From contig NZ_CP059572.1 in NCBI RefSeq assembly GCF_019175365.1, positions 8,184,001 to 8,248,000 on the forward strand: a stretch of 64,000 nucleotides of DNA, given 5' to 3'. A program made the translations under genes and the position numbers. Shown here piece by piece: positions 1 through 64,000 of the stretch. Position 1 is the first letter of the stretch, and each line of letters starts with the position of its first letter. The notes under the pieces were generated by a model. That model was not told the DNA's origin and did no database searches. It saw only the letters and a list, made by a program, of their open reading frames with translations. The stretch is from Actinomadura graeca (GTDB taxonomy: Bacteria; Actinomycetota; Actinomycetes; Streptosporangiales; Streptosporangiaceae).

Positions 1-596
1 ATCGCCGAGCGCGCGTCGCCGCGGGCCCGCGACAGCCGCTCGATCTCCTCCTGCCACAGTTGCAGCGTCGCCGGTAGCAGGGCGGTGCGCAGATACGCGG
101 TCGACTCCCGCAGATACGCCGCGCCGAGCAGCGCCCGTTTCGGGTCGGTGCCGGCGTACCGGTTCAGGTCCTCGGCCTTGGCGACCAGCGCGGTGTACCG
201 GGGGAGCATGAGGGCGATGCGCGCGACGCTCCGCGCCCGCCCCGGGTCGCCGCCGGCCAGCGCCGCCGAGGCGGCCAGCCGCGTCCGCGTCTCGCTGACC
301 GCGTCGCGGTACTGCTGCTCCAGCACCGTCCGCTGCGCGGATCGCGGCCCGGCCAGGAAGCCGCCCGTCGCCGCGGTCCCGGCCTCGGCCAGCGACCGGT
401 GGATCACCTGGGCGTGCCCGCTCATCTCGGCGGCGTCGGACGTGCGGTCCCGGCCGCCCGCCCGGACGGCGCGGTCGGCGAGCAGCCCGGCGGCGGCCGT
501 CGCCGCGAGCGCCAGCGCGAGCAGCAGCGTCCAGGCCGTCAGTTCGGCGCGGGTCGAGCCGAGCACGCGCCGGGCACTCTGACCGGGCCCGCTCAT
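1..596 (-). CDS. Membrane-anchored protein, GlnX-like position, C-terminus off window
   Basis: Reading the minus strand from an ATG at 596 gives an open frame to the window edge, so the C-terminal part is missing. The first residues are MSGPGQSARRVLGSTRAELT. A hydrophobic segment follows at about residues 20-42 (WTLLLALALAATAAAGLLA), and then a long Ala/Arg/Glu-rich, probably helical extracytoplasmic stretch. Its ATG overlaps the stop of the solute-binding lipoprotein gene by 4 bases (ATGA), so the two are translationally coupled. In mycobacteria PknG receives signals through the membrane protein GlnX and the binding protein GlnH (established). Here a membrane protein and a binding protein sit divergent from a pknG-like gene, so a GlnX-like role is inferred from position and topology, not from sequence match. 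Confidence 0.6.
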   Translation of the reverse strand, partial: MSGPGQSARRVLGSTRAELTAWTLLLALALAATAAAGLLADRAVRAGGRDRTSDAAEMSGHAQVIHRSLAEAGTAATGGFLAGPRSAQRTVLEQQYRDAVSETRTRLAASAALAGGDPGRARSVARIALMLPRYTALVAKAEDLNRYAGTDPKRALLGAAYLRESTAYLRTALLPATLQLWQEEIERLSRARGDARSA

Positions 597-1582
597 GACC
601 GTTCCTGGATGTCGGCGACCAGGCCGCGCTCGGGATCGAAGAACTCCCCGTCGAGCTTCTCCCAGCCGCCCAGGTCCTTGATGGTGAACAGCCGCCGGGG
701 GACGGGGAACCGCCGCGGGTCCGCGATCCCGGGCAGCACCGGCCGGTACCCGTTCTCGGCGAAGATCCTCTGCGCGGCCGGGGTGCGCAGGAACGTCAGG
801 AACGCCTTGGCCTCCCGTGGATGCTCGCTGTCCAGCGTCACCGCCACCGGATTCTCGATCAGGATCGTGGCTTCCGGCATCTGCGTCTCCAGCGGCGCCG
901 CCAGGCCGGACACCTCGTTCTCGTACGCCAGGAGCGCGTCCCCCCAGCCGGAGTTGAAGGTCTGGAGCGCGCCGCGCGCGCTGGAGTCCTGCACGGGCAC
1001 ATGCGCGAACAGCGCGCGGAGATAGGCGCGGCCCGCGGCCTTGTCCTTGCCGCGGTCCGACTCCGCGCCGTATCCGGCCAGCACGTTCCACCGGGCGCCG
1101 CCGGACACGAAGGCGTTGGGGGTGATCACTTCTATTCCTGGCCGGAGTAGGTCACGCCAGGTGTGCAGCTTGCGCGGGTTTCCCTTTCTGGTGGCGATGA
1201 CCACCACCGAATTGGTCACCATCCCGCCGTGGCCCCCGTACGCGTCCGAGCGCCAATCTTCGGGGACCAGCCGGGCCCGTACCAGCCGGGTGATATCGGG
1301 TTCAAGGGAGAACGCCACGATATCGGCTCTCCGCTCGCCCGACTCCACCGCGGCGCTCTGGTCGCCGGACGCCCCGTAGGACGTCTCGAACCTGACCTTC
1401 ACCCTTTTCTGGTACTCCGAAATTATCTTTTCGTACGCGCCCCTGGGAGTGGAGTAGGCCGCCAGCCGCAGGGTCACGGGGGCCTCGTCCGTGGATCCGC
1501 CGCACCCGCAGGCGCTCAGTACGCCCAGGGCGAGCGGTGTCGCCGCTCCCCGCAGGGCCGCGTGCAGCCGTCGTCCCACCAC
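593..1582 (-). CDS. Sulfate/thiosulfate-family solute-binding lipoprotein
   Basis: A substrate-binding protein of the Sbp/CysP type, anchored outside the membrane by lipid. After a short N-terminus comes a lipobox LSAC, with the Cys followed by GCGGSTDEAP. The body carries family motifs: SYGASGDQS, ADIVAFSLEPD, TNSVVV, ITPNAFVSGGARWN, LLAYENE, ILIENPVAVT and FTIKDLGGW. A longer frame reaches 1768, but its first 62 residues look non-coding. GGGAGG lies just before tandem GTG codons at 1582 and 1579, so the start is put there. No ABC permease or ATPase genes adjoin it. Its partners are the downstream membrane protein and the divergent protease/kinase/vWA genes. A sensor role feeding a PknG-type kinase is therefore more likely than uptake (inference). 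Confidence 0.75.
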   Translation of the reverse strand: MVGRRLHAALRGAATPLALGVLSACGCGGSTDEAPVTLRLAAYSTPRGAYEKIISEYQKRVKVRFETSYGASGDQSAAVESGERRADIVAFSLEPDITRLVRARLVPEDWRSDAYGGHGGMVTNSVVVIATRKGNPRKLHTWRDLLRPGIEVITPNAFVSGGARWNVLAGYGAESDRGKDKAAGRAYLRALFAHVPVQDSSARGALQTFNSGWGDALLAYENEVSGLAAPLETQMPEATILIENPVAVTLDSEHPREAKAFLTFLRTPAAQRIFAENGYRPVLPGIADPRRFPVPRRLFTIKDLGGWEKLDGEFFDPERGLVADIQERS

Positions 1583-1804
1583 GCCTCCCAGTCGATCGAA
1601 TTCCCTAGTTGAGCGCCCGGTTTGGTCGGGAACGTACCTACAACGGGCAGCATGGTCCGATAATTTTGATAAGGGATGGTTCTGGCCCCGCGGGCTGATT
1701 CCCCGGGAAAGGTTCTCCGGGCCTTGCCTCCCATCAATCACGATACATACTGATTGATAGCGTGGCATCTGTCGCGAATCGCAGCGGACGCGTAGGATCT
1801 TCTA
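1583..1804. promoter_or_regulatory. Divergent intergenic region between binding-protein and protease operons
   Basis: This 220-base gap separates two operons that point away from each other and must hold both promoters. It is clearly AT-richer than its surroundings (around 1650-1760). I could not fix -35/-10 boxes with confidence. GGAT at about 1795 is a possible ribosome site for the rightward gene. Confidence 0.4.
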
Positions 1805-3322
1805 ATGTTGCTGGGCAAAGGTCACGAGCCCTGGTGGGTACGAATCCGGAATGGGGCAACGGTCGTCGGGGCGGGGGTGCTGCTGGGGTCGGAGCAGGTG
1901 CTGACCTGTGCCCATGTGATTTCGGCCGGCGCCGGCGATCGATTTCCCGGGCAGGAGCTCGGCGTCGACTTCCTCGGCCTGCCCGGAGTGCCCGCCGGGC
2001 GCGCGCGGGTGGCCGCCGGCTGCTGGGTGCCGCCGGACGAAGCCGGGCAGGGCGACCTCGCGCTGCTCGACCTCGCCGAGCCGGCCCCGGACGGCTCCGG
2101 GGCGCCGCTGTGCGAGCTGCCGCTCTGGAGGCGCGAGGTGTACACCAGGGGATATCCGCTCCGCCTCGACGACGGCGTGTGGATCGGCGGGACGCTCAGC
2201 GGCTCCGGCGGCCCCGGCCGCGAGTGGATCCAGCTCGACACCCCGGACGGGCGCGTCGACCGGGGCTTCTCCGGGTCGGCGGTCGTCGACGAGATGTCCG
2301 GGACGGTCGTGGGCATCGTCGTCGGCCGCTGGCGCGGCGCCGACGCGGGACTCGCCTGGATGATCCCGGTGCACACGATCGTCCGTCATCTGCCGCGGGT
2401 GGCGGGCCACGTGCTGCCCGCCCCGCCCGCCGAGGTGAGCGCGGCGTGGAAGGTGGTGCTGTTCCTCCGGGGCGGCGGGCCGGGCGGCATCAAGATCGTG
2501 GTGACCGGCGAGGACGGCTCGGCCGACTCCGCGTCGCTGAGCCGGATCTTCGAGTCCTCCGGCCACTCCGCCCGTGTCCCGGACACCGGCGGCGGCTCCG
2601 ACGCCGCGCTCGCGCTGGACGTCTCCGGCATGTCGGCCGGGCAGGTGTCTCGGCGCATCGAGGCCGAGCTCGGCCCCGCGCCGGTGTCGGACGCCGCCCT
2701 GATGATCGACGGTCTCGACGACGCCGCGGATCCGGCGGCGGTGGCCGACGAGGTGATCAAACCGCTGGCCGAGCGGGACAACCGCGTCGTCGTCTGCCTG
2801 CGCCGCGACTCCGAGGAGCTGCGCGGCATGCTGGGCTTCCCGGCGGAACGGCGGCTGACGGCGCTGCGGGACCGCCTCGCCGAGGTCACGGCCGCCGAGC
2901 ACGCGGCCCGGGAACGGCACCAGTACGTCGCCGCCCGCGTCGCGCCCGTCCCCGCCATCCCGGCGGGCGCGAGGAAGCTGCGGTTACGGGTCAGCGCCGT
3001 CCGCGCCGAGGCCGCCGCCGGAGGCGACGTGCTGGCCGAGCTGGAGGACTGTGAGTCGCAGGCCGAACGGCTGCTGGGCGAGGCGGTGCGGACCCACCGG
3101 CACCTGGACGAGCTGCTGTCCGAGCGTGACCGGCTCCGTGGCCTGCTCGCCGCGTACCGGCACGCCACGAGGCCGGCGGAGCCGGAACCCGGGCTGGCCG
3201 CCCTCTACCGGAGGGCGCACGGGATGCTCGCCCGCGGCCCGTGCGACCTCCCGGCCGCCGCCGCCGCGGTGGACCGCTATCTGCGCGCACTGCCGAGGGA
3301 GCCGTCCCATGACCCACTGTGA
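1805..3322 (+). CDS. Trypsin-like serine peptidase with C-terminal extension
   Basis: 505 residues. The N-terminal 200 or so residues are a chymotrypsin-fold peptidase with the whole triad visible: His37 in LTCAHVIS, Asp84 in GDLALLDL and Ser156 in GFSGSAV. There is no signal peptide, so it probably acts in the cytoplasm, as such domains do in bacterial conflict and signalling modules. The second half (about 215-505) has an alpha/beta segment (VVTGEDGSADSASLSRIFES) and then an Ala/Arg/Glu-rich helical, possibly coiled-coil region. The gene overlaps the kinase gene by 14 bases, so the two are one transcript. Likely role: proteolytic effector or regulator in the kinase/vWA module (inference). 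The target is unknown. Confidence 0.75.
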   Translation: MLLGKGHEPWWVRIRNGATVVGAGVLLGSEQVLTCAHVISAGAGDRFPGQELGVDFLGLPGVPAGRARVAAGCWVPPDEAGQGDLALLDLAEPAPDGSGAPLCELPLWRREVYTRGYPLRLDDGVWIGGTLSGSGGPGREWIQLDTPDGRVDRGFSGSAVVDEMSGTVVGIVVGRWRGADAGLAWMIPVHTIVRHLPRVAGHVLPAPPAEVSAAWKVVLFLRGGGPGGIKIVVTGEDGSADSASLSRIFESSGHSARVPDTGGGSDAALALDVSGMSAGQVSRRIEAELGPAPVSDAALMIDGLDDAADPAAVADEVIKPLAERDNRVVVCLRRDSEELRGMLGFPAERRLTALRDRLAEVTAAEHAARERHQYVAARVAPVPAIPAGARKLRLRVSAVRAEAAAGGDVLAELEDCESQAERLLGEAVRTHRHLDELLSERDRLRGLLAAYRHATRPAEPEPGLAALYRRAHGMLARGPCDLPAAAAAVDRYLRALPREPSHDPL

Positions 3323-5555
3323 TCGTCCCGCGTGTGCGGGCGCCATCGACGAGACCGGCTTCTGCGACACCTGCGGGCGCCGCCCGCTGTACCCCGGCGC
3401 GTTTCGGGGCCGCCGCCCGGAACCACGGGCGGAGGGATCGGCCCCGTCGGCGGCGCGGGCGGCCGACTCCGCGGGCGGCAGCGCGGAGCTGCGCGTCGCC
3501 GCGGGCCTGGTCGTACTGCCCGTCCTGTCGAGCGACGACCCCGACGAGCGGGTCATCACCGATCCGGGCTCGCTGAGCATCACCCGCAAGCACACGTGCG
3601 GGGAACGAGTCAGCGTCGCCTACGCGGGGCAGCCCGCGCTGCTCATGGGCTTCTGCCCGAACTGCGGCGTTTCCTACGACTTCCGGCCCAGGCTCACCCG
3701 CGGCGACGTTCTGGGCGACCAGTACACGATCGTAGGGCCCATCGCCCACGGCGGGCAGGGCTGGATCTATGTGGCCAGGGACCGGCATCTGGACGGCAAC
3801 CTCGTCGCGGTCAAGGCCCTGATCGAGCCGAACGACCCGATCGCCATCGCCCTCGGCATCAACGAACGCCGCTACCTCACCACGCTCGACCATCCCAACA
3901 TCGTCCGCATCTTCAACTTCGTCACCCACGACAGCGAGGAGGCCGGAGACCGGCGGGGATACCTCATCATGGAGTATCTCAACGGGCGGTCGCTGCGTGA
4001 GGTCATCAACGCCGCGCGCGGCTCGGACGGGGAGCCGCTCGCCGTCGAGCACGTGATCGGCTACGGCTACGAGATCCTGCTGGCCCTGGAGTACCTGCAT
4101 GGGCGCGGGCTGCTGTACTGCGACATGAAGCCGGACAACGTCGTCCTCACCCAGAACGGCGTCAAGCTCGTCGACATGGGGGCGGTGTGCCGGATCGGCG
4201 ACCCTGACGGCGGGCTCGTCGGCACCGCCGGATACATGGTCGGCAAACGGGAGCAGGCCGAGGGGCTGTCGGTCCAGTCCGATCTCTACGCCGTCGGGAA
4301 GACCCTGCGGGACCTGCTCGCGGCGTCCCGCCCCGGTGCCCGGACGGGAGCGTCCTCCCTCGACCGGCTGATCGGGCGTGCCACGAATCCGAACCGCACC
4401 CGCCGGTTCGCCTCCGCCGCCGAGATGGCCGGGCAGCTGCTGGGAGTGCTGGAGGAGGAGCTCGCGCTGAAGACGGGCCGGCAGCACGCCACGCCGTCCG
4501 CGCTGTTCGAGCCGAGCGCCGTCCTGCTCGACGGCGGGCTCGGCGCCGTGCCCCCGACGGAGCCCCCGGTGAGGCCCCGGCCGACCGCGCCGGAGCGCCC
4601 GGCGGTCCCGGCGGTCCCGGCGGTCCTGGCGCCGTCCCCGGCCGACCGCGCCGCCAGCCTGCCGGTGCCGCGCGTCCCCCCGGACGATCCCCTGCACGAT
4701 CTGCTGTCCACCGCGATCGCCGAGGACCCGCACGGCGTGCTCGGCCAATTGGCCGACGTGGGGAACGGGTCCGCGGCCGCGGAGTTCCACCGCTGCCGTG
4801 CCCATCTGCTGCGGGCCGACCTGGACGCGGCGGCGGCCTCGCTCCGCGGCGCTGAGCGGATCACCGGTGGCCGCGACTGGCGGACGGTCTGGCACCACGG
4901 GCTGCTGGCGCTCGCCCGCGCCGGGCGCGACGGCGGCGACGGGAGACCCGTCCTCGCCCGCGTCACCGAGGCGGGCGGGCGGTTCGACGCCGTCCACGGC
5001 GACCTCCCCGGTGAGAGCGCGCCGAAGCTGGCGCTCGGTCACTGCGCCGAACTGCTCGGCGAGCCCGACGAGGCGGAGCGGCTCTACGAGGCCGTCTGGC
5101 GGCGCGACCGCTCGCAGGTCAACGCCGCCTTCGGCCTGGCCCGGCTCCGGATGCTGCGCCGCGACCGGGCGGGAGCGGCGGCCGTCCTCGACCAGGTGCC
5201 GAAGGTGTCGCGGCACTACGACGCGGCCAGGATCGCCGCGCTGCGCGTCCACCTCGAACCACTGCCGTCGGCGCCGCCCGGCGTGGCCGACCTCGACGAG
5301 GCGGAGCGGCGGCTGCCCGGTCTGGTCCTGGACGGAGGCGAACCGGAGGGCCGGGCCCGCGAGCGGCTGCGGGCCGCCATCTTCTCGCTGCGGCTGGACC
5401 GGCTCGGGCCCGCCGATGACACATCGACCGAGAAAGAGGTGCGGGGACGGTTGGAGACATCGCTCAAGAACCTCGCCGGGCAGGCCGGCGACCATCGCGC
5501 CAGAAGCGCCCTGCTGGACGCCGCCAACGCCGTGCGGCCGTGGAGCTGGCTGTGA
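3309..5555 (+). CDS. pknG: PknG-like serine/threonine protein kinase with TPR tail
   Basis: 748 residues from ATG 3309; the longer frame to 3051 is a shadow of the previous gene. The N-terminus has Cys pairs (C4/C9, GFCDTCG at 18-23). A second cluster, C97 with FCPNCG at 115-120, is the rubredoxin-like metal site of PknG. Kinase domain about 137-400: Gly loop AHGGQGWIY, VAVK with Lys169, catalytic loop YCDMKPDN with Asp272, and VDMGAV replacing DFG at Asp289. The unusual loop and DxGA are typical of PknG rather than PknA/B. A Pro/Ala linker precedes a C-terminal TPR-like helical region (about 540-748). No membrane segment is present. In mycobacteria and corynebacteria PknG phosphorylates GarA/OdhI to control 2-oxoglutarate flux; the substrate here is unproven. 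Confidence 0.85.
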   Translation: MTHCDRPACAGAIDETGFCDTCGRRPLYPGAFRGRRPEPRAEGSAPSAARAADSAGGSAELRVAAGLVVLPVLSSDDPDERVITDPGSLSITRKHTCGERVSVAYAGQPALLMGFCPNCGVSYDFRPRLTRGDVLGDQYTIVGPIAHGGQGWIYVARDRHLDGNLVAVKALIEPNDPIAIALGINERRYLTTLDHPNIVRIFNFVTHDSEEAGDRRGYLIMEYLNGRSLREVINAARGSDGEPLAVEHVIGYGYEILLALEYLHGRGLLYCDMKPDNVVLTQNGVKLVDMGAVCRIGDPDGGLVGTAGYMVGKREQAEGLSVQSDLYAVGKTLRDLLAASRPGARTGASSLDRLIGRATNPNRTRRFASAAEMAGQLLGVLEEELALKTGRQHATPSALFEPSAVLLDGGLGAVPPTEPPVRPRPTAPERPAVPAVPAVLAPSPADRAASLPVPRVPPDDPLHDLLSTAIAEDPHGVLGQLADVGNGSAAAEFHRCRAHLLRADLDAAAASLRGAERITGGRDWRTVWHHGLLALARAGRDGGDGRPVLARVTEAGGRFDAVHGDLPGESAPKLALGHCAELLGEPDEAERLYEAVWRRDRSQVNAAFGLARLRMLRRDRAGAAAVLDQVPKVSRHYDAARIAALRVHLEPLPSAPPGVADLDEAERRLPGLVLDGGEPEGRARERLRAAIFSLRLDRLGPADDTSTEKEVRGRLETSLKNLAGQAGDHRARSALLDAANAVRPWSWL

Positions 5556-6991
5556 CGGCCCCGCACAGGTTCGGCCTGGAGGTCCGCCAGGACCCGCAAC
5601 TGTTCACGGCCGCCACCGAGCTGCACGCGGTGCTGGAGGTGTCGGCCGCGGCCGCGCCGGACGCCGGCACGTCCCGCTGGTCCGAGATCCTGATCATCGA
5701 CTGTTCCTCGTCGATGGGCGCGCGCCTCACCCCCGGCCGCCGCGGCCAGAAGATCAAGGAGGCCCGGAGGGCGACCGCGGCGGCCATCGACGTCCTGCGG
5801 GACGGGGTGTGCTTCGCGGTGATCGAGGGCACCGAGGAGGCCACCGTGATCTACCCGGAGACCTCCGTCCTGGCGGTCGCCTCACCCGCGTCCCGGGCGG
5901 AGGCCAAGGCCGCGGTCGCCCGCTCCGTCGCCTACGGCAACACCCACATCGGATCGTGGCTGCGGAAGGCCGACGAGCTCCTCCGCGCCGACCCGTCGGC
6001 CATCCAGCACGTCCTCCTGCTGACCGACGGCTGCGACAACGCGCCGCCGGGCCATCTGGAGCAGGCGCTCGCCGGCTGCGAGAGCGGCTTCGTCTGCGAC
6101 GCCCTGGGCATCGGCGAGGGCTGGGACGCCGACCAGCTTCTGAAGATCGTCTCCGCGCGGCAGGGATCCGCGACCGCCGTCTCGCCGGACGCCGATCTGG
6201 CGGCCTACTTCGAGCGGACGACCCGGGCCGCCATGCGCCGGACCGTTGCCGAGCTGCGCCTGCGGGTCACCACCACGCCCCCCGCCACCTTGCTCGGCGT
6301 CCGCCAGGTGCATCCCACGACCTCCGACCTGACCGACCGCGTCGAGCGGACCGGCGACCGGACCGTGGAGGTCCCTACCGGCCCCTGGGGCGAGGAGGTC
6401 CGCGACTACCAGCTGACCTTCCAGGTGAGCAGCGCCGACGCGCCCCTCTACGAGGACCTGCGCGTGGCGCGGATCGACGCCGTGGTGGACGCCCGGCCCC
6501 AGGCCGCCCCCGCGGCCGTGGTGGTCGAATGGGGCGACGAACCGGACGCGCTGACCCACATGGACCCCGTCTCCACCTACTACACGGCCCACGAGAACAT
6601 GAGCCAGGCCGTCGACCTGGGAATCCGCGCCTACGAGGACGGCGACCACCCGGCAGCGGGGGACGCCTGGGGCCGCGCCGTCCGGCTGGCCTGGCAGACC
6701 GGCGGCAAGGACCTCCTCGCCGAGCTGGAGCGGTTCGTCGAGATCCTCGATCCCCGGACGGGAGTGGTGCGGATCAGATCCGGCATCCGCCCCCACGACA
6801 TCAACGTGGTCAAGATCGCCGTCACCCACACCACCAGGGGCCGCGGCGAGCCCACCCCGGCGGACGTCCCGTCGCGGACGGCCCCCTGGGAATGCAAGTG
6901 CGGCCGCCGCTCCCCGGCGTCCGCCTCGTTCTGCACCGCCTGCGGCCGCACCCCACCGCCCGAAGCCCCGGGGACCCTTGGCAGGGGATGA
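5552..6991 (+). CDS. vWA-domain protein with C-terminal zinc ribbon
   Basis: 479 residues from GTG 5552, which overlaps the pknG stop as GTGA and has GGAG six bases upstream. An in-frame GTG at 5540 lacks such a site. The von Willebrand A domain (about 35-225) has an intact metal-dependent adhesion motif DCSSSMG, the threonine region GNTHIG and LLTDGCDN. A beta-rich middle domain (about 230-330) is followed by a helical part. A zinc ribbon sits at the end: CKCGRRSPASASFCTACG. Cytoplasmic, no signal peptide. The translational overlap with the kinase implies a stoichiometric partner, possibly a kinase substrate or scaffold that binds through the MIDAS site (inference). Confidence 0.8.
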   Translation: MTAPHRFGLEVRQDPQLFTAATELHAVLEVSAAAAPDAGTSRWSEILIIDCSSSMGARLTPGRRGQKIKEARRATAAAIDVLRDGVCFAVIEGTEEATVIYPETSVLAVASPASRAEAKAAVARSVAYGNTHIGSWLRKADELLRADPSAIQHVLLLTDGCDNAPPGHLEQALAGCESGFVCDALGIGEGWDADQLLKIVSARQGSATAVSPDADLAAYFERTTRAAMRRTVAELRLRVTTTPPATLLGVRQVHPTTSDLTDRVERTGDRTVEVPTGPWGEEVRDYQLTFQVSSADAPLYEDLRVARIDAVVDARPQAAPAAVVVEWGDEPDALTHMDPVSTYYTAHENMSQAVDLGIRAYEDGDHPAAGDAWGRAVRLAWQTGGKDLLAELERFVEILDPRTGVVRIRSGIRPHDINVVKIAVTHTTRGRGEPTPADVPSRTAPWECKCGRRSPASASFCTACGRTPPPEAPGTLGRG

Positions 6992-7526
6992 GCCCGGGGG
7001 AGGAGGTCGCGCGTCATCCCCGTGATACGGACGGGGCGGTCATGGTCGATGGAGACGTGCACTGGGCCTCCATTTCGCGTGGAGCCGCCCGGGTGGACCT
7101 AGCCTTGCGCATCCCCTGGGCGCTCAAAGCCGACCACCACCCCGCCAGGTGGCGTACTGGCTGTCCCGGTTCCACTCCTCAACCCACATCGCTCCTGCCG
7201 ACATCGACCGCCTCGCCTGGGCATTCACTGGCCGCAGCACCGCAGACCCCGGCATCGCTTGGAAAGCCGAACTGGCCGCCAGAGGGTAGCAGTGGGCCGA
7301 TCGCCGTCAGCTCGGACCCGCCGTGTAGGGAGCCAAGCGCAGCCGATCACCGTCAGAGAATAAAGACGGCTGTTGGTCCTCCGAGCCGGGGCGGGGTCGC
7401 ATAGTTGTGGTACGAACGGCGGCCCGTGTCTGCGTCGAGCTGGCCTCTCTATCCGAATGTCCGGTGAGCTATGGCGAAGTCGTGTCCCTGCTGGTGCTTG
7501 GGCCAGGCCGGGCAGCGTAGCCGCCG
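6992..7526. other. No intact gene; short coding relic at about 7147-7289
   Basis: No intact gene is seen. On the plus strand an open stretch ends at TAG 7287-7289. Its last residues (DIDRLAWAFTGRSTADPGIA...) read like the natural C-terminus of a protein, but there is no start and I do not recognise the family. The convergent hydrolase ends at 7527. Confidence 0.3.
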
Positions 7527-8435
7527 CTATGGGCCGGTCATCGTGCCCGTATGGCGCGCGCTGTTCTGGCGGGTGTAGGTGAGGAAGCCGCGGATGATGT
7601 CGGTGCAGGCTTCTGGTTCGTCGGACAGGACGCCGTGGCCGCTGCGTTCGAGGATGCGCAGGTCGGCGCCTGGAATGGCTGCGGCGATCTCGGCGGAGAA
7701 TTCCGGGGGGCATATCCAGTCGTGGAGGCCGCCGATGACCAGGGTGGGCGCGGTGATCTCGGGGAGCCGGTCGGTGACGTCGTAGTCGGGCAGGAAGCCT
7801 CCGAAGCCTTCGTTGAGGGCTTGGTGGTTGCGGATGCGCGGGTGCTTGCGGGCTTTGTCGAGGTCGTAGGTGAGGGAATAGAGCGGGCCGAGGGTCTCGA
7901 AGTAGTCGCGGAGCTGGTCGTCGCTGGTGAAGGCGCCGGTCCACAGGGGTTCGGCGGCCGCGCGCTGCTGGGGGGTGCCGCGTTCGGCAAGGATCTCCTG
8001 GGCGCGGGGGATGAAGCGGCCGCTGGCGGCGGTGACGATGGGGATCAGATGGGACAGATGCTGGCCGTAACGGGTGGCGTAGGTGAGGGCGACCATGCCG
8101 CCGTAGGAGACGCCCAGGATGCCGATCTTGTCCAGGCCCAGATAACGGCGCATGGCTTCGAGGTCTTCGACGTTGTTGTCGAGGGTGTAGGTGCTGCGGG
8201 GCCCGCGGGCTGAGCGGCCGCTGCCCCTTTGGTCGAGGTAGATGATCTGTGCTTTGTCGGCCAGGCGCGACAGCGCGCGTTTGAGGCCCGCGTGCTCACC
8301 ACCGGGGCCGCCGTGCAGTGCGAACAGGACGGGCTTCTCCCACGTCCCATGCCGGTCGTCGTCGACCAGGCCCGCGCCGTCGACATCGAAGTACAGCGTG
8401 GTGTCACGGACAGTCGCGTACACCGGCCCTCCCAT
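7527..8435 (-). CDS. Alpha/beta hydrolase, proline iminopeptidase-like
   Basis: 302 residues from ATG 8435 (MGGPVYATVRDTTLYFDVDG). The longer frame to 8624 adds an unlikely N-terminus. Oxyanion motif LHGGPGGEH, then LDQRGSGRSARG, nucleophile elbow GVSYGG, acid HDWICPPEF and the catalytic His in ERSGHGVLSDEP form the complete S33/prolyl-aminopeptidase-type set. Size is normal for the family. No secretion signal, so cytoplasmic. The substrate could be an N-terminal proline peptide or another small ester or amide; sequence alone cannot decide. It stands alone, with no clear operon partner. Confidence 0.85.
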   Translation of the reverse strand: MGGPVYATVRDTTLYFDVDGAGLVDDDRHGTWEKPVLFALHGGPGGEHAGLKRALSRLADKAQIIYLDQRGSGRSARGPRSTYTLDNNVEDLEAMRRYLGLDKIGILGVSYGGMVALTYATRYGQHLSHLIPIVTAASGRFIPRAQEILAERGTPQQRAAAEPLWTGAFTSDDQLRDYFETLGPLYSLTYDLDKARKHPRIRNHQALNEGFGGFLPDYDVTDRLPEITAPTLVIGGLHDWICPPEFSAEIAAAIPGADLRILERSGHGVLSDEPEACTDIIRGFLTYTRQNSARHTGTMTGP

Positions 8436-9377
8436 CGCGGTCAGCTGCTCGGTGCTTCTGTTGTAGCGGATGGTCCCAAGCCCGAACAGAAGCCAATGGC
8501 TGGCCGCAACGCCATCAAAGGTGTGCTGGTCGCATACTCGGTGAGTGCCGTGACCTGGATTCCGCTGCGAAATCAAGGTCCTGGCCAGCACAAACCCGCG
8601 CCAAGCAGAACGCCGCCCCGGCATGAACTCTTAGGCGCTCTTGCTGACCATCAAGACCTCCCCCTGGTCCTGTGGACCTAACAGCAGGCCGCAGGACCAA
8701 GGACCCTGAACCTCTAGGTTGTGGTTCCTTCTGTGACTCCAAAACGTCGACGGCAGCGAGGAATGGCGCGCGTGGCCAGCGGGGGGAGATCGCCCATGCT
8801 GCGGGTGTCAGGTCGGTATCAGGACGGCGCGGCGGCGGCCTGGGATAGCCGGTCCGGGCCCGGACGTAGCGGCCCGTCAGATGCGCCCGGGCGGCCTCGC
8901 CTTGCCCATCTCCTGCGACGGCATCGGCGCGTCATCCAGAATCGGACATCAGATCCGCGGCCCCACTGCCGGGAACCGGCCGCCCCGAAGCGTCGCCGGA
9001 CCGGGCACTCCAGAGGCCGAACCGGGCGATCATTCGGGGGGCCTCTCCGGTGCCGGCTCGGCAGCTCGGGGTATCCGGTGGGGGAGATCGGGAATCCACC
9101 CGGTCAAGGAACCGGCTGAATGAGACCTCCCCCACAGCTATCAAGGGCCGCGCCGAGCGCGGTCAGGACGAGCACCCGGACCACGCCGAACAGACCACAC
9201 CGGAACGAACGACGGCCGAGCCTGACGGCGCCGAGCCGGTGATGATCGCGCTGGCCGGTAACGGGTGTCGGCAAGGTGAGGAACAGGAGCCTGATCGAAG
9301 ACGAGACCGCCCCTGCGGGTCCGCTGTCCAGGACGGGCGGAGGGCGTGGGCCTCTTGGGCGGCTTGTCGTGTTGCGG
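8436..9377. other. No recognisable gene
   Basis: About 940 bases with only short, overlapping high-GC frames and no family motif on either strand. One plus frame around 9150-9250 is rich in Glu, Asp and Thr, but has no start signal and no continuation. Confidence 0.4.
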
Positions 9378-9698
9378 CTATCGGGGAGCGTAGAAGCTGC
9401 GGAAGGGCCACTCCTCGAAGAGGTCTCCGGCCTGGACGTACCTGTAGACGTTTCCCTGGCAGCCGCCGTTGCCGTACACCTCGATCCTGCGGTCGGTGTT
9501 GTTGCCGAGGACCGTCTGCCGTCCGGTGGTGTAGCAGCCCACGGGGTTGACGTAGTCCCGGTGGCCTTTGCCTGAGCCCGGGGTCCAGACGCGGACGTAG
9601 CCTTGTGCGGCGTCGGCGGGAGCCGCGGTCACGGCGGTGAGGCTTCCTGCCAGTGTCGTGCTCAGCGTCAGCGCGACGAGGACGGATGCGGGGCGCAT
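9378..9698 (-). CDS. Small secreted protein, unknown function
   Basis: 106 residues from ATG 9698, with a good ribosome site (GAAGGGAA) upstream. MRPASVLVALTLSTTLAGS begins a signal peptide, and cleavage is likely after the ADAA at about residue 31. The mature part is about 75 residues with two Cys (VGCYTTG and GGCQGN) that could pair, and is rich in Gly, Tyr and Arg. It resembles the many small exported beta-rich proteins of actinomycetes. I do not recognise the family. Confidence 0.7.
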   Translation of the reverse strand: MRPASVLVALTLSTTLAGSLTAVTAAPADAAQGYVRVWTPGSGKGHRDYVNPVGCYTTGRQTVLGNNTDRRIEVYGNGGCQGNVYRYVQAGDLFEEWPFRSFYAPR

Positions 9699-9781
9699 CA
9701 GGTTCCCTTCTGTGAGTGGTTTCTTACCTGGGGCATTCCGTCTCGGAGCGATCACATAACGTTGCCGATGGTGACTCGTTG

Positions 9782-10010
9782 CTACCGTCTTGGTTCTGGC
9801 CCGGCTCCCCTGGTATCCCGAATCGTTGATTCATTGCAGTATGCGGCGAGGGTTTCGAGGATCTCGTCGGCGGGTTCGGTCCGTACGAACGGCTTCGGGA
9901 CCTTGTTCCATTCGTAGACGCAGCCGCAGACGTCGCGTTCCAGTTCGGCCACGCTGCGGTGGGCTGAGCGGCGCAGTTTGCGGTTGGTGAACTCGGCGAA
10001 GCCAGGGGCG
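9782..10010 (-). pseudogene. IS630-family transposase C-terminal remnant
   Basis: The minus-strand text FAEFTNRKLRRSAHRSVAEL, then VYEWNKVPKPFV and ADEILETLAAYCNE, is the well-known C-terminus of IS630-family transposases (DDE superfamily). Nothing of the catalytic core remains. The fragment sits directly downstream of a caspase-like remnant on the same strand, suggesting that the IS inserted there and both then decayed. Confidence 0.7.
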
Positions 10011-10345
10011 GAGGCGTGGGTGGGGGCGTGCCGTCCAGCCATGCCGATGGGTCGCGAAGGATGTTGTCGCGGCCGTGGAACAGGCCGGTGGACATGCGCG
10101 GGAACGGCCCGGGCGCGTACGCGCGGTCGATAGAGTGCACCGGATTCAAGCCCAGGGTCGGGTCGCCGATGCCGGGGTCGAGGCCTTCGGGCGGCCGGTG
10201 GGGTGGCGGCTGAGGCGCCCAGCATCACCGTGCGGCGCCGCTCGACTGTCAGCCGATGCGGCAGCCGGGCGGCGGTCCCGGCCCGGCACACATCCAGCAG
10301 CACCAACGTCGTCGGCCGAGCCGGGTCCTCATCGGCCTGCAGGCG
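10011..10345 (-). pseudogene. Caspase-like peptidase remnant
   Basis: In one minus frame the text reads DEDPARPTT then VLLDVCRAGTAARLP and VMLGASAA, matching the catalytic-Cys strand (D-x-C-x-A-G) of actinomycete caspase-family proteins. After a frameshift a second frame continues with SIDRAYAPGPFPRMSTGLFH and GRDNILRDPSAWLDG. This resembles the linker into an NTPase or sensor module (TGxFxGR...LxxLxxWL) often fused behind these peptidases. The His half of the dyad and the rest of the sensor are gone. Such proteins are usually immune effectors, so this is a relic of a lost defence gene (inference). Confidence 0.55.
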
Positions 10346-10849
10346 TCGGACTCCTGCTCACCGCCAGCGAACGAGCCGATCAACGCGCACGACGCCCGCC
10401 GCACCCGGTCACTCAATCCCGCAGCTCCCCAGCACCCGGCCGCTCGTGCTGGCAGGCTGGCCACCGACGGCACCCGCCCACACCCGAACAAGCCAACCTG
10501 GCCGGCCTCGGACGCACCACCGGGCAGCCACGGGGACGGCACCAGGAGCGGGGCGCGGGGGCGGCGCGGGCCGGTACGGCGCCGACGAAGGACGCAGGAT
10601 GATCCTGACCATTGGGGGAGCGTTGCCATGACCACCAGCTCCGGGCCCGGTGCGGCTGCCGTCGCGGCCTGAGAGTCACAATTCTTGGACCGATTACTGC
10701 CGTCCGGTGTCATTGCCCGGCCGTCGGCCTCGCCGCCGCAAGTCTCTGAACATGCCACGCGGCCGGTGCCGCGCGCCGGTGGAATGCGGCGGGCCGGTAC
10801 GCGCTGGACCGCGCGGCCGAGCACGCGGCCGCCGCCGGACGCGTGGACC

Positions 10850-11048
10850 GATAACGCCCGCCGAGCTTTGCCACGTGCTCCGGGAGCAGGGCCATCGCGG
10901 TAGCGTCCGCACCATCCGCCGCTACGTTGCGCCGCTGCAGGCGGGGCTTCATGCTCCTGAACTGCCGTCCAAACCGCCGTCCGTCCACGATGTTCGACGC
11001 TGGATCACCAGCGGCCCCGATCACCTCACCGACACCGACAAAGCTCGA
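10850..11048 (+). pseudogene. ISL3-family transposase internal remnant
   Basis: The plus-strand frame contains LCHVLREQGHRGSVRTIRRY, then PSKPPSVHDVRRWI and LTDTDKAR, the signature middle part of ISL3 transposases (an E/QGYRGS..RRY helix-turn-helix-like segment). No start, no DDE residues and no IS ends are visible. Confidence 0.65.
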
Positions 11049-11203
11049 AGGACGCGTCGGCGAACACGCTGGGGTATCGCCGGAGTTGACCCGTCAGCGC
11101 GTCCCATCAGCAGTCCGCTGGACGTGACCTCCAGGGCACCGCTCGGGATCGGATCGACCCGGGCGGTGCCCAAGGTGTGGTGTACTGCCGGACTCGCTCG
11201 CGC

Positions 11204-12295
11204 TTATGAGCAGTCCTGACCGTCGTTGATGCAGTCGGTGGCGCGGCGCATGAGACCGTCGGGCATCACGTTGACGAAGTCTCCGTGATCGGTGATCGGG
11301 CTGTGCTTCTCCTTGGGGAAGCTGTCCAGCGCGAAAAGCCGGTTCTGCGGTATCTCGTAGGTGAGCACGAACACCAGGTGCGGTATCGGCTTGAAGTCGT
11401 CGTCGCATTCGCCGTCGCGCTTCGGGAAGACGACGTGGGAACGGTGGTCGGCGCTGTCGGTGTTCTCACCGTCCCAGCAGCTCGGGAAGTCCAGGACGCG
11501 GGCCACCCTGCTGCCGGGCGGGCAGAGCGGATACTTGTCGGTCCTTCGGTCGCCGAATCCGGTGCACGTCCATTGGGCCCGCGCCTTGTCGCCACCGTCC
11601 GACTTCGCTTTGGCGTCCCCGGTGATCATTCGCAGGAAGCGCGGCATCTCCCGGATCCTGTCCCGTGCGTTCCCGGAGAACCGCAGGGTCACCGAGGACG
11701 GTGTGAGCGGCTTTCCGACGTTGCCGTCCTTCTTGCTCTGCCGTGCTTGCGGGGTGTCGTCCCGTTCGCCTCGCAAGCGCAGAACCGGCCAATAGTAGGT
11801 CGACTTGTCCCCGCTGCGGCACGTGGTGTCCGCCTTCTCAAGGCTCTCGTCGTCGGAGTCGCCGTCCGTGGACTCATTGCCGACGTAGTCGTGGAGATGC
11901 TGCGCACCGTTCCGCACGCCGGGCGCGGCGATGACATTGTCGGAGTTATAGTGCTCGTTCTCGTTCCTGCCGCACCGCGAGATGAACGTCCCTTTCGAGC
12001 CGCCGTCGCGGAACCTCGGCCGCCGGAAGTCCGGGCGGACGTCCCGGATGTCGACGAAGTCGTTCCGGTCCGGGCCGAGGTCGTCACGCCCGTCGCCGCG
12101 CTCACCCTCGTCGCGGTCCCGCTTCTCCTGGTCGTCGGGCTCGCCTCGATGGCCGCCGTCCCGATCGTCATGATCGTGGACGCCGACGACCGCGGCATCG
12201 AGGGCCGGGCCCCGCGCCCATGCGGAACCGTGCCCTGCCGCAACGGTGGCGACCGCCACCGCGGGCAGGATCACCGTGAGACGGTTGATTCGCAT
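11204..12295 (-). CDS. Secreted DUF1996-domain protein
   Basis: 363 residues from ATG 12295, preceded by AGGAGA. Signal peptide MRINRLTVILPAVAVATVAA with likely cleavage near SAWA. A low-complexity Asp/Arg/Glu/His-rich linker (about 35-85) leads into DUF1996, with FISRCGRNENEHYNSDNVI, GAQHLHDYVGN, TTCRSGDKSTYYWPVLR and the later FPSCWDG and SHVVFP motifs. Several paired Cys fit an extracellular fold. The biochemical role of DUF1996 is unknown. Just upstream, on the same strand with a 42-base gap, is a small lipoprotein gene, so the pair is probably one operon. Confidence 0.85.
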   Translation of the reverse strand: MRINRLTVILPAVAVATVAAGHGSAWARGPALDAAVVGVHDHDDRDGGHRGEPDDQEKRDRDEGERGDGRDDLGPDRNDFVDIRDVRPDFRRPRFRDGGSKGTFISRCGRNENEHYNSDNVIAAPGVRNGAQHLHDYVGNESTDGDSDDESLEKADTTCRSGDKSTYYWPVLRLRGERDDTPQARQSKKDGNVGKPLTPSSVTLRFSGNARDRIREMPRFLRMITGDAKAKSDGGDKARAQWTCTGFGDRRTDKYPLCPPGSRVARVLDFPSCWDGENTDSADHRSHVVFPKRDGECDDDFKPIPHLVFVLTYEIPQNRLFALDSFPKEKHSPITDHGDFVNVMPDGLMRRATDCINDGQDCS

Positions 12296-12337
12296 TCTGG
12301 TTCTCCTGAATTCGATGTGGCCGATACTCGGGCTCCG

Positions 12338-12760
12338 TCAGTGGTGCGCGTCACCCATTTTCAGTTCGCCGCCCACCTTCTCCTTGAGGGGGCCCAGCGA
12401 CTGCGGCGTTCCCACCACGACGAAACGTGAGCCGATCAGATAGGCGCCGCCCCATTTCGTGGCCTCGGTCAGCCAGGCGTCCCTGTTCTGATCCGTTCCG
12501 AAGGTCACCATCGTGTAGCGGCCCTGTGGTGTTCTGCAGGTCCCCTGGCGCAGGTCCCTGACATTGCGCTTTCCCGTGATCTGCGCACAGCCGATCTTGG
12601 AGGCCAGTGCGCCGAGATCGGCGGGGGCGCCCGCGGGAGGACCCGCGGGCGGGTCCGAACGGCCGTCAGAAGAACAGCCCACGGCCAGACCGAAGACCAA
12701 TGCGGCGACGGAGTACTGCCTTATGCGTCGAAAAATTCTCCCGGGCCCTTCGCGGGTCAT
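12338..12760 (-). CDS. Small lipoprotein, unknown function
   Basis: 140 residues from ATG 12760; GGGGAGG six bases upstream favours this start over the ATG at 12787. A basic N-terminus (MTREGPGRIFRRIRQY) precedes a hydrophobic stretch and the lipobox AVGC. A Pro/Ala/Gly linker then leads to a roughly 90-residue globular part (IGCAQITGKRNVRDLRQGTC, then WLTEATKWGGAYLIG). The two Cys may be disulfide-linked. Probably co-transcribed with the DUF1996 gene and so may work with it at the cell surface. Confidence 0.75.
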   Translation of the reverse strand: MTREGPGRIFRRIRQYSVAALVFGLAVGCSSDGRSDPPAGPPAGAPADLGALASKIGCAQITGKRNVRDLRQGTCRTPQGRYTMVTFGTDQNRDAWLTEATKWGGAYLIGSRFVVVGTPQSLGPLKEKVGGELKMGDAHH

Positions 12761-12924
12761 CGGGCGCCTCCCCTTGTCCGGAAACAAGCGACTCGCCCAG
12801 AGCTACGACCGGCAAGGGGGTCGAGTTCACGCCTTTCTCGGCAATTTCCGTGAGGCCGGCACGGGACAGAAGGTCAGACGCGAATGCTCAGGAGGTCTCC
12901 GATGCCGTCGGCTCGGACGCCAGC

Positions 12925-13190
12925 CCCTCGGGTCGGCCCCGTCGCGGCGGGTCGTCCCGATGACGACTCCGCCCGCGAGGGACTGCGGTGGCGACGGCGA
13001 GCAGGATTCCGGGGCGCCGGACGCCGCGTCCGGTCCCGTCGCGGAGGTCCACTAGTTCGCCGGCGCACCGCCCGGACGTGGCGAGGTGGTCTTCGAGCGC
13101 CCTCGCGTCGTCGGGAGCGAGCCTTAGCGCATGTGCCCCGGCATCGGTGTGTTCGACCTCGGCAGTAACGCCGTCACTCCCTTTCCACCG
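12925..13190 (-). pseudogene. Anti-sigma factor (zinc-finger type) remnant
   Basis: A minus frame reads VEHTDAGAHALRLAPDDARA followed by LEDHLATSGRCAGELVDLRD. This is the H-x3-C-x2-C-type N-terminal helix pair of ZAS anti-sigma factors, with the first Cys replaced by Ser (ATSGRC instead of ATCGRC). The frame breaks at both ends. It directly follows the sigma-factor remnant on the same strand, in the usual sigma/anti-sigma order. Confidence 0.6.
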
Positions 13191-13350
13191 AGGCGGTCCG
13201 CAGCGCGTGGCAGACCCGTGACTTCACCGTTTCGACGGATCGCGAGCTATTCAGCGGCCTCGTTCACGGTGCGCCCGCTCAGCACCGTCTCGTTCAGGAT
13301 CTGGCGGTGAGCCGCCGACGGCGTGCGGACGGCCTCTACGACCGTGACGG
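13190..13350 (-). pseudogene. ECF sigma factor region-4 remnant
   Basis: Minus-strand text SAAHRQILNETVLSGRTVNE followed by AAE and a stop is the start of sigma region 4. After a frameshift the same helix-turn-helix resumes as ETVKSRVCHALRTASVERE and stop. Only the C-terminal DNA-binding part is left; region 2 is missing. With the adjacent anti-sigma piece it marks a lost regulatory pair. Confidence 0.6.
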
Positions 13351-13463
13351 TGCCCACGCGAGTCTCCCACCCGTCGAGCGCGCCGCTCGTCGGCGTGAAC
13401 CGTCCGTGACGACACGACGCCGAAGGCCGCTCTGCCAGGCCCTCGAAATCAGCCGCAGCTCAG

Positions 13464-14870
13464 CTAGGCGCAGGCGGTGTCCAGCGGGTCCGGCTGGTTC
13501 CTGTTCGTGCGGGCTTGCGCCCTCCGGACCGGCGATGACGGCCGTCCAGGGCCCTCGCTCTTGCTGAGCGCCTGCGCGGCCAACTGGCGGATGCGCCTCA
13601 CATCGGGGCGGAACACCTGGACGCGCGGCGGCACGAACTGCAGGCTGCGAACCTCGGCGCCCCGCTTCACCTTCCCGGACAGCTCGACCAGCGCGGGCAG
13701 CAGCCTGGCGGGGATGTCGGTGGTGATGGTCTTCTTCGTCGCGTCGGCCAGCCGCCCGACGTTGGTGAGCACGCGCCGCGGGTCGGCCTGGTCGGCGAGC
13801 GCCTTCATCAGGCACTTCTGCCGTCCCATCCGGGCGAAGTCGCTGCTGCCCTGGCGGGCCCGCGCATACCAGAGGGCCTGGGTGCCGTCCAGTTCCCGGG
13901 TCCCGGCCCGGATGACGCCGGACGGTCTGCTGCCGTCGGACGGGCCGCCGAAGGGGATGTCCCGCTGGACGCGCAGCCGCACTCCGCCGACGGCGTCGAC
14001 GATGTCGCGGAAGCCGAACAGGTTGACCAGGACGTAGAAGTCGACGGGCTGACCGAGCAGGAACGAGATCTGTTCCCGCATGAGCCGCGGGCCGCGCCGC
14101 CCGGCCGGGACGCCTGGCACGAGCGACGGATCGTTCTCCGCGGCCTGGTACATCTCGTTCAGCAGGCCCTCGGCGCCGGGCGCCGTACCGGTGAAACCGT
14201 CCGGCCAGCGCGGCCGCAGCCGCGGCGGGACGGCGAAGCGCTGCAGGTTGCGGGGGAGGCCGAGCAGCACGGTGTCGCCGGTCGCGGTGTCGATGCTCGC
14301 CACGGTCATGCTGTCGGGACGGATGCCCTGGCGGTTGGCCGCGCCGTCCCCGCCCATCAGCAGGATGTTGACGCGCGGCTTGTTCAGCTCCGCCCCGGCC
14401 AGGGCCGGATCATCCTGGAAGATGCCGGAGATGGTGCCGCGCAGCGCGTAGGCGTCGCGGGCCGCCAGGCCGAGCGGCGCGCAGACTGCGGCGACGAGGA
14501 TCGCCACGGCCATCGCCGCCGCGGCCTGCCCGCCCGCGCTGATCCGCCGTGGCCGTACGACCTGGTAGGACCGGACGACCACCGCCGCCCAGGTCAGGGC
14601 GAGCACGACAATGGCGGCGATGACGCCGTCCAGTTGTTGCGGCCGCACCGCGACGCGCTCCACATCCTCGCGGAAGCCCAGCGCCAGCGTGGCCGCGCCG
14701 CCGATCAGCGCGGCGAACAAGGTCATCAGCGCCGCCCCCGTGCCGCGGCGCCCGGCCGAGAGGTGGGCGACGCCCCACACCATCGTGGAGGCCACGGTCA
14801 ACCCGAGCGCCCGCCCGAGACCGTTCCGGGGCCGCGGTTCCGTCCAGTACGGCGGCGTGCGATACGTCAT
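13464..14870 (-). CDS. LytR-CpsA-Psr (LCP) family cell-wall glycopolymer ligase
   Basis: 468 residues from ATG 14870 (MTYRTPPYWTEP). Several N-terminal hydrophobic segments (about 46-65, 83-99 and 117-137, with a weaker one near 20-37) are followed by an extracytoplasmic LCP domain. Motifs are NILLMGGDGAANRQGIRPDS, MTVASIDTATGDTVLLGLPR, VDFYVLVNLFGF, DIVDAVGGV and LDGTQALWYARAR with the Arg-rich SSDFARMGRQ. The Asp and Arg residues match the pyrophosphate-binding and catalytic set. LCP enzymes attach polymers such as arabinogalactan or teichoic acids to peptidoglycan. Multiple N-terminal segments instead of one is seen in some actinomycete members. Transcribed alone. Confidence 0.88.
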   Translation of the reverse strand: MTYRTPPYWTEPRPRNGLGRALGLTVASTMVWGVAHLSAGRRGTGAALMTLFAALIGGAATLALGFREDVERVAVRPQQLDGVIAAIVVLALTWAAVVVRSYQVVRPRRISAGGQAAAAMAVAILVAAVCAPLGLAARDAYALRGTISGIFQDDPALAGAELNKPRVNILLMGGDGAANRQGIRPDSMTVASIDTATGDTVLLGLPRNLQRFAVPPRLRPRWPDGFTGTAPGAEGLLNEMYQAAENDPSLVPGVPAGRRGPRLMREQISFLLGQPVDFYVLVNLFGFRDIVDAVGGVRLRVQRDIPFGGPSDGSRPSGVIRAGTRELDGTQALWYARARQGSSDFARMGRQKCLMKALADQADPRRVLTNVGRLADATKKTITTDIPARLLPALVELSGKVKRGAEVRSLQFVPPRVQVFRPDVRRIRQLAAQALSKSEGPGRPSSPVRRAQARTNRNQPDPLDTACA

Positions 14871-15018
14871 CTGTACGCTCCCCGGGTCCCGAAATCGCCT
14901 TATGAATTAGTACGTTCTCGTCCCCGACACGAGTTCAACGGCGGGAGCCCCAGGTCGGCCAATCTCGGCCGCCGATCCGTGAGGACCCCGCCCAATTGCC
15001 GTCGGCCCGGCGCCGCCA

Positions 15019-15477
15019 TTACGCTTCTCGTCGGACGATCTTGCCGTCGGCGCCGACGACGAACCATTCACCGTCGACGCCTTGACCGTCGAGATCGCCC
15101 GGCTTCCCGTCGCCCGCGTAGTAGTAGAGCGGCCAATCACCGTAGGTGGCCTGGAAAGTGCCCTCCGAGCGCTGAGAATGCTTCACCAGCGACCGGTTCA
15201 CTCCCTGACCGGGCGTGACCTTCGTCTTGCTCGCGAACGCGGGCCAGGTGGCGATGCACTCGTTCTCGCAGGCGCTGCTCCCCGCCTTGTCCCTGGTGAA
15301 GGCGTACAGGGTCCGTCCGGCCTGGTCGGTGATGATCGGCCCGAGATCGGACTGGCTGACCTTGATGCCGGCGTGCTCGCCGGACGCCTTTCCCGTCCGG
15401 CCCTCGCTGGAACCGCCGCATCCGGCGAGCCCGATGACGGCGACCGCCGCGCCGAGCAGAGCAAAACGTGCGCGCAT
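15019..15477 (-). CDS. COG4315-type lipoprotein with YxxxD repeats
   Basis: 152 residues from ATG 15477. Signal sequence MRARFALLGAAVAVIGLAGC ends in lipobox LAGC, so it is a lipoprotein. Two copies of the PF03640 motif are seen: GRTLYAFTRDKAG...CENECIATWP and YGDWPLYYYAGD...GQGVDGEWFVV. The C-x3-C pair is normal for this family. Function is not established; members often lie near electron-transfer or oxidative-stress genes. The next gene is a divergent CHRD protein, so the 178-base gap at 15478-15655 holds both promoters. Confidence 0.85.
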   Translation of the reverse strand: MRARFALLGAAVAVIGLAGCGGSSEGRTGKASGEHAGIKVSQSDLGPIITDQAGRTLYAFTRDKAGSSACENECIATWPAFASKTKVTPGQGVNRSLVKHSQRSEGTFQATYGDWPLYYYAGDGKPGDLDGQGVDGEWFVVGADGKIVRREA

Positions 15478-15655
15478 GGCAATGCTCCCAATGCTTGGGG
15501 GGTGAGTTACATGTACTCCCTGCTACACGTGGAGTTCGGCGGAGCGGGTTCAATTCGATTCATCGAATTTTCTCTTGAACCCGCCCTCAAGATCTCGTCG
15601 TACACCGGGGCGCTTACCGCTCAGACTCACGTCCACTCACTTCAAAGGATCACCA

Positions 15656-16738
15656 ATGCGCAAGAACCTCATCTCATTGCCGGTCACGGCGGTCACTGCG
15701 GTCACAGCGGTCACGCTGGGGCTGCCGGCGGCGGTCCCCGCGTATGCGGACGGCCACCCGACGCCCGGCTCCGCCACCCCGGCAGCGGGGCAGGAGCACG
15801 GGCACGATCACGGTGCGCCCGCACCTGCCGGCTCGTCGTCGGGTGCCCCGAGCCCGGCTGCGGGCGCCTCACAACAGCCTGCTCCGCCCCAGACCGGGCA
15901 GCAGGGCGAGCCGGCTCCGCAAGGCCGGGTCGCGACGAACAAGGCGCGCAACAAGCCGGTGTTCCTGGTGGCCAGGCTTTCGGGCGCCAACGAGGTGCCG
16001 GCCTCCGCGGGCGATGCGGACGGGAGCGGCACCGCCCTGGTCCGCGTCCAGGGCGACCGGGTGACCTTCGCCCTGGACTGGAACGGCATCACCGCCCCGA
16101 CGCTCGGGCACATCCACCGTGGCCCGGCCGGTGTCAACGGCGATGTCGCGGTGCCGCTGTTCGCCAGCGCGATGCCGGCGACCGTGACCTCGGCCGCGGG
16201 CGCCGTCACCGTCACGGATCCCGCGACCGCCGACGGTCTGCGCGCCAACCCGGGCAACTGGTATGTGAACCTGCACACCAAGGAGAACCCGAAGGGCGCC
16301 GTCCGCGCCCAGCTCGCGCCGCTCGGCGGCAGGCGCGACGTGCTGAGGCTGCTCAAGACCGGCGGCAGGCGCGCGTTCCTGTCCGGTGACCAGGAGGTCC
16401 CGGTGAAGGACGGCCCCGCCGTCGGCGACCCGGACGGCAGGGCGGTCGCCTTCGTCCGGCCCGCGGGCACCGGCTCGGTCCGGTTCGCCTTGGCCTGGGT
16501 CGGCGTCACGCCCAGCCTCGCGCACGTCCACCGTGGCAGGTTCGGCGTCAACGGCCCGGTCACCGTCAACATGGTCACCACCCCCGTGCCCAGCACGATC
16601 TTCGCGGTGGCGGGCACCGCGACCGGCGTCGATCCGGGCGTCGTCCAGGGCATCCGCGCCAACCCGCGCAACTGGTACGCCAACATCCACAGCACCGAGT
16701 TCCCGGGTGGCGCCGTTCGCGGCCAGCTCAACGGCTGA
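15656..16738 (+). CDS. Secreted protein with two CHRD domains
   Basis: 360 residues from ATG 15656 (MRKNLISLPVTAVTAVTAVT), with AAAGGA seven bases upstream; the frame to 15575 is open but unsupported. A signal peptide ending near YADG is followed by a His/Gly/Pro/Ala/Gln-rich linker (EHGHDHG). Two CHRD domains follow: about 97-225 (LSGANEVPASAGDADGSG, GHIHRGPAGVNG, NPGNWYVNLHT) and about 245-360 (GDQEVPVKDGPAVGDPDG, AHVHRGRFGVNG, NPRNWYANIHS). CHRD domains occur in chordin and in many bacterial secreted proteins with metal- or polymer-binding roles. The EHGHDHG run could bind metal (inference). A strong terminator follows. Confidence 0.88.
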   Translation: MRKNLISLPVTAVTAVTAVTLGLPAAVPAYADGHPTPGSATPAAGQEHGHDHGAPAPAGSSSGAPSPAAGASQQPAPPQTGQQGEPAPQGRVATNKARNKPVFLVARLSGANEVPASAGDADGSGTALVRVQGDRVTFALDWNGITAPTLGHIHRGPAGVNGDVAVPLFASAMPATVTSAAGAVTVTDPATADGLRANPGNWYVNLHTKENPKGAVRAQLAPLGGRRDVLRLLKTGGRRAFLSGDQEVPVKDGPAVGDPDGRAVAFVRPAGTGSVRFALAWVGVTPSLAHVHRGRFGVNGPVTVNMVTTPVPSTIFAVAGTATGVDPGVVQGIRANPRNWYANIHSTEFPGGAVRGQLNG

Positions 16739-16750
16739 CCTTCCGACCGG

Positions 16751-16793
16751 AAGAGGCCGGGGCGTGGAGGGTGACTCCACGCCCCGGCCTCTT
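16751..16793 (+). terminator. Perfect 19-bp hairpin, bidirectional terminator
   Basis: Arms at 16751-16769 and 16775-16793 are perfect inverted repeats (AAGAGGCCGGGG... and its complement) with a 5-base loop. It lies between the convergent CHRD and eccB genes. The arms start with AAGAG and end with CTCTT, so it could serve both directions. Confidence 0.85.
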
Positions 16794-16838
16794 CCTGTGT
16801 CCGGGAGGCCGACTCGTCCGGACGGCCGTCGGTTGAGC

Positions 16839-18275
16839 TCAGCTTCCGCCCTTTCGCCCGGACCCCGCCGCGGCGGGACCCGCGGCCGCGGCTCGGGCCA
16901 AGGGCGGGCCCGACGGCAGCAGGTCGAGGACGGCCGCCGGGACGGGCACCGGCTCGACGCCCGCGTAACCGAGCGCGGAGAGGTCGTCGTCGCCGGGTAC
17001 CGGGTACTTCACCCCGAGATCGGTGATCAGGTAGCGGACGCCGATGCCGCTGCCCGGGGCCGGGAGCGACCGCACGAGCGCGCCGGTGCCCGATCTGACC
17101 AGGACGGTGTGCGCCGTCCTCGGGTCGGGATCGGTGACCGGTATGCCCCCGGCGGGGATTCCCGACGCGGGCACGACGACCTGGACACTCGCGCCCCGGG
17201 CCGAGTCCACGAGAACCGAAGTGCAGATGGGCCGGTCGTTCCCGCCCGCCTGCCGGACGCGCGGCGGCGTGGCGGGCAGGCCGCCGGTGAAGGCGGGGGC
17301 GTCGGACAGGTGCTGTGCCGCGGCGGCGGACTGCACGGGGACGGCCCCGGCCGTGCGGCCTCCGTAAGCGGCGGCCGTGCCCGGATCGCCGAGCACCAGG
17401 CCGGCGACGGTGACGCTGACCTGGCGGAGCCCGTCGGCGAACAGGACGAAGTACTGCCTGACCGTGCCGGGGTTCTCGGTGGTGAAGACCTGGCCGATGC
17501 GGGTCGGGCGATCGCCGATGGCGGGCCCGGCCCCGCCGCGGCCGGGGACCCGGGGCGGCGCGACGTCGCCTCCCGCGGGCAGCATGTTGATCCACTGGTC
17601 CGCGACGGGGTACGGGACGACGCCCCGGTAGCCGAGGGAGAACGGCCCGGCGGCGGTGGTGAACCGGTGCCTGCGGCCCTGCCACAGCAGATACGTCTGG
17701 CCGGCGGACGTGCGGACGAGCATGCCCTCGTCCGCGCCGGCGGCCGACTTCGGTGCGGCCACGTTCATCGTCACGACCACCTGGTCGCTGGTCCGGCCCG
17801 CGGAGCCGGTCCGCGCCGTGGTGCAGACCATCCAGTCCCGTCCCCCCAGCGAGGAGGATCCGGGGAGCGCGTCGGGCGCGCCCGGGATGCCCACGGGGAA
17901 GCCGCGCGGGGTGTTCTTGAGCGTGTTCTCGTGCACGGAGGCGAGCTTGGCCTCCCGTCCGGCGATCAGCCGGCCGGAGGCGAGGTTCGCCACCGGGTGC
18001 AGGCGGCCGCCGAGGAAGACGTAGCGCGCCCCGCTCTCCTTCACCGAGACCAGCGCGCCCTCGGCCCGCCAGTCGCTGGACCCGCCCGGCCTGATCAGCC
18101 CGTAGACGCCGAAGCCCGCGACGAGCAGCGTGCCGATCACCGCGCCGATGACGGCGCCGGTGGTGACGCGCTTCATCGGCGGATCGGGGGCGTCGGGGTC
18201 GCCGCTGACGATCGCCGCGTTGAGACGCCCCACCGCGCACATGTGGGACTGGACCTGATCCCGCTTGTTCTGCAC
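16839..18275 (-). CDS. eccB: Type VII secretion protein EccB
   Basis: 478 residues from GTG 18275 (VQNKRDQVQSHMCAVGRLNA); the frame to 18680 lies upstream of a natural EccB start. A cytoplasmic N-terminus of about 43 residues precedes one transmembrane helix (about 46-66, GAVIGAVIGTLLVAGFGVYG), then the long extracytoplasmic EccB domain. Landmarks include RYVFLGGRLHPVANLASGRL, GIPGAPDALP, QTYLLWQGRRHRF, VTDLG-type LITDLGVKYPVP and LGY motifs. EccB is a core part of the ESX membrane complex. It follows the eccD tail by 5 bases on the same strand. No eccC, eccE, mycP or WxG100 genes are in the window, so this copy is probably an orphan. Confidence 0.9.
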   Translation of the reverse strand: MQNKRDQVQSHMCAVGRLNAAIVSGDPDAPDPPMKRVTTGAVIGAVIGTLLVAGFGVYGLIRPGGSSDWRAEGALVSVKESGARYVFLGGRLHPVANLASGRLIAGREAKLASVHENTLKNTPRGFPVGIPGAPDALPGSSSLGGRDWMVCTTARTGSAGRTSDQVVVTMNVAAPKSAAGADEGMLVRTSAGQTYLLWQGRRHRFTTAAGPFSLGYRGVVPYPVADQWINMLPAGGDVAPPRVPGRGGAGPAIGDRPTRIGQVFTTENPGTVRQYFVLFADGLRQVSVTVAGLVLGDPGTAAAYGGRTAGAVPVQSAAAAQHLSDAPAFTGGLPATPPRVRQAGGNDRPICTSVLVDSARGASVQVVVPASGIPAGGIPVTDPDPRTAHTVLVRSGTGALVRSLPAPGSGIGVRYLITDLGVKYPVPGDDDLSALGYAGVEPVPVPAAVLDLLPSGPPLARAAAAGPAAAGSGRKGGS

Positions 18276-18280
18276 GGCCG

Positions 18281-18577
18281 TCAGTCCCCGAAGGCCCGCG
18301 CCCAGCCGTAGCTGTGCAGGACGGCGAGCGTGAGCACGGGCAGGGCGATGGAGACGGCGGACTCGGCGAGGTCGGCGGCGCGTCCCCAGTAGGGCAGCAG
18401 CCGCTTGCCCGGCATCCGCTCGGCTCCGACGAGGAACAGGCCGGTGAGCGCGACGAGGAGCGCCAGGACCGCGCCGGTGGCCGCCGGCCGGTCCTTGACC
18501 CAGTGCACGACGTACAGCCCGAGCCCGTAACAGGCGGGCAGGATCACCGTGAGCCGCGTCCACGCGCCGGACATGAC
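18281..18577 (-). pseudogene. eccD: EccD C-terminal remnant
   Basis: 97 residues with three hydrophobic helices (VILPACYGLGLYVVHWV, AVLALLVALTGLFLVG and VSIALPVLTLAVLHSYGW). This fits the last transmembrane segments of the 11-helix EccD channel subunit and its position just before eccB. Full EccD is about 450-500 residues; the rest is missing, and a TAG occurs in frame just upstream. Foreign DNA with an integrase gene begins within 125 bases. So the ESX locus was cut by integration or a later deletion. The family call rests on topology and context, with modest sequence support. Confidence 0.65.
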
Positions 18578-18697
18578 CGTGCGCGACCTGCTGGGGCACT
18601 ACGCGCGGCCGCCGGCGGACGAGCCGCACGGCAACGGCCGGTACTGCCGTCAGGTGCTGGACGGGATGGTCGCCCGGCACGCCCTGAGCGTCTTCCG

Positions 18698-19846
18698 GTG
18701 GGCCTGTCGTTGTCGGCTGATGTCGCGTACCGCAACGATCGTCTCAAGCCTTACCGGGCACGGGTCCGCTGGGTTGATCCGGTGGACAAGCGGCGCCGCT
18801 CGATCTCCGAAGCGGCCCCTGACCAGGGCACGGCGCAAGAGTGGATCGATGAGGTGATGGCGGCTGCGGCGGCGGGCGTGGATCCGGCCACCTTCACGAT
18901 GTCGCTCGCCGAGTACGGCAAGTGCGTGATGCCGCTGGCCATGCGGGGACTGGAGGCCAAGAGCCTTGATCCCTACCTGGCCGGATGGCGGCTGCGGGTG
19001 CTCCCGTCGCTGGGTCATCTGCCCGTGCGGCGGATCACCAATGGCGTCGTGGATCGGACCGTGTTCGGCTGGATCGATGAGGGACACGGCCGCTCGACAG
19101 TGAAGAACAGTCTCGCTGCGCTGGTGCGGGTGATGGAACAGGCCGTCCGTGATGGGCTGATCGGCCGTAACCCGGCCCGGATTACCGGTTGGCAGCGTCA
19201 GTACCGGCAAGCGTTCGATGAGCTGGACGACCCGCGGGCGCTGGCGCTGCCGGACTGGACGGCGCTGGTCAAGCTCGCCGATGCGCTCGTGGCCCGTTCG
19301 GCCGGCCGATTCTCGGGCTGGGGTGAGGCGGTCGTCTTCGCCGCGTGCACGGCTGCCCGGATCGGTGAGGTGTCGGGTGTGCGGGTCCGCGACATCGACC
19401 CGGACACCTGGGTGTGGACGCTGCGCCGTCAGACCACGCCGAGTCCCGGCGGCCTCATCGACAAGGCCACCAAGGGACGGCGCGCCCGTCGGGTGCCGCT
19501 GATCGAAGAGGTGCGTCCGCTGGTGGCCCGGCGGCTGGGCAAGCTTCAAGGCCAGCCTGATGCCCGGCTGTTCACCGGGCCGCGCGGCGGCCGTCTGACC
19601 ACTGCCGTTCTGCGGGATGCCACGCACTGGGATGAGGTCGTGACCGCGCTCGGCTTTGAGAAGCTGCGGCGCCATGACCTGCGGCATACAGGTCTGACCT
19701 GGATGGCGGACGCGGGCGTCCCGGTGCATGTGCTGAGGCTGATCGCGGGGCATGGCTCGCTCACGACGACGCAGCGGTACCTGCATCCGGACTTGGACGC
19801 GATTGTCGGGGCCGGTGCGGCGCTGAGCGCGCATCTCGCTAAATGA
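18698..19846 (+). CDS. int: Tyrosine-type site-specific integrase
   Basis: 382 residues from GTG 18698; upstream in-frame sequence is shadow. The N-terminal arm-binding part (YRARVRWVDPVDKRRRSISE) matches integrases of actinomycete integrative elements. A SAM-like core-binding domain lies at about 65-150. The catalytic domain has Arg in AACTAARIGEVSGV, Lys in DKATKGRRARRVPL, H-x-x-R in RRHDLRHTGLTWM, His in LIAGHGS and the nucleophile Tyr in TTTQRYLHPD, so it should be active. It is followed 120 bases later by a tRNA-Pro(GGG) 3' fragment, the likely attachment core. No excisionase or replication gene is next to it. Confidence 0.9.
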   Translation: MGLSLSADVAYRNDRLKPYRARVRWVDPVDKRRRSISEAAPDQGTAQEWIDEVMAAAAAGVDPATFTMSLAEYGKCVMPLAMRGLEAKSLDPYLAGWRLRVLPSLGHLPVRRITNGVVDRTVFGWIDEGHGRSTVKNSLAALVRVMEQAVRDGLIGRNPARITGWQRQYRQAFDELDDPRALALPDWTALVKLADALVARSAGRFSGWGEAVVFAACTAARIGEVSGVRVRDIDPDTWVWTLRRQTTPSPGGLIDKATKGRRARRVPLIEEVRPLVARRLGKLQGQPDARLFTGPRGGRLTTAVLRDATHWDEVVTALGFEKLRRHDLRHTGLTWMADAGVPVHVLRLIAGHGSLTTTQRYLHPDLDAIVGAGAALSAHLAK

Positions 19847-19916
19847 TCGTGGTCCCCAAGCGGTCCCCAACAAAGATCCGCACTGCCCGGTCAGGCGAAA
19901 GGTGCGTGTCCATGCG

Positions 19917-19960
19917 AAAGCCCTGCGACCTCGGCAAACGCCGTGATCAGCAGGGCTTTT
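19917..19960 (+). terminator. Hairpin with T-run downstream of int
   Basis: AAAGCCCTGC (19917-19926) pairs with GCAGGGCTTT (19950-19959), followed by a further T and C. This is a plausible rho-independent terminator for the integrase or, read leftwards, for the tRNA. Confidence 0.6.
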
Positions 19961-19967
19961 CGTGCTG

Positions 19968-20010
19968 TCGGGACGGCGGGATTTGAACCCACGACCCCTT
20001 GACCCCCAGT
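19968..20010 (-). other. 3' half of tRNA-Pro(GGG), probable attachment-site core
   Basis: On the minus strand this 43-base stretch reads from CTGGGGG in the anticodon loop (anticodon GGG) through TCAAG, the variable loop, the T arm GTGGGTTCAAATCCC and the acceptor strand GCCGTCCCGA. The 5' half is missing: beyond 20010 the sequence departs from tRNA-Pro. A partial 3' tRNA next to an integrase gene is the hallmark of an att site. Confidence 0.75.
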
Positions 20011-20283
20011 GAGGACGGACAGGACCGAGCACTTGCAATGATCAAGATTGCCCCAGGCCGGGCCGCTGGTACCACCCAGTCTGGCCCGGCCTGCCCTCAT
20101 CTGAGCGGCGAGATCGTCCCACAGATCTCCCATGGGCAGGTCAGCTGCTGTGATCGCGACAGTCCCCTCTTCTTGTAAATCCGCATATTGACTTCACTGG
20201 CATGGTCGCCACTGCCGATTGGTCGCGGAGTTGGATAGTCACGAAGAGCGGATAACCGGGGCCCCGCATTCGCGACACCCGCC

Positions 20284-20963
20284 CTAAGAGGGTGATCTCC
20301 GTCGTGCAGCGGGTTTGGTGCCGTACATTTTGTTGGAGTTTTCACAGTTTGACGGCATCCACTGTGCGATCTCGCGTCGTGTTACGAGTGGTGGGGTGGT
20401 GCCGTCACTGTGCCAATCCGGGACGCTCGTAGGAGGCCCTCTGGTCAGCCTCCGGTGCGCTCTCGAGCTCGCGTCCTGCTGCCCGTACATGAGGCGGCTT
20501 CGGACGTGATGATGGAGACGTCGGGAGGGGCCTAAGTCTTGCGAAACCCCGGACCATCTTACGAATCTGCCGGGCGGACATCGGCCTGGACGGTCACGGC
20601 GAACAGGCCGCCGGTCGGCCTTCACCCGGTCGGTGCGGATGAGCGTCCCATCCAGCACCAGCAGGTGCAGCCCGTCCCAGACCGCCCGGCGCAGAGCGGC
20701 CGTGAGCTTCGGCGAGCGGGACGACAGCAGCGCGACGACCTCTTCCACATAACGCCAGGCGGTCGGAGCCGACACCTCGAAACCCGCCCCGAGCTGTGCG
20801 AACGTCTCGCCTTTACGTAGATGGACCAGCACCAGCAGGGCCTGCTGGTCGGTGCAAGGAGCCGCCAGGCCGAACCGATCGCCTTGCGATGCCGGCGGAT
20901 CAACCCGGCCACGTAGTTCAGCGTTGAACGCGACAAATCGACGGCAGCACGATAGAACAGCAC
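20284..20963 (-). pseudogene. IS5-group (DDE_Tnp_4-like) transposase remnant
   Basis: The N-terminal text MLFYRAAVDLSRSTLNYVAG and LIRRHRKAIGSAWRLL lies in one frame. Then, after a frameshift near 20830, MLVHLRKGETFAQLGAGFEV, SAPTAWRYVEEVVALL and LLVLDGTLIRTDRV lie in another. It is closely related in layout to the intact transposase at 49089-49862. The catalytic region after the first Asp is lost. Confidence 0.75.
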
Positions 20964-21101
20964 CGAAGCTCCTGGTCCAGACGGGTATTGGTTATGGTGA
21001 TCAACCCATCTACCAGGGGCTTCTCATCTTCTGAGGCGGAACGACCAACCCGCAGCCGGCTGTGATCAGCCGACTCGAACCAGGAATGAAAAAGGCTCGA
21101 T

Positions 21102-21213
21102 GTACTGCGCCTAAGATTCGTTGTGTGAGTCTATGCTGGGTAGATGGCGAGGACCGGCAGACCGAAGGCTCCGGTGATGGTGAGTGAGGCGGATCGGGCG
21201 GGGTTGCAGCGCA
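21102..21213 (+). mobile_element. IS630 end fragment
   Basis: The sequence from about 21102 (GCGCCTAAGATTCGTTGTGT) is a diverged copy of the end of the IS630 element at 31614, including the first codons MARTGRPKAPVMVSEADRAG of its transposase. It stops where the NB-ARC gene starts. Confidence 0.7.
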
Positions 21214-21214
21214 C

Positions 21215-23266
21215 ATGATGCGGTGGTTGATTGCGACTGGTGCGGGAATAGTCTCGGTAGGTGTTGTATGGATCTGGTGTGACTTGTGGGTTGGTTTAGA
21301 TGTGCAAACTTCGGCAACTGTTGCCGCCTTGGTACTGCCAATTGTGGGAGCACCACTGGCTGCGTGGGCCGGACACGCGGCATCCAATGGCTCGGCAAGT
21401 GAAAGCTCCTCTAGAGAGGAGCGGCCTGAGCTGATGCCAGCATGGAATTTGCCGCCACGTAGCCGGATATTCGTTGGTAGGAGTGGTCAGCTCAAGATGC
21501 TAAAAGGTGGACGTCGCAAACGAGGCCAAGCTGTCGTCCAGGTGCTTTATGGTGCTGGGGGTATCGGAAAGACTTCACTTGTAGTCGAGTATGCGTACCG
21601 TTTTGCTGATCGATACAGTATTGTTTGGTGGATTGATGCTGAGCAGGCCGAATCGATCCCCGGCCAGATTGCAGCCCTCGGTGTCGCAGCGGGTTGGGTT
21701 ATGCCAAATGCGGACATCCCATCAGCGGCGCAGCAGACCATTCGTCGACTGCGAGTGATAAGCGGCTGGCTCATAATCTTCGACAACGCTGAGACGCCGT
21801 TGACGGTAAATAGATGGTTACCTCAAGGATCAGGCCATACTCTTGTTACCTCACGAAGTCCCAATTGGGAAATGGTCGGTACTTCAGTACCGCTGAGTGT
21901 ATTCTCGCGTACCGAATCGGTGGAATTGATAAAGCGTCTTGTGTCCGTATCGGAAGATGAGGCGGACCGAGTTGCAAATATACTCGGAGATCTTCCCCTG
22001 GCCATTACTCAGGCGTCTTTCGTTATGAGCGAAACGGGTATGAGCGCAGCGGAGTATCTTTCCGAGCTGACGACAGATGGTCGTGAGTTGTTGAGCGATG
22101 GGCAACCTCCGAATTATCATGCCTCACTTGCCCAGGTGGTGACGAGTTCATTGGGCCGGCTTGATGCGGAAGATCGTGCGGCAGTCCAAGTACTGGAGAT
22201 CTGCTCGATGTTGGCGGCTGAACCTATCCCAATTGATATCTTCGCATGTGGCACTGACGGGACGTTCTGTGAACCTCTATCACAGACAGTGCGGTCGACG
22301 CTGGCGCTACGTCGTTCGCTGGGGCGTATTGCGCGATATGGGTTGGCTAGAGTTGATCAATCTAATATTCAACTGCACCGGCTTGTACAGCTTATTATAG
22401 CCGAGAAGATCGATCGTACCTCGCTTCGACGTGTTCGTAAATGTGCTGATAGGGCGCTCGCAAGCGCCTGCCCTGACGACAGCAGAGACACTGCATCGTG
22501 GGAACGGTGGGAGCACCTGCTCCCACATTTGCTCGCGACGGATCTTGCTGGAACCAGTTCACCTGCTCTGCGATCCGCTGCATGCAGATTCGTTTGGTAT
22601 CAGCTGGAACGTGGCGAGTTGGAGCGAGGCGAAGAATTGGCACGATCTCTCCACTATCAGTGGCGTGTTACGCTTGGGCCTGACGACCCGCAAAACCTCG
22701 ACGCTGCTCATGCGCTCGTGAGTGCCTTTATACGTCAGAGACGCTACGCAGAAATTCAGTCACTAGTTACAGAAGTATTTGAGCGGCGATGCAATGTGCT
22801 TGGAATAGATCATCAAGACACTCTGAATTCTGCGGATCATCTTGCCTCCATCATGAGGGAACTAGGAGAGCTGGAAGTTGCTCGGGCCCTGCACGAAGAA
22901 ACGTTGACTCGAAAGAAGCAAGTTCTTGGTGAGAATCATCGCGACACCATGGGAACGGCACATAATCTAGCTTTGGATCTAAGGCGACTTGGATTATTTG
23001 AGGATGCGTTGACACTCAATGAAGAAACGTTATCGGGTCGACGTGAAGCCCTCGGGGACAATCATCCTCATACTCTTTTGTCTGCCCATGACGTAGCGGT
23101 CGATCTTCGCGCACTTGGCCATCTAGATCAAGCGTTGGCATTGTGTCAGGACACTGTGGTTCGAAGGAAGCTCCTGCTTGGCGAGGAGCATCATGCAACA
23201 CTTGACTCGGTTCGACTCGCTGCGGATCTATGGAATCAAGTCAGACGCGGTGGGAATAGGCGCTAA
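21215..23266 (+). CDS. fxsT: NB-ARC/TPR protein of an FxSxx-type RiPP system
   Basis: 683 residues. Two hydrophobic helices at about 4-24 and 33-53 anchor it. The NB-ARC NTPase follows: Walker A GAGGIGKT at 113-120, Walker B WLIIFD at 185-190 and VTSRSPNW. A winged-helix region leads to C-terminal TPR repeats of the TPR_10/12 type, with a repeated pattern of LGxxHxxTLxxxxxLAxxLxxLG from about 500. This layout matches the tetratricopeptide protein named with FxSxx-COOH systems. It converges on the maturase gene with a 26-base overlap of 3' ends. The start is uncertain: ATG 21215 directly abuts an IS630 fragment and lacks a clear ribosome site, so the true N-terminus may be cut. The gene is AT-richer than the window average, suggesting transfer. 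Confidence 0.75.
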   Translation: MMRWLIATGAGIVSVGVVWIWCDLWVGLDVQTSATVAALVLPIVGAPLAAWAGHAASNGSASESSSREERPELMPAWNLPPRSRIFVGRSGQLKMLKGGRRKRGQAVVQVLYGAGGIGKTSLVVEYAYRFADRYSIVWWIDAEQAESIPGQIAALGVAAGWVMPNADIPSAAQQTIRRLRVISGWLIIFDNAETPLTVNRWLPQGSGHTLVTSRSPNWEMVGTSVPLSVFSRTESVELIKRLVSVSEDEADRVANILGDLPLAITQASFVMSETGMSAAEYLSELTTDGRELLSDGQPPNYHASLAQVVTSSLGRLDAEDRAAVQVLEICSMLAAEPIPIDIFACGTDGTFCEPLSQTVRSTLALRRSLGRIARYGLARVDQSNIQLHRLVQLIIAEKIDRTSLRRVRKCADRALASACPDDSRDTASWERWEHLLPHLLATDLAGTSSPALRSAACRFVWYQLERGELERGEELARSLHYQWRVTLGPDDPQNLDAAHALVSAFIRQRRYAEIQSLVTEVFERRCNVLGIDHQDTLNSADHLASIMRELGELEVARALHEETLTRKKQVLGENHRDTMGTAHNLALDLRRLGLFEDALTLNEETLSGRREALGDNHPHTLLSAHDVAVDLRALGHLDQALALCQDTVVRRKLLLGEEHHATLDSVRLAADLWNQVRRGGNRR

Positions 23267-24446
23267 AGCTGGAAACGCTGACCGTGACATCTGGCCGACC
23301 CATAAGTTCCTTCTTGAGTCGGTCCATTATATGCCTTACTAGCAGTTTTATATCTTCGCAATAGACGCTTACACGGTTGAATCCCTGAGCCTTTGAATAC
23401 CTGTGCGCCACCAGTCCGCCGCCGCATACGCTGAAGATCGGGCAGGCAAGGCATTCATTAGCCGCTGAAACCGCTTTGCTGCTTGTAGCGGCAATTAGAG
23501 GCATACTCTCAACCTCTCGAATCTCGTGATGCCAGACATCCATGCCGGTTGATGTGACCCCCTCGTAGGCCGATTTGAGAACATCAGAAGCGTGGTACGT
23601 TCCATCTGGCTCCACTGCAATTGTTTTTTGACTCTCTGCACCAAACGACTCATAGCCAAACTTCCCGCCCAGCAGCAATCGCATAATCACTGTAAAGGTC
23701 CGGACCTCAAGCTGATTTGACCTGTCCATCCACAAATTGAAAAGTTGGATCATCCATCGACCAAGCGCACCATTGCGGTATTCCTTCGGCAAAGTGTCGT
23801 GATTAAAATTTGGGAAGAGGAAGTCGACCTGTGCTGCGCCAAGTTCGATGAAGTAGTCTAACTGGACTATCGGGGGCACGCTGATATCAGCGTACGATAG
23901 GAATCCGCCGAGAAGAGGCCGACTATTTGTGGCCTCACGAAGCCTAGACAGTCCGTCGAGGACAGCTCCTGAGGTGCCGATTCCGTGCTTGTCGACGCGA
24001 TGCTCATCATTGACTTTAGGGGGCCCATCGAGGCTAATTCCAATGTGGACTTTACGAGACTTAAGTTTCTGAACAGCCTCCATGGAGAGTAGTGTACCGT
24101 TTGTCTGTACGCCCAGATGAGTTTCACACCCTACCGTGTCTAGTCCGTGGCTGATGGTAGTGAAGAAGTGCGCGAGACGCTCCGGGCCTATAAGAAGAGG
24201 CTCGCCACCATGCGCTACGACTATCAATGCTGAAAGTGACCGATATTGCGCGTACTCGGCGAGGCGCTTAGCAATCGCCTCGATTGTAGTCGTATCAATG
24301 ACTTGTGGTTGCCGGCGCCAACTCTGATCCGCCATTTCATAAATGTAACAATAAGTGCAGGCGAGATTGCAGCGACTTGCAACCTTGATCACTGCCGTTC
24401 GGACCGGGTGATTTTGATCAAATTCTGATCGAGAAGGAATATTCAT
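23241..24446 (-). CDS. fxsB: FxsB-type radical SAM/SPASM peptide maturase
   Basis: 401 residues from ATG 24446 (MNIPSRSEFDQNHPVR); GGAG lies nine bases upstream, better than for the ATG at 24455. The radical SAM motif is C26-x3-C30-x2-C33 (CNLACTYC), followed by VVAHGGEPLL, LGVQTNGTLL and ISLDGPPKVNDEHRVDKHG. The SPASM-type Cys cluster NECLACPIFSVCGGG near the C-terminus binds extra iron-sulfur clusters. FxsB enzymes form three-residue cyclophane crosslinks between an aromatic residue and a nearby side chain in a ribosomal peptide (established for the family). The precursor gene lies 54 bases upstream on the same strand. Low GC and AT-rich codon choice set it apart from neighbours. Confidence 0.88.
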   Translation of the reverse strand: MNIPSRSEFDQNHPVRTAVIKVASRCNLACTYCYIYEMADQSWRRQPQVIDTTTIEAIAKRLAEYAQYRSLSALIVVAHGGEPLLIGPERLAHFFTTISHGLDTVGCETHLGVQTNGTLLSMEAVQKLKSRKVHIGISLDGPPKVNDEHRVDKHGIGTSGAVLDGLSRLREATNSRPLLGGFLSYADISVPPIVQLDYFIELGAAQVDFLFPNFNHDTLPKEYRNGALGRWMIQLFNLWMDRSNQLEVRTFTVIMRLLLGGKFGYESFGAESQKTIAVEPDGTYHASDVLKSAYEGVTSTGMDVWHHEIREVESMPLIAATSSKAVSAANECLACPIFSVCGGGLVAHRYSKAQGFNRVSVYCEDIKLLVRHIMDRLKKELMGRPDVTVSVSSFSAYSHRV

Positions 24447-24499
24447 GAATAGCATCTCCGCGATTTCAATTAGATTATCGCATCATATTTGAAGGGAGT

Positions 24500-24670
24500 C
24501 TAGTCTTCTTTTGCCGAGTCGTCGACGACAATATAGCTACTGAATGGGTTGGAGGGTGGTTCTGTGCCCGCCTCGTTTTGGAGAAATTTAAGAATCTCTA
24601 GGATCTTTGGATTTAATTCGTCTAGGTTAGGCTCATCACTGCGCCGTCGAGCTGGATCCACGTGTGTCAT
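24500..24670 (-). CDS. fxsA: Small RiPP precursor peptide for the FxsB maturase
   Basis: 56 residues from ATG 24670, with AGGGAA upstream. Leader part: MTHVDPARRRSDEPNLDEL, then a helix-like NPKILEILKFLQNEAG. Probable core: NPFSSYIVVDDSAKED and stop. F43-S44-S45 fits the F-x-S crosslink motif of FxsA peptides, and Y46-I47-V48 follows. The position just before fxsB on the same strand is where FxSxx precursors sit. Odd point: in classic FxsA peptides F-x-S lies two residues from the C-terminus, whereas here eleven residues follow Ser45, five of them acidic. It could be a variant in which the tail is trimmed, or one in which Y-I-V is also modified (inference). Confidence 0.7.
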   Translation of the reverse strand: MTHVDPARRRSDEPNLDELNPKILEILKFLQNEAGTEPPSNPFSSYIVVDDSAKED

Positions 24671-24796
24671 CCCTATTCCCTGGTGGCTATGCAGCTAGGC
24701 TTGGTTCTGTTGACTGTAACTCCGATGCCCGCTCTATAGCTAGTGTCGGGTGTGACCAGCTTCCCTCAGAGCTGTCCCGTAACGGTGGGGAATCTT

Positions 24797-25396
24797 GATC
24801 GATGATCTCGATGCGGGGCAGGCGGTCAGTGAGGATGACATGGTGTGGGTGCCGGTGTTCACCGGGTTGTCGGTGCGGCAGTTCCGCAGGCTGGTGTGCA
24901 TCGTGGCGGCTCGGGGCGGTGAGTAATGCGGGACCGGCCGAAGGTGGGACCTGCCGTTGGCGGATCGGGTGCTGCTGATGGCGGTGTATTACCGCGCCAA
25001 CCTCACGCTGCGGCAGGTGGCGCTGTTGTTCGGGGTGTCGAAGTCGGCTGCCCACCGCATCGTGGATCACCTGGCGCCGTTGCTCACGCTCGCGTCGGTC
25101 AGCCAGCGGCACGGGCCCGACACAGTGCTGATCGTGGACGGCACGCTGGTGCCCACCCATGATCGGAGCGTGTCGGCGTCGTCGAAGAACTACCGTTGCT
25201 CGGTGAACATGCAGGTCGTCATCGATGCCGACCCGACACCCGCTTGGTCGTCGCGGTCGGCCGGCCCGTTCCTGGCGACCACAACGATTGCACTGCGTTC
25301 CGGGACAGCGGTGTGGACAAGCCCTGCCAAGGTGCGCATGTGATGGCCGACGGCGGCTACCAGGGCAACCCGGGCGTGATCATGCCGTACCGTAAC
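24797..25396 (+). pseudogene. IS5-group transposase remnant, frameshifted
   Basis: Pieces in three frames: VPVFTGLSVRQFRRLVCIVA; LADRVLLMAVYYRANLTLRQ, VALLFGVSKSAAHRIVDHL and VLIVDGTLVPTHDRS; and finally MADGGYQGNPGVIMPYRN. Together these make a DDE_Tnp_4-type transposase with at least two frameshifts. Sequence at 24768 (AGCTGTCCCGTAACGG) resembles the IS-end text at 49052. Confidence 0.75.
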
Positions 25397-26715
25397 TGAA
25401 GCCCACCGGGTTTGGTGAAGCCCGTGATGTACCCCTGCTTTTGTGGGGTCGCGTTACTGGGATCCTCGTGTCTTCGATCATGAGGAGTGCCCCAGGTGCC
25501 CAGAAGCTGCCCCCCTGAGTTCCGTCGCAAGGTGCCGGACCTTGCCAAGGCCGGCCGCTCCGTGAGGCAGGTTGCTGCGGACTTGCAGATGCCCAGCCAG
25601 ACCATCTACGTCTGGCTGCGCTAAGACCGCATCGACTCTGGCCTGGAGCCGGGGCTGACCTCGACCGACCACGCCGAGCTGGTCACCGCCCGGCGCCGGA
25701 TCGCCCAGCTGGAGACCGAACTGGCCGTCACCCGCCGAGCGGCCGCCGAGCCGGTGAAGCGGCCGGTGCCCCCAAGAGACGCTTCGAAGCCATCGCGGTG
25801 ATGCTCAGCGAGGGGCTGCCCATCAAGGTCTGCTGCCGCGCCCTGGGCGTCTCTGAACCCGGGTTCCACATGTGGCGCAAGCGGCCACCCTCGATGCGAG
25901 CGATCCGGCACGCCTGGCTGACCGGACAGATCCGCCGGGTGCACACCGAGTCCCGCGGCACCTACGGCGGGCAGCGCGAGCACGCCGAACTCACCCTCGG
26001 CCCTGGGCATCCAGGTCGGACACGGAACGGCGGAGATGCTGATGCGCCGCGCCGGCCTTCGTGGTCTGCCCGGTGCGCGGCGACGCCGCCCCACCCAGCA
26101 AACCCCGATCGCGGCCGACCTGGTCGATCGCCAGTTCACCCGCGATCGACCCGACCAGTTGTGGGTTACCGACATCACCAGAACACCCCACCCGCGAGGG
26201 CAAGGTCTACTGCTGCGTGGTGCTGGACGCCTTCTCCCGCAAAGTGGCCGGCTGGTCCATCGATCCGGCACAGACCGCCACGCTGGTCACCAACGCGCTC
26301 GGCATGGCCACCACAACCGTCGGCCCGAGACCGGCACCTTGATCCACTCCGATCACGGAGTGCAATTCACCTCCTGGGCCCTCACCCAGCGCGCCAAGGC
26401 GTCCGGCCTGGTGGCCTCGATGGGCTCCATCGGCGACTGCTTCGACAACGCGGTCATCGAGTCGTTCTGGGGCCGGATGCAGGTCGAACTGCTCAACCGG
26501 CAACGCCGGCGCACCCGCATCGAACTGGCCAACGCGATCTTCGAGTACCTGGAGATCTTCCACAACCGCCGAAGCCGCCACAGCGCCCTTGGGATGCTCA
26601 GCCCCATCGAGTACGAAAGACTCCACGCAGCTCAACAACTGGCATGAGATTCCAGTATCCCGACACCACGGAACTCGGGGTACATCACGGACTTCATCAA
26701 CCCTGGTACGGCTCA
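25397..26715 (+). mobile_element. Degenerate IS3-family element
   Basis: The left end begins TGAAGCCCACCGGGTTTGGT and the right end, read inwards, begins TGAGCCGTACCAGGGTTGAT; both arms reach GTGATGTACCCC. Between them are the broken orfA and orfB. Confidence 0.8.
25496..26647 (+). pseudogene. IS3 transposase orfA/orfB, multiply broken
   Basis: orfA (VPRSCPPEFRRKVPDLAKAG, then SVRQVAADLQMPSQTIYVWL) meets TAA at 25623 and resumes as a leucine-zipper-like RRRIAQLETELAVTRR. orfB starts near 25760 and is split by shifts: AVMLSEGLPIKVCCRALGV, then RPTQQTPIAADLVDRQFT, DRPDQLWVTDIT, a shift in VVLDAFSRKVAGWS, and LIHSDHGVQFTSWAL with FDNAVIESFWGRMQVELLNR. The DDE residues D, D and E are all still readable but in different frames, so the element is dead. 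Confidence 0.8.
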
Positions 26716-27209
26716 TGATGCTTCCTGCGAGGGTGGCTGCCTGTGCCAGCGGGCGACGTTCGTCCCGCGAGTTCCTGATGGTTCGGGAGTGGCTGTCAAT
26801 ACATCGCTATTCGGTTCACCGGGGGCCTGTCCGACGCCGGTAAGTACCCGCAACCGGCTCGACTGGCGACAGCCGCGACGTGACCCTGGCCAGAACCTAC
26901 GATCCACCGCTGAGACCAGGCCGATCCCACTGGCCGAACGCGGCCTTCGCCAAACGCCTCGACGTCGAGGGGGCGTTCTTCCGCTACATCGACCTTCCGC
27001 TACATCGACGGCTGGTAGAACCTCGCATCCTCCAGCGCTCGGTGGCCTTCACGCGAACTGTAGGTCGAGGGTTCTGCAGTCATATGATCGCTCCGCCATG
27101 GGCCGCCCTTCATGGCCCGCGAACGGATGATCAGCGGCGATCTGCACCCGCTCGGACCCGGTCTGCTACGCCCGCCCTGGAGGGCGGACAAGACGCTCAT
27201 CCGTTCACG
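26716..27209. other. No recognisable gene
   Basis: About 490 bases with short frames only. CGAACGGATGA near 27119 and TCATCCGTTCA near 27196 form an inverted repeat separated by about 66 bases; its meaning is unclear. Confidence 0.4.
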
Positions 27210-28109
27210 TCATGATGCTTCGCCGGGTGGGGTCTCCCCAATCACTCGTACCCAGCGCTTCTTCTCCAAGTCCCAATCGTAGGTCGGTCTCGTAAAGTCG
27301 AAGTCACGCCCACCCAGCCACCTGAATTCACCGGGGTAGTCCCCAAACCCAAATTCTTTGGCGACGGTACGCCCATTGAAGTCCAATGATGCAGTCAGGT
27401 TTCCTGTGTAGAGATAACCCTTGCGTGATTCGACGCTAATTATCACGGTACCCGAATCCCGACCTTGCAGCTTGATCGAGAACGGGGGCATCACCCCCTT
27501 CTTTCCCGTGTTGTAGTCCTCGACTTTGGTTACACCTGAGACAGTATTTACGCTGATGAAGTATCCGGCGTCACCGCCAGCACCGTATTTGCATTTTATG
27601 AGGACATAGTCTTTTGGTGCCGGGAGCCTTTTGGTTACAGATGCGGTGATGCCTGTGACCGTAAGGATGTCCGGCGATCCGGCCTGTAGTGACATGGCGA
27701 AAGTCGGGATGGTGGCATACACTTTTGGCTGCCCGCCCATCCACGAGAGCCATTCGCCGCAGTGGCTTCGGATCGCGCCAGGAGAGTAGTCCGGTGGTCT
27801 GGGGATTGCGCTCGGCGGGCCGTCGAACAAGAAGGAAACCCCCCCTTGCCATATGAAATCCAGCTTTTCGACGCTCTTCGGTGCTGGCGCACAGTTCAAG
27901 TTATTGTTTGAGCCTTGGGCAACACAGTTCCCATTTTGGACGTTTTGATTGTTCTGGACAGGCGATCCTGGCTTATCATCGCCCTTCTGCCATTCATAGA
28001 TGGCATAAGTTAGGATGAGCCCCACAGCGGCGAGGATTACTCCGACCGCTTGCCAATGTGGCCTGGTCCAAAATGACCCCCCATCGCTCCCAGCACCTCC
28101 GGACGTCAC
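27210..28109 (-). CDS. Single-pass membrane protein with beta-rich exterior, unknown
   Basis: 299 residues from GTG 28109, with GGGAG seven bases upstream. A short cytoplasmic N-terminus (VTSGGAGSDGGSFWTRPHWQ) leads to one membrane helix at about 20-40. Next comes an Asn/Gln-rich spacer (VQNNQNVQNGNCVAQGSNNN) and a 220-residue, beta-rich extracellular part ending in WDLEKKRWVRVIGETPPGE. Several Cys (C62, C73, C116, C166) may form disulfides. I recognise no family. Codon use is less GC-rich than the nearby IS genes, suggesting acquisition. Flanked by IS3 debris on one side and an ISL3 remnant on the other. Confidence 0.65.
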   Translation of the reverse strand: MTSGGAGSDGGSFWTRPHWQAVGVILAAVGLILTYAIYEWQKGDDKPGSPVQNNQNVQNGNCVAQGSNNNLNCAPAPKSVEKLDFIWQGGVSFLFDGPPSAIPRPPDYSPGAIRSHCGEWLSWMGGQPKVYATIPTFAMSLQAGSPDILTVTGITASVTKRLPAPKDYVLIKCKYGAGGDAGYFISVNTVSGVTKVEDYNTGKKGVMPPFSIKLQGRDSGTVIISVESRKGYLYTGNLTASLDFNGRTVAKEFGFGDYPGEFRWLGGRDFDFTRPTYDWDLEKKRWVRVIGETPPGEAS

Positions 28110-28249
28110 ACCATTTCTCCCTTGTCACCGAAGAAGACTTTTTTGCAGAGAAGTACTCTGCCCTAAGAGATGTGATCAATGCCTCAACGTGACTACATCG
28201 ACATCAAATTGGCCACTAGCGGACAGAAGTGCATTTGATTCCAGGGTCA

Positions 28250-29215
28250 TCTGGGTGCCACCGGTTTCGCTGGCGGGCCGGGCGGGTGCTCGCCTGTCAC
28301 AGGTGCTGCAGGTCGTGGTGTCGAAGTCGACGGCGCTGCGGCTGCTCATGCGGCTGCCACTGCCGCCGCTGCGGATCCCGCGGGTGCCCGGGGTCGATGA
28401 CTTCGCCTTGAAACGCCGCCACCGCTACGCCACCATCCTCACCGACGCCCAGACCGGCGAGCGCATCGACGTTCTCCCCGGCCGCGGCGCCGACGCTCTT
28501 GAGGCGTGGCTGCGTACCCACCCCGGGGTCGAGATCGTCTGCCGGGACGGCTCAGGTGCCTACGGCGAGGCGATTGGCAGGGCGTTACCTGAGGCGGTGC
28601 AGGTCAGCGACAGGTGGCACGTGCAGAAGAACCTCTGCGACAAAACCCTCGCCGAGGTCCGCTCTCACAATTCCTGCTGGGCCACGGTCAACCCTGCCCT
28701 GCCTGCCGGTGCCCGGGAGCAGACCACCCGGGAACGCCGGCAACAGATCCACGACCTGCTGGACAAGGGCGCCGGCCTGCTGGAATGCGCACGCCGCCTC
28801 AATCTGTCCCTGAACACCGTCAAGCGCTACGCCCGCACCCGCCAGCCCGAAGCCCTGCGCCGCACTCCGCGCTACCGGCCCACCCTGGTCGATCCCTACC
28901 GCGATCACCTGCGGGAGCAGCGCGCCGCCGATCCGGCCGTCCCAGTCCTCCAGCTGTTCCACCAGATCAAGGAACTCGGTTACACCGGCAGCCTCAACCT
29001 TCTCTACCGCTACATCACCCAGGGCCGGGCCGAGGGCGACCGGCCCGTCATCACCCCACGCCGACTCACCCGGCTCCTGCTCACCCGCCCCGATAGGCGG
29101 CGCGAGGCCGACACCCGGCTCCTGCAGGAACTCACCGCTGCCTGCCCCGAGCTGGCCGAGCTCGCCCGCCTGGTCCACGGCTTCGCCGAACTCCTCACCC
29201 CCGGGACGTCGGTGA
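28250..29215 (+). pseudogene. ISL3-family transposase, central/C-terminal fragment
   Basis: One long plus frame carries the ISL3 core: SKSTALRLLMRLPLPPLRIP, VPGVDDFALKRRHRYATILT, VEIVCRDGSGAYGEAI, VSDRWHVQKNLCDK, LECARRLNLSLNTVKRYART and LGYTGSLNLLYRYI. The N-terminal zinc ribbon is absent upstream, and the frame runs into unrelated text after AELLTPG at about 29205. The missing N-terminus lies next to it on the opposite strand. Confidence 0.85.
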
Positions 29216-29217
29216 CG

Positions 29218-29457
29218 GTCCGGCCGCACAAGCCGTGTACCCGCCCGGTCAGGACCCCGCACACCGGGCACGGCACCAGCCCATCCCGGGTGCGGGCCAT
29301 GACCCGAATGCGATCGTTGTCGTCCGCGACATCCTCGATGACCAGCGCAGACAGGCCCGAAAACACCACACTCGTCAGATTGTTGATCTCCAGCACGCCC
29401 CAGGTTGGCAGGTGATCACTCACCGCCACCACCGAATACGGGACAGAGCCGGAAACC
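29218..29457 (-). pseudogene. ISL3-family transposase N-terminal fragment with IS end, inverted
   Basis: Read leftwards from 29457, the ISL3 end GGTTTCCGGCTCTGTCCCG is followed by a start near 29396 and LEINNLTSVVFSGLSALVIE, IEDVADDNDRIRVMA and the zinc ribbon PCPVCGVLTGRVHGLCGR, stopping at TVTDVPG. The same end sequence (TTTCCGGCTCTGTC) occurs at 45500. It faces away from the rest of the transposase at 28250-29215. Confidence 0.8.
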
Positions 29458-29526
29458 GTACAGGCCCCCTGAAATTCGTTGTAGACATCGGGCGGGGGAG
29501 CCGAGGATCTCCTCGGCGGTCTTGGT

Positions 29527-30441
29527 CTAGGGCGTGTTTCGAAGTAGGTGGAGCCATTCGTTGATGGCCGTGATCTCAAGGACAGCCTGGTAGCGGACGC
29601 GGAGCTTGTCGTACCTGGTGGCCACGGCCCGGTGCCGCTTGAGACGGTTGATGCCGCACTCCACAGCATGACGGGCCTGGTAGTCGGCCGGGTCGAAGGC
29701 GGGTGGACGGCCGCCGCGGCTGCCCCGCCGCGACCGGTGCCCGGCCTGATCGGCCGGAACCGGGATCGTGGCGGCGATACCGCGGCGGCGCAGGTGGTCC
29801 CGGATCGCCTGGGACGAGTACGCCTTGTCGGCCCGGACCCGGTCCGGCCGGGTCCGGGGACGGCCCGGCCCGGCGCGGGCGACCCTGATCTGGGCCATCA
29901 CGGCCGGGAACTGCGGGGCGTCGTCGCGCTGCCCGGCCGTCACCACCAGCGACAACGGCATCTGGCCCTGCTCACACGCCAGATGCACCTTGGTCGACAA
30001 CCCGCCGCGCGAGCGTCCCAGCGCATGATCGGCCGGCTCGGCGACCGTCCCGCCGGGCGGCTCACGCTGCAGGTCGCCGTTCCGCCGGGCTCCGGCGGCC
30101 TGCTGGTGGGCCCGCATGATCGTGGAGTCGACGCCCACCTCCCAGCCGATCAGCCCGGCGGCATCGGCCCGGGTCTGCAGGGCGACCAGGATCTGTGCCC
30201 AGGCACCGTTGCGCTGCCAGCGGCGAAACAGCCCGTAGACGGCCTGCCAGGAGCCGTAACACTCCGGAACGTCCCGCCACGGCGCGCCGGTGCGCACCCG
30301 CCAGCGGACCCCGTCGATGAGCTGCCGTCTGGTCCATCTCGACGGTCGACCCGGCCGCCTGGGAACGGGCAGCAACGGCCCCAGGACCGCCCATTGCGCG
30401 TCGGTCAGGTCGAACCGCCTCGTCACCGCTAGGGTGGCCAC
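29527..30441 (-). CDS. IS5-family transposase
   Basis: 304 residues, complete: an N-terminal helix-turn-helix part of the DUF4096 type ([40 protein letters not shown]) and a DDE domain with [56 protein letters not shown] and [20 protein letters not shown]. Catalytic D, D and E are present, so it should be active. The TAG stop codon is supplied by the CTAG target site outside the element (the last codons are AAC ACG CCC TAG), so its C-terminus depends on where it lands. Confidence 0.92.
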
Positions 30442-30546
30442 GCGGTCTCCGGTTTCAGGTTCTTCTTGGTCGATGAACCACCTACCGGAGACCTCGCTAT
30501 GTCCGGCTCACAACACGCCGAGGTTCAACTCACTTCGAAACACGCC
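29531..30546 (-). mobile_element. IS5-family element with CTAG target duplication
   Basis: Terminal inverted repeats GGCGTGTTTCGAAGTAGG (29531) and its partner CTTCGAAACACGCC (ending 30546) are flanked by CTAG at 29527-29530 and 30547-30550. This is the youngest insertion in the region, since its ends and gene are intact. Confidence 0.92.
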
Positions 30547-31515
30547 CTAGACGAACGGTTTGGGGTTGGTGTTCCACTGGGCCATCCAGGCGCGGACATC
30601 GGCTTCGAGGGCTTGGACGCTTTTGTGGACACCGCGTTGGGTGAGCTGGGTGGTGAGGTAGGCGAACCAGCGCTCCACCTGGTTGATCCAGGAGGACCCG
30701 GTCGGGGTGAAGTGCACGTGGAAGCGCGGGTGCTGGGCCAGCCACTGAAGGATGAGCGGTGTCTTGTGTGTGGCCAGGTTGTCGCAGACCAGGTGCACCT
30801 CCAGCCCGGCGGGGACGGCCTTGTCGATCGCGACCAGGAACTTTTTGAACTCGGTGGCGCGGTGCCGGCGGTGCAGTTCGGCGATGACGGTGCCATCGGC
30901 GATGTTGAAGGCGGCGAACAGGCTGGTGACCCCGTGCCGGGCGTAATCGTGGGTGCGCCGCTCGGGCATGCCCGGCATCATCGGCAGTACCGGTTGCGAA
31001 CGGTCCAGCGCCTGCATCTGCGACTTCTCGTCCATGCACAGGATCACGGCGCGCTCGGGCGGGTGGTGGTAGAGCCCGACCACGTCCACCACCTTCTCCA
31101 CGAACAGCGGGTCGGTGGAGATCTTGAAGGTGCCGGCTCGGTGTGGCTTGAGGTCGAACCGTCGCCAGATCCGCCCGATGGTGGACCTGCTCAGCCCGGT
31201 GCGTTCGGCCATCGAGGCCCTCGACCAGTGCTTGGCGCCCGCCGGGGTCTGCTCCAGGGTGAGCGTGACCACTTCCTCCACGCGATCCAGCAGGATCGAG
31301 GGCGGACGGCCCGGGCGAGGCTCGTCGACCAGACCGGCCAGGCCATGCTCGCTGAACCGGCGCCGCCATTGGGCCACCGTCGGCGGGGAGACTCCCAGCT
31401 CGGCGGCCACATGGCTGTGGAACGCGCCCGGCTCGGCGCACGCCAGCACGATCCGGCACCGCAACGCATACGCCTGCGTCGAGGTCGCCGCCCGCGCCCC
31501 ACGCTCAAGCTCCAC
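30547..31515 (-). pseudogene. IS630-family transposase, interrupted by IS5
   Basis: 322 readable residues with [54 protein letters not shown] and [20 protein letters not shown], including the D, D and E of the DDE core. The C-terminus stops at NPKPFV where the IS5 copy begins. The missing tail (TKTAEEIL) is found beyond the IS5 at about 29510-29526. The N-terminus is also frameshifted: [16 protein letters not shown] near 31572 is in another frame. Inactive. Confidence 0.88.
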
Positions 31516-31617
31516 CCGCCCAGCCTCCGGTCACTGAGAACGGGGCCTTCGGCCGCCCTGCCCTCGCCATCCGCCCAGCACAGACTTATACAACGAATCT
31601 CAGGCGCAGAACACTAG

Positions 31618-31745
31618 GGTCGGAGGGGAACCGTGCCGTCGCCGGCCGAGCACCTCGCCGGGGCCACAGCCCGCCTTGCAGCATGAGCAGCACAATCGCC
31701 CGGTCCCGGAGAGTGCGTAGCTGCTTCAGCAGCGCGGTGCCACAA
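31618..31745 (-). pseudogene. Tyrosine recombinase remnant
   Basis: The minus frame reads LLKQLRTLRDRAIVLLMLQG followed by GL, then a shifted frame with CGPGEVLG. This is the helix with the catalytic-Arg neighbourhood of phage-type integrases. Nothing else of the gene is left. Confidence 0.55.
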
Positions 31746-31785
31746 AAGCCCGAAACTCTCTTTCCGAGTAGGGCATGATGGAGAG

Positions 31786-32238
31786 GTGAACGAGCCAGAT
31801 GGCAGTTTTGATCGCTTATTGGACGACATGGCGACGCGAGCAAACGCTGAAGAGAGGCAGCGGATCGCCTGGCAAAGGGAACGGGAGGCAGCACGGCTTC
31901 GTCGCGTCGAGGAACACTCCCAGTTCGCCCTTTGGGCTGTCCGAACCCTCCGGGACGCCGGCGTACCATCGCGACGCTCAGAGATCACCGGTCGCAAGCG
32001 CCGCCAGCAGGAAGACGCCTGGAAAATCTACAGCGTGGGCGGCAGCCCGATCGAGATCGGGGGATCGGACCTGACGACGATGCACGACTACTGGGTAACG
32101 GCCGACGGGTGCATCTTTAGTTCGACCAACGGTGAGCGCTGGAGGCCGGCGACATACATTGATACCGGTCGTGAGGTGAAGACCGAGGCGCTAGTTGCCT
32201 ATATCCACAACTGCCTGACTCGATACCAACGGCGATGA
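31786..32238 (+). CDS. Hypothetical protein, coiled N-terminus
   Basis: 150 residues from GTG 31786. The N-terminal 60 residues are charged and helical (RANAEERQRIAWQREREAAR). The rest is a small alpha/beta part with WKIYSVGGSPIEIGGSDLTT and YWVTADGCIFSSTNGERWRP. I recognise no family. The start is not certain because a ribosome site is weak; an ATG 36 bases further in (MATRANAEERQ) is possible. It stands alone between a recombinase relic and IS3 debris, perhaps cargo of a former mobile element. Confidence 0.55.
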   Translation: MNEPDGSFDRLLDDMATRANAEERQRIAWQREREAARLRRVEEHSQFALWAVRTLRDAGVPSRRSEITGRKRRQQEDAWKIYSVGGSPIEIGGSDLTTMHDYWVTADGCIFSSTNGERWRPATYIDTGREVKTEALVAYIHNCLTRYQRR

Positions 32239-32649
32239 CCGCCTCAACTCCGCGGTGGCCGCTTCGGCGGGCAGCACCACGGTCTGCTCGGCGGCGGCCT
32301 TAACCACCTTGCCGGTCATCTTGGTCACGATCGTGGTCCGCACCTGTGGGCGGTCGAATGCTCAGTAATGCCTTCGTGCCCGGCGGCCCGCAGGTTTGCC
32401 TCGCCGAGGAACTCAGCACTGTCCTGACCGGCGCCACCACGACCAGCCACACCTGCCCGCATCCGGACACCCCCTACCCTGCTGGCACGCTCCCGCCACG
32501 CCTCCGTGCGATCCCTGGAACGGTACGCCCGCCCGAGCGTCGACGCCGTCGGCCAACACGTCGCCCGACGCGACCCAAACACCCGACGCAAGCGCTGAAA
32601 ACACGATCAATGCAGGCCAGAAGCAACATCGTTGGATTCACGGCCGATG
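32239..32649. other. No recognisable gene
   Basis: Short frames only; no family motif on either strand. Probably eroded sequence between the hypothetical gene and IS fragments. Confidence 0.4.
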
Positions 32650-32825
32650 CTCAACTGACCCCTACACCGCGTTCGTGCAGGATTCGTTCTCCCTGGCGAT
32701 CGTGGGCTGGCAGGTCGCCGATCACCTTGGCGCCGACCTGGCGTTGGACGCGCTGGAAATGGTGATCTGTTCGCGCGGGGATGTCAGAGACGGGCTGGTT
32801 CATTATTCCGATCGTGGCGTTCAGG
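32650..32825 (+). pseudogene. IS3-family orfB fragment
   Basis: One frame reads YTAFVQDSFSLAIVGWQVAD, HLGADLALDALEMVI and LVHYSDRGVQ. This is the second-Asp region of IS3 transposases, with no flanking IS ends. Confidence 0.7.
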
Positions 32826-32950
32826 GCGGATTCAAGTGGTCGTTGCAACGCCTTGCTGTCGGAGGTGTTGACAGCGGCAGCCCGGCACGATCGACCAGCA
32901 GGTGGATCTTCGACCCGCGCTTGCCGCGATCGACAGGATTCGGGTTCGTC
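32826..32950 (-). pseudogene. IS5-family transposase fragment
   Basis: Minus text NPVDRGKRGSKIHLLVDRAG followed by LPLS is a conserved IS5 block just after the first catalytic Asp. It abuts the truncated PIN gene and is likely the cause of that truncation. Confidence 0.65.
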
Positions 32951-33208
32951 TGAAGCCGAACTGGTCTGCGCGATCTTGGGAAGTCGCCGGTATACTTCGG
33001 CGTACACGTGGTCGGAGGCGTAGAGCAAGGCTGTTCCGTCGTCGGTCATGCGAAGCAAGCGCGACCGCCATTGTGGGCCATGCTCGACGTCGTTGCGGAT
33101 GCTGCTGAGCAGGGCGCAGGTATCTACAACGCCGAGGAACCTTGGGTTCATGCTGCCATAGGGGTCGAGGTGGGCCGGGCTCGGCAACCCTGTGGACAGA
33201 CTCTCCAT
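32945..33208 (-). pseudogene. PIN-domain protein, 3' end lost to IS
   Basis: From ATG 33208 (MESLSTGLPSPAHLDPYGSM) the frame gives RFLGVVDTCALLSSIRN, with the first PIN-domain Asp, then ASDHVYAEVYRRLPKIAQTS with a conserved Glu. The rest, including the later acidic residues of the RNase site, is replaced by IS5-like sequence. It lies 140 bases downstream of the STAND gene on the same strand. It may have been a partner or a second toxin of that locus (inference). Confidence 0.6.
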
Positions 33209-33347
33209 ATGATCACAGTAGCGGCCACCAGCGACAGTCTCCACGGGATTGGCGCCACGACCACTCCGGACAGCAAGAGACGTCCGCTCATGCCGCTGAT
33301 CGTACGTTGACGGCTCGGCGCGACCAAAATGCACGACTGTTCCGCCG

Positions 33348-36300
33348 TCACCATTCACGATCGTCTGAGGGCATGTCGTCCTCGGCCAGGCTCTGGCGGA
33401 TCGACGACGCCGCGTCTCGAGCGAGGGCTCGGTAGAATCCTTCCTCGGGGCTGCCTGGTATCGCTTGGTCGGCGAGTCCGTGGGCAATCTTTTGGCGTTC
33501 AATGTCTTCAGGGAATGGCTGGCCGAGGTCGGCGGAGGACTCACCTGCGGTCACTGATCTGAACAGGGCGCTCTGGATTTCTCTGAGTTGTTCTTGGCCG
33601 CAGGCGTCGGCAGCGCGGAAGCAGGAGCGTACGAAGGGCAGATCCCAAGCCAGGTCGCGGGGGGCGCCGCGGAGCATTATCGCGACGACCTCCATCCTGA
33701 TGGGGTCGGGTTGGTCCAAGTATTCGGTGATGACCTGGCGGGTTTGGGCGTTGAAGGAACCGGCCACCGCGGAGAACAGTTGGGAACCGTAGTAATGCAT
33801 CCGTTTTAGGTTCGGTGATGATGCCAGTCGTTCACGGACACGGCGGAGCAGGTCGGGGTAGTCGTCGTGTTCCTGGAAGTGCAGCCGGTCATGCCATCTG
33901 TCCGGCAATGGCCGGTAGTTCGCGCCGTCGTGGGACTTCGCAACTCGTGCTATCAGGAGCTCTAGCGTGGCGATCGGCTCGTCTCGGCTCCGCTGCGCGA
34001 GGAAGGCCAGGAGGTGGTAACTGTCATCGAACGAGGGGACGTCACGCAGAGTGCGGAAGATCTCGTCGCGGTGGTGCTGTTCCAGGTCGCTCCAGGCGAA
34101 GGAACCGTGAGGACCGAGAATGAGCGCGAGTTCGTCCATCATGGCGATCTTCTGACCGGAAGGTGCGCAGGTGAGCAGCTCGGCCGCAAGCTCCCGGTGC
34201 CGGCCCTCGAACGCGTGCACAGCGCCGATTGTGGCCGCCTGCACGATTCCAGTGGGATCGGGGTACTGCATCAGGGCCCGTAGCAGTGCCGTTTCTCCTT
34301 CGAGGAGACCGGATCTGCCGCGCTGTATACCGAACCCGTGAGCGATGCTCCGCGCCAGCACCAGATCACCAGCGGCGAGCATGTGCTGGCCCAAGCCGAT
34401 GACGTACGGATCGGCCAGCTTCGCCAGAGCCGACACGACCGTGTGCATCAACGGGCTCAGCGGACCGTCCGGGGCGTTCGCCACGCGCTCGCATATCATG
34501 CGGCCCACAGCGGGGCGGGCGGTGATCAGGGACCACAGGAACGGGTGGGCGTTATGGCCGTCGTCGTTCAACGTCAGCCTCAAATCGCGCAGTGACCGTT
34601 CGATCAGATCGATCACCTCGTTGTCGGCCAGATCAATGATCGCCTCCACGCAGTTTGCCAGCGCCTCCTCTTTATCGTTCTGGCGATCGAGGAAGGTGCG
34701 GATCTTCTGGTCTGCGGGAGGATCGGCCGGGCCGTTGTGGAGAGCGCGGGCCACCTCGTGCTCGGGGCGTCGGGGGATCCCGCCCAGGACCTGTCGTGCT
34801 GCCAGGCGGACATCACCCGGTCCGCGCTCGGCGCTCCATTCCAGCTCCTTGCGTAGAACGACGTAGACGGCGGGAGACAGCACGACGCTGCCGAGGACCG
34901 CTCGCAGCCGCAGCAGCGTCGAGGCGAAGTGTCTGTACCACGGCGCGCGCATCTGCTCGGTCACCTCGAGGCCGTAGCCCCCCCGGGGAGGCGACAGCGC
35001 GGCCCCGATCGTCTCGACGGCGGCGACCACGCGGCGTGGCTCTGCCTCGGCCAGTTGCGCGAACGCGAGGTCAATGACCTGCTCGCGCAGTGCGACAACG
35101 GGTTCGGCATCAGGGTCGATGAGGAAGGGACGGTACGTCAGTGTGTGGCGGCTCCAGGTCTGCTCGTGGGCATCAGCCGCGAGCAGAGGATGCAGGATCG
35201 TCAAAGGTTCGTGGACGTCGGTCGTTCGTCGCGGGCGGCCCAGGATCCGCTCGATGAGGGCGGGTAGCCGTAGCTGGTAGACGGTAATGCCTCTGCGATC
35301 GAACCCCGCGATCCCCTCCAACAGGCGCATGCCGTGGTCCGGGGTCCGGTTCAGGAGCCGAGCGTCGTCGCGCGCCAACTCCCACAGCAGGAGGACAGCC
35401 TGGTCGAAGGCGTCGAGATCGTAGGCGGCCGCACGTAGGACCGGAGCCGCCGCTTGGCGGACCTCTTCGTCGGTGACGTTGACCAAGAGCCCGAACCCGG
35501 CGTCGAGTCCTGCCTTCTGAGCGGGATGCTCCATCGCCCACTCGACGAGCTCGAGAACAGGTCGTGGCTGGTAGAAGGCAACCTTGGCGAGGACACTGAG
35601 GATCCCCTGGCGCGCTGCGGCATCGCCGTGCCGGAACTCCGCGCTCAATGATTCCCACAGGGAGACGACCAGATGGCCTCTGCGCGGCGGGGACTCCTGC
35701 CAGTCGACCCGACTGGCGTTGACCAGAAGATGGACAAGCGCCTGTCCGTCGGCGACCTCGCGGACGCGTTCGAGGTATCCGGTCGGCGATGGCGTCTGCG
35801 GCATCAGGGCGGCGCGGGCCAGGATCGCGTCGCCCAGGAGGTCTGGAACGATTCGGTAGCTCTGTCCGCGGCGCAGCATGATCCCCACGTCCTCCCATGC
35901 CGTCAGATGGGGGAGCAGTTGGTCGAACGGTCTGCCCGTCAGGCGAGCAAGCGCCTCGCGGAATTCACCGTCCCCGGTTCGCACCGGCTGCAACGCGGCC
36001 ACCGCGCGCAAGACCTCCTCCCGGGTGTCAGTCTGATCCGTGGGGGCTCGGGCGATCGAGTCGACCAGGGAACCGATCAGTTCCCGGCGCAGCTCATTGT
36101 CGCCTTCGAACCTGCCAGGATCTATCACCCCCTCACGGACGGCGATGCACCCGATGACGAGCAGGAACGGCGAATCCCACGCGATATGCGCCAGCCTGCG
36201 TGCCGCGAACTCTGAGGAAGCGCCGAGGATTTCGCGGGCCAGAGTCTCGGCCCCTTCGCGATCGAGGTCGGGTACGTCCAGGCGGAGGGTATCGGGTAGG

Positions 36301-37415
36301 TCGGCGCCGACCGCGCGCAGTTCCCGGCGGATCCGCGCCTCGCCGTCTGGCCGTGAGGTTAGCAGTACTTTGGCGCTGGGGTTGACGGCGAAGATGCCTG
36401 CGACGACCTTGCCGACTGGCACGCCGTCGTCATGGGCGTCATCGACCACCAGCAGCAGGCTCCCCGGCGGAAGTTGCTCGAATCCCTGCCGATCTACCGT
36501 CGAGTCGCGCTCCAAGAATCTGATGGCGACCTCGGTCTCCTCAAGGTCGTCGCAGAGGGCACGCACCAGCCGTGTCTTCCCGATGCCGCCCCGCCCCACC
36601 ACCACCGCCACCCTCCCGGACGGGCCGCCCGTGAAGGTCTTCAGTTCCTCCACCAATGCCTGCCTGCCGACTAGGGTCCAGCGCTGACTCGAACGCTCGC
36701 TGCGGTCCAGCCGGCCGAAGTACTGCGACGGATCGAGCCAGGGGCCTGGTAGCAGGACGCCGAGAAAGCTCTCACGCAGCAACGGGAAATACCGGTCCAC
36801 GATCGGCACGGACTCCGAGAGATGGAGGTCGTGCACAACATGCGACAGCTTGTTCTTGTCCCAGATCTGCCAACCTCGCATGCGTGCCTCCGTCTGCGCA
36901 CCCGGCGTCGCCGTACGCGACAAGAAGATCAGGTTGAGGCCAGCCCGCTCCTTGACGCCTTCATCAGCTTTGATGACCTTGGCCGGGCCGAACTCACTTT
37001 CCCTCTTGCACTGGATCCCGACGATCAGCTTCGTACCGTCTTCCACGTGGACATCGAAGCCGCCCTGAGTGTGACCCGTCTTCCCGACCCGGTAGCAGTT
37101 CATACCGGGCCAAGATCGCCGCGCGAGCGTCAAGGAGAAGTCCTCGAACTCCTCCGCCGTGAGAGTTTCGAACGGCAACTCAGCCAGCCGTGCGCGACCG
37201 GAAAAGCCGCCCGCGCCGGCCGTCCGTGGCCAGACGCCCGAAGGAAGAGACAGCACCCGGGCGACGAGCACCTTGGTGTCATCTGGCGGCTCCGACACAC
37301 CGCGTTCCCAGCTACTGACCGTCCGCTGGGCCACCCCGACATTCACCGCGAGTTCGCCCTGCGTCCAACCACGCGCTTTCCTCGCCACACGAACGGCATC
37401 ACCAAAGACCGACAC
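33348..37415 (-). CDS. XRE-HTH / Mrr-like nuclease / STAND NTPase, putative anti-phage protein
   Basis: 1355 residues, with domains in order. An XRE helix-turn-helix lies at about 5-60 (FGDAVRVARKARGWTQGELA, RTVSSWERG). A restriction-endonuclease-fold domain at about 80-200 has EEFEDFSLTLARR, Asp121 in GGFDVHV and Q135-C-K137 in GIQCKRES, a D-(E/Q)xK site of the Mrr type. A STAND P-loop NTPase has Walker A GRGGIGKT at about 274-281, Walker B LLLVVDDAHDD at about 320-330 and LLTSRPDGEA. About 800 residues of helical repeats form the likely sensor. Nuclease-STAND fusions such as Avs proteins sense phage proteins and cleave DNA (established for that class). An added XRE domain suggests self-regulation or DNA targeting (inference). 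No membrane segment. A truncated PIN gene follows. Confidence 0.82.
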   Translation of the reverse strand: MSVFGDAVRVARKARGWTQGELAVNVGVAQRTVSSWERGVSEPPDDTKVLVARVLSLPSGVWPRTAGAGGFSGRARLAELPFETLTAEEFEDFSLTLARRSWPGMNCYRVGKTGHTQGGFDVHVEDGTKLIVGIQCKRESEFGPAKVIKADEGVKERAGLNLIFLSRTATPGAQTEARMRGWQIWDKNKLSHVVHDLHLSESVPIVDRYFPLLRESFLGVLLPGPWLDPSQYFGRLDRSERSSQRWTLVGRQALVEELKTFTGGPSGRVAVVVGRGGIGKTRLVRALCDDLEETEVAIRFLERDSTVDRQGFEQLPPGSLLLVVDDAHDDGVPVGKVVAGIFAVNPSAKVLLTSRPDGEARIRRELRAVGADLPDTLRLDVPDLDREGAETLAREILGASSEFAARRLAHIAWDSPFLLVIGCIAVREGVIDPGRFEGDNELRRELIGSLVDSIARAPTDQTDTREEVLRAVAALQPVRTGDGEFREALARLTGRPFDQLLPHLTAWEDVGIMLRRGQSYRIVPDLLGDAILARAALMPQTPSPTGYLERVREVADGQALVHLLVNASRVDWQESPPRRGHLVVSLWESLSAEFRHGDAAARQGILSVLAKVAFYQPRPVLELVEWAMEHPAQKAGLDAGFGLLVNVTDEEVRQAAAPVLRAAAYDLDAFDQAVLLLWELARDDARLLNRTPDHGMRLLEGIAGFDRRGITVYQLRLPALIERILGRPRRTTDVHEPLTILHPLLAADAHEQTWSRHTLTYRPFLIDPDAEPVVALREQVIDLAFAQLAEAEPRRVVAAVETIGAALSPPRGGYGLEVTEQMRAPWYRHFASTLLRLRAVLGSVVLSPAVYVVLRKELEWSAERGPGDVRLAARQVLGGIPRRPEHEVARALHNGPADPPADQKIRTFLDRQNDKEEALANCVEAIIDLADNEVIDLIERSLRDLRLTLNDDGHNAHPFLWSLITARPAVGRMICERVANAPDGPLSPLMHTVVSALAKLADPYVIGLGQHMLAAGDLVLARSIAHGFGIQRGRSGLLEGETALLRALMQYPDPTGIVQAATIGAVHAFEGRHRELAAELLTCAPSGQKIAMMDELALILGPHGSFAWSDLEQHHRDEIFRTLRDVPSFDDSYHLLAFLAQRSRDEPIATLELLIARVAKSHDGANYRPLPDRWHDRLHFQEHDDYPDLLRRVRERLASSPNLKRMHYYGSQLFSAVAGSFNAQTRQVITEYLDQPDPIRMEVVAIMLRGAPRDLAWDLPFVRSCFRAADACGQEQLREIQSALFRSVTAGESSADLGQPFPEDIERQKIAHGLADQAIPGSPEEGFYRALARDAASSIRQSLAEDDMPSDDREW

Positions 37416-37469
37416 ACTTTACCGTAGCATAGGCGATGCTACGAATTCTATCGGTACGGAATCGATTTT

Positions 37470-37868
37470 ATGAGATCCTCGTCTGTTTTCACGGCAGGCG
37501 TTCCGACCGGTGTCGTCTACCTATCCTCGTGCCACGGCCGCTGCGACCACGCGACCGTGGCAGTTGCGGAGCACAGGGGCAGGCCGATAATCCTGTACCT
37601 ATGGGCCGTCACACTGGCCAACGAGGGCGCCGAGCTGGGGAGTTCGCTACCGTCTGAGGTGGTTGTGAGAGCGTTCGCTGCTCCTCAAGACGCTCGCCGA
37701 GCCGCACGCCGAGATGGACTTCGCGTGTTATCCCTGGAGACGCTGGGCTTCCTTGCACTTGTCGATCATTATCCGCAGAGTGGAGTCGATGCCGTCGACT
37801 CACCGAGCCACCCTTCGGCTGCAGCTCATTCCCCTTCGTTGGAGCATGCCGTCCTCCGGCTCTTGTAG
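37470..37868 (+). CDS. Small hypothetical protein
   Basis: 132 residues from ATG 37470, divergent from the STAND gene with a 54-base gap. The first 100 residues look protein-like (GVVYLSSCHGRCDHATVAVA, PIILYLWAVTLANEG), while the tail is low-complexity. The ribosome site is weak (GGAAT). It overlaps no other credible gene, but I recognise no family and it may be a chance frame or a relic. Confidence 0.3.
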   Translation: MRSSSVFTAGVPTGVVYLSSCHGRCDHATVAVAEHRGRPIILYLWAVTLANEGAELGSSLPSEVVVRAFAAPQDARRAARRDGLRVLSLETLGFLALVDHYPQSGVDAVDSPSHPSAAAHSPSLEHAVLRLL

Positions 37869-38089
37869 GCAGGGCGGCGAGAGCGCCTCGGAGGCGGATG
37901 CCAGAACGGGCAGCCAGGGCCGGGACCAGTGCCGTCCTGTGCTGTGCCGAGGGGCATCTGCCGAAGGCGCCCTCAATGACCGAGACGCGCTGGACTGCCT
38001 CCTGCTCCGACCGGCCGATCGACGTGTCCCAGAGCTGAACGCCAGGAGAGCCCATGGCGCTTCCGGCAGGCTGCTTGCCGGTTCTGTTG

Positions 38090-39592
38090 TCAAACGGCGG
38101 GAGGTGCCGGGGCCGCCAGCCGCACGAACCCTCCTCCGCCTTCCTCAGTCGGTTCGATCCGCCACCCCGCCGGGACCCGATGCCCCAGCCCGGCATCGGC
38201 CACCGTCGCCGCCTCCAGATCGACGCCGCGCGAGAAGGACGCATCACCCAAGGTGACAACGCTGGTGAATGCGGTTTGCGCGAAGACGGCATCCCCGCTG
38301 AAGGCTGCGCCGTCGAACATAGTGTTCTCGGTGAAGGTCGTGCCGTCGAACCAAACGTCCCCGGTGAAGGTCGTGCCGCCGAACCAGGCGTCTCTGGTAA
38401 AGGTCGCGGCGTCGAACCCAGCGCTCGCGGCGAAGGTTGCCCCGTTGAACCTGGTGTCTCCGGCGAAAGTCGCTCCGCGGAACAGCGCACTCCTGGCGAA
38501 GATCGTCCTGAAGAACAGGGCGTCCCTGATGAAGGTCGCGGCGACGAACCAGGCATTCCTGTTGAAAGTCGCGCCGTCGAACATGGCGTTCTCGGTGAAA
38601 GTCGCACGGTCGAACCGGGCATTCCCGGTGAAGGTCGTGCCGCCGAACCAGGCGTCTCTGGTGAAGGTTGCGGCGTCGAAGCCAGCGCTTCCGGCGAAGA
38701 TCGCCCTGTTGAACCAGGCGTCTCCGGTGAAGGTCGCCTCGCCGAATCTGGCGTCTCCAGAGAGGGTGGCATGGGTGAGGTCGGCGGTATGCAGGTGGCA
38801 GCGTGTCAAAGCGAAGTCGATGAGGGTGGCGCCGCTCAGGTCCAGGGAGATGCCCTGCCAGTGGACATCGGCGACGGGTTGCAGGTGGGCGTGCAGGAGG
38901 CGCTGGGCGGTGAGGCGGACCTGGAGTTCCTCGTGCGGATCGAGCCCGGCGGGTGCCGGTGGGCCGTCGGCGGCGGGTCGCCGGGCGCGGGCGGCGCGGT
39001 AGCGGGCAGTGTTGCGGCGGGCCCGTTCGCGGTTCTCCTTTTCGGGATCCGGCGGGGAGGGCCGGGCAAGCGGGGTGAACGGCATCCTCAAGTACGCGCA
39101 GATGATGTTAACGATGGTCTGCCGGTGGGTGGGGTTGCCATTGGCCAGGCGTTCCAGGGTGTACAGGGCGGTGAGCCGGACCGGGGCCTTGTCCGAGCCG
39201 AGCTGTTCGGCGGAGGCGTTGTACAGCTCGGTGACCCGTCGCTCGGCGGCGTCCAGTTCACCGAGTGCGGTGGCCAGTTCCTGGTGGCGCTGGCGGCGGA
39301 AGGCCAGCATCAGCCCGGTCGCGGCGCCGGCTCCGGCGCCGGCGGCCAGGCCGGTGCGGACTGCGTCCACCCGGACCTTGGCGCGCTCGGTGCCGGCCTT
39401 GGCGTCGTCGGCGACATCCAGCAGCCACGCGGTGGTCAGCCAGATCGTCGCTGCGGCAGCTGCGGCGGCCGCCAGCATCCAGAACCCCGCCGCCAGTGGC
39501 CGGACCTGTAGCTCGCGGGCTGTCCGGCGCGCCCGCGTGTTCGTCCAGTGCCGCCGTGCCCGTGCCAGTCCGCGCCCTGTTCGTCCGCTCAC
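38090..39592 (-). CDS. Membrane-anchored pentapeptide-repeat protein
   Basis: 500 residues from ATG 39592. Two membrane helices at about 33-60 and 80-98 are followed by a helical region with LTALYTLERLANGNPTHRQT, then IVNIICAYLRMPF, found in many actinomycete pentapeptide-repeat proteins. From about residue 235 to 470 an A(D/N)xxF-type pentapeptide repeat runs (ATFTGDAWFNRAIFAGSAGF and so on), predicting a right-handed quadrilateral beta-helix of about 45 coils. The DNA of this part (38240-38770) is itself repetitive, with near-copies such as AAGGTCGTGCCGCCGAACCA at 38367 and 38632. Function unknown; it may be a surface scaffold or immunity-type protein. It is not in an operon. Confidence 0.85.
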   Translation of the reverse strand: MSGRTGRGLARARRHWTNTRARRTARELQVRPLAAGFWMLAAAAAAAATIWLTTAWLLDVADDAKAGTERAKVRVDAVRTGLAAGAGAGAATGLMLAFRRQRHQELATALGELDAAERRVTELYNASAEQLGSDKAPVRLTALYTLERLANGNPTHRQTIVNIICAYLRMPFTPLARPSPPDPEKENRERARRNTARYRAARARRPAADGPPAPAGLDPHEELQVRLTAQRLLHAHLQPVADVHWQGISLDLSGATLIDFALTRCHLHTADLTHATLSGDARFGEATFTGDAWFNRAIFAGSAGFDAATFTRDAWFGGTTFTGNARFDRATFTENAMFDGATFNRNAWFVAATFIRDALFFRTIFARSALFRGATFAGDTRFNGATFAASAGFDAATFTRDAWFGGTTFTGDVWFDGTTFTENTMFDGAAFSGDAVFAQTAFTSVVTLGDASFSRGVDLEAATVADAGLGHRVPAGWRIEPTEEGGGGFVRLAAPAPPAV

Positions 39593-40304
39593 GGTGGATC
39601 AGTAAACGGCCTCGGAGGGCGGCCTGCCGCCGGTTGGCCACTTTGGGCTGTTACCGGGTTCAGTTGTCGTGGGGATAGGAGGGCTTGCAGCTGGGCGTTG
39701 GCAAGGTATCTGCCGCGTGCTGGGTCGCCAGTGGTATGGGCCTCGCGGGTCAGGTGCCACAGTGCTGTGGAGGAAGCTCATCGTCACCAAAATCAAGCTA
39801 CTCATGCTGCAGATGTATGGACGGCCAGGCTTCGCGCTCTCCGAAAACGCATACTCCTCGCGTGATGCAACGTCTGGGCGGAAGCCTCAACGAGTACACG
39901 AGTGCCGCTTGACCTGCAACGGACGTATTCTTCTGTAGCGCAGGCCTGTCTTGCGACTGAGTAACCCAGGCGCCCCGTGCCTGCCAGACTCCATGGCGCT
40001 ACGAGCACGGACGTGAATTTCGGCAGGCGCAGCGTCCCCCCAGTCCAAGGGTGCTAGTCCTGCGAAGGACGTGCGCCAGGCAAAGCGTCAAGTATGCGGC
40101 GGACGGTTTGTGGATGGCCGGTTGAGTATCGGTCGGCCGAGTGTCTGCTCGGCGCTGGATCTCGCGGCCGACGCGCAGGCACCGCAGGCCACGAATAGCA
40201 GCACGGCGAGCAGGCCGTGGTCGGGCTTGGCTGGCCCCTGCATCCACAGAGAGACAACCGCGATGAACATCACGATCAGGACGGCGGCCTTATCCCAGCA
40301 GGAG
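39593..40304. other. Intergenic stretch with possible membrane-protein relic
   Basis: Mostly without a gene. On the minus strand from the IS3 edge (40304) to TGA at 40088 an open frame shows AAVLIVMFIAVVSLWMQG and HGLLAVLLFVACGACAS, two hydrophobic segments. This could be the cut C-terminus of a small membrane protein into which the IS3 inserted. No start remains. Confidence 0.3.
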
Positions 40305-41295
40305 TGAAGCGCCCCGGGTTTGCTGGAGGCTCGATTGCTTGGAGAGGATCGAGTCATGGCACGTCTGTCCCCCTATCCCCTCGAGTTGCGTAACCGCGCG
40401 GTGCGGATGGTCACCGAGGTCCGTGCGGACTACGACACCGAGACCGCCGCGTTGCGGGCGGTGGCGGTGAAGCTGGGCATCCGCTCGCCCGAAACGCTGC
40501 GGAATTGGGTCCGCCAGGCCGAGGTCGATACCGGTCAGCGGGCGGGGACCACGACCGAGGAGGCCGCCGAGATCAAGCGGCTGCGCCGAGAGAACGCCGA
40601 ACTCAAGCGCGCCAACGAGATCCTCAAGGCCGCGGCGGGTTTCTTCGCGGCCGGGCTCGACCGGCCACAGCGGTTCTCATAGCGTTCATCGACGCCTTCA
40701 AGCAGGTGTTCGGAGTCGAGCCGATCTGCCGCGTGCTGCGCGAGCACGGCGCGGCGATCGCACCGTCCGCCTACTACGCTGCCCGTTCCCGCCCGCCCTG
40801 GAGCCGGGCGGTCCGGGACGAGTGGCTCAAGGCCGAGATCACCCGGGTCCACGCCGCCAGCTACGGCGTCTACGGGGCCCGTAAGGTCTGGCACCAGCTG
40901 CGCCGCGACGGGTGTCGGGTCGCCCGCTGCACGGTGGAGCGGTTGATGCGCGAGCTGGGCCTGCAGGGCGCCCGGCGCGGCCGCTGCATCCGCACCACCG
41001 TGCCCGACGACCGACACCAACGGGCCGCCGACCTGCTCGCCCGGGACTTCACCGCGTCCGCGCCGAATCGGCGATGGGTGGCCGACTTCACGCACGTGGC
41101 CACCTTCGCCGGCATCGTGTACGTGGCGTTCGTGGTCGATGTGTTCTCCCGCGCCATCGCCGGCTGGGCCGCGGCCACCACCAAACAGACCCGGCTGGTC
41201 CTGGACGCCCTCGACATGGCGCTATGGCGGCGCGACCGCACCGGCCGCCCGGTCGGACCCGGGCTGGTGCACCACAGCGACGTCGGCTCGCAACT
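40305..41295 (+). mobile_element. IS3-family element, right part replaced
   Basis: The left end TGAAGCGCCCCGGGTTTGCT is typical of IS3 members. orfA and most of orfB follow, but the sequence switches to IS481-type text at about 41295 and no right end is seen. Confidence 0.75.
40356..40682 (+). CDS. IS3 OrfA (transposase N-terminal part)
   Basis: 108 residues from ATG 40356 (MARLSPYPLELRNRAVRMVT). Helix-turn-helix part ETAALRAVAVKLGIRSPETL and RNWVRQAE, then a leucine zipper (IKRLRRENAELKRANEILKA), the standard OrfA layout. In intact IS3 elements a -1 shift near its end fuses it to OrfB; here orfB begins in the next frame at about 40680. Confidence 0.88.
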   Translation: MARLSPYPLELRNRAVRMVTEVRADYDTETAALRAVAVKLGIRSPETLRNWVRQAEVDTGQRAGTTTEEAAEIKRLRRENAELKRANEILKAAAGFFAAGLDRPQRFS

Positions 41296-41560
41296 TGGGC
41301 TCAACCGGCTGTCGCACATCGACCGCGTCACCGGCGAACCGGTCCGTCGCTACGAAACGACCGGCCTAGCGCGATGCTGCACATCCATGTCAAGAAACTC
41401 GGCAACATCCCCGACTGCAGCAGCTGGTGCTACCTCGGCCGCCTCGAGAGCGACCGCAACCGAGAGGCCACCGCCCGCCGCACGGGGCCCGCAACACCTG
41501 CTACGAGCCCAGGATCGGCACTTGCTCTGCGCCAAGATCAACGATCTTGAATGCCTGGCG
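40680..41560 (+). pseudogene. Chimeric IS3 OrfB / IS481 fragment
   Basis: The frame starts as OrfB: LIAFIDAFKQVFGVEPICRV, VYGARKVWHQLRRDGCRVAR, RRWVADFTHVATFAGIVYVA and GLVHHSDVGSQ. At about 41295 it changes to LGLNRLSHIDRVTGEPVRRY, and in the next frame LHIHVKKLGNIPD, both from IS481-family transposases. The third catalytic residue (Glu) of OrfB is lost. The transition is abrupt, suggesting recombination between two IS copies rather than simple decay. Confidence 0.8.
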
Positions 41561-41619
41561 TTACGGGACGGTCTTTAGCTGGGACGTGCCCGGTTGCATG
41601 GCGGGTACGAAAGGTGGAG

Positions 41620-44600
41620 TTATGGGCAGGCTTTCTGGTAGGGCTGACTGTCGATGTACTGATCCCATTCTTTTGAGTTGAGTGAACCGTTGATGCGGCA
41701 GATTTCGGTGATTGGGTCGGCTAGGCGTTGGGTCTTCCAGTAGCGCAGGGAAAACGGAGGGTCTGTGGCGGTATCGGTATCGGTCTCGTCTGGATCGTCG
41801 TAGCTGAGTGAGACGAGGTCGCCCGATGTGGTGAAAGTAAGCCGGGTGTCGTAGTCGGTGGGCTCATGGAGCGGGGGGCCGAGTGGGTGGCGTGTGGGGA
41901 GATCCCAGAGTTGGACTGAGCTCGCGGCGGTGATTGCGGTAGCGACTGCCAGGGTCCGCCCGTTTCGGTCGAAGGCCATGGCGGTGACGGGCACTGTGGA
42001 TGTGGTGAGGGAGTTGCCGGTCTGTTTTCCGGAGGTGACATTCCAAAGCCGCACGGTTCCGTCGACCGCGGAGGAGGCGAGGGTGGCGCCGTCGGGGCTG
42101 AAGGCGAGACCGGTCAGTTGGCCTGTGTGCCCTGTTAACGCTGGCGTCCTTTCTCGGCCGGTTCGCGTGTCCCATAGGTGGATCGTGAGGTCGTAGGTGT
42201 GGTTGCCGGTGGGCAGGTCGATGCCGTTGGCGGTGGCGATCGTATGGCCGTCTGCACTGTAGGCGAGGTAGGATTTGCTGCGGCCAAGGGGCCCTGCGGT
42301 TCGCTTCCCAGTCCGTGCGTCCCAGATAGTGAGTCCGCCGCCCCAGCCAACTGTAGCGAGATGGCGACTGTCCGGAGAGAACGCCATCGCTCCGAAACGG
42401 GCAGCGTTAGGTACGGTGATCGATCCTGTCAGGGGGCGTCGAGACGGAAGATCCCATAGTTGGAAGATCGTGGACGTGGCACCAGGGGATGACCCGGTTG
42501 CGAGGGTCCGCTGGTCCGGGCTCACAGCCATCAGTTCGATGGCGTCCAGATGTGGTTGTGGAAGGGCGGCCGTTTTGACGGCGCCCTTGGGTCCGTCCCA
42601 GGTCTTCAGTTGGCCACCCTGGGTTATTGTCAGGATTGAATCGCTCGTCAGTGCTGTCATATCGGCTATCCCCGCTTCCTGGATTGCCGGTCCGACCGGG
42701 CGTCGCACCTTCGCGTTCCAGGCCCTGACGACGGTGTCGTAGGAACTGCTGACCACCGTTGATCCATCGGACGTGAACGCCAAGCCGGTGATGAACTCGC
42801 CGTGTGCCTTGATGGGATCACCCAGAGGCTGCGCGGTGGCGGTGTCCCACAAGTAAAGTTTTCCTTTCTCATCGCCCGTGGCGATTGTAGAGCCATCGGG
42901 GCTTACGGCCAGCGTGAGGGCGTTGGCGGTATTCGGCGGGAAGAAGGGGCCTGTGATGTCGTGGGTGGTGGAATCCAAGATCCAGATCCCGGCCTTGTCC
43001 CCGTGAAGTTCCGGATCGTTGATGGCTGCATCGGGCTGCCCGAGCAGGACAACGTGCTTTCCATCAGGCAAGAACGCGACTTCGCCGTTCAGCACATCCG
43101 CGGGTGAGGTGTTGAGCCGCTGGCCGGTCGCGGTGCTCCACAAGCGCACTGGGGAACCGCCCGAAGCGAAGATCCGACTGTCAGGACTGAACACCAACGT
43201 CCCCGTCCCGGCGCCTGCGGGAAGGCTGCGAACCGCGGTGCGCGAGCGGAGATCCCACAGCGTAACCTTGGCACCACCTGTGGCGAGCATTCTCCCGTCG
43301 GGACTGAAGACGACCCTTGAAGAACCGGGGATCTTGTCGGGCAGCTCCCGGCGTGTCGCCACATCCCACAGCCTGATCGTGGTGGCGGCCGCACCTAGGG
43401 TGCGCCCGTCGGGGCTGAACGCAACGTCGAAGAACGCATCGCCGCGCAATGCGATCACATGTTCGCCTGTCACTCTGTTCCAGACGCGCACGGTACCGTC
43501 AAAGCTCGCTGAAGCCACCAGGCGGCCGTCAGGGGAGACGGCCACGTCGACCACTCGCTTGGTGTGGTCCCGGCTCTCGCCGCGGAACGGTGCGGCCAGC
43601 AGCCCGTCGACGGCCGCGCGGGCCTCGTCTGTGGGGCTGACTCCCCAGGCCGTGGCCGCCAGACGCGCGGCAGTGGCAGGTTCTGCGTCTTTGAGCAGCT
43701 CGCCTCGGGCCGCCAGTGCCCGTGATGTGGCCGCCCGCTGCCCGGCCACGGCTCGATCGCGTTGTCGTCCGGACTCGTTCTGCTCCCGGAACGCCCATGC
43801 GGCCGCGCCCGCAATGATGACCAGCAGGACCGCCATGACGGCGGCGACGATCCGGTTTCGCCGGGCGATGGCGATCTGGACCTGGGCGCACGCATCCAGG
43901 AACTGGCGTTCCGCCGCCGTGGTCAGTCGGCCCGGTGCGGATGCCCACTCCAAAGCCTGCCGGAACGCGGTTCCACCGAGGACGTCTGAGGGTTGTCGGC
44001 CATGCTGCCGCCAAGCGCGTGCGGCCGACCTCAGCTGCGCATGCACATGCAGGCCCTGCAGATCGGACTTGATCCAGGTATGCATCCGCTCCCAGGCATG
44101 CGGCAGGGCGGGCCTGGCCAGAACCACCTCCCCGTCGCGCGAGGACACCAGCTGATCGAACTCCCGCAAGATCCGGTGGACGGCGCCCGGTGCTTCTTGG
44201 CCCAGCTCCAGTTCCTCTGCCGGGACCCGGCGGATAGCGATCTCATTGCGTTCGCCGATCGCGATGAAGCGCAGCAGAACTTGGTGAGCCATGGCCCGAT
44301 CCTCGGGTCGAAGGCGCTCGTACGCCTGCTCAGCGATGACCTCCAGCGTCGGGTTCACCGGCTGCCAGCGGTGGAGCAACGGCTCGGCGACGGCCTTTCC
44401 CGCAGCCAGAAGCCTGGCCGGATCGGTCTCGGTTTCCCCGATCAGGTAGGAAAGCACCTCCTTGGCCAGCGGACGGTCGCGCCTGGCCACCGCGAGCGAC
44501 GCCGTAACCAGCCCCCGTAGGGCCCGGGGGAGGCCTGTCAAATCAGGCGGATGGCGCGCCATCCATACATCGCCGTTGGGGGTACGCGGGACGTCGAACG

Positions 44601-45249
44601 CCTTGCATCCTGTGGCGGCGAAGAAGATGACCGCGCCCCAGGCGAAAACATCCGCGGCAGGCCCGCCCCGGTTTCCCTGATAGAGCTCAGGTGCGATGTA
44701 GCCGGGTGTGCCTGCGAAGGGGAACTCCGTGCCCGAATGCGTCAGCAGGATGCGTGAGACCCCGAAATCGATGACTCGCGGGCCGTCCGGTCCGAGCAAG
44801 ATGTTGTCGGGCTTGAAATCGCGGTGCACCACCTGGACCCCGTGGATAGCTGTGAGCGCGGTCGCGGTTCCCACGGCGAGGTGGTAAAGATCGTCGCCCG
44901 ACAGCCTGGCCCCCGGTCGATACCGGCCGCCGGCGCCGAACCCAAGTACCGCCTGAGCAAGGTTGAGGCCCTCTACGTACTCGCTGGCGATATACGGCCG
45001 GGGCCCCTTGAGATCCACATCCAGGACTCGGGCGGTACAGAACGATGGAACCCGCTTGAGCGCTCGCGCCTCACCCTCCAACCCTTTAATGTCATGGCTC
45101 TCCCCCGGGAGCAGCTTCAGCGCGACTCGCTGCCGATCCTGGCGGCGATAGGCCTCATAGACGACTCCCTGCGCACCCGACCCGAGACGCCGCTCAAGCA
45201 CGTACGGACCGACGTACTCGAGCGCACTTACCCTCTCCGAAGCCCTCAC
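41620..45249 (-). CDS. Membrane Ser/Thr protein kinase with two WD40 propellers
   Basis: About 1209 residues from GTG 45249, with GGA eight bases upstream; an in-frame TTG at 45264 is the alternative. The kinase domain (about 12-270) has LGSGAQGVVYEA, VALK, catalytic loop VHRDFKPDN, VIDFGVS and GTPGYIAPELYQGNRGG, all intact. A helical linker and one membrane helix (AAVMAVLLVIIAGAAAWAF, near 470) precede about 13 WD40 repeats (FSPDGRTLGAAATTIRLWD and so on), enough for two seven-blade propellers. The C-terminus WDQYIDSQPYQKACP is typical of actinomycete WD40 sensors. Topology puts the kinase inside and the propellers outside, a receptor-like layout. Target unknown. Flanked by IS debris on both sides. 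Confidence 0.9.
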   Translation of the reverse strand: MRASERVSALEYVGPYVLERRLGSGAQGVVYEAYRRQDRQRVALKLLPGESHDIKGLEGEARALKRVPSFCTARVLDVDLKGPRPYIASEYVEGLNLAQAVLGFGAGGRYRPGARLSGDDLYHLAVGTATALTAIHGVQVVHRDFKPDNILLGPDGPRVIDFGVSRILLTHSGTEFPFAGTPGYIAPELYQGNRGGPAADVFAWGAVIFFAATGCKAFDVPRTPNGDVWMARHPPDLTGLPRALRGLVTASLAVARRDRPLAKEVLSYLIGETETDPARLLAAGKAVAEPLLHRWQPVNPTLEVIAEQAYERLRPEDRAMAHQVLLRFIAIGERNEIAIRRVPAEELELGQEAPGAVHRILREFDQLVSSRDGEVVLARPALPHAWERMHTWIKSDLQGLHVHAQLRSAARAWRQHGRQPSDVLGGTAFRQALEWASAPGRLTTAAERQFLDACAQVQIAIARRNRIVAAVMAVLLVIIAGAAAWAFREQNESGRQRDRAVAGQRAATSRALAARGELLKDAEPATAARLAATAWGVSPTDEARAAVDGLLAAPFRGESRDHTKRVVDVAVSPDGRLVASASFDGTVRVWNRVTGEHVIALRGDAFFDVAFSPDGRTLGAAATTIRLWDVATRRELPDKIPGSSRVVFSPDGRMLATGGAKVTLWDLRSRTAVRSLPAGAGTGTLVFSPDSRIFASGGSPVRLWSTATGQRLNTSPADVLNGEVAFLPDGKHVVLLGQPDAAINDPELHGDKAGIWILDSTTHDITGPFFPPNTANALTLAVSPDGSTIATGDEKGKLYLWDTATAQPLGDPIKAHGEFITGLAFTSDGSTVVSSSYDTVVRAWNAKVRRPVGPAIQEAGIADMTALTSDSILTITQGGQLKTWDGPKGAVKTAALPQPHLDAIELMAVSPDQRTLATGSSPGATSTIFQLWDLPSRRPLTGSITVPNAARFGAMAFSPDSRHLATVGWGGGLTIWDARTGKRTAGPLGRSKSYLAYSADGHTIATANGIDLPTGNHTYDLTIHLWDTRTGRERTPALTGHTGQLTGLAFSPDGATLASSAVDGTVRLWNVTSGKQTGNSLTTSTVPVTAMAFDRNGRTLAVATAITAASSVQLWDLPTRHPLGPPLHEPTDYDTRLTFTTSGDLVSLSYDDPDETDTDTATDPPFSLRYWKTQRLADPITEICRINGSLNSKEWDQYIDSQPYQKACP

Positions 45250-45264
45250 GCACTCATTCCACAA

Positions 45265-45546
45265 TGCCAGCGCCCAACGGCGGTAGGCCCGAATCCCGGG
45301 ATACCCGATGAGACCTCTCCGAGCCCTCTTCCTTCCAAGGCTGCAGGGTCCGTGCGTGGCCCTGCCCGCAGCCTGAGACGCGGTGCGCTGCCCCGGGAGT
45401 ACCTAATGAACGGCGGACCCGATGATCAAAAAGACGTCAGGTGACCGACACCGTCGTTGCGGATGAGCCCGGGGAGCAGCCGGTCCAACGGGGGGTCTGT
45501 CCAGTTTCCGGCTCTGTCGCACTTTCGGTGGTGGCGGAGGGTGTGG
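45265..45546. other. Upstream region of the kinase gene and ISL3 end
   Basis: Contains the leftward promoter region of the kinase gene. ISL3-end text CCAGTTTCCGGCTCTGTCGC lies at about 45498, read into the element. No gene is seen. Confidence 0.5.
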
Positions 45547-46770
45547 CTATCGGAGGAGGATGCGGTGGCGTAGTAGGTGGAGGCCTGTTCGGCCGTGCAT
45601 CTGTCTGTTGATCAGTTTGTTCTTGGTGTTGACGCCTTGGGTGCCGCCGTTGTGGTATTCGCTGGTTAGGGCGGTGTGAACAGCGGCTTGGTCGAGTCGC
45701 AGACCGCGGGTGAACGAGTGCACGTGGGGCAGGTTCGCCTCGTCGGCGGTGGTTATCCACTCTTGTAGCCGGTCGGCGTTGTCGACGGCGGGGATCAGGA
45801 GCCGGGCGAGGCTGGGAACCAGCGCGGCGAGGTTGTTCATCTCCGGGCAGGCGCTGGTGGTCGTGGTGAGGAGTTCCCTGCTGGTCGGGTCTGAGGGCCT
45901 CGGGGCGTGTGAGTAGGAGCCGGGCGAGCCTGCGGGGTGACAGGGCGGGGCGGTCGTCCTGGACACGGCCCTGGGTGATGTAGCGGTAGAGGAGGTTCTG
46001 GCTGCCGGTGTAGCCGCGTTCGCGGATCTCGCGCAGGAGCTGCAGGACAGAAACCGCGGGGTCCGCAGCCCGGCGTTTGCGCAGGTATTCGCGGTGGGGA
46101 TCGACAAGCGCGGGACGGTAGTGGGGCGCCCGCCGCACCTGCTCGGGCTTGTCGGCCCGTGCGTGGCGTTTGACGGTGTTCAGGGCCAGGTTCAGCCGCC
46201 GGGCGCATTCCAGCAGGCCAACGCCCGCATCGAGCAGGTCATGGACCTGCTGCCACCGGGCGAGGGTGGTGGTCTTTGCGCCGTCGAGGTTGCGCACCCG
46301 GGAGGCGCTGGCCCAGCAGCCGCTGTGGACCGTGACCTCCTTGCCGGCGGCTTGGGCGAGGTTGTGCCAGATGTGCCACCGGTCCCCGGCCTGCAGGGCG
46401 TCGGGCAGGGCCTGGTGCACGGCGTCGGCGTAGCCCGCGGCACCGTCCCGGCAGACGACCTGCACGCCCGGATGCTCGCGCAACCACACTGCGAGGGTGC
46501 CGGATCTGCGGTCGGGCAGGACATCGCCACGCCGGCGGGTCTCGGCGTCGATCAAAACGGTGGCGCAGGTCCTGGAGCGTCGCAGGGAGAAGTCGTCCAC
46601 GCCCAGCACCCGTGGCGCCGCGACCATCGGTAACGGGATCCGCGACAGGGCTCGCAGTGCGGTGTGAGGGGAGATCGGCGCTGCCAGCGCGGCCAGTATC
46701 CGAGCGCCGGCCCGGCCGGCCAACTCCCGCACCACCACCCCGACCTGGGCGGTGAGCCTCTGCTGGGCGC
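45547..46770 (-). pseudogene. ISL3-family transposase, N-terminus lost and frameshifted
   Basis: From about 46770 the minus frame gives QRLTAQVGVVVRELAGRAGA, VLGVDDFSLRRSRTCATVLI, VQVVCRDGAAGYADAV, AGDRWHIWHNLAQ and ECARRLNLALNTVKRHAR. Near 45900 it shifts to a second frame with LITTADEANLPHVHSFTRGL-type text and LTSEYHNGGTQGVNTKNKLI, the proper ISL3 C-terminus. The zinc-ribbon N-terminus is missing beyond 46770, where IS256 sequence starts. Confidence 0.85.
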
Positions 46771-46793
46771 TAGCTAGCTGGCGCCCAGCAGAG
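46758..46793. repeat. 13-bp perfect palindrome at an IS-IS junction
   Basis: CTCTGCTGGGCGC (46758-46770) and GCGCCCAGCAGAG (46781-46793) are perfect inverted repeats around TAGCTAGCTG. The hairpin lies exactly between the ISL3 fragment and the IS256 fragment. Confidence 0.85.
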
Positions 46794-47243
46794 AGCAGCG
46801 GCATTCGCCAAGGCCCTCAAGCCGGTCTACACCGCGCCCACCGCCGAGGCCGCCGGGGACCGGTTCCTGGAGTTCGCCGAGACCTGGGGCGGATGCTACC
46901 CGGCGATCGTGCGGCTGTGGGAGAACGCCTGGGCCGAGTTCGTCCCGTTCTTGCAGTTCGACATCGAGATCAGACGGGTGGTCTGCTCCACCAACGCCAT
47001 CGAGTCGGTGAACGCCCGCATCCGCCGCGCGGTCAAGGCCCGCGGGCACTTCCCCAACGAGCAGGCCGCCCTGAAGTGCGTCTACCTCGCCGTGATGAGC
47101 CTGGACCCCACCGGCAAAGGCCAGAAACGCTGGATCAGCCGCTGGAAACCCGCCCTCAACGCCTTCGACATCGCCTTCGAAGGCCGCCTGTCCATCAACC
47201 GCCGCTAGACCCACAGATCGAGTTACACCGGAAACTGGACACT
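46794..47243 (+). pseudogene. IS256-family transposase C-terminal fragment with right end
   Basis: The frame from 46795 to TAG 47208 reads AFAKALKPVYTAPTAEAAGD, IVRLWENAWAEFVPFLQFD, EIRRVVCSTNAIESVNARIR and RWISRWKPALNAFDIAFEGR. These are the last third of IS256 (Mutator) transposases with the final catalytic Glu. The right end GAGTTACACCGGAAACTGGA lies at 47220-47243. The 5' two thirds are missing. Confidence 0.88.
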
Positions 47244-48191
47244 CCCTCACAGAGAAGTTGGGCTTCTAGCTGTGACACCCGCTTTAGGAGTGTGCTCCGG
47301 ATAGTTGGGTGTAGGTTGCGGTTCATACGTCCAGTTGTTTTTGCACTGGTCAGGGGGCCACCCGCAGCGGCCGTTGTGGTCGTTGAAGGGGGCTGGTGGG
47401 GCGTGCTGTGGGGCCGTTTGTGCGAGCAATGTGCGAGCAGAGGAGGTGCGTTTGAGCTGCTTGGCGGCCACTCGGGTTACCAGAACGGGCGGCGGGTGTG
47501 CGGCCTTTCGGCCACTGTTCAGTCGCCAACTCCGGGGAGGTGTTGGGATGCTGCTAATAGGCATGTCACGGGCCGCGCGCCGGTGAACCGCTGAAACCGG
47601 TGGGGGGCAAACTCTGGCAAGATGCGGTGATGCCGAGCGCGAGGGCGAGGACGAAGCGAACTGAAGTCGCCAGAGGCGGCGGCGGTGCTGGCGCGGGTGG
47701 CTTGCAGCAGCACAGGTCACATTAGGCAGCCGGACGGCGTTCTGCTCGCCAACGTCTGCGCGTGCGTAGCCGTCCGTCGTATCAGGCCCCGGTGGGTGCC
47801 GTAGTCCTGGCCGCCGGTGCTGGTCACCGGTCCTCTGCTCAGCAGGAGGCGGATCGAGGTCGGTTCTCAGGCCTGGTGGTGACCTCCGGCAGGACGGTCA
47901 TCCCCTCGCCGGTGGGTCCGGCGCGGGCTGCTCGTGCACAGTGAGGAACTCGATCTGGCCGCGCAGGTCTGCAGGCGGGCCGGTGGCCCGCTCGGCAGAG
48001 TCGCCACCATCGAAACAACCCTCGCCTCTGCGAACCAGAAGCTTCAGGCCGTGTACGATGCCGCTACCAGCAAACCCATTGTAAGCCTCGGCATGCGGAG
48101 CATCCGCAAGTCTGCGGACTAGCCTATCCAGGGTTGCTAATGATCGAAGGAAGATCATTGGAACGAGAGCCTATGGCTCTGCGTCAGAGAG
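47244..48191. other. No convincing gene
   Basis: About 950 bases. A minus frame ends with NGRCGWPPDQCKNNWTYEPQ, then PTPNYPEHTP, which looks protein-like, perhaps the end of a small secreted protein. A plus frame at 47934-48122 (HSEELDLAAQVCRRAGGPLG) is also open. Neither has a start signal or a known family. Confidence 0.35.
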
Positions 48192-49043
48192 GTGACCGCC
48201 GATGAAGCGCTGGGAATGCACATGAGCCGCTGGCCAAGCAGGCATATTCTTGTCGCCTCCGGAACCGTCGCATGTTCTCTCGTTATCTTATGGTCGACCT
48301 TGGGAATAGTGCTCTATGGCGGCGATATGATACCTAATCTAATCGCCGAACTTGCTGGAGTCTCGCTGGAGATTGCAATCGCCATACTCGTGATTGAACG
48401 CCTAGTGAGTAGGCATCAGCGATGGCAATGGGACTTTGCCTATAGGGCGCTCGCCCGGCGCGCATGTGAAACATTCGTCGACGTTATGCGGCTCGTGTTT
48501 GTTGGGAGTAGCAGTTCGACCTTAGAGGAGAATCTGCCGAGGTATCAAGAATACATCGATATATGCCAGCAGCATCTTGGCGAACTTCGCAGCCACATTG
48601 AAGGATCCGCCTCTGCGCTCGATTTCGCCACTCATGAAGATTATCGGCGAGTTGAGCGGCGCCTCTCCTGGTGCCTTGGCCAGCTTAAGAAGAATCCGAG
48701 ATCTGTCGGCGTGGATCCGGATTTGATTTCCTTGCTGCGCGAGACCGCAATAGAAATTTTCGAACTGATGGTTAGATCCGACGGATCCCATGAGGCGATA
48801 CTGATGGTGGCCGAATCTTCGGTGGCAAGGGCGAGATCGTCACGAATCCTTGATCATACGCAGTCCGGCCTACTCACGGGTCGCCTGGCCGCACAAACGT
48901 TTCTTCTGGAAGGGCTGGGGCCAAGGCAGCGGCAGATCTTCAGCATCAGCCAGGACGTGGACAACGACTACTCGATCCCCTACTTCATGATCGACTACCT
49001 GTTGCTCACCACAGAACAACAAACATCGGCGTGGGGCGAGTAG
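48192..49043 (+). CDS. Two-helix membrane protein, unknown function
   Basis: 283 residues from GTG 48192. ATG 48222 has a better spaced GGGA and may be the true start (MSRWPSRHILVASG). Two membrane helices (about 20-42 and 48-68: ILVASGTVACSLVILWSTLG and LIAELAGVSLEIAIAILVIE) are followed by a cytoplasmic helical domain of about 200 residues with charged coiled stretches (EDYRRVERRLSWCLGQLKKN). This two-helix-plus-coil layout is common in accessory defence-island and prophage membrane proteins, but I do not recognise this one. Codon use is clearly AT-richer than the adjacent IS and CRISPR genes, suggesting recent acquisition. Confidence 0.65.
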   Translation: MTADEALGMHMSRWPSRHILVASGTVACSLVILWSTLGIVLYGGDMIPNLIAELAGVSLEIAIAILVIERLVSRHQRWQWDFAYRALARRACETFVDVMRLVFVGSSSSTLEENLPRYQEYIDICQQHLGELRSHIEGSASALDFATHEDYRRVERRLSWCLGQLKKNPRSVGVDPDLISLLRETAIEIFELMVRSDGSHEAILMVAESSVARARSSRILDHTQSGLLTGRLAAQTFLLEGLGPRQRQIFSISQDVDNDYSIPYFMIDYLLLTTEQQTSAWGE

Positions 49044-49088
49044 GTCCGGCCTATGGGCTGTCCCGTAACTACTGAGCTCTTTCCAAGC

Positions 49089-49862
49089 TCAGTTGGTGTG
49101 ATGGTGCAGTGCGAGAATCGCCTGGACGATGGCGGTCAGCCGGGCTGGTGAGCAGCGGGCGTGGCGGAGGATGTGCCGGCGTTTGAGGGTGGCGGCGCCC
49201 TGTTCGCCCAGTGGGCGGATTTTGGCGTGGTGGTGGTTGAACAGCTTCTTGCGTTTGCTGGGCTTGCCGCCTTTGGGGCGGCGGTAGGGCGTGCGGATCG
49301 CGCCGCCGGCACCGCTGCAGGTCTTGTCGGCGTAGCAGGCGATCGCCCGGCCGGTGAGGGCGTCGATGATGCCGTGGACGCGGGTGGCGGTCAGGTCGTG
49401 GTTGGAGCCGGGCGATGTTGCCGAGGCCCGGATCAGGCGGCCGTGTGGGTCGGTGGGGAACTGGGCGTTCACGCCGTGCCGCCGGTGTTTGCCGGAGTGG
49501 ATGCGCCGGTCGTCGGCGCCTGTGAGCCGGTCGGTCGGCACCAGGGTGCCGTCCAGGGTCACCAACGCCTTGCGTGTCGCGATGCGCATCGCGGTGCGCA
49601 GGCCGGGCGCCGGGGCGGCGAGCAACTCGATCACTTCGGTGACGTAGCGGTGGGCGGTCGCCGGCCCGGCGCCGAACGCGGCGGCCAGGGCGGGGAAGGT
49701 CTCGTTGCGGCGCAAGTGCACCGGGATCAGCAGGGCCTGGCGCTTGGACGGCAGCGCCCGCCAGCGCGAGCCGATCCGGCGGCGGCGGTGAGCGCGGAGG
49801 AGGTGGGCCACGTATCTGCGGTAGGCGGGCGACAGATCCAGCGCAGCGCGATAGAGCAGCAC
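49089..49862 (-). CDS. IS5-group transposase (DDE_Tnp_4-like)
   Basis: 257 residues from GTG 49862 (VLLYRAALDLSPAYRRYVAH); the frame extends into CRISPR DNA up to 50036, but that part is not real. N-terminal helix-turn-helix (FPALAAAFGAGPATAHRYVT), then the DDE set: VTLDGTLVPTDRL, SGKHRRHGVNAQFPTDPHGR, SPGSNHDLTATR, CYADKTCSGAGG and a final basic region (KIRPLGEQGAATLKRRHILR). It seems complete. IS-end text GGCTGTCCCGTAACTACTGA lies at 49052. It sits directly at the decayed end of CRISPR array 1. Confidence 0.82.
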   Translation of the reverse strand: MLLYRAALDLSPAYRRYVAHLLRAHRRRRIGSRWRALPSKRQALLIPVHLRRNETFPALAAAFGAGPATAHRYVTEVIELLAAPAPGLRTAMRIATRKALVTLDGTLVPTDRLTGADDRRIHSGKHRRHGVNAQFPTDPHGRLIRASATSPGSNHDLTATRVHGIIDALTGRAIACYADKTCSGAGGAIRTPYRRPKGGKPSKRKKLFNHHHAKIRPLGEQGAATLKRRHILRHARCSPARLTAIVQAILALHHHTN

Positions 49863-50002
49863 TGAAGCTCCTGGTGGGTGCGGTCGAGTCTTGGTCGACT
49901 CCGCATCTACTGGGAGCTTCGCTAGCTGGCGATCACAACCGGCGATCCGCATCCAGCTCGTGACCAACCCGCCCAGGATGGAAAAGGGCTCATTGGGTTG
50001 CC

Positions 50003-52528
50003 GGACCACCCCCGCGCGCGGGGAGAACTCCGCCAACCGGGCCCGCCGCGCCGGGTCGCTCGGACCACCCCCGCCCGCGCGGGGAGAACGCGGGGAAGAT
50101 CATCGAGGCGCCGCATACCGGCGGACCACCCCGCCCGCGCGGGGAGAACTACCGGGACGAGTGGCGGCCGTACGCTGACCTCGAACCACTCCCGCCCGCG
50201 CGGGGAGAACCGGGGCCGAGGGATGAGGACCTCACCAACTAACGGACCACCCCCGCCCGCGCGGGGAGAACTCAGCGGGGAGATCACGTGGACGTCCCCA
50301 GCTCGGACCACCCCCGCCCGCGCGGGGAGAACCTCGGCGACGAACACCTTCAAGGTGGCGACGACGGACCACCCCTGCCCGCGCGGGGAGAACTTTGCAG
50401 CGACGGCCGCACGAGCGGCGGCGGACGGACCACCCCCGCCCGCGCGGGGAGAACTGCGCCCTCTCCCCGTAAAGGCTCCATAGGCACGGACCACCCCCGC
50501 CCGCGCGGGGAGGGCACCCTGGGCCTGACAGTGAAGTACGCCGAGACCTGGACCACCCCCGCCCGCGCGGGGAGAACCCCGACGCCCAGCAGGATCCCAC
50601 CGGCGACCGCGGACCACCCCCGCCCGCGCGGGGAGAACGCGAACTGGCGCTGCCAGGGCAAAGGCCCCCGCGGACCACCCCCGCCCGCGCGGGGAGAACT
50701 CTTCGCCCGGGTTCGCCGGGCCGACGAATCGCGGACCACCCCCGCCCGCGCGGGGAGAACCTTGGTACACCCTGGTTTACAGGCGCCTCTACTGGACCAC
50801 CCCCGCCCGCGCGGGGAGAACGCGTCCTGGCCGCGCGCCGCGACCTTGGCGGGCGGACCACCCCCGCCCGCGCGGAGAGAACGGCAGATCGATCACGGTG
50901 ACCGCGATGGCCACCGGACCACCCCCGCCCGCGCGGGGAGAACACCCAGAAGGCGGCTGAGGGCAGCGACCGCCGGACCACCCCCGCCCGCGCGGGGAGA
51001 ACTCCGCCAGTGCGGGGTTAGAGGCAATGTCCAGCGGACCACCCCCGCCCGCGCGGGGAGAACACGGCGCGGTCACCCCGGATGACGAGGATCGCCGGAC
51101 CACCCCCGCCCGCGCGGGGAGAACGACCTGGAGGACGAGGAGGAGCGCGCCGAGCGCGGACCACCCCCGCCCGCGCGGGGAGAACTCGCCGGTACTGACG
51201 AGCCGCGCGTCCATGGCCGGACCACCCCCGCCCGCGCGGGGAGAACCCGACAAACGCGTCAACCAGGTGCTCCGGCGGCGGACCACCCCCGCCCGCGCGG
51301 GGAGAACGGATCGACGAGGAGACCCGGTGACCGCCGCCACGGACCACCCCCGCCCGCGCGGGGAGAACCCGTCCTCAAGAACCACCCTGGACCCGTCGGT
51401 CGGACCACCCCCGCCCGCGCGGGGAGAACGCTGCCGAGGCTGCCGACAAGGCCAAGGCGATCGGACCACCCCCGCCCGCGCGGGGAGAACGCGGCGCGGG
51501 TGCCGTAGACGTCGGCCAGGCGCGGACCACCCCCGCCCGCGCGGGGAGAACGTCGACGACGCGCCCGTCTGGGCGGCCGTGGACGGACCACCCCCGCCCG
51601 CGCGGGGAGAACCCGTACGCCGCCTTGAGCCAGGACCGTAGGCGCGGACCACCCCCGCCCGCGCGGGGAGAACCCTTTCGTGTGCGCGCCACCCGCGAAG
51701 GCGGCCGGACCACCCCCGCCCGCGCGGGGAGAACCGGACCGTGGCGGGAGGCGGGAGTTCACCTCGCGGACCACCCCCGCCCGCGCGGGGAGAACCAGCG
51801 GCAGGAGTTCGCTGCCCGGTCCGCTTCCGGACCACCCCCGCCCGCGCGGGGAGAACGCATCCAGTACATCAACTGGACGGAACGCCAGAGGACCACCCCC
51901 GCCCGCGCGGGGAGAACGCTCGGCATCGCCACACTCGGCCTGCTCATCGGGGACCACCCCCGCCCGCGCGGGGAGAACTGTTCCGCCGTCAGCGTCCCGA
52001 ACAGACCCGGCGGACCACCCCCGCCCGCGCGGGGAGAACCACGCCTGGACGGCCTTCACCGCGTCCTCAGTCGGACCACCCCCGCCCGCGCGGGGAGAAC
52101 ACCTGGTCGACTGCTGATAGCTCCGCGACTGGCGGACCACCCCCGCCCGCGCGGGGAGAACGCGGAGACCGCCCTGCAGCCCTGGGCGGACCTCGGACCA
52201 CCCCCGCCCGCGCGGGGAGAACAAGTCCTCGTCCGGCGGCGTCACGACCCTCACCGGACCACCCCCGCCCGCGCGGGGAGAACATCCTGTACTACGTGAT
52301 CACCTGGGCGGGTCTCGGACCACCCCCGCCCGCGCGGGGAGAACGCGCTGACGCTGGGCACCGCGTCGGGCATCGCCGGACCACCCCCGCCCGCGCGGGG
52401 AGAACAATCCCCGCCGCACTGACCCGCCATCCCACCTCGGACCACCCCCGCCCGCGCGGGGAGAACCCCCGTTCGACATCACGGACACCTGGATTCACCC
52501 GGACCACCCCCGCCCGCGCGGGGAGAAC
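50003..52528 (-). CRISPR. Type I-E CRISPR array 1, 42 repeats
   Basis: 42 repeats and 41 spacers. The repeat is 28 bases: plus-strand copy starts GGACCACCCCCGCC and ends CGCGCGGGGAGAAC, with a hairpin formed by the two GC blocks. Period is 61 bases with 33-base spacers; a few differ (34 bases at 50516, 31 at 50944). Read on the minus strand the repeat starts GTTCTCCCCGC and ends GGGGGTGGTCC, matching the crRNA sense of E. coli I-E repeats, so transcription is leftward. Copies on the left are eroded (50003 two bases short, 50123 one C short, 50183 and 50488 mutated, 50855 one change), as expected for the leader-distal end. Confidence 0.97.
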
Positions 52529-52694
52529 ACTTCGTGACCTGGGGCGATGCAGGGTCGTTACCGTTTTGAGATGAGTGCTTCCAGAGCCGACGGCTGTCGC
52601 GCATGGGGTGAGCCTACGTGGATCGCGCTGGTCCTGTCGGTGGGGTGTGGTTGAGTGGCTGCGCACGGTGAGTAGACGGAGCGAGGTCGTTTTC
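52529..52694 (-). promoter_or_regulatory. Putative array-1 leader and cas3 promoter region
   Basis: 165 bases between the last, perfect repeat and cas3. It is AT-richer than the array (TCGTTACCGTTTTGAGATGA at 52555). By repeat polarity it should hold the leftward array promoter and integration signals, and also the rightward cas3 promoter. AGG at about 52684-52686 is a possible ribosome site for cas3. Confidence 0.6.
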
Positions 52695-55574
52695 ATGGCA
52701 CATGGTGATCGGGAGTCTCAGCCAATGGCGGCTGTGGATGCTCGTCTGTGGGGTAAGCGCCGGGGGCTTCCGTCGCCGTATCCGGTGATCTGTCATCTGA
52801 TCGATACTGCGGCGATCGCGGGTGCCTTATGGGATGCCTGGATCGGGGAGCTCGCGGTTCTGCGGGATGGTTCGGGTCCCGGCGGTGTGCCTGCCAGGGC
52901 TGAGATGCGCAGACTGGTTTGCTTCTGGGCTGGCCTGCATGATGTCGGGAAGATCTCTCCGTCATTTCAAGCTGTCGTCGATGATCTTTACCGGAAGTTG
53001 CTGGCTCGGGCGCCGGAGTATGGCGGGGAGGGGAACGAGTCGGTTGCTGGGTTACGGCACAGCGAGGTGACGCAGTGGGTGCTGGTCGAAATTTTCCGCG
53101 GGCTGGGATATCCGGCGGACGCGAGAGCGCGCCGGGACGTGGCTCATCAGATCGCCCAGTTGCTCGGTGGCCATCATGGGCGTTTCTGCCCGGCCTTGGA
53201 GCGTGATGAGCTTCGTGATCCGCGCAGGGATGGGCTCGGGGAGGGGGCTTGGCGGCGGCAGCGTGCGGCGCATGCCGGGGTTCTCCAGGAGCTGACCGGC
53301 GCGTATGAGCCTCTGACGGGCCGGCTGACTGTCCCGGTGGGGGTCATGGTGCTGGGAATCGTGATCGTCGCCGATTGGCTGGCGAGCCAGGAGGAGTTCA
53401 TCTGTGCTCGGCTGCCCGTTCCTGGCTGGGCGGCTGGAGAAGCGGGGTTGCGTGCTCATTGGGAGCGTGCGGTAGCCGAGGCGCCCGGAGTGGTCCGGGC
53501 GGCCGGGCTGGGGGAGGCCCGGTTCGGTGAGCGGGAGTTCGGCGAGCTGTTCCCCTTCGAGCCCAATCCGCTGCAGGCGTCCGTGGCGGACGATCTGCCC
53601 AAGATGGTGCGGGGGCCCGGGGTGCTGCTGGTGACTGCGCCGCCAGGTGAGGGCAAGACCGAGGTGGCGCTGTACGCGGCGAGTGTTCTGGCGCGGGCTT
53701 GCGGGGCCGGAGGTCTCGGGTTCTGCCTTCCGACGATGGCCACGACCGATGCGATGCACAAGCGGGTGGCGGAGTTCGTCGGCAGGGCGCTGCTGGGGGA
53801 TGCTGCGTTGACGCGGGTGCACAGCATGGCGTGGCTGTCTAAGGACGCCGCAGGCGATGCGGCGGTGTCGGCTGCGGATGCCGGGTGGGTGGTCGCCGAT
53901 CTGGAGGCGTCGCAGTGGCTGCATTCCAGCCGGCGTGGCCTGCTGGCGCCGTTGAGCACCTTCACCATCGACCAGGCACTGGCCGGGGTGCTGCCGGTGA
54001 AGTACAACGTGTTGCGGCTGCTTGCCTTGGCGGGCAAGGTCGTGGTCTTTGACGAGGTTCACGCCTACGACGTGTGGATGCACGGGCTTTTGGTGCGGTT
54101 GCTGGAGTGGCTGGGGGCGTTGAAGGCGCCCGTGGTGTTGCTGTCGGCGACGCTCACCGGTTCGTCTGCGAGATCGTTGGTGGAGGCCTATCTGCGCGGT
54201 GGCGGTCATGATGCCGGGTCGCAGCTACGGCCGTGTTATCCGGGATGGTTGTTCGCTGACGCGGTCACCGGCCAGGTGTGCGAGCCGCGGGCGGTGCCCA
54301 GTGAGCGCGAGCGTGAGCTGGCTTTCGAGGTCGTACCGGTGCGGCGGGGCGAGGGCGCAGAGGGTTCGGGGCACCGGATCGGCGTGCTCCGGGAGTTGCT
54401 GAAACCGGTTGTGGACAGTGACCGGGGCTGCGTGCTGGTGTGCTGTACCACCGTCAAGGAGGCGCAGGAGACCTACCGGCACCTGGCGGGCTGGTTCTCC
54501 CGGCTGCGGGCGGAGGGTGAGTGCCCGCCGGAGCTGCGGTTGCTGCACTCTCGTTTCCGGGCCGGTGACCGCGCCGACATCACAGCTGGGTGCGAGGCCG
54601 ATTTCGGTAAGACGGGCACTCGGCCGAGGACGGTGCTGGTGTCCACGCAGATCATCGAGCAGTCTCTGGACCTGGACTTCGACCTGCTCATCACGGACCT
54701 GGCTCCGATGGCGCTGTTGTTGCAGCGTGCGGGCCGGTGCCAGCGGCACCGGGGAACCGGCCACGACCTGCATCAAGCGCGGCGGCCGGAATGGATCAGC
54801 CGTGATCCGCGGATCGTGGTGCTGGATCCGGTGGGGGACGACGGAGCCTTCGCCGTCCCCGATACCTGGGGCGGTGTCTACGACGAGTCCCTGCTGCGCC
54901 GCACCAGCCGGCTCTTGCATGACCGAGGTGGGGGCGTGGTCGCGGTGCCCGGCGCCGTGCAGGAACTGGTCGATGCGGTCTATGCCGCCGACTTCGCCGC
55001 AGTCGCGAACGTGGATGAGGCGACGGCGGAGGCGATCAGGCGCGCCGATGGCGAGCGACTGGCCGGGCAGGCGGCCCAGGGCCAGCTGTCCGCGCTGGTC
55101 AAGATCGAGTCGCCGGACAACCGTTTGCTGAACGACCTGTGGGAGATGAGCAATGCCAAGGCCGGGGTCGACGAGTCGTTGATCACGACCCGGCTGGGGG
55201 CCGATTCGGCGCGGCTGGTGTGCGTTTATGAGCAGGAATCGGGCCGGTGGACGCTGGATGAGCAGGGCGATGTCCCCGTGCCTGGGATGAGGGGCACGGT
55301 AAGGGTGAGTGCCGATGAGGCCCGGCTGATCGCCCGTCACATGATTCCCGTTCCGGGGAAATGGGTCGAAGGCGACGCCGACCTTCTGCCCACGCCGCCT
55401 GCCTGGCAGGAGAATTCGGTCCTGGCCGGCTGGGCTCAGCTGCCGATGCGTCTTGATTTCGATGGCCGGTGGGGTGGCCAAGTCCGGTCAGGGGCCGTCG
55501 AGTACACCCGATCGAGTGGCCTGACTAGCGCTATCCGAGACAATGGTTCCCGCGGGGCTGCTGAGGCTGTATGA
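52695..55574 (+). CDS. cas3: CRISPR-associated helicase-nuclease Cas3 (type I-E)
   Basis: 959 residues from ATG 52695 (MAHGDRESQPMAAVDARLWG); the frame to 52575 is unsupported. The HD nuclease domain has CHLIDTA (H34/D37), GLHDVGK (H82-D83), RHSEVTQW and GGHHGRF. The SF2 helicase has Walker A APPGEGKT at about 315-322, DEVH at 453-456, SATLTG (motif III), STQIIEQSLDLDFDLLI and QRAGRCQRH (motif VI). A C-terminal accessory domain follows. Cas3 is recruited to Cascade-bound target DNA and degrades it. All catalytic motifs are intact. A 260-base gap separates it from cse1. Confidence 0.96.
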   Translation: MAHGDRESQPMAAVDARLWGKRRGLPSPYPVICHLIDTAAIAGALWDAWIGELAVLRDGSGPGGVPARAEMRRLVCFWAGLHDVGKISPSFQAVVDDLYRKLLARAPEYGGEGNESVAGLRHSEVTQWVLVEIFRGLGYPADARARRDVAHQIAQLLGGHHGRFCPALERDELRDPRRDGLGEGAWRRQRAAHAGVLQELTGAYEPLTGRLTVPVGVMVLGIVIVADWLASQEEFICARLPVPGWAAGEAGLRAHWERAVAEAPGVVRAAGLGEARFGEREFGELFPFEPNPLQASVADDLPKMVRGPGVLLVTAPPGEGKTEVALYAASVLARACGAGGLGFCLPTMATTDAMHKRVAEFVGRALLGDAALTRVHSMAWLSKDAAGDAAVSAADAGWVVADLEASQWLHSSRRGLLAPLSTFTIDQALAGVLPVKYNVLRLLALAGKVVVFDEVHAYDVWMHGLLVRLLEWLGALKAPVVLLSATLTGSSARSLVEAYLRGGGHDAGSQLRPCYPGWLFADAVTGQVCEPRAVPSERERELAFEVVPVRRGEGAEGSGHRIGVLRELLKPVVDSDRGCVLVCCTTVKEAQETYRHLAGWFSRLRAEGECPPELRLLHSRFRAGDRADITAGCEADFGKTGTRPRTVLVSTQIIEQSLDLDFDLLITDLAPMALLLQRAGRCQRHRGTGHDLHQARRPEWISRDPRIVVLDPVGDDGAFAVPDTWGGVYDESLLRRTSRLLHDRGGGVVAVPGAVQELVDAVYAADFAAVANVDEATAEAIRRADGERLAGQAAQGQLSALVKIESPDNRLLNDLWEMSNAKAGVDESLITTRLGADSARLVCVYEQESGRWTLDEQGDVPVPGMRGTVRVSADEARLIARHMIPVPGKWVEGDADLLPTPPAWQENSVLAGWAQLPMRLDFDGRWGGQVRSGAVEYTRSSGLTSAIRDNGSRGAAEAV

Positions 55575-55834
55575 CTCGATACTCCGGAAATCCTGAGTGG
55601 CCCGTCCGCTCGTGAGGAAACCGGTAACGGAGCAGCTGCCCGGCTGCCCCCGTGCAGTTGTTGGCTCACCGCAGCTTCGCCGGGACGCGGCAGCGGCAAA
55701 CAAATCTCGCGGCCTTTCCTGTGGCACTGATGGCCGCGGCGTCGCAGCAATGTTGCGACCGATCGAGATGACATTCCGGCTCGGTGGCCAGGTGCAGTTT
55801 GCCGGGCGGTTGTTCGGCGAGAAAGGGAGGGTGT

Positions 55835-57379
55835 GTGTTGAGCAGAGCCAGCTTTGATCTGGCTGAACGACAGTGGGCCGATGTCTGCTGGCTGGAGCCT
55901 TCGCCGGAGCGTCCGCCGCGGGTGGGCCTGCGTGATCTGTTGGTTCACGCCCATGAGATCGAGGCGCTGACGCTCACTCCGCCGCCGTTCCTGTCGGGGA
56001 TGTACCGGCTGCTGTATGCGATGACGTCGCGGATTACGGGGCTGGAGGTCGTGGGCGGGCACGAGGAGGACTGGCTGGACCGCCGGGCGGCCCTTGCCGG
56101 CCGCCCGCTGGACCCGGCCGCGGTCGACCGGTACTTCGAGGAGATGTCCGGGCGGCTGGATCTGTTCGACCCGGTGCGCCCGTTCCTTCAGGATCCGCGG
56201 CTGGCCGACCCCCAGGTGTCTCCGAAAAGTGCCGGAGTGAACAAGCTGGTGCTTGGCCGTCCGGCAGGTAACAACCCGGTGTGGTTCGGGCATCACTGGG
56301 AGGCTGCACCGGTACCGGCCCCGGCCCTGGAAGCGTTCGCCGCGCTGGTGGTGTGGCTCTACTACGGGCCGTCGGGCCGGTGTGCCACCCGCACGCACGC
56401 ATTGGTCACTGAGGCCAATGTGTCGGCCGGGCCGCTGCGTTCCAGTCTCTCCTACCATCCCGAGGGCGCGACCTTGCTGGAGACGCTGCTGGCGGGGCTG
56501 ACGCTCCCGCCGCGCACGCTGCGTGAAGGCGACGACCTGTGCCCGTGGGAACTGCCCGAACTCCCCGACCCCCTGGCGCCTCCGCGGCAACCCGTTCCCT
56601 ATCCGGGGCCGAGGAGCCGGCTGACGGGCGGCTGGCAGCACGCGGTGCTGCTGGTGCCCGACGACAGCGGGGAAAAGGTGACCGATGCCTTCATCACCTG
56701 GGGCCGGCGCGGCAAGCAGCCTTCGACCAATGATGCGTATCTGATCCACCAGATCAGCAAGCAGGGCAACCCGTACGCGCGGCCGGCCGACGCGAACCGG
56801 GGCCTGTGGCGCGACCTGGACGGGCTGCTCAAGCTCAAGACCACCGGCACCGCCCAGCCGCAGTCTCCCGAGGCCTTCGACACCCTTGACGAACTGGGGC
56901 CGGGATTGTTCAAGGCGCGGGCGCTGGGCTTTGAACAGGACGGCAAGACCAAGGACGTGCAGTTCGTGTCGGCGTCCACGCCGCCGCTGCTGTTTGGAAT
57001 CCAGGAGAGCGATCACGTCCTCGCGCGCCGGATCGGGGACCTGCGCATGTTCGGGGAGCTGTACGGGCGGCGCCTGGAGTATGCGGCCAAGCGCGCCTGG
57101 GCCCTGGTCAACAAGGACAAGGTCGGCGACTGCGCGTGGGCCGAGCATGCCGCGGCCGCGTACTGGCCGCAGGCTGAGGACATCTTCTGGGACCGGATGC
57201 GCTGCGAGAACTACACCGACTCCTGGAAGCCGTTCCTGCATGCGGCTACGACCGTGTTCGACGAGGTCACCCAGCAACACGTTCGCGACGCCCGCAACGC
57301 CCGGGCCGTGGAGCAGGCCCGCATCGAGCTGCACGGTGGCCGCCGCAAGCCCGCAGCCAAGCCCAAGCGGCGGAGCTGA
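55835..57379 (+). CDS. casA: Cascade large subunit Cse1 (CasA/Cas8e)
   Basis: 514 residues from GTG 55835, just after AGGGAGG; a TTG at 55838 is the alternative. FDLAERQWADVCWLEPSPER is the family N-terminus (cf. NLL-x-x-PW). Then LRDLLVHAHEIEALTLTPPP, RYFEEMSGRLDLFDPVRPFL, GVNKLVLGRPAGNNPVWFGH and the C-terminal four-helix bundle with AHAAAAYWPQAEDIFWDRM-like text. Cse1 recognises the PAM and recruits Cas3. First gene of the tight rightward Cascade operon. Confidence 0.95.
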   Translation: MLSRASFDLAERQWADVCWLEPSPERPPRVGLRDLLVHAHEIEALTLTPPPFLSGMYRLLYAMTSRITGLEVVGGHEEDWLDRRAALAGRPLDPAAVDRYFEEMSGRLDLFDPVRPFLQDPRLADPQVSPKSAGVNKLVLGRPAGNNPVWFGHHWEAAPVPAPALEAFAALVVWLYYGPSGRCATRTHALVTEANVSAGPLRSSLSYHPEGATLLETLLAGLTLPPRTLREGDDLCPWELPELPDPLAPPRQPVPYPGPRSRLTGGWQHAVLLVPDDSGEKVTDAFITWGRRGKQPSTNDAYLIHQISKQGNPYARPADANRGLWRDLDGLLKLKTTGTAQPQSPEAFDTLDELGPGLFKARALGFEQDGKTKDVQFVSASTPPLLFGIQESDHVLARRIGDLRMFGELYGRRLEYAAKRAWALVNKDKVGDCAWAEHAAAAYWPQAEDIFWDRMRCENYTDSWKPFLHAATTVFDEVTQQHVRDARNARAVEQARIELHGGRRKPAAKPKRRS

Positions 57380-57411
57380 CGCCGACCCGTCGGATCCCTG
57401 GCAGGAAGACC

Positions 57412-58092
57412 ATGAACACTCCCACTTCATCGAGAGCCGCCAGCACCGTGACCCAAGCCGCTGATTTTGTCTCCACCGTCTTCAGCCTGTGCGAGGACCC
57501 CGGCAAACGAGCCGCACTCCGCAGCGGACTGGGACGCCCCTTGGACGGCTGTCCCCGGATGCACCAGGTCATCGCCGCGCGGGTTCCGCGGGGCGGCCCG
57601 GACGGCGAACGCGCCTACTACGCCGTCGCCGCCATGATCGCCGCGCTCCCGCCCCAGGCCCGCAACAGCGAACCGGAGACGGCCGGGGCTCGCGCCGCTG
57701 CCGAGAATGGTCCCGCGGACGACGCCGAGGGCGCCGCCGGGCCTGAAAACAACGGCGCGGTCCATCGACGCAACTTCGGTCAGTGCCTCGCCGAAGGCGT
57801 CCAGCGCGGCGTGCTGCGGGAGAACACCGCCGAAGCACGCTTGAGCCTGCTCACCCGGCAAAGCGTCGATGGTGTGCACCGGCACCTGCCCGCCGCCGTC
57901 CGCGTCCTGGCCGACCGCCCATCGGCAGTGGACTGGACGCAGCTGCTGTCCGATCTGTACTGGTGGGACAGATACCGCGACCAGATCACGCGCCGCTGGC
58001 TGCAGTCGTACTACCGCACCCGGGCCGCGGCCGAGCAGCAGGCCGCCGAGCAGGCCGACCGCGCCGACCACGACGCGCCCGCCGCCGAATAG
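57412..58092 (+). CDS. casB: Cascade small subunit Cse2 (CasB)
   Basis: 226 residues from ATG 57412 (MNTPTSSRAASTVTQAADFV). Helical throughout. GKRAALRSGLGRPLDGCPRM, HRRNFGQCLAEGVQRGVLRE, RLSLLTRQSVDGVHRHL and WTQLLSDLYWWDRYRDQITR are the basic helices that hold the non-target strand. An acidic/Ala-rich insert at about 82-115 is longer than in E. coli. It follows cse1 by 32 bases. Confidence 0.93.
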   Translation: MNTPTSSRAASTVTQAADFVSTVFSLCEDPGKRAALRSGLGRPLDGCPRMHQVIAARVPRGGPDGERAYYAVAAMIAALPPQARNSEPETAGARAAAENGPADDAEGAAGPENNGAVHRRNFGQCLAEGVQRGVLRENTAEARLSLLTRQSVDGVHRHLPAAVRVLADRPSAVDWTQLLSDLYWWDRYRDQITRRWLQSYYRTRAAAEQQAAEQADRADHDAPAAE

Positions 58093-58137
58093 CCCTGAGT
58101 CCCTTTCCCGATCGATCTGCGAATGCCGGAGTCCGCC

Positions 58138-59346
58138 ATGACCACGATCCCTGGCCGTTTCCTTGAGATACACGTCCTGCAGCCCATCCCGTTCGCCAGC
58201 CTCAACCGCGACGACACCAACGCGATCAAGACCGTGAAGTGGGGCGGCGCCGAACGCACCCGGGTCAGCAGCCAATGCTGGAAGCGCGCCATGCGGCTGC
58301 ACCTGCAACAGCACCTCGGGCACAGCGCCCTGCGCACCCGCCGCCTGCCCGAACGCATAGCACAGCACCTGAAGGACGAGCACCACTGGCCCGCCGAGCT
58401 CGCCGAGCGCGCCGGCCGGCACATCGCCGTTGCCAGCAGCGTCGGCGCCGAACCACCCAAGAAGGACAAGAAGGCCGAGAACGCCGAGCCCGACGCCGTG
58501 TCCAACGCCTGGGCTACGGCCGCGATGGTCTACATCCCCGCGACCGCCATCGCCGAACTCGCCGAGCTCGCGATCGAGCACCGCAGCGCTCTGGAACAAG
58601 CCGGGGAGCCCGCCAAGTTCGAGCGCAAGCACGCCGTCATCCCCACCAGCCAGGTCGATGAGATCCTGCGGCAGCGCAACGGGATCATCAACCTGTTCGG
58701 GCGGATGCTCGCGCAGGTCGAAAACGCCGAGGTGGACGGGGCCGTTCAAGTCGCGCACAGCTTCACCACGCACGCCACCGACATCGAGATCGACTACTTC
58801 AGCGCGGTCGACGACGTCACCAGCGACTGGGGCGACACCACCGGCAGCGCACACATGGGCCACGCCGAACACAGCGCCGGCGTGCTCTACCGCAACATCG
58901 TGGTCGACCTGCACGACCTGCACCGTAACCTCGGCGGCGGCGTGGCAGCCACGCGGGAACTTGCCGACGCCGTGATCCGCGCCGCGTTGCTGTCACTGCC
59001 GCACGCCAAGAAGAACTCGACCGCACCCAACACGATCCCGGCCCTGGCCCACCTGGCCGTCCGCGCCGACCGCCCGGTCTCCTACGCCGCAGCGTTCGAG
59101 AAGCCGGTCGCCGCCGACCACGCCGGCGGCGGACACAGCGACCCCTCGGTCCAGGCGCTCAGCACCTACGCCACCGCCGTCAACGACCTGCTGGGAAACA
59201 GCGGGCTGCTCCACCACGCCCACGCCACCCTGTCCACCGCCGACACCAGCGGCCTGGGAGAACGCGTGTCCTCCTTCGACGAGCTCATCGACGGCGCCCT
59301 GAACCGCGCCCTGGAGGTTGCCGAGCCGGTGAAGGAAACGGCGTGA
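58138..59346 (+). CDS. cas7e: Cascade backbone Cas7e (CasC)
   Basis: 402 residues from ATG 58138, with GGAG seven bases upstream (ATG 58123 is less likely). FLEIHVLQPIPFASLNRDDT and KTVKWGGAERTRVSSQCWKR are the family N-terminus, with the Arg/Ser motif that contacts crRNA. Later DYFSAVDDVT, HMGHAEHSAGVLYRNIVVDL and LSLPHAKKNSTAPNTIPALA follow. A Lys/Glu-rich insert (PPKKDKKAENAEPD) lies at about 101-114. Six copies normally line the crRNA. Overlaps cas5e by GTGA. Confidence 0.96.
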   Translation: MTTIPGRFLEIHVLQPIPFASLNRDDTNAIKTVKWGGAERTRVSSQCWKRAMRLHLQQHLGHSALRTRRLPERIAQHLKDEHHWPAELAERAGRHIAVASSVGAEPPKKDKKAENAEPDAVSNAWATAAMVYIPATAIAELAELAIEHRSALEQAGEPAKFERKHAVIPTSQVDEILRQRNGIINLFGRMLAQVENAEVDGAVQVAHSFTTHATDIEIDYFSAVDDVTSDWGDTTGSAHMGHAEHSAGVLYRNIVVDLHDLHRNLGGGVAATRELADAVIRAALLSLPHAKKNSTAPNTIPALAHLAVRADRPVSYAAAFEKPVAADHAGGGHSDPSVQALSTYATAVNDLLGNSGLLHHAHATLSTADTSGLGERVSSFDELIDGALNRALEVAEPVKETA

Positions 59347-60170
59347 CCTCCCAGCCCGCCGTCCAGGCCACGACCGCTGTGCTGCTGCACCTGAGCGGGC
59401 CCCTGCAATCGTGGGGCGAGCGGTCCCGCTTCAACCAGCGCGACACCCTGCGCGCACCCACCCGCTCGGGCCTGATCGGCCTGGTCGCCGCCGCCCTGGG
59501 CCGCCGCCGCGACCAGCCCATCGACGACCTGGCCACCCTGCGGTTCACCACACGCATCGACCGGCCAGGCACGCTGCTACGCGACTTCCACACCGTCGGC
59601 GGTGGCATGCCCCGCCGCCTCACCGTGGCCACCGCCGAGCGAGAACATCGCCGCCTCGACAAGGCGACCCTGGTATCCCACCGCTACTACCTCCAAGACG
59701 CCGCGTTCACCGTCGCCGTCACCGCAGCGGATCCCAGCCTGCTCGAGGCCTGCGCCCGCGCACTGCGCACACCGGTCTGGCCGCCCTACCTGGGCCGCCG
59801 GTCCTGCCCACCCGACGCCCCACTGCTGATCGCCACCGTCAACGACGACCCGGTCGCGCACCTGACCGGCCTGCCCCTCGCCCGCCCCGCCCCCCGGCGA
59901 GCCCAAGCGGTCACCGTGGAATTCCACGCGGACGCCGCCTTCACCGGGCAATGGCCCGATAGCCCCGACGTCTCTGCACACCACCACGTCCACACCCAGA
60001 TCCAGGACGACCCGGTCTCCTTCGCCCCCGATGCCCGGCACTACCGGACCCGCCCGGTCTACCGGCGGCACATCCAGCTTCCCGCCGTCCAATGCGCCGG
60101 CCTCGGAGTCGACTACGTCACCAACCTCGCCACCTACCTCAAGCACTCCACCGGGGAGCACACCCCATGA
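59343..60170 (+). CDS. cas5e: Cascade subunit Cas5e (CasD)
   Basis: 275 residues from GTG 59343, coupled to cas7e. LLHLSGPLQSWGERSRFNQR, then TLRAPTRSGLIGLVAAALGR, is the Cas5 RAMP fold with the LQSWG signature and the Gly-rich loop. VSHRYYLQDAAFTVAVTAAD and YLGRRSCPPDAPLL are also family-specific. Cas5e caps the 5' handle of the crRNA. Overlaps cas6e by ATGA. Confidence 0.95.
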   Translation: MTSQPAVQATTAVLLHLSGPLQSWGERSRFNQRDTLRAPTRSGLIGLVAAALGRRRDQPIDDLATLRFTTRIDRPGTLLRDFHTVGGGMPRRLTVATAEREHRRLDKATLVSHRYYLQDAAFTVAVTAADPSLLEACARALRTPVWPPYLGRRSCPPDAPLLIATVNDDPVAHLTGLPLARPAPRRAQAVTVEFHADAAFTGQWPDSPDVSAHHHVHTQIQDDPVSFAPDARHYRTRPVYRRHIQLPAVQCAGLGVDYVTNLATYLKHSTGEHTP

Positions 60171-60805
60171 CCACCGGCCTATGGCTCACCCAGATCGTCC
60201 CCAACACCCGCGACCGCGCCGTCCTGAAAGACCTCCGCGACGCCACCCACCTGCACCGCCGCATCATGACCCTGTTCCCAGACGGCCTGGGGGACCGGGC
60301 CCGCCACCAGGCCGCCGCCCTGTTCCGGCTGGAGGAGCAGCCCGACGGGTTCTCCATCCTGGTGCAAAGCAGCATCAAGCCCACCCTGGACAACCTGGCC
60401 GCCGACTACGGCGCCGCCCGCACCACGTCCCTGACACCCCTGCTCAAAGGGCTCACCGACGGCGCCAACGTCCACTACCGGATCATCGCCAACGCCACCA
60501 GCAAACTCGGCAACAACACCACCGCCGGCCGGCCCAAACAAGTCGTCCCCCTGCACGGCGCAGACGCCGACCAGTGGTGGCAACGCCAAGCCGACTCCGC
60601 CGGCCTCATCCTGCGAAGCCTGCACAGCAGCCAGCTCCCCGGCGCCACCGGCCGCCGCGGCAACGCCCGCATGACCCACGCCCGCACCCGGTTCGACGGC
60701 ACCGCCACCGTCACCGACTCCGCAACACTGATCGAAAAGATCCGCGCCGGCATCGGACGCGGAAAGCCCTACGGCTGCGGCCTGCTCACCATCGCCCCCG
60801 CATGA
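60167..60805 (+). CDS. cas6e: crRNA endoribonuclease Cas6e (CasE)
   Basis: 212 residues from ATG 60167. LWLTQIVPNTRDRAVLKDLR and DATHLHRRIMTLFPDG contain the His/Tyr-region residues used for cutting the repeat hairpin. FSILVQSSIKPTLDNL is the middle strand, and IRAGIGRGKPYGCGLLTIAP is the C-terminal Gly-rich RNA-binding loop. It cleaves the array-1/array-2 transcripts at the 3' side of the hairpin. Overlaps cas1 by ATGA. Confidence 0.95.
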   Translation: MTTGLWLTQIVPNTRDRAVLKDLRDATHLHRRIMTLFPDGLGDRARHQAAALFRLEEQPDGFSILVQSSIKPTLDNLAADYGAARTTSLTPLLKGLTDGANVHYRIIANATSKLGNNTTAGRPKQVVPLHGADADQWWQRQADSAGLILRSLHSSQLPGATGRRGNARMTHARTRFDGTATVTDSATLIEKIRAGIGRGKPYGCGLLTIAPA

Positions 60806-61776
60806 GCACCTCCACGCCACGCAACGCCCGGCAACGCCTGGCCGCCCCCACCGCCGCGATGCTGCCCCGCATCGGCGACTCCTTATCCTTCCTCTACATC
60901 GACATCGCGCGCATCGTCCAAGACGACACCGGGGTCACAGCCCTGGTCCAGCTCGGTGACGACATCCGCCGTGTCGCCCTACCCACCGCCGCCCTCGGCT
61001 GCCTGCTGCTTGGCCCCGGTGTCTCCATCACCACCAGGGCCCTGTCGACCTTCGCCCGGCACGGCACCACCGTCATCTGCACCGGCAACGCCGGCGTCCG
61101 CTGCTACATCGCCACCACCCCCGATTCACTCCCCACCCGGTGGCTGGAAACCCAAGCACGAGCCTGGGCCGACGACACCACCCGCACGGCCGTCGCCCGC
61201 CGCATGTATCAACGGCGATTCGGCGACACCGCCCCGGCCGACGCCACCATCTCCCAGCTCCGCGGCCTAGAGGGCCAGCGGATGAAAGCCCTCTACCGCA
61301 TGCTCGCCGAACAGAACGGCGTCCGCCCCTTCAAACGCTCCTACGCCCCCGACGACTGGGACGCCCAAGATCCCGTCAACCGCGCTCTGTCCGCCGCCAA
61401 CACCTGCCTGTACGGCATCACCCACGCCGCCATCAACGCCCTCGGATGCACACCCGGACTCGGCTTCGTCCACACCGGAACCAGCCACTCCTTCATCTAC
61501 GACATCGCCGACCTCTACAAAGCCCAGCTCACCCTCCCGCTCGCCTTCACACTCCACGACTCCACCGACCCCGACGGCCAAGCCCGCCGCTCCTTCCGCG
61601 ACGGCCTGCGCCTGTTCCGCCTGCTGCCCCGCATCGTCGCCGACATCCAAACCCTCCTGGAACCCGACGACGGCACCCGCCAAGAAGACGCCCAAGACGC
61701 CACCGAAGAACTCGTCGACCTCTGGGACCCCGACTTCGGGCGCCTCGCCGGCGGCACCAACTACGGACACCAATGA
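60802..61776 (+). CDS. cas1: Cas1 (type I-E integrase)
   Basis: 324 residues from ATG 60802 (MSTSTPRNARQRLAAPTAAM). Beta-rich N-terminal domain (SFLYIDIARIVQDDTGVTAL), then the helical domain with the metal-binding Glu in LRGLEGQRMKALYRMLAEQN, His in GFVHTGTSHSFIYDIADLYK and Asp in the same segment. All three catalytic positions are present. With Cas2 it inserts new spacers at the leader end. One base separates its stop from the cas2 ATG. Confidence 0.96.
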   Translation: MSTSTPRNARQRLAAPTAAMLPRIGDSLSFLYIDIARIVQDDTGVTALVQLGDDIRRVALPTAALGCLLLGPGVSITTRALSTFARHGTTVICTGNAGVRCYIATTPDSLPTRWLETQARAWADDTTRTAVARRMYQRRFGDTAPADATISQLRGLEGQRMKALYRMLAEQNGVRPFKRSYAPDDWDAQDPVNRALSAANTCLYGITHAAINALGCTPGLGFVHTGTSHSFIYDIADLYKAQLTLPLAFTLHDSTDPDGQARRSFRDGLRLFRLLPRIVADIQTLLEPDDGTRQEDAQDATEELVDLWDPDFGRLAGGTNYGHQ

Positions 61777-61777
61777 C

Positions 61778-62110
61778 ATGGCGAACATGACCATCATCGC
61801 CACCACCGCCATCCCCGGCCATCTACGCGGCGCACTCACCCGCTGGATGACCGAACCCATGCCCGGCCTCTACGTCGGCACCCTCTCCGCCCGCGTCCGC
61901 ACCGAACTCTGGAGCGCCGTCGCCGCCACCATCAACGACGGCGCCGCCCTCCTCCTTCACCCCGACGACAACGAGCAAGGCTTCACCCTCCACACCGCCG
62001 GCCAACGCCGCCGCACACCCATCGACCTCGACGGCCTCACCCTCATCGCGCTCAACCCCAGCGAACCAGAGCCAGCAGCCGACCATCCCAGAGGAGATCC
62101 CCCGGCTTGA
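61778..62110 (+). CDS. cas2: Cas2 (type I-E)
   Basis: 110 residues from ATG 61778; an internal ATG at 61787 (MTIIATTAIPGHLRG) is the more family-like N-terminus. IPGHLRGALTRWMTEPMPGL, then YVGTLSARVRTELW, is the ferredoxin-like core of Cas2e, and GFTLHTAGQRRRTPIDLDGL is the later strand. The tail NPSEPEPAADHPRGDPPA is a disordered extension. Last gene of the cas operon. Confidence 0.95.
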   Translation: MANMTIIATTAIPGHLRGALTRWMTEPMPGLYVGTLSARVRTELWSAVAATINDGAALLLHPDDNEQGFTLHTAGQRRRTPIDLDGLTLIALNPSEPEPAADHPRGDPPA

Positions 62111-62798
62111 CCAAAAGCTTCATTGACCGGGCGGTCCGCAGTGAACACCCGCAAACCCAAACCACTGATCGTCTCCCGCCCCGGCGACGCAGCGAACCCC
62201 ACGGTCTGCGCCGACCCGACCCGCAGAGACCACGACAATCCGCTTGTCCAGACCACCTAGACTCACCCGAAATCGCCCACGACAAGCACACCGAACTACA
62301 GGTAGCCGCCGGGCCGAGCCCGTCGCCCATGTGGCACGCCCTGATCGAGCAGCGTGACGATCAAGCACGCCCCGCACTCAGAGCGTGAACCGGGCTCCTG
62401 CCCGTGCACTCAGCTCGTACTGGTCGGCCTGCGGCTTAGACTCTGACAACTGCCGGTGAGGCCCTCGCGGAACCTGGGGGCCACGTCGCGAGCTGGCAGC
62501 GGGCTCTGCTCGCCGAGATCGGCGACGATTTGGCGAGCTGCCACGCGTCCGGACACGTTCAGCCGCAGTGACCTCAACGTCCCTACCCCGTCGTTGCTGT
62601 AGGGGTCGGTTTCCACGCAGACCATGCAGCGGACGCGACGCGATGCGGCAGGTGCAGCAGGATCATTGACGCCTCACCGGTCGAGAGAGTCCGTGGCAGG
62701 CCAGGGCGGCAGGTCGGCGGACAACCAGGCGATCCACCCGGCGGCTCGGCGGGCGGAGTGCAGACTGGCTGATGTCAGCCCCGTGATCCTCCTGGACC
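62111..62798. other. Gap between cas2 and array 2, no convincing gene
   Basis: A frame starting TTG 62107 overlaps the cas2 stop and runs 93 codons, but it is Arg/Pro/His-rich and probably chance. A 39-codon frame starts at a GTG at about 62141 (VNTRKPKPLIVSRPGDAANP). Array 2 reads leftwards, so this is its trailing end rather than a leader. Confidence 0.4.
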
Positions 62799-64000
62799 GG
62801 ACCACTCCCGCTCCCGTTCCCGCCGGGAGAATGTCATGGCGTTTGTCATGACGACCGTTAGCTACGGAGCACCTCCGCTCGCGCGGCGAAAGAACCCGCG
62901 CACCACCACATCCGAGAAGTGGGGGACATTGCGACCACCCCACGCTCGAGCGGGGAAGACCAGCAGCGCTGGCGCAGACCCTAAACGAGATCGGACTTCC
63001 CGCCCGCGCGGGGAGAACCGCGACGACACCGCCACCGCCAGCACGGTGACCGGGCCACCCTCCGTTCGCGCGGTAAGAACGCGCAGGCTGCGGACGTGAC
63101 GCACGGGTGTCCCGGACCACCCCCGGTTCGCGCGGGGAAAACTACCGCTCACACTTCGCCTTGTTCCGCCCGATCGGACCACCCCCGGTTCGCGCGGGGG
63201 AACAAGACGAAGGGTGACATCGGCGACGTTCGCTGCGGGCCCCCCGCTCGCACGGGGAGAACGTCTCCGTCCCGCTCGTCGCGGCGCAGCCATTCGGACC
63301 ACCCCCCTCGCGCGAGGAGAACGGGACCTTGGCCTTGCGGTGTCCGCGCTCAACCGGACCACCGCCGCTCGCGCGGAGAGAACACCACCGGCTGGTCGTC
63401 CTCTGGGCCGGCGAGCGGACCACCGCCGCTCGCGCGGGGAGAACACCACCGGCTGGTCGTCCTCTGGGCCGACGAGCGGACCACCCCCGCTCGCGCGGGG
63501 AGAACTACATGAAGCCGCGCGACGCCACCGTCTCGCGCGGACCACCCCCGCTCGCGCGGGGAGAACTGCCCGAGGATGTCAGGCATCCACGCGCGACATC
63601 GGACCACCCCCGCTCGCGCGGGGAGAACTGCGCAGCCGTTTGGAACCGCGGGGTACGCGGCGGACCACTCCCGCTCGCGCGGGGAGAACGACGCCGTCCG
63701 CGGCCTCCTCGCCCAACAAGACGGACCACCCCCGCTCGCGCGGGGAGACCAGATCGAGCACTACCTAGGCGCCACCCTGCCCGGACCACCCCCGCTCGCG
63801 CGGGGAGAACGCCAGAACCGCTCTGACCTGCGATTCATGCGCCGGACCACCCCCGCTCGCGCGGGGAGAACTCACCGGAATAGTTCCAGGTGCCGCCGAT
63901 GCCCGGACCACCCCCGCTCGCGCGGGGAGAACCCGCCGGAGCCGGTGAACAGCAGGTGCACGTCCGGACCACCCCCGCTCGCGCGGGGAGAACGATGAAC
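62799..64000 (-). CRISPR. Type I-E CRISPR array 2, about 20 repeats, open at right edge
   Basis: From 63478 rightwards most repeats match one sequence, starting GGACCACCCCCGC and ending TCGCGCGGGGAGAAC, differing from array 1 by T for C in the loop (GCTCGCG against GCCCGCG). Copies at 62799, 62866, 62931, 62993, 63052, 63114, 63176, 63238 and 63297 are strongly eroded or altered in length. The last complete repeat is 63965-63992, and the array continues beyond the window. As in array 1, decay is at the left, so the leader lies to the right, outside. Spacers are mostly 33 bases. Confidence 0.93.

Follow-up and report, generated by a model that had tools for sequence, protein, structure and literature searches.

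A putative Avs-like nuclease-STAND immune protein of Actinomadura graeca with a candidate operator for its own XRE domain

Avs4 (AVAST type IV; 8dgf, bound to phage portal) is said to have been described by Gao et al. in 2022 as an N-terminal Mrr-like nuclease with a central STAND module and a long repeat C-terminus. bNACHT25 and bNACHT32 carry an N-terminal PD-(D/E)XK DNase, a central NTPase and a C-terminal sensing part; mutation of the active site abolishes defence, and infection leads to DNA degradation (PMC12169576). The words "HTH" and "Mrr" do not occur in the text of that paper. In the CARD-NLR-like LypABC system, the 132-residue XRE repressor CdxB acts in trans as a protein of its own (PMC13236601). 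We analysed a 64,000-nucleotide stretch of the Actinomadura graeca genome (the window), in which one gene (33348..37415, minus strand) encodes an XRE-HTH domain, an Mrr nuclease, a STAND NTPase and an alpha-solenoid. The protein resembles Avs4 in its nuclease, STAND and long repeat C-terminus, and differs from it in an additional XRE domain and its own predicted operator. Its domain order is also like that of bNACHT25 and bNACHT32 (PMC12169576), although its match to the NACHT profile (PF05729) reached 21.0 bits, below the cut-off of 26.7. Like LypABC, it would be an NLR-type immune system under an XRE-family repressor; however, the predicted repressor here is part of the immune protein itself, whereas CdxB is separate (PMC13236601).

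The open reading frame (37415-33348) has a GTG start and 1355 codons for amino acids, with the stop included in the coordinates, and the plus-strand reading of the same interval contained 19 stops. The full-length architecture was found again in many bacteria, which rules out a chance ORF or a one-off fusion. The first-pass annotation had proposed that XRE, Mrr-like nuclease and STAND parts and a helical C-terminus share a single chain, and Pfam profiles and AlphaFold2 models bore this out. It had also called the XRE domain on such a chain unusual; this holds for the XRE-Mrr-STAND order as a type, but within its own family the architecture is standard. The AlphaFold2 model of residues 1-640 had a mean pLDDT of 87.5 and a pTM of 0.66. 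Four HTH helices were modelled in the XRE/HTH_3 domain (residues 1-60; 37236..37415, minus strand), and the linker after it was of low confidence, with pLDDT below 50 at residues 63-74. The HTH_3 profile matched residues 9-57 (E 1.8e-9, 37.9 bits, cut-off 23) and was matched in 40/40 members at E 0.01. The recognition helix lies at about residues 29-37, with the letters QRTVSSWE.

A whole-query Pfam search at E up to 10 listed no nuclease match. When the nuclease piece (residues 78-205; 36801..37184, minus strand) was searched alone, it matched Mrr_cat (PF04471) with E 1.4e-5 and 25.6 bits (cut-off 21), and the corresponding piece of 30/31 members did likewise. The restriction-endonuclease fold expected at first pass was indeed predicted: the core runs alpha-beta-beta-beta-alpha-beta, its central strands carry D121 and Q135/K137, and the P-loop domain follows it in the model. 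E91 and Q117 are further residues of note in this nuclease. Conservation was counted over an alignment of 112 family members, the query among them, with lengths of 1250-1420 aa. D121 was kept in 112/112, Q135 in 111/112 and K137 in 107/112 (4 Arg, 1 Glu), counts that include P0118, a relative with another N-terminal domain (PF13271) whose nuclease columns are not homologous. Asp121, Lys137 and the Walker A lysine, which had been named earlier as key residues, were thus correctly chosen. The domain shares the fold and D-QxK motif of Mrr-type nucleases (PF04471) and differs from them in being one module within a STAND protein.

The STAND NTPase covers residues ~245-540 (35796..36683, minus strand), with Walker A at 274-281 (GRGGIGKT), DDAH at 325-328 and R355. 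P-loop models matched at about residues 248-355, each below its curated cut-off: nSTAND_NTPase5 (PF25199) with 25.9 bits against 34, AAA_16 with 26.6 against 32.6, and NACHT as given above. Since nSTAND_NTPase5 was matched by 40/40 members at E 0.01, it is the nearest named clade. K280, D326 and R355 were each invariant in the 112 aligned proteins. Structural matches of the NTPase were to Avs, Apaf-1 and NLRs, with AAA+ ClpA/Hsp104 at tied scores. Having Walker A and B motifs and a STAND/NLR-like fold, it is a STAND NTPase.

Residues ~541-1345 (33381..35795, minus strand), the proposed sensor, were modelled at a mean pLDDT of 90.1 and a pTM of 0.82 as a long solenoid of helices in which a few beta hairpins occur. 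For this half, structure search found other solenoids, of HEAT/ARM type, first, whereas Avs sensors are TPR-like. With residues 1-640, the first PDB match in Foldseek was Avs4 8dgf (E 6.5e-10 over 627 columns), at a poor global fit (TM 0.24, rmsd 23.4 Å). Avs4 was absent among the 50 matches listed in a second structure search, and the PADLOC matches listed for the query at E 1 comprised 21 families, with no Avs name among them.

C proteins of restriction-modification systems have palindromes, sometimes paired, at their own promoters. Their small XRE-type domain was matched by the family HTH profile (C.BclI 3.6e-5, C.AhdI 1.7e-4), as were P22 C2 and the 434 repressor. Unlike the domain analysed here, which is fused to a nuclease and an NTPase, C proteins have genes of their own, and some are activators. 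A C-protein-like sequence pattern, a palindromic operator at the gene's own promoter, was found. The predicted operator, CGTAGCAT-CGCCT-ATGCTACG (37423..37443), is a perfect 8-bp inverted repeat, CGTAGCAT-N5-ATGCTACG, which stops 7 nt ahead of the start codon (p 0.01, 100 dinucleotide shuffles). The exact query-type site occurs once in the 8.98 Mb genome, at this promoter, and the palindrome is kept in L002, the closest relative with DNA. The two loci share CGTAGCA-N7-TGCTACG, while the rest of the upstream region has mostly diverged; their proteins are 52% identical and also have the recognition-helix letters QRxVSS in common. The query half-site differs from the family half-site and is known from these two loci. 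A possible -10 element, TATGCT (37426..37431, minus strand), was seen by eye in the palindrome's right arm; it is weak and was not reported by the sigma-70 scan, which found one promoter-like site against 0.2 expected in shuffles. That alternative site, GTGAAA-16-TAAAAT (37465..37492, minus strand), is a consensus match only, at 9/12 positions, and a promoter there would place the palindrome in the leader. The XRE domain thus likely has a traceable candidate DNA target, the palindrome before its own gene, which is new here. The HTH could activate instead of repress.

The motif ACACAT-N3-ATGTGT, with at most 2 mismatches over its 12 fixed bases, was present in 20/38 non-redundant upstream regions of the family; the same optimisation peaked at 5-7 on 20 control sets and at 3-5 on 20 shuffled sets. 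The motif was derived from these same loci, for which the split-half test alone corrects: a motif from one half matched 8-12/19 of the other half in 6 splits. Sites were then defined by either of two patterns: ACRCA-N5-TGYGT with at most 1 mismatch, or the query site with at most 2. By this rule they were found at 26/39 HTH-bearing loci, in 6/1404 control windows and at 0/7 HTH-less relatives (p 0.0014; p 0.0029 with 26/42, when three HTH-bearing loci missed by the anchor pattern are counted); the HTH-less upstream regions were set by eye, L003 and L005 among them are 88% identical, and the relatedness of the proteins means that sites cannot be counted as independent. Paired non-overlapping sites 27-37 bp apart occurred at 10/39 loci. 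One clade has ACAC-N8-GTGT at the same position in 7/8 loci, equivalent to about four independent lineages because several members are 88-100% identical.

The palindromes could instead be bound by an unlinked regulator, or be promoter or RNA features, with the HTH used otherwise, for example to bind phage DNA. The site is missing at 13/39 loci (16/42), canonical-helix members L011 and L015 included, and the arms of 21-23 nt in L017, L034 and L040 are long enough for RNA hairpins. This explanation is nevertheless unlikely: the sites accompany the HTH in the comparison above, and they recur in distant bacteria with differing other regulators. Moreover, the usual site was found in 2/9 members with unusual recognition helices against 20/31 others (p 0.03, small and partly circular). 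The evidence at the family's own promoters (split-half test, control windows, single genomic site) is in line with the earlier suggestion of autoregulation.

Sequence-directed cleavage, also suggested at first pass, found no support. In such a scheme the XRE domain would target the nuclease, making the protein a site-specific or modification-dependent restriction enzyme with STAND as a mere regulator. The HTH sits next to the nuclease in the same chain, and the Mrr enzymes belong to type IV restriction. But the best-supported site lies in the promoter of the gene itself, a cut there would destroy the gene, and the query genome has this single exact site. In 12 genomes that carry the gene, family-type sites were neither depleted nor enriched, with 90 found and 102 for the reversed pattern. 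A conserved methylase neighbour is missing, and relatives without the XRE domain retain the nuclease, indicating that cutting does not require the HTH. We therefore consider targeted restriction very improbable.

Many actinobacterial regulators combine XRE or other HTH domains with STAND and repeats. The protein, with its XRE domain and predicted operator, might accordingly be read as a transcription factor of the STAND-regulator kind, to which MalT-type regulators belong, whose nuclease fold is a DNA-binding or structural leftover. The nearly invariant catalytic D and QxK, unneeded in a leftover, make this quite improbable. Moreover, since family-type sites are at background across the 12 genomes, there is no regulon, and no conserved neighbour is there to control.

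The family is rare and scattered over distant bacteria, with 118 relatives retrieved; tblastn with the query against 50,697 phage records found no relative. No partner gene is conserved and no neighbour is common to more than 3 loci, so the protein probably works alone. In keeping with the defence role proposed earlier, family members have defence-gene neighbours: ThsB adjoins L035 and L038, PD-Lambda-4 adjoins L021 and L041, and PADLOC models for CBASS-type effector and cyclase, AbiE, Old, MADS and RmrA were among 94/212 neighbours (raw counts, without background control). A plasmid-borne locus has HEPN, helicase, AAA and HNH genes nearby, and L070 lies beside prophage tail, endolysin and methylase genes. 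The query's own surroundings contain IS elements, a pentapeptide protein and a kinase-WD40 protein, with no recognised defence island. The XRE-less relatives together with P0118 suggest that front modules may be exchangeable on one sensing chassis.

We favour, at a probability of roughly 0.63, a solo Avs-like nuclease-STAND immune protein with a built-in repressor of its own gene. This reading builds on the observed domain anatomy, residue conservation, gene context and operator pattern, and the activities in it are predicted. At rest, XRE pairs on flexible linkers would bind the promoter palindrome and keep the protein low, which is the strongest part of the model. By analogy, the C-terminal solenoid may recognise a phage product. 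ATP-loaded STAND modules would then assemble, as the intact Walker motifs and the fold suggest, and assembly would pair the Mrr nuclease domains, so that DNA is cut and infection stopped, perhaps with cell death. More speculatively, assembly or DNA damage might release the operator and raise expression. A further possibility, which we hold as doubtful, is that a single polypeptide serves as sensor and executioner and also represses its own gene: latent while promoter-bound, it would be assembled on a phage trigger, freeing operator and nuclease together in positive feedback.

Proteins that destroy DNA on a trigger need to stay scarce at rest, and to our knowledge little is known of how Avs-type genes are controlled. 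Here a control element appears to lie inside the immune protein, in a family found in distant bacteria. Because the predicted site is defined to the base, a direct test is possible in which palindrome, recognition helix and nuclease are altered singly. Such work could reveal how dangerous immune proteins are held in check, and if repression and activation are coupled, the protein would be a compact genetic circuit within one chain.

The gene under study (window 37415-33348, minus strand) starts with GTG and encodes 1355 aa. The first-pass annotation had read it as a single chain of HTH, nuclease, STAND and helical domains, and this reading was borne out by profile matches and by both structure models. 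In Pfam, HTH_3 scored 37.9 bits (cut-off 23), and several models matched the P-loop, all below their cut-offs. Mrr_cat was not listed for the whole-length query in Pfam; in the isolated nuclease piece it reached 25.6 bits and passed its cut-off of 21, as did the nuclease pieces of 30 of 31 members. Among the 40 family members used for profile matching (E 0.01), HTH_3, AAA_16 and nSTAND_NTPase5 were each found in all 40 and Mrr_cat in 35. The structure prediction proposed by that annotation was also run. Residues 1-640 (40 sequences, mean pLDDT 87.5, pTM 0.66) were predicted to form HTH helices, a low-confidence linker, a restriction-endonuclease core and a P-loop domain, and residues 450-1355 (36 sequences, mean pLDDT 90.1, pTM 0.82) a helical solenoid.

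A protein search (E 0.001; best 7987 candidates scored) retained at least 119 proteins including the query; most relatives were covered at full length, and many carried precomputed PF04471 and PF25199. The motif residues were almost invariant across 112 proteins of 1250-1420 aa, among which P0118, a relative with a different N-terminal domain (PF13271), was counted. The search of genome contigs gave 65 loci, 51 with an open frame of more than 1180 aa, mainly from Actinomycetota and Pseudomonadota, with a few in records labelled Acidobacteria, Rokuibacteriota or delta-proteobacterial. The query protein is real and conserved. The family is rare: matches were found in 3 of 396 genomes of the phylum (own genome counted, the other two only partial) and in 2 of 341 of its own family (own counted), the second apparently being the record behind locus L002, with identical match coordinates. 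The own genome held no second copy of the gene.

A predicted operator, CGTAGCAT-CGCCT-ATGCTACG (37423-37443), lies directly before the start codon; a palindrome this good arose in 1 of 100 dinucleotide shuffles. The pattern CGTAGCA-N7-TGCTACG has exactly one site in the whole 8.98-Mb genome, at the query promoter, with zero one-mismatch and ten two-mismatch sites. At L002, whose protein is 52% identical, the arms and their distance to the gene are the same, while the spacer differs and most upstream sequence has diverged. The promoter position is uncertain: a TATGCT element picked by eye (37431-37426) lies inside the right arm, and the sole sigma-70-like scan match (37492-37465; 0.2 expected) lies further upstream. 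For either candidate, the predicted operator is placed where a repressor could block.

The region from -130 to +20 around the equivalent start was tested in 38 non-redundant HTH-bearing members (the query and 37 loci; seven near-identical loci excluded). The best palindrome, ACACAT-N3-ATGTGT, was present in 20 of 38 (at most 2 of 12 mismatches) versus 0 of 740 control windows, and full re-optimisation on 20 control sets and 20 shuffled sets gave maxima of 5-7 and 3-5. Motifs learned from half of the members matched 8-12 of the 19 held out (six random splits). TACGCA-N5-TGCGTA was found, in the same register as the family motif, in 6 of 10 actinobacterial-type members. With a site rule of ACRCA-N5-TGYGT (at most one mismatch) or the query site (at most two), and with L078 added, 26 of 39 members carried a site. 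Among 1404 control windows 6 did, and among the 7 HTH-less relatives none (p 0.0014 for members versus HTH-less relatives); three HTH-bearing loci missed by the anchor pattern had no site, giving 26/42 (p 0.0029). Paired non-overlapping sites, 27-37 bp apart, occurred in 10 of 39. In the Pseudomonas/Burkholderiales-type group failing the rule, 7 of the 8 loci had ACAC-N8-GTGT at position -66, representing about four independent lineages. The usual site accompanied the usual recognition helix in 20 of 31 members versus 2 of 9 with others (p 0.03), a partly circular comparison because the motif was learned mostly from usual-helix members. Before the genes of L017, L034, L040, L048, L052 and L021, very long inverted repeats with 13-23 nt arms were seen, each built from a pair of operator-like sites in opposite order; these could also form an RNA hairpin.

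Both autoregulation and sequence-directed cleavage had been suggested for the XRE domain. In 12 carrier genomes, 90 forward and 102 reversed-pattern family-type sites were counted, which is background. If the protein cut at this site, avoidance would be expected; no sign of it was seen in these hosts, and with sites neither avoided nor enriched the cleavage proposal was not borne out. Because the site is at background genome-wide, no regulon is predicted for it in these genomes. Autoregulation is the simplest role, since the site sits at the gene's own promoter. Most likely, the XRE domain regulates its own gene, and from the operator position we infer repression over activation.

Four relatives (L003, L004, L005 and L016) retain the STAND and solenoid parts (best segments 32-41% identity) behind different N-terminal stretches that contain neither HTH nor nuclease; their effector may be located elsewhere. 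Their hosts are Streptomyces, Streptacidiphilus and Micromonospora, and the stretches are shorter than that of the query. At L045, L050 and L079 the nuclease is present without the HTH. The HTH and the nuclease therefore behave like separable modules placed in front of a common sensing chassis. The N-terminal PF13271 of P0118 is DUF4062. This domain is reported as a TIR-like NADase (PMC13174449). By its domain content, P0118 is a predicted effector swap on the same chassis.

The 40 loci examined have 212 neighbour ORFs of 220 aa or longer; 94 of these, all family neighbours, were scanned against PADLOC, and 121 PADLOC families matched at least one at E 1e-15. They included CBASS-type effectors and a cyclase, ThsB (adjoining L035 and L038), PD-Lambda-4 (adjoining L021 and L041), RmrA, mad3, AbiE, Old and TniQ. 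A neighbour of L028 gave a weaker LmuB match, and five further individually checked neighbour proteins had no PADLOC match. On a Rhizobium etli plasmid the family gene lies among HEPN, helicase, AAA, HNH and MoxR genes; upstream of L070, identical to L024 (Pseudomonas jessenii), are phage tail, endolysin and DNA-methylase genes. The query surroundings are a mobile region, not a recognised defence island. Transposase genes (ISL3, IS4/5-type, IS630-like, rve integrase; 27213-31515, 40320-41578 and 45437-46804) stand on both sides, marking a plastic region. The other neighbours are a minus-strand pentapeptide-repeat protein (38090-39592), its N-terminal region without assigned role, and a minus-strand kinase with WD40 repeats (41620-45264) containing an nSTAND1-type stretch (PF20703, 65.1 bits versus 27.1), possibly a second conflict-type protein. 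Directly downstream of the gene is a minus-strand PIN-like fragment (32912-33151; PIN_3 E 0.01, below cut-off), which resembles the start of a PIN-domain protein and runs into apparent IS remnants.

In the literature searched, with most subscription papers outside it, neither an XRE-Mrr-STAND chain nor a STAND immune protein with its own repressor was found. The nearest published case found is the CARD-NLR-like lypABC genes with the XRE repressor CdxB (PMC13236601); there the repressor is a separate protein, whereas the query XRE is part of the immune chain. The query is probably a phage-defence protein. Judged from its sequence, it would be an Avs-like nuclease-STAND protein with built-in gene control, that predicted control setting it apart from the known kind.
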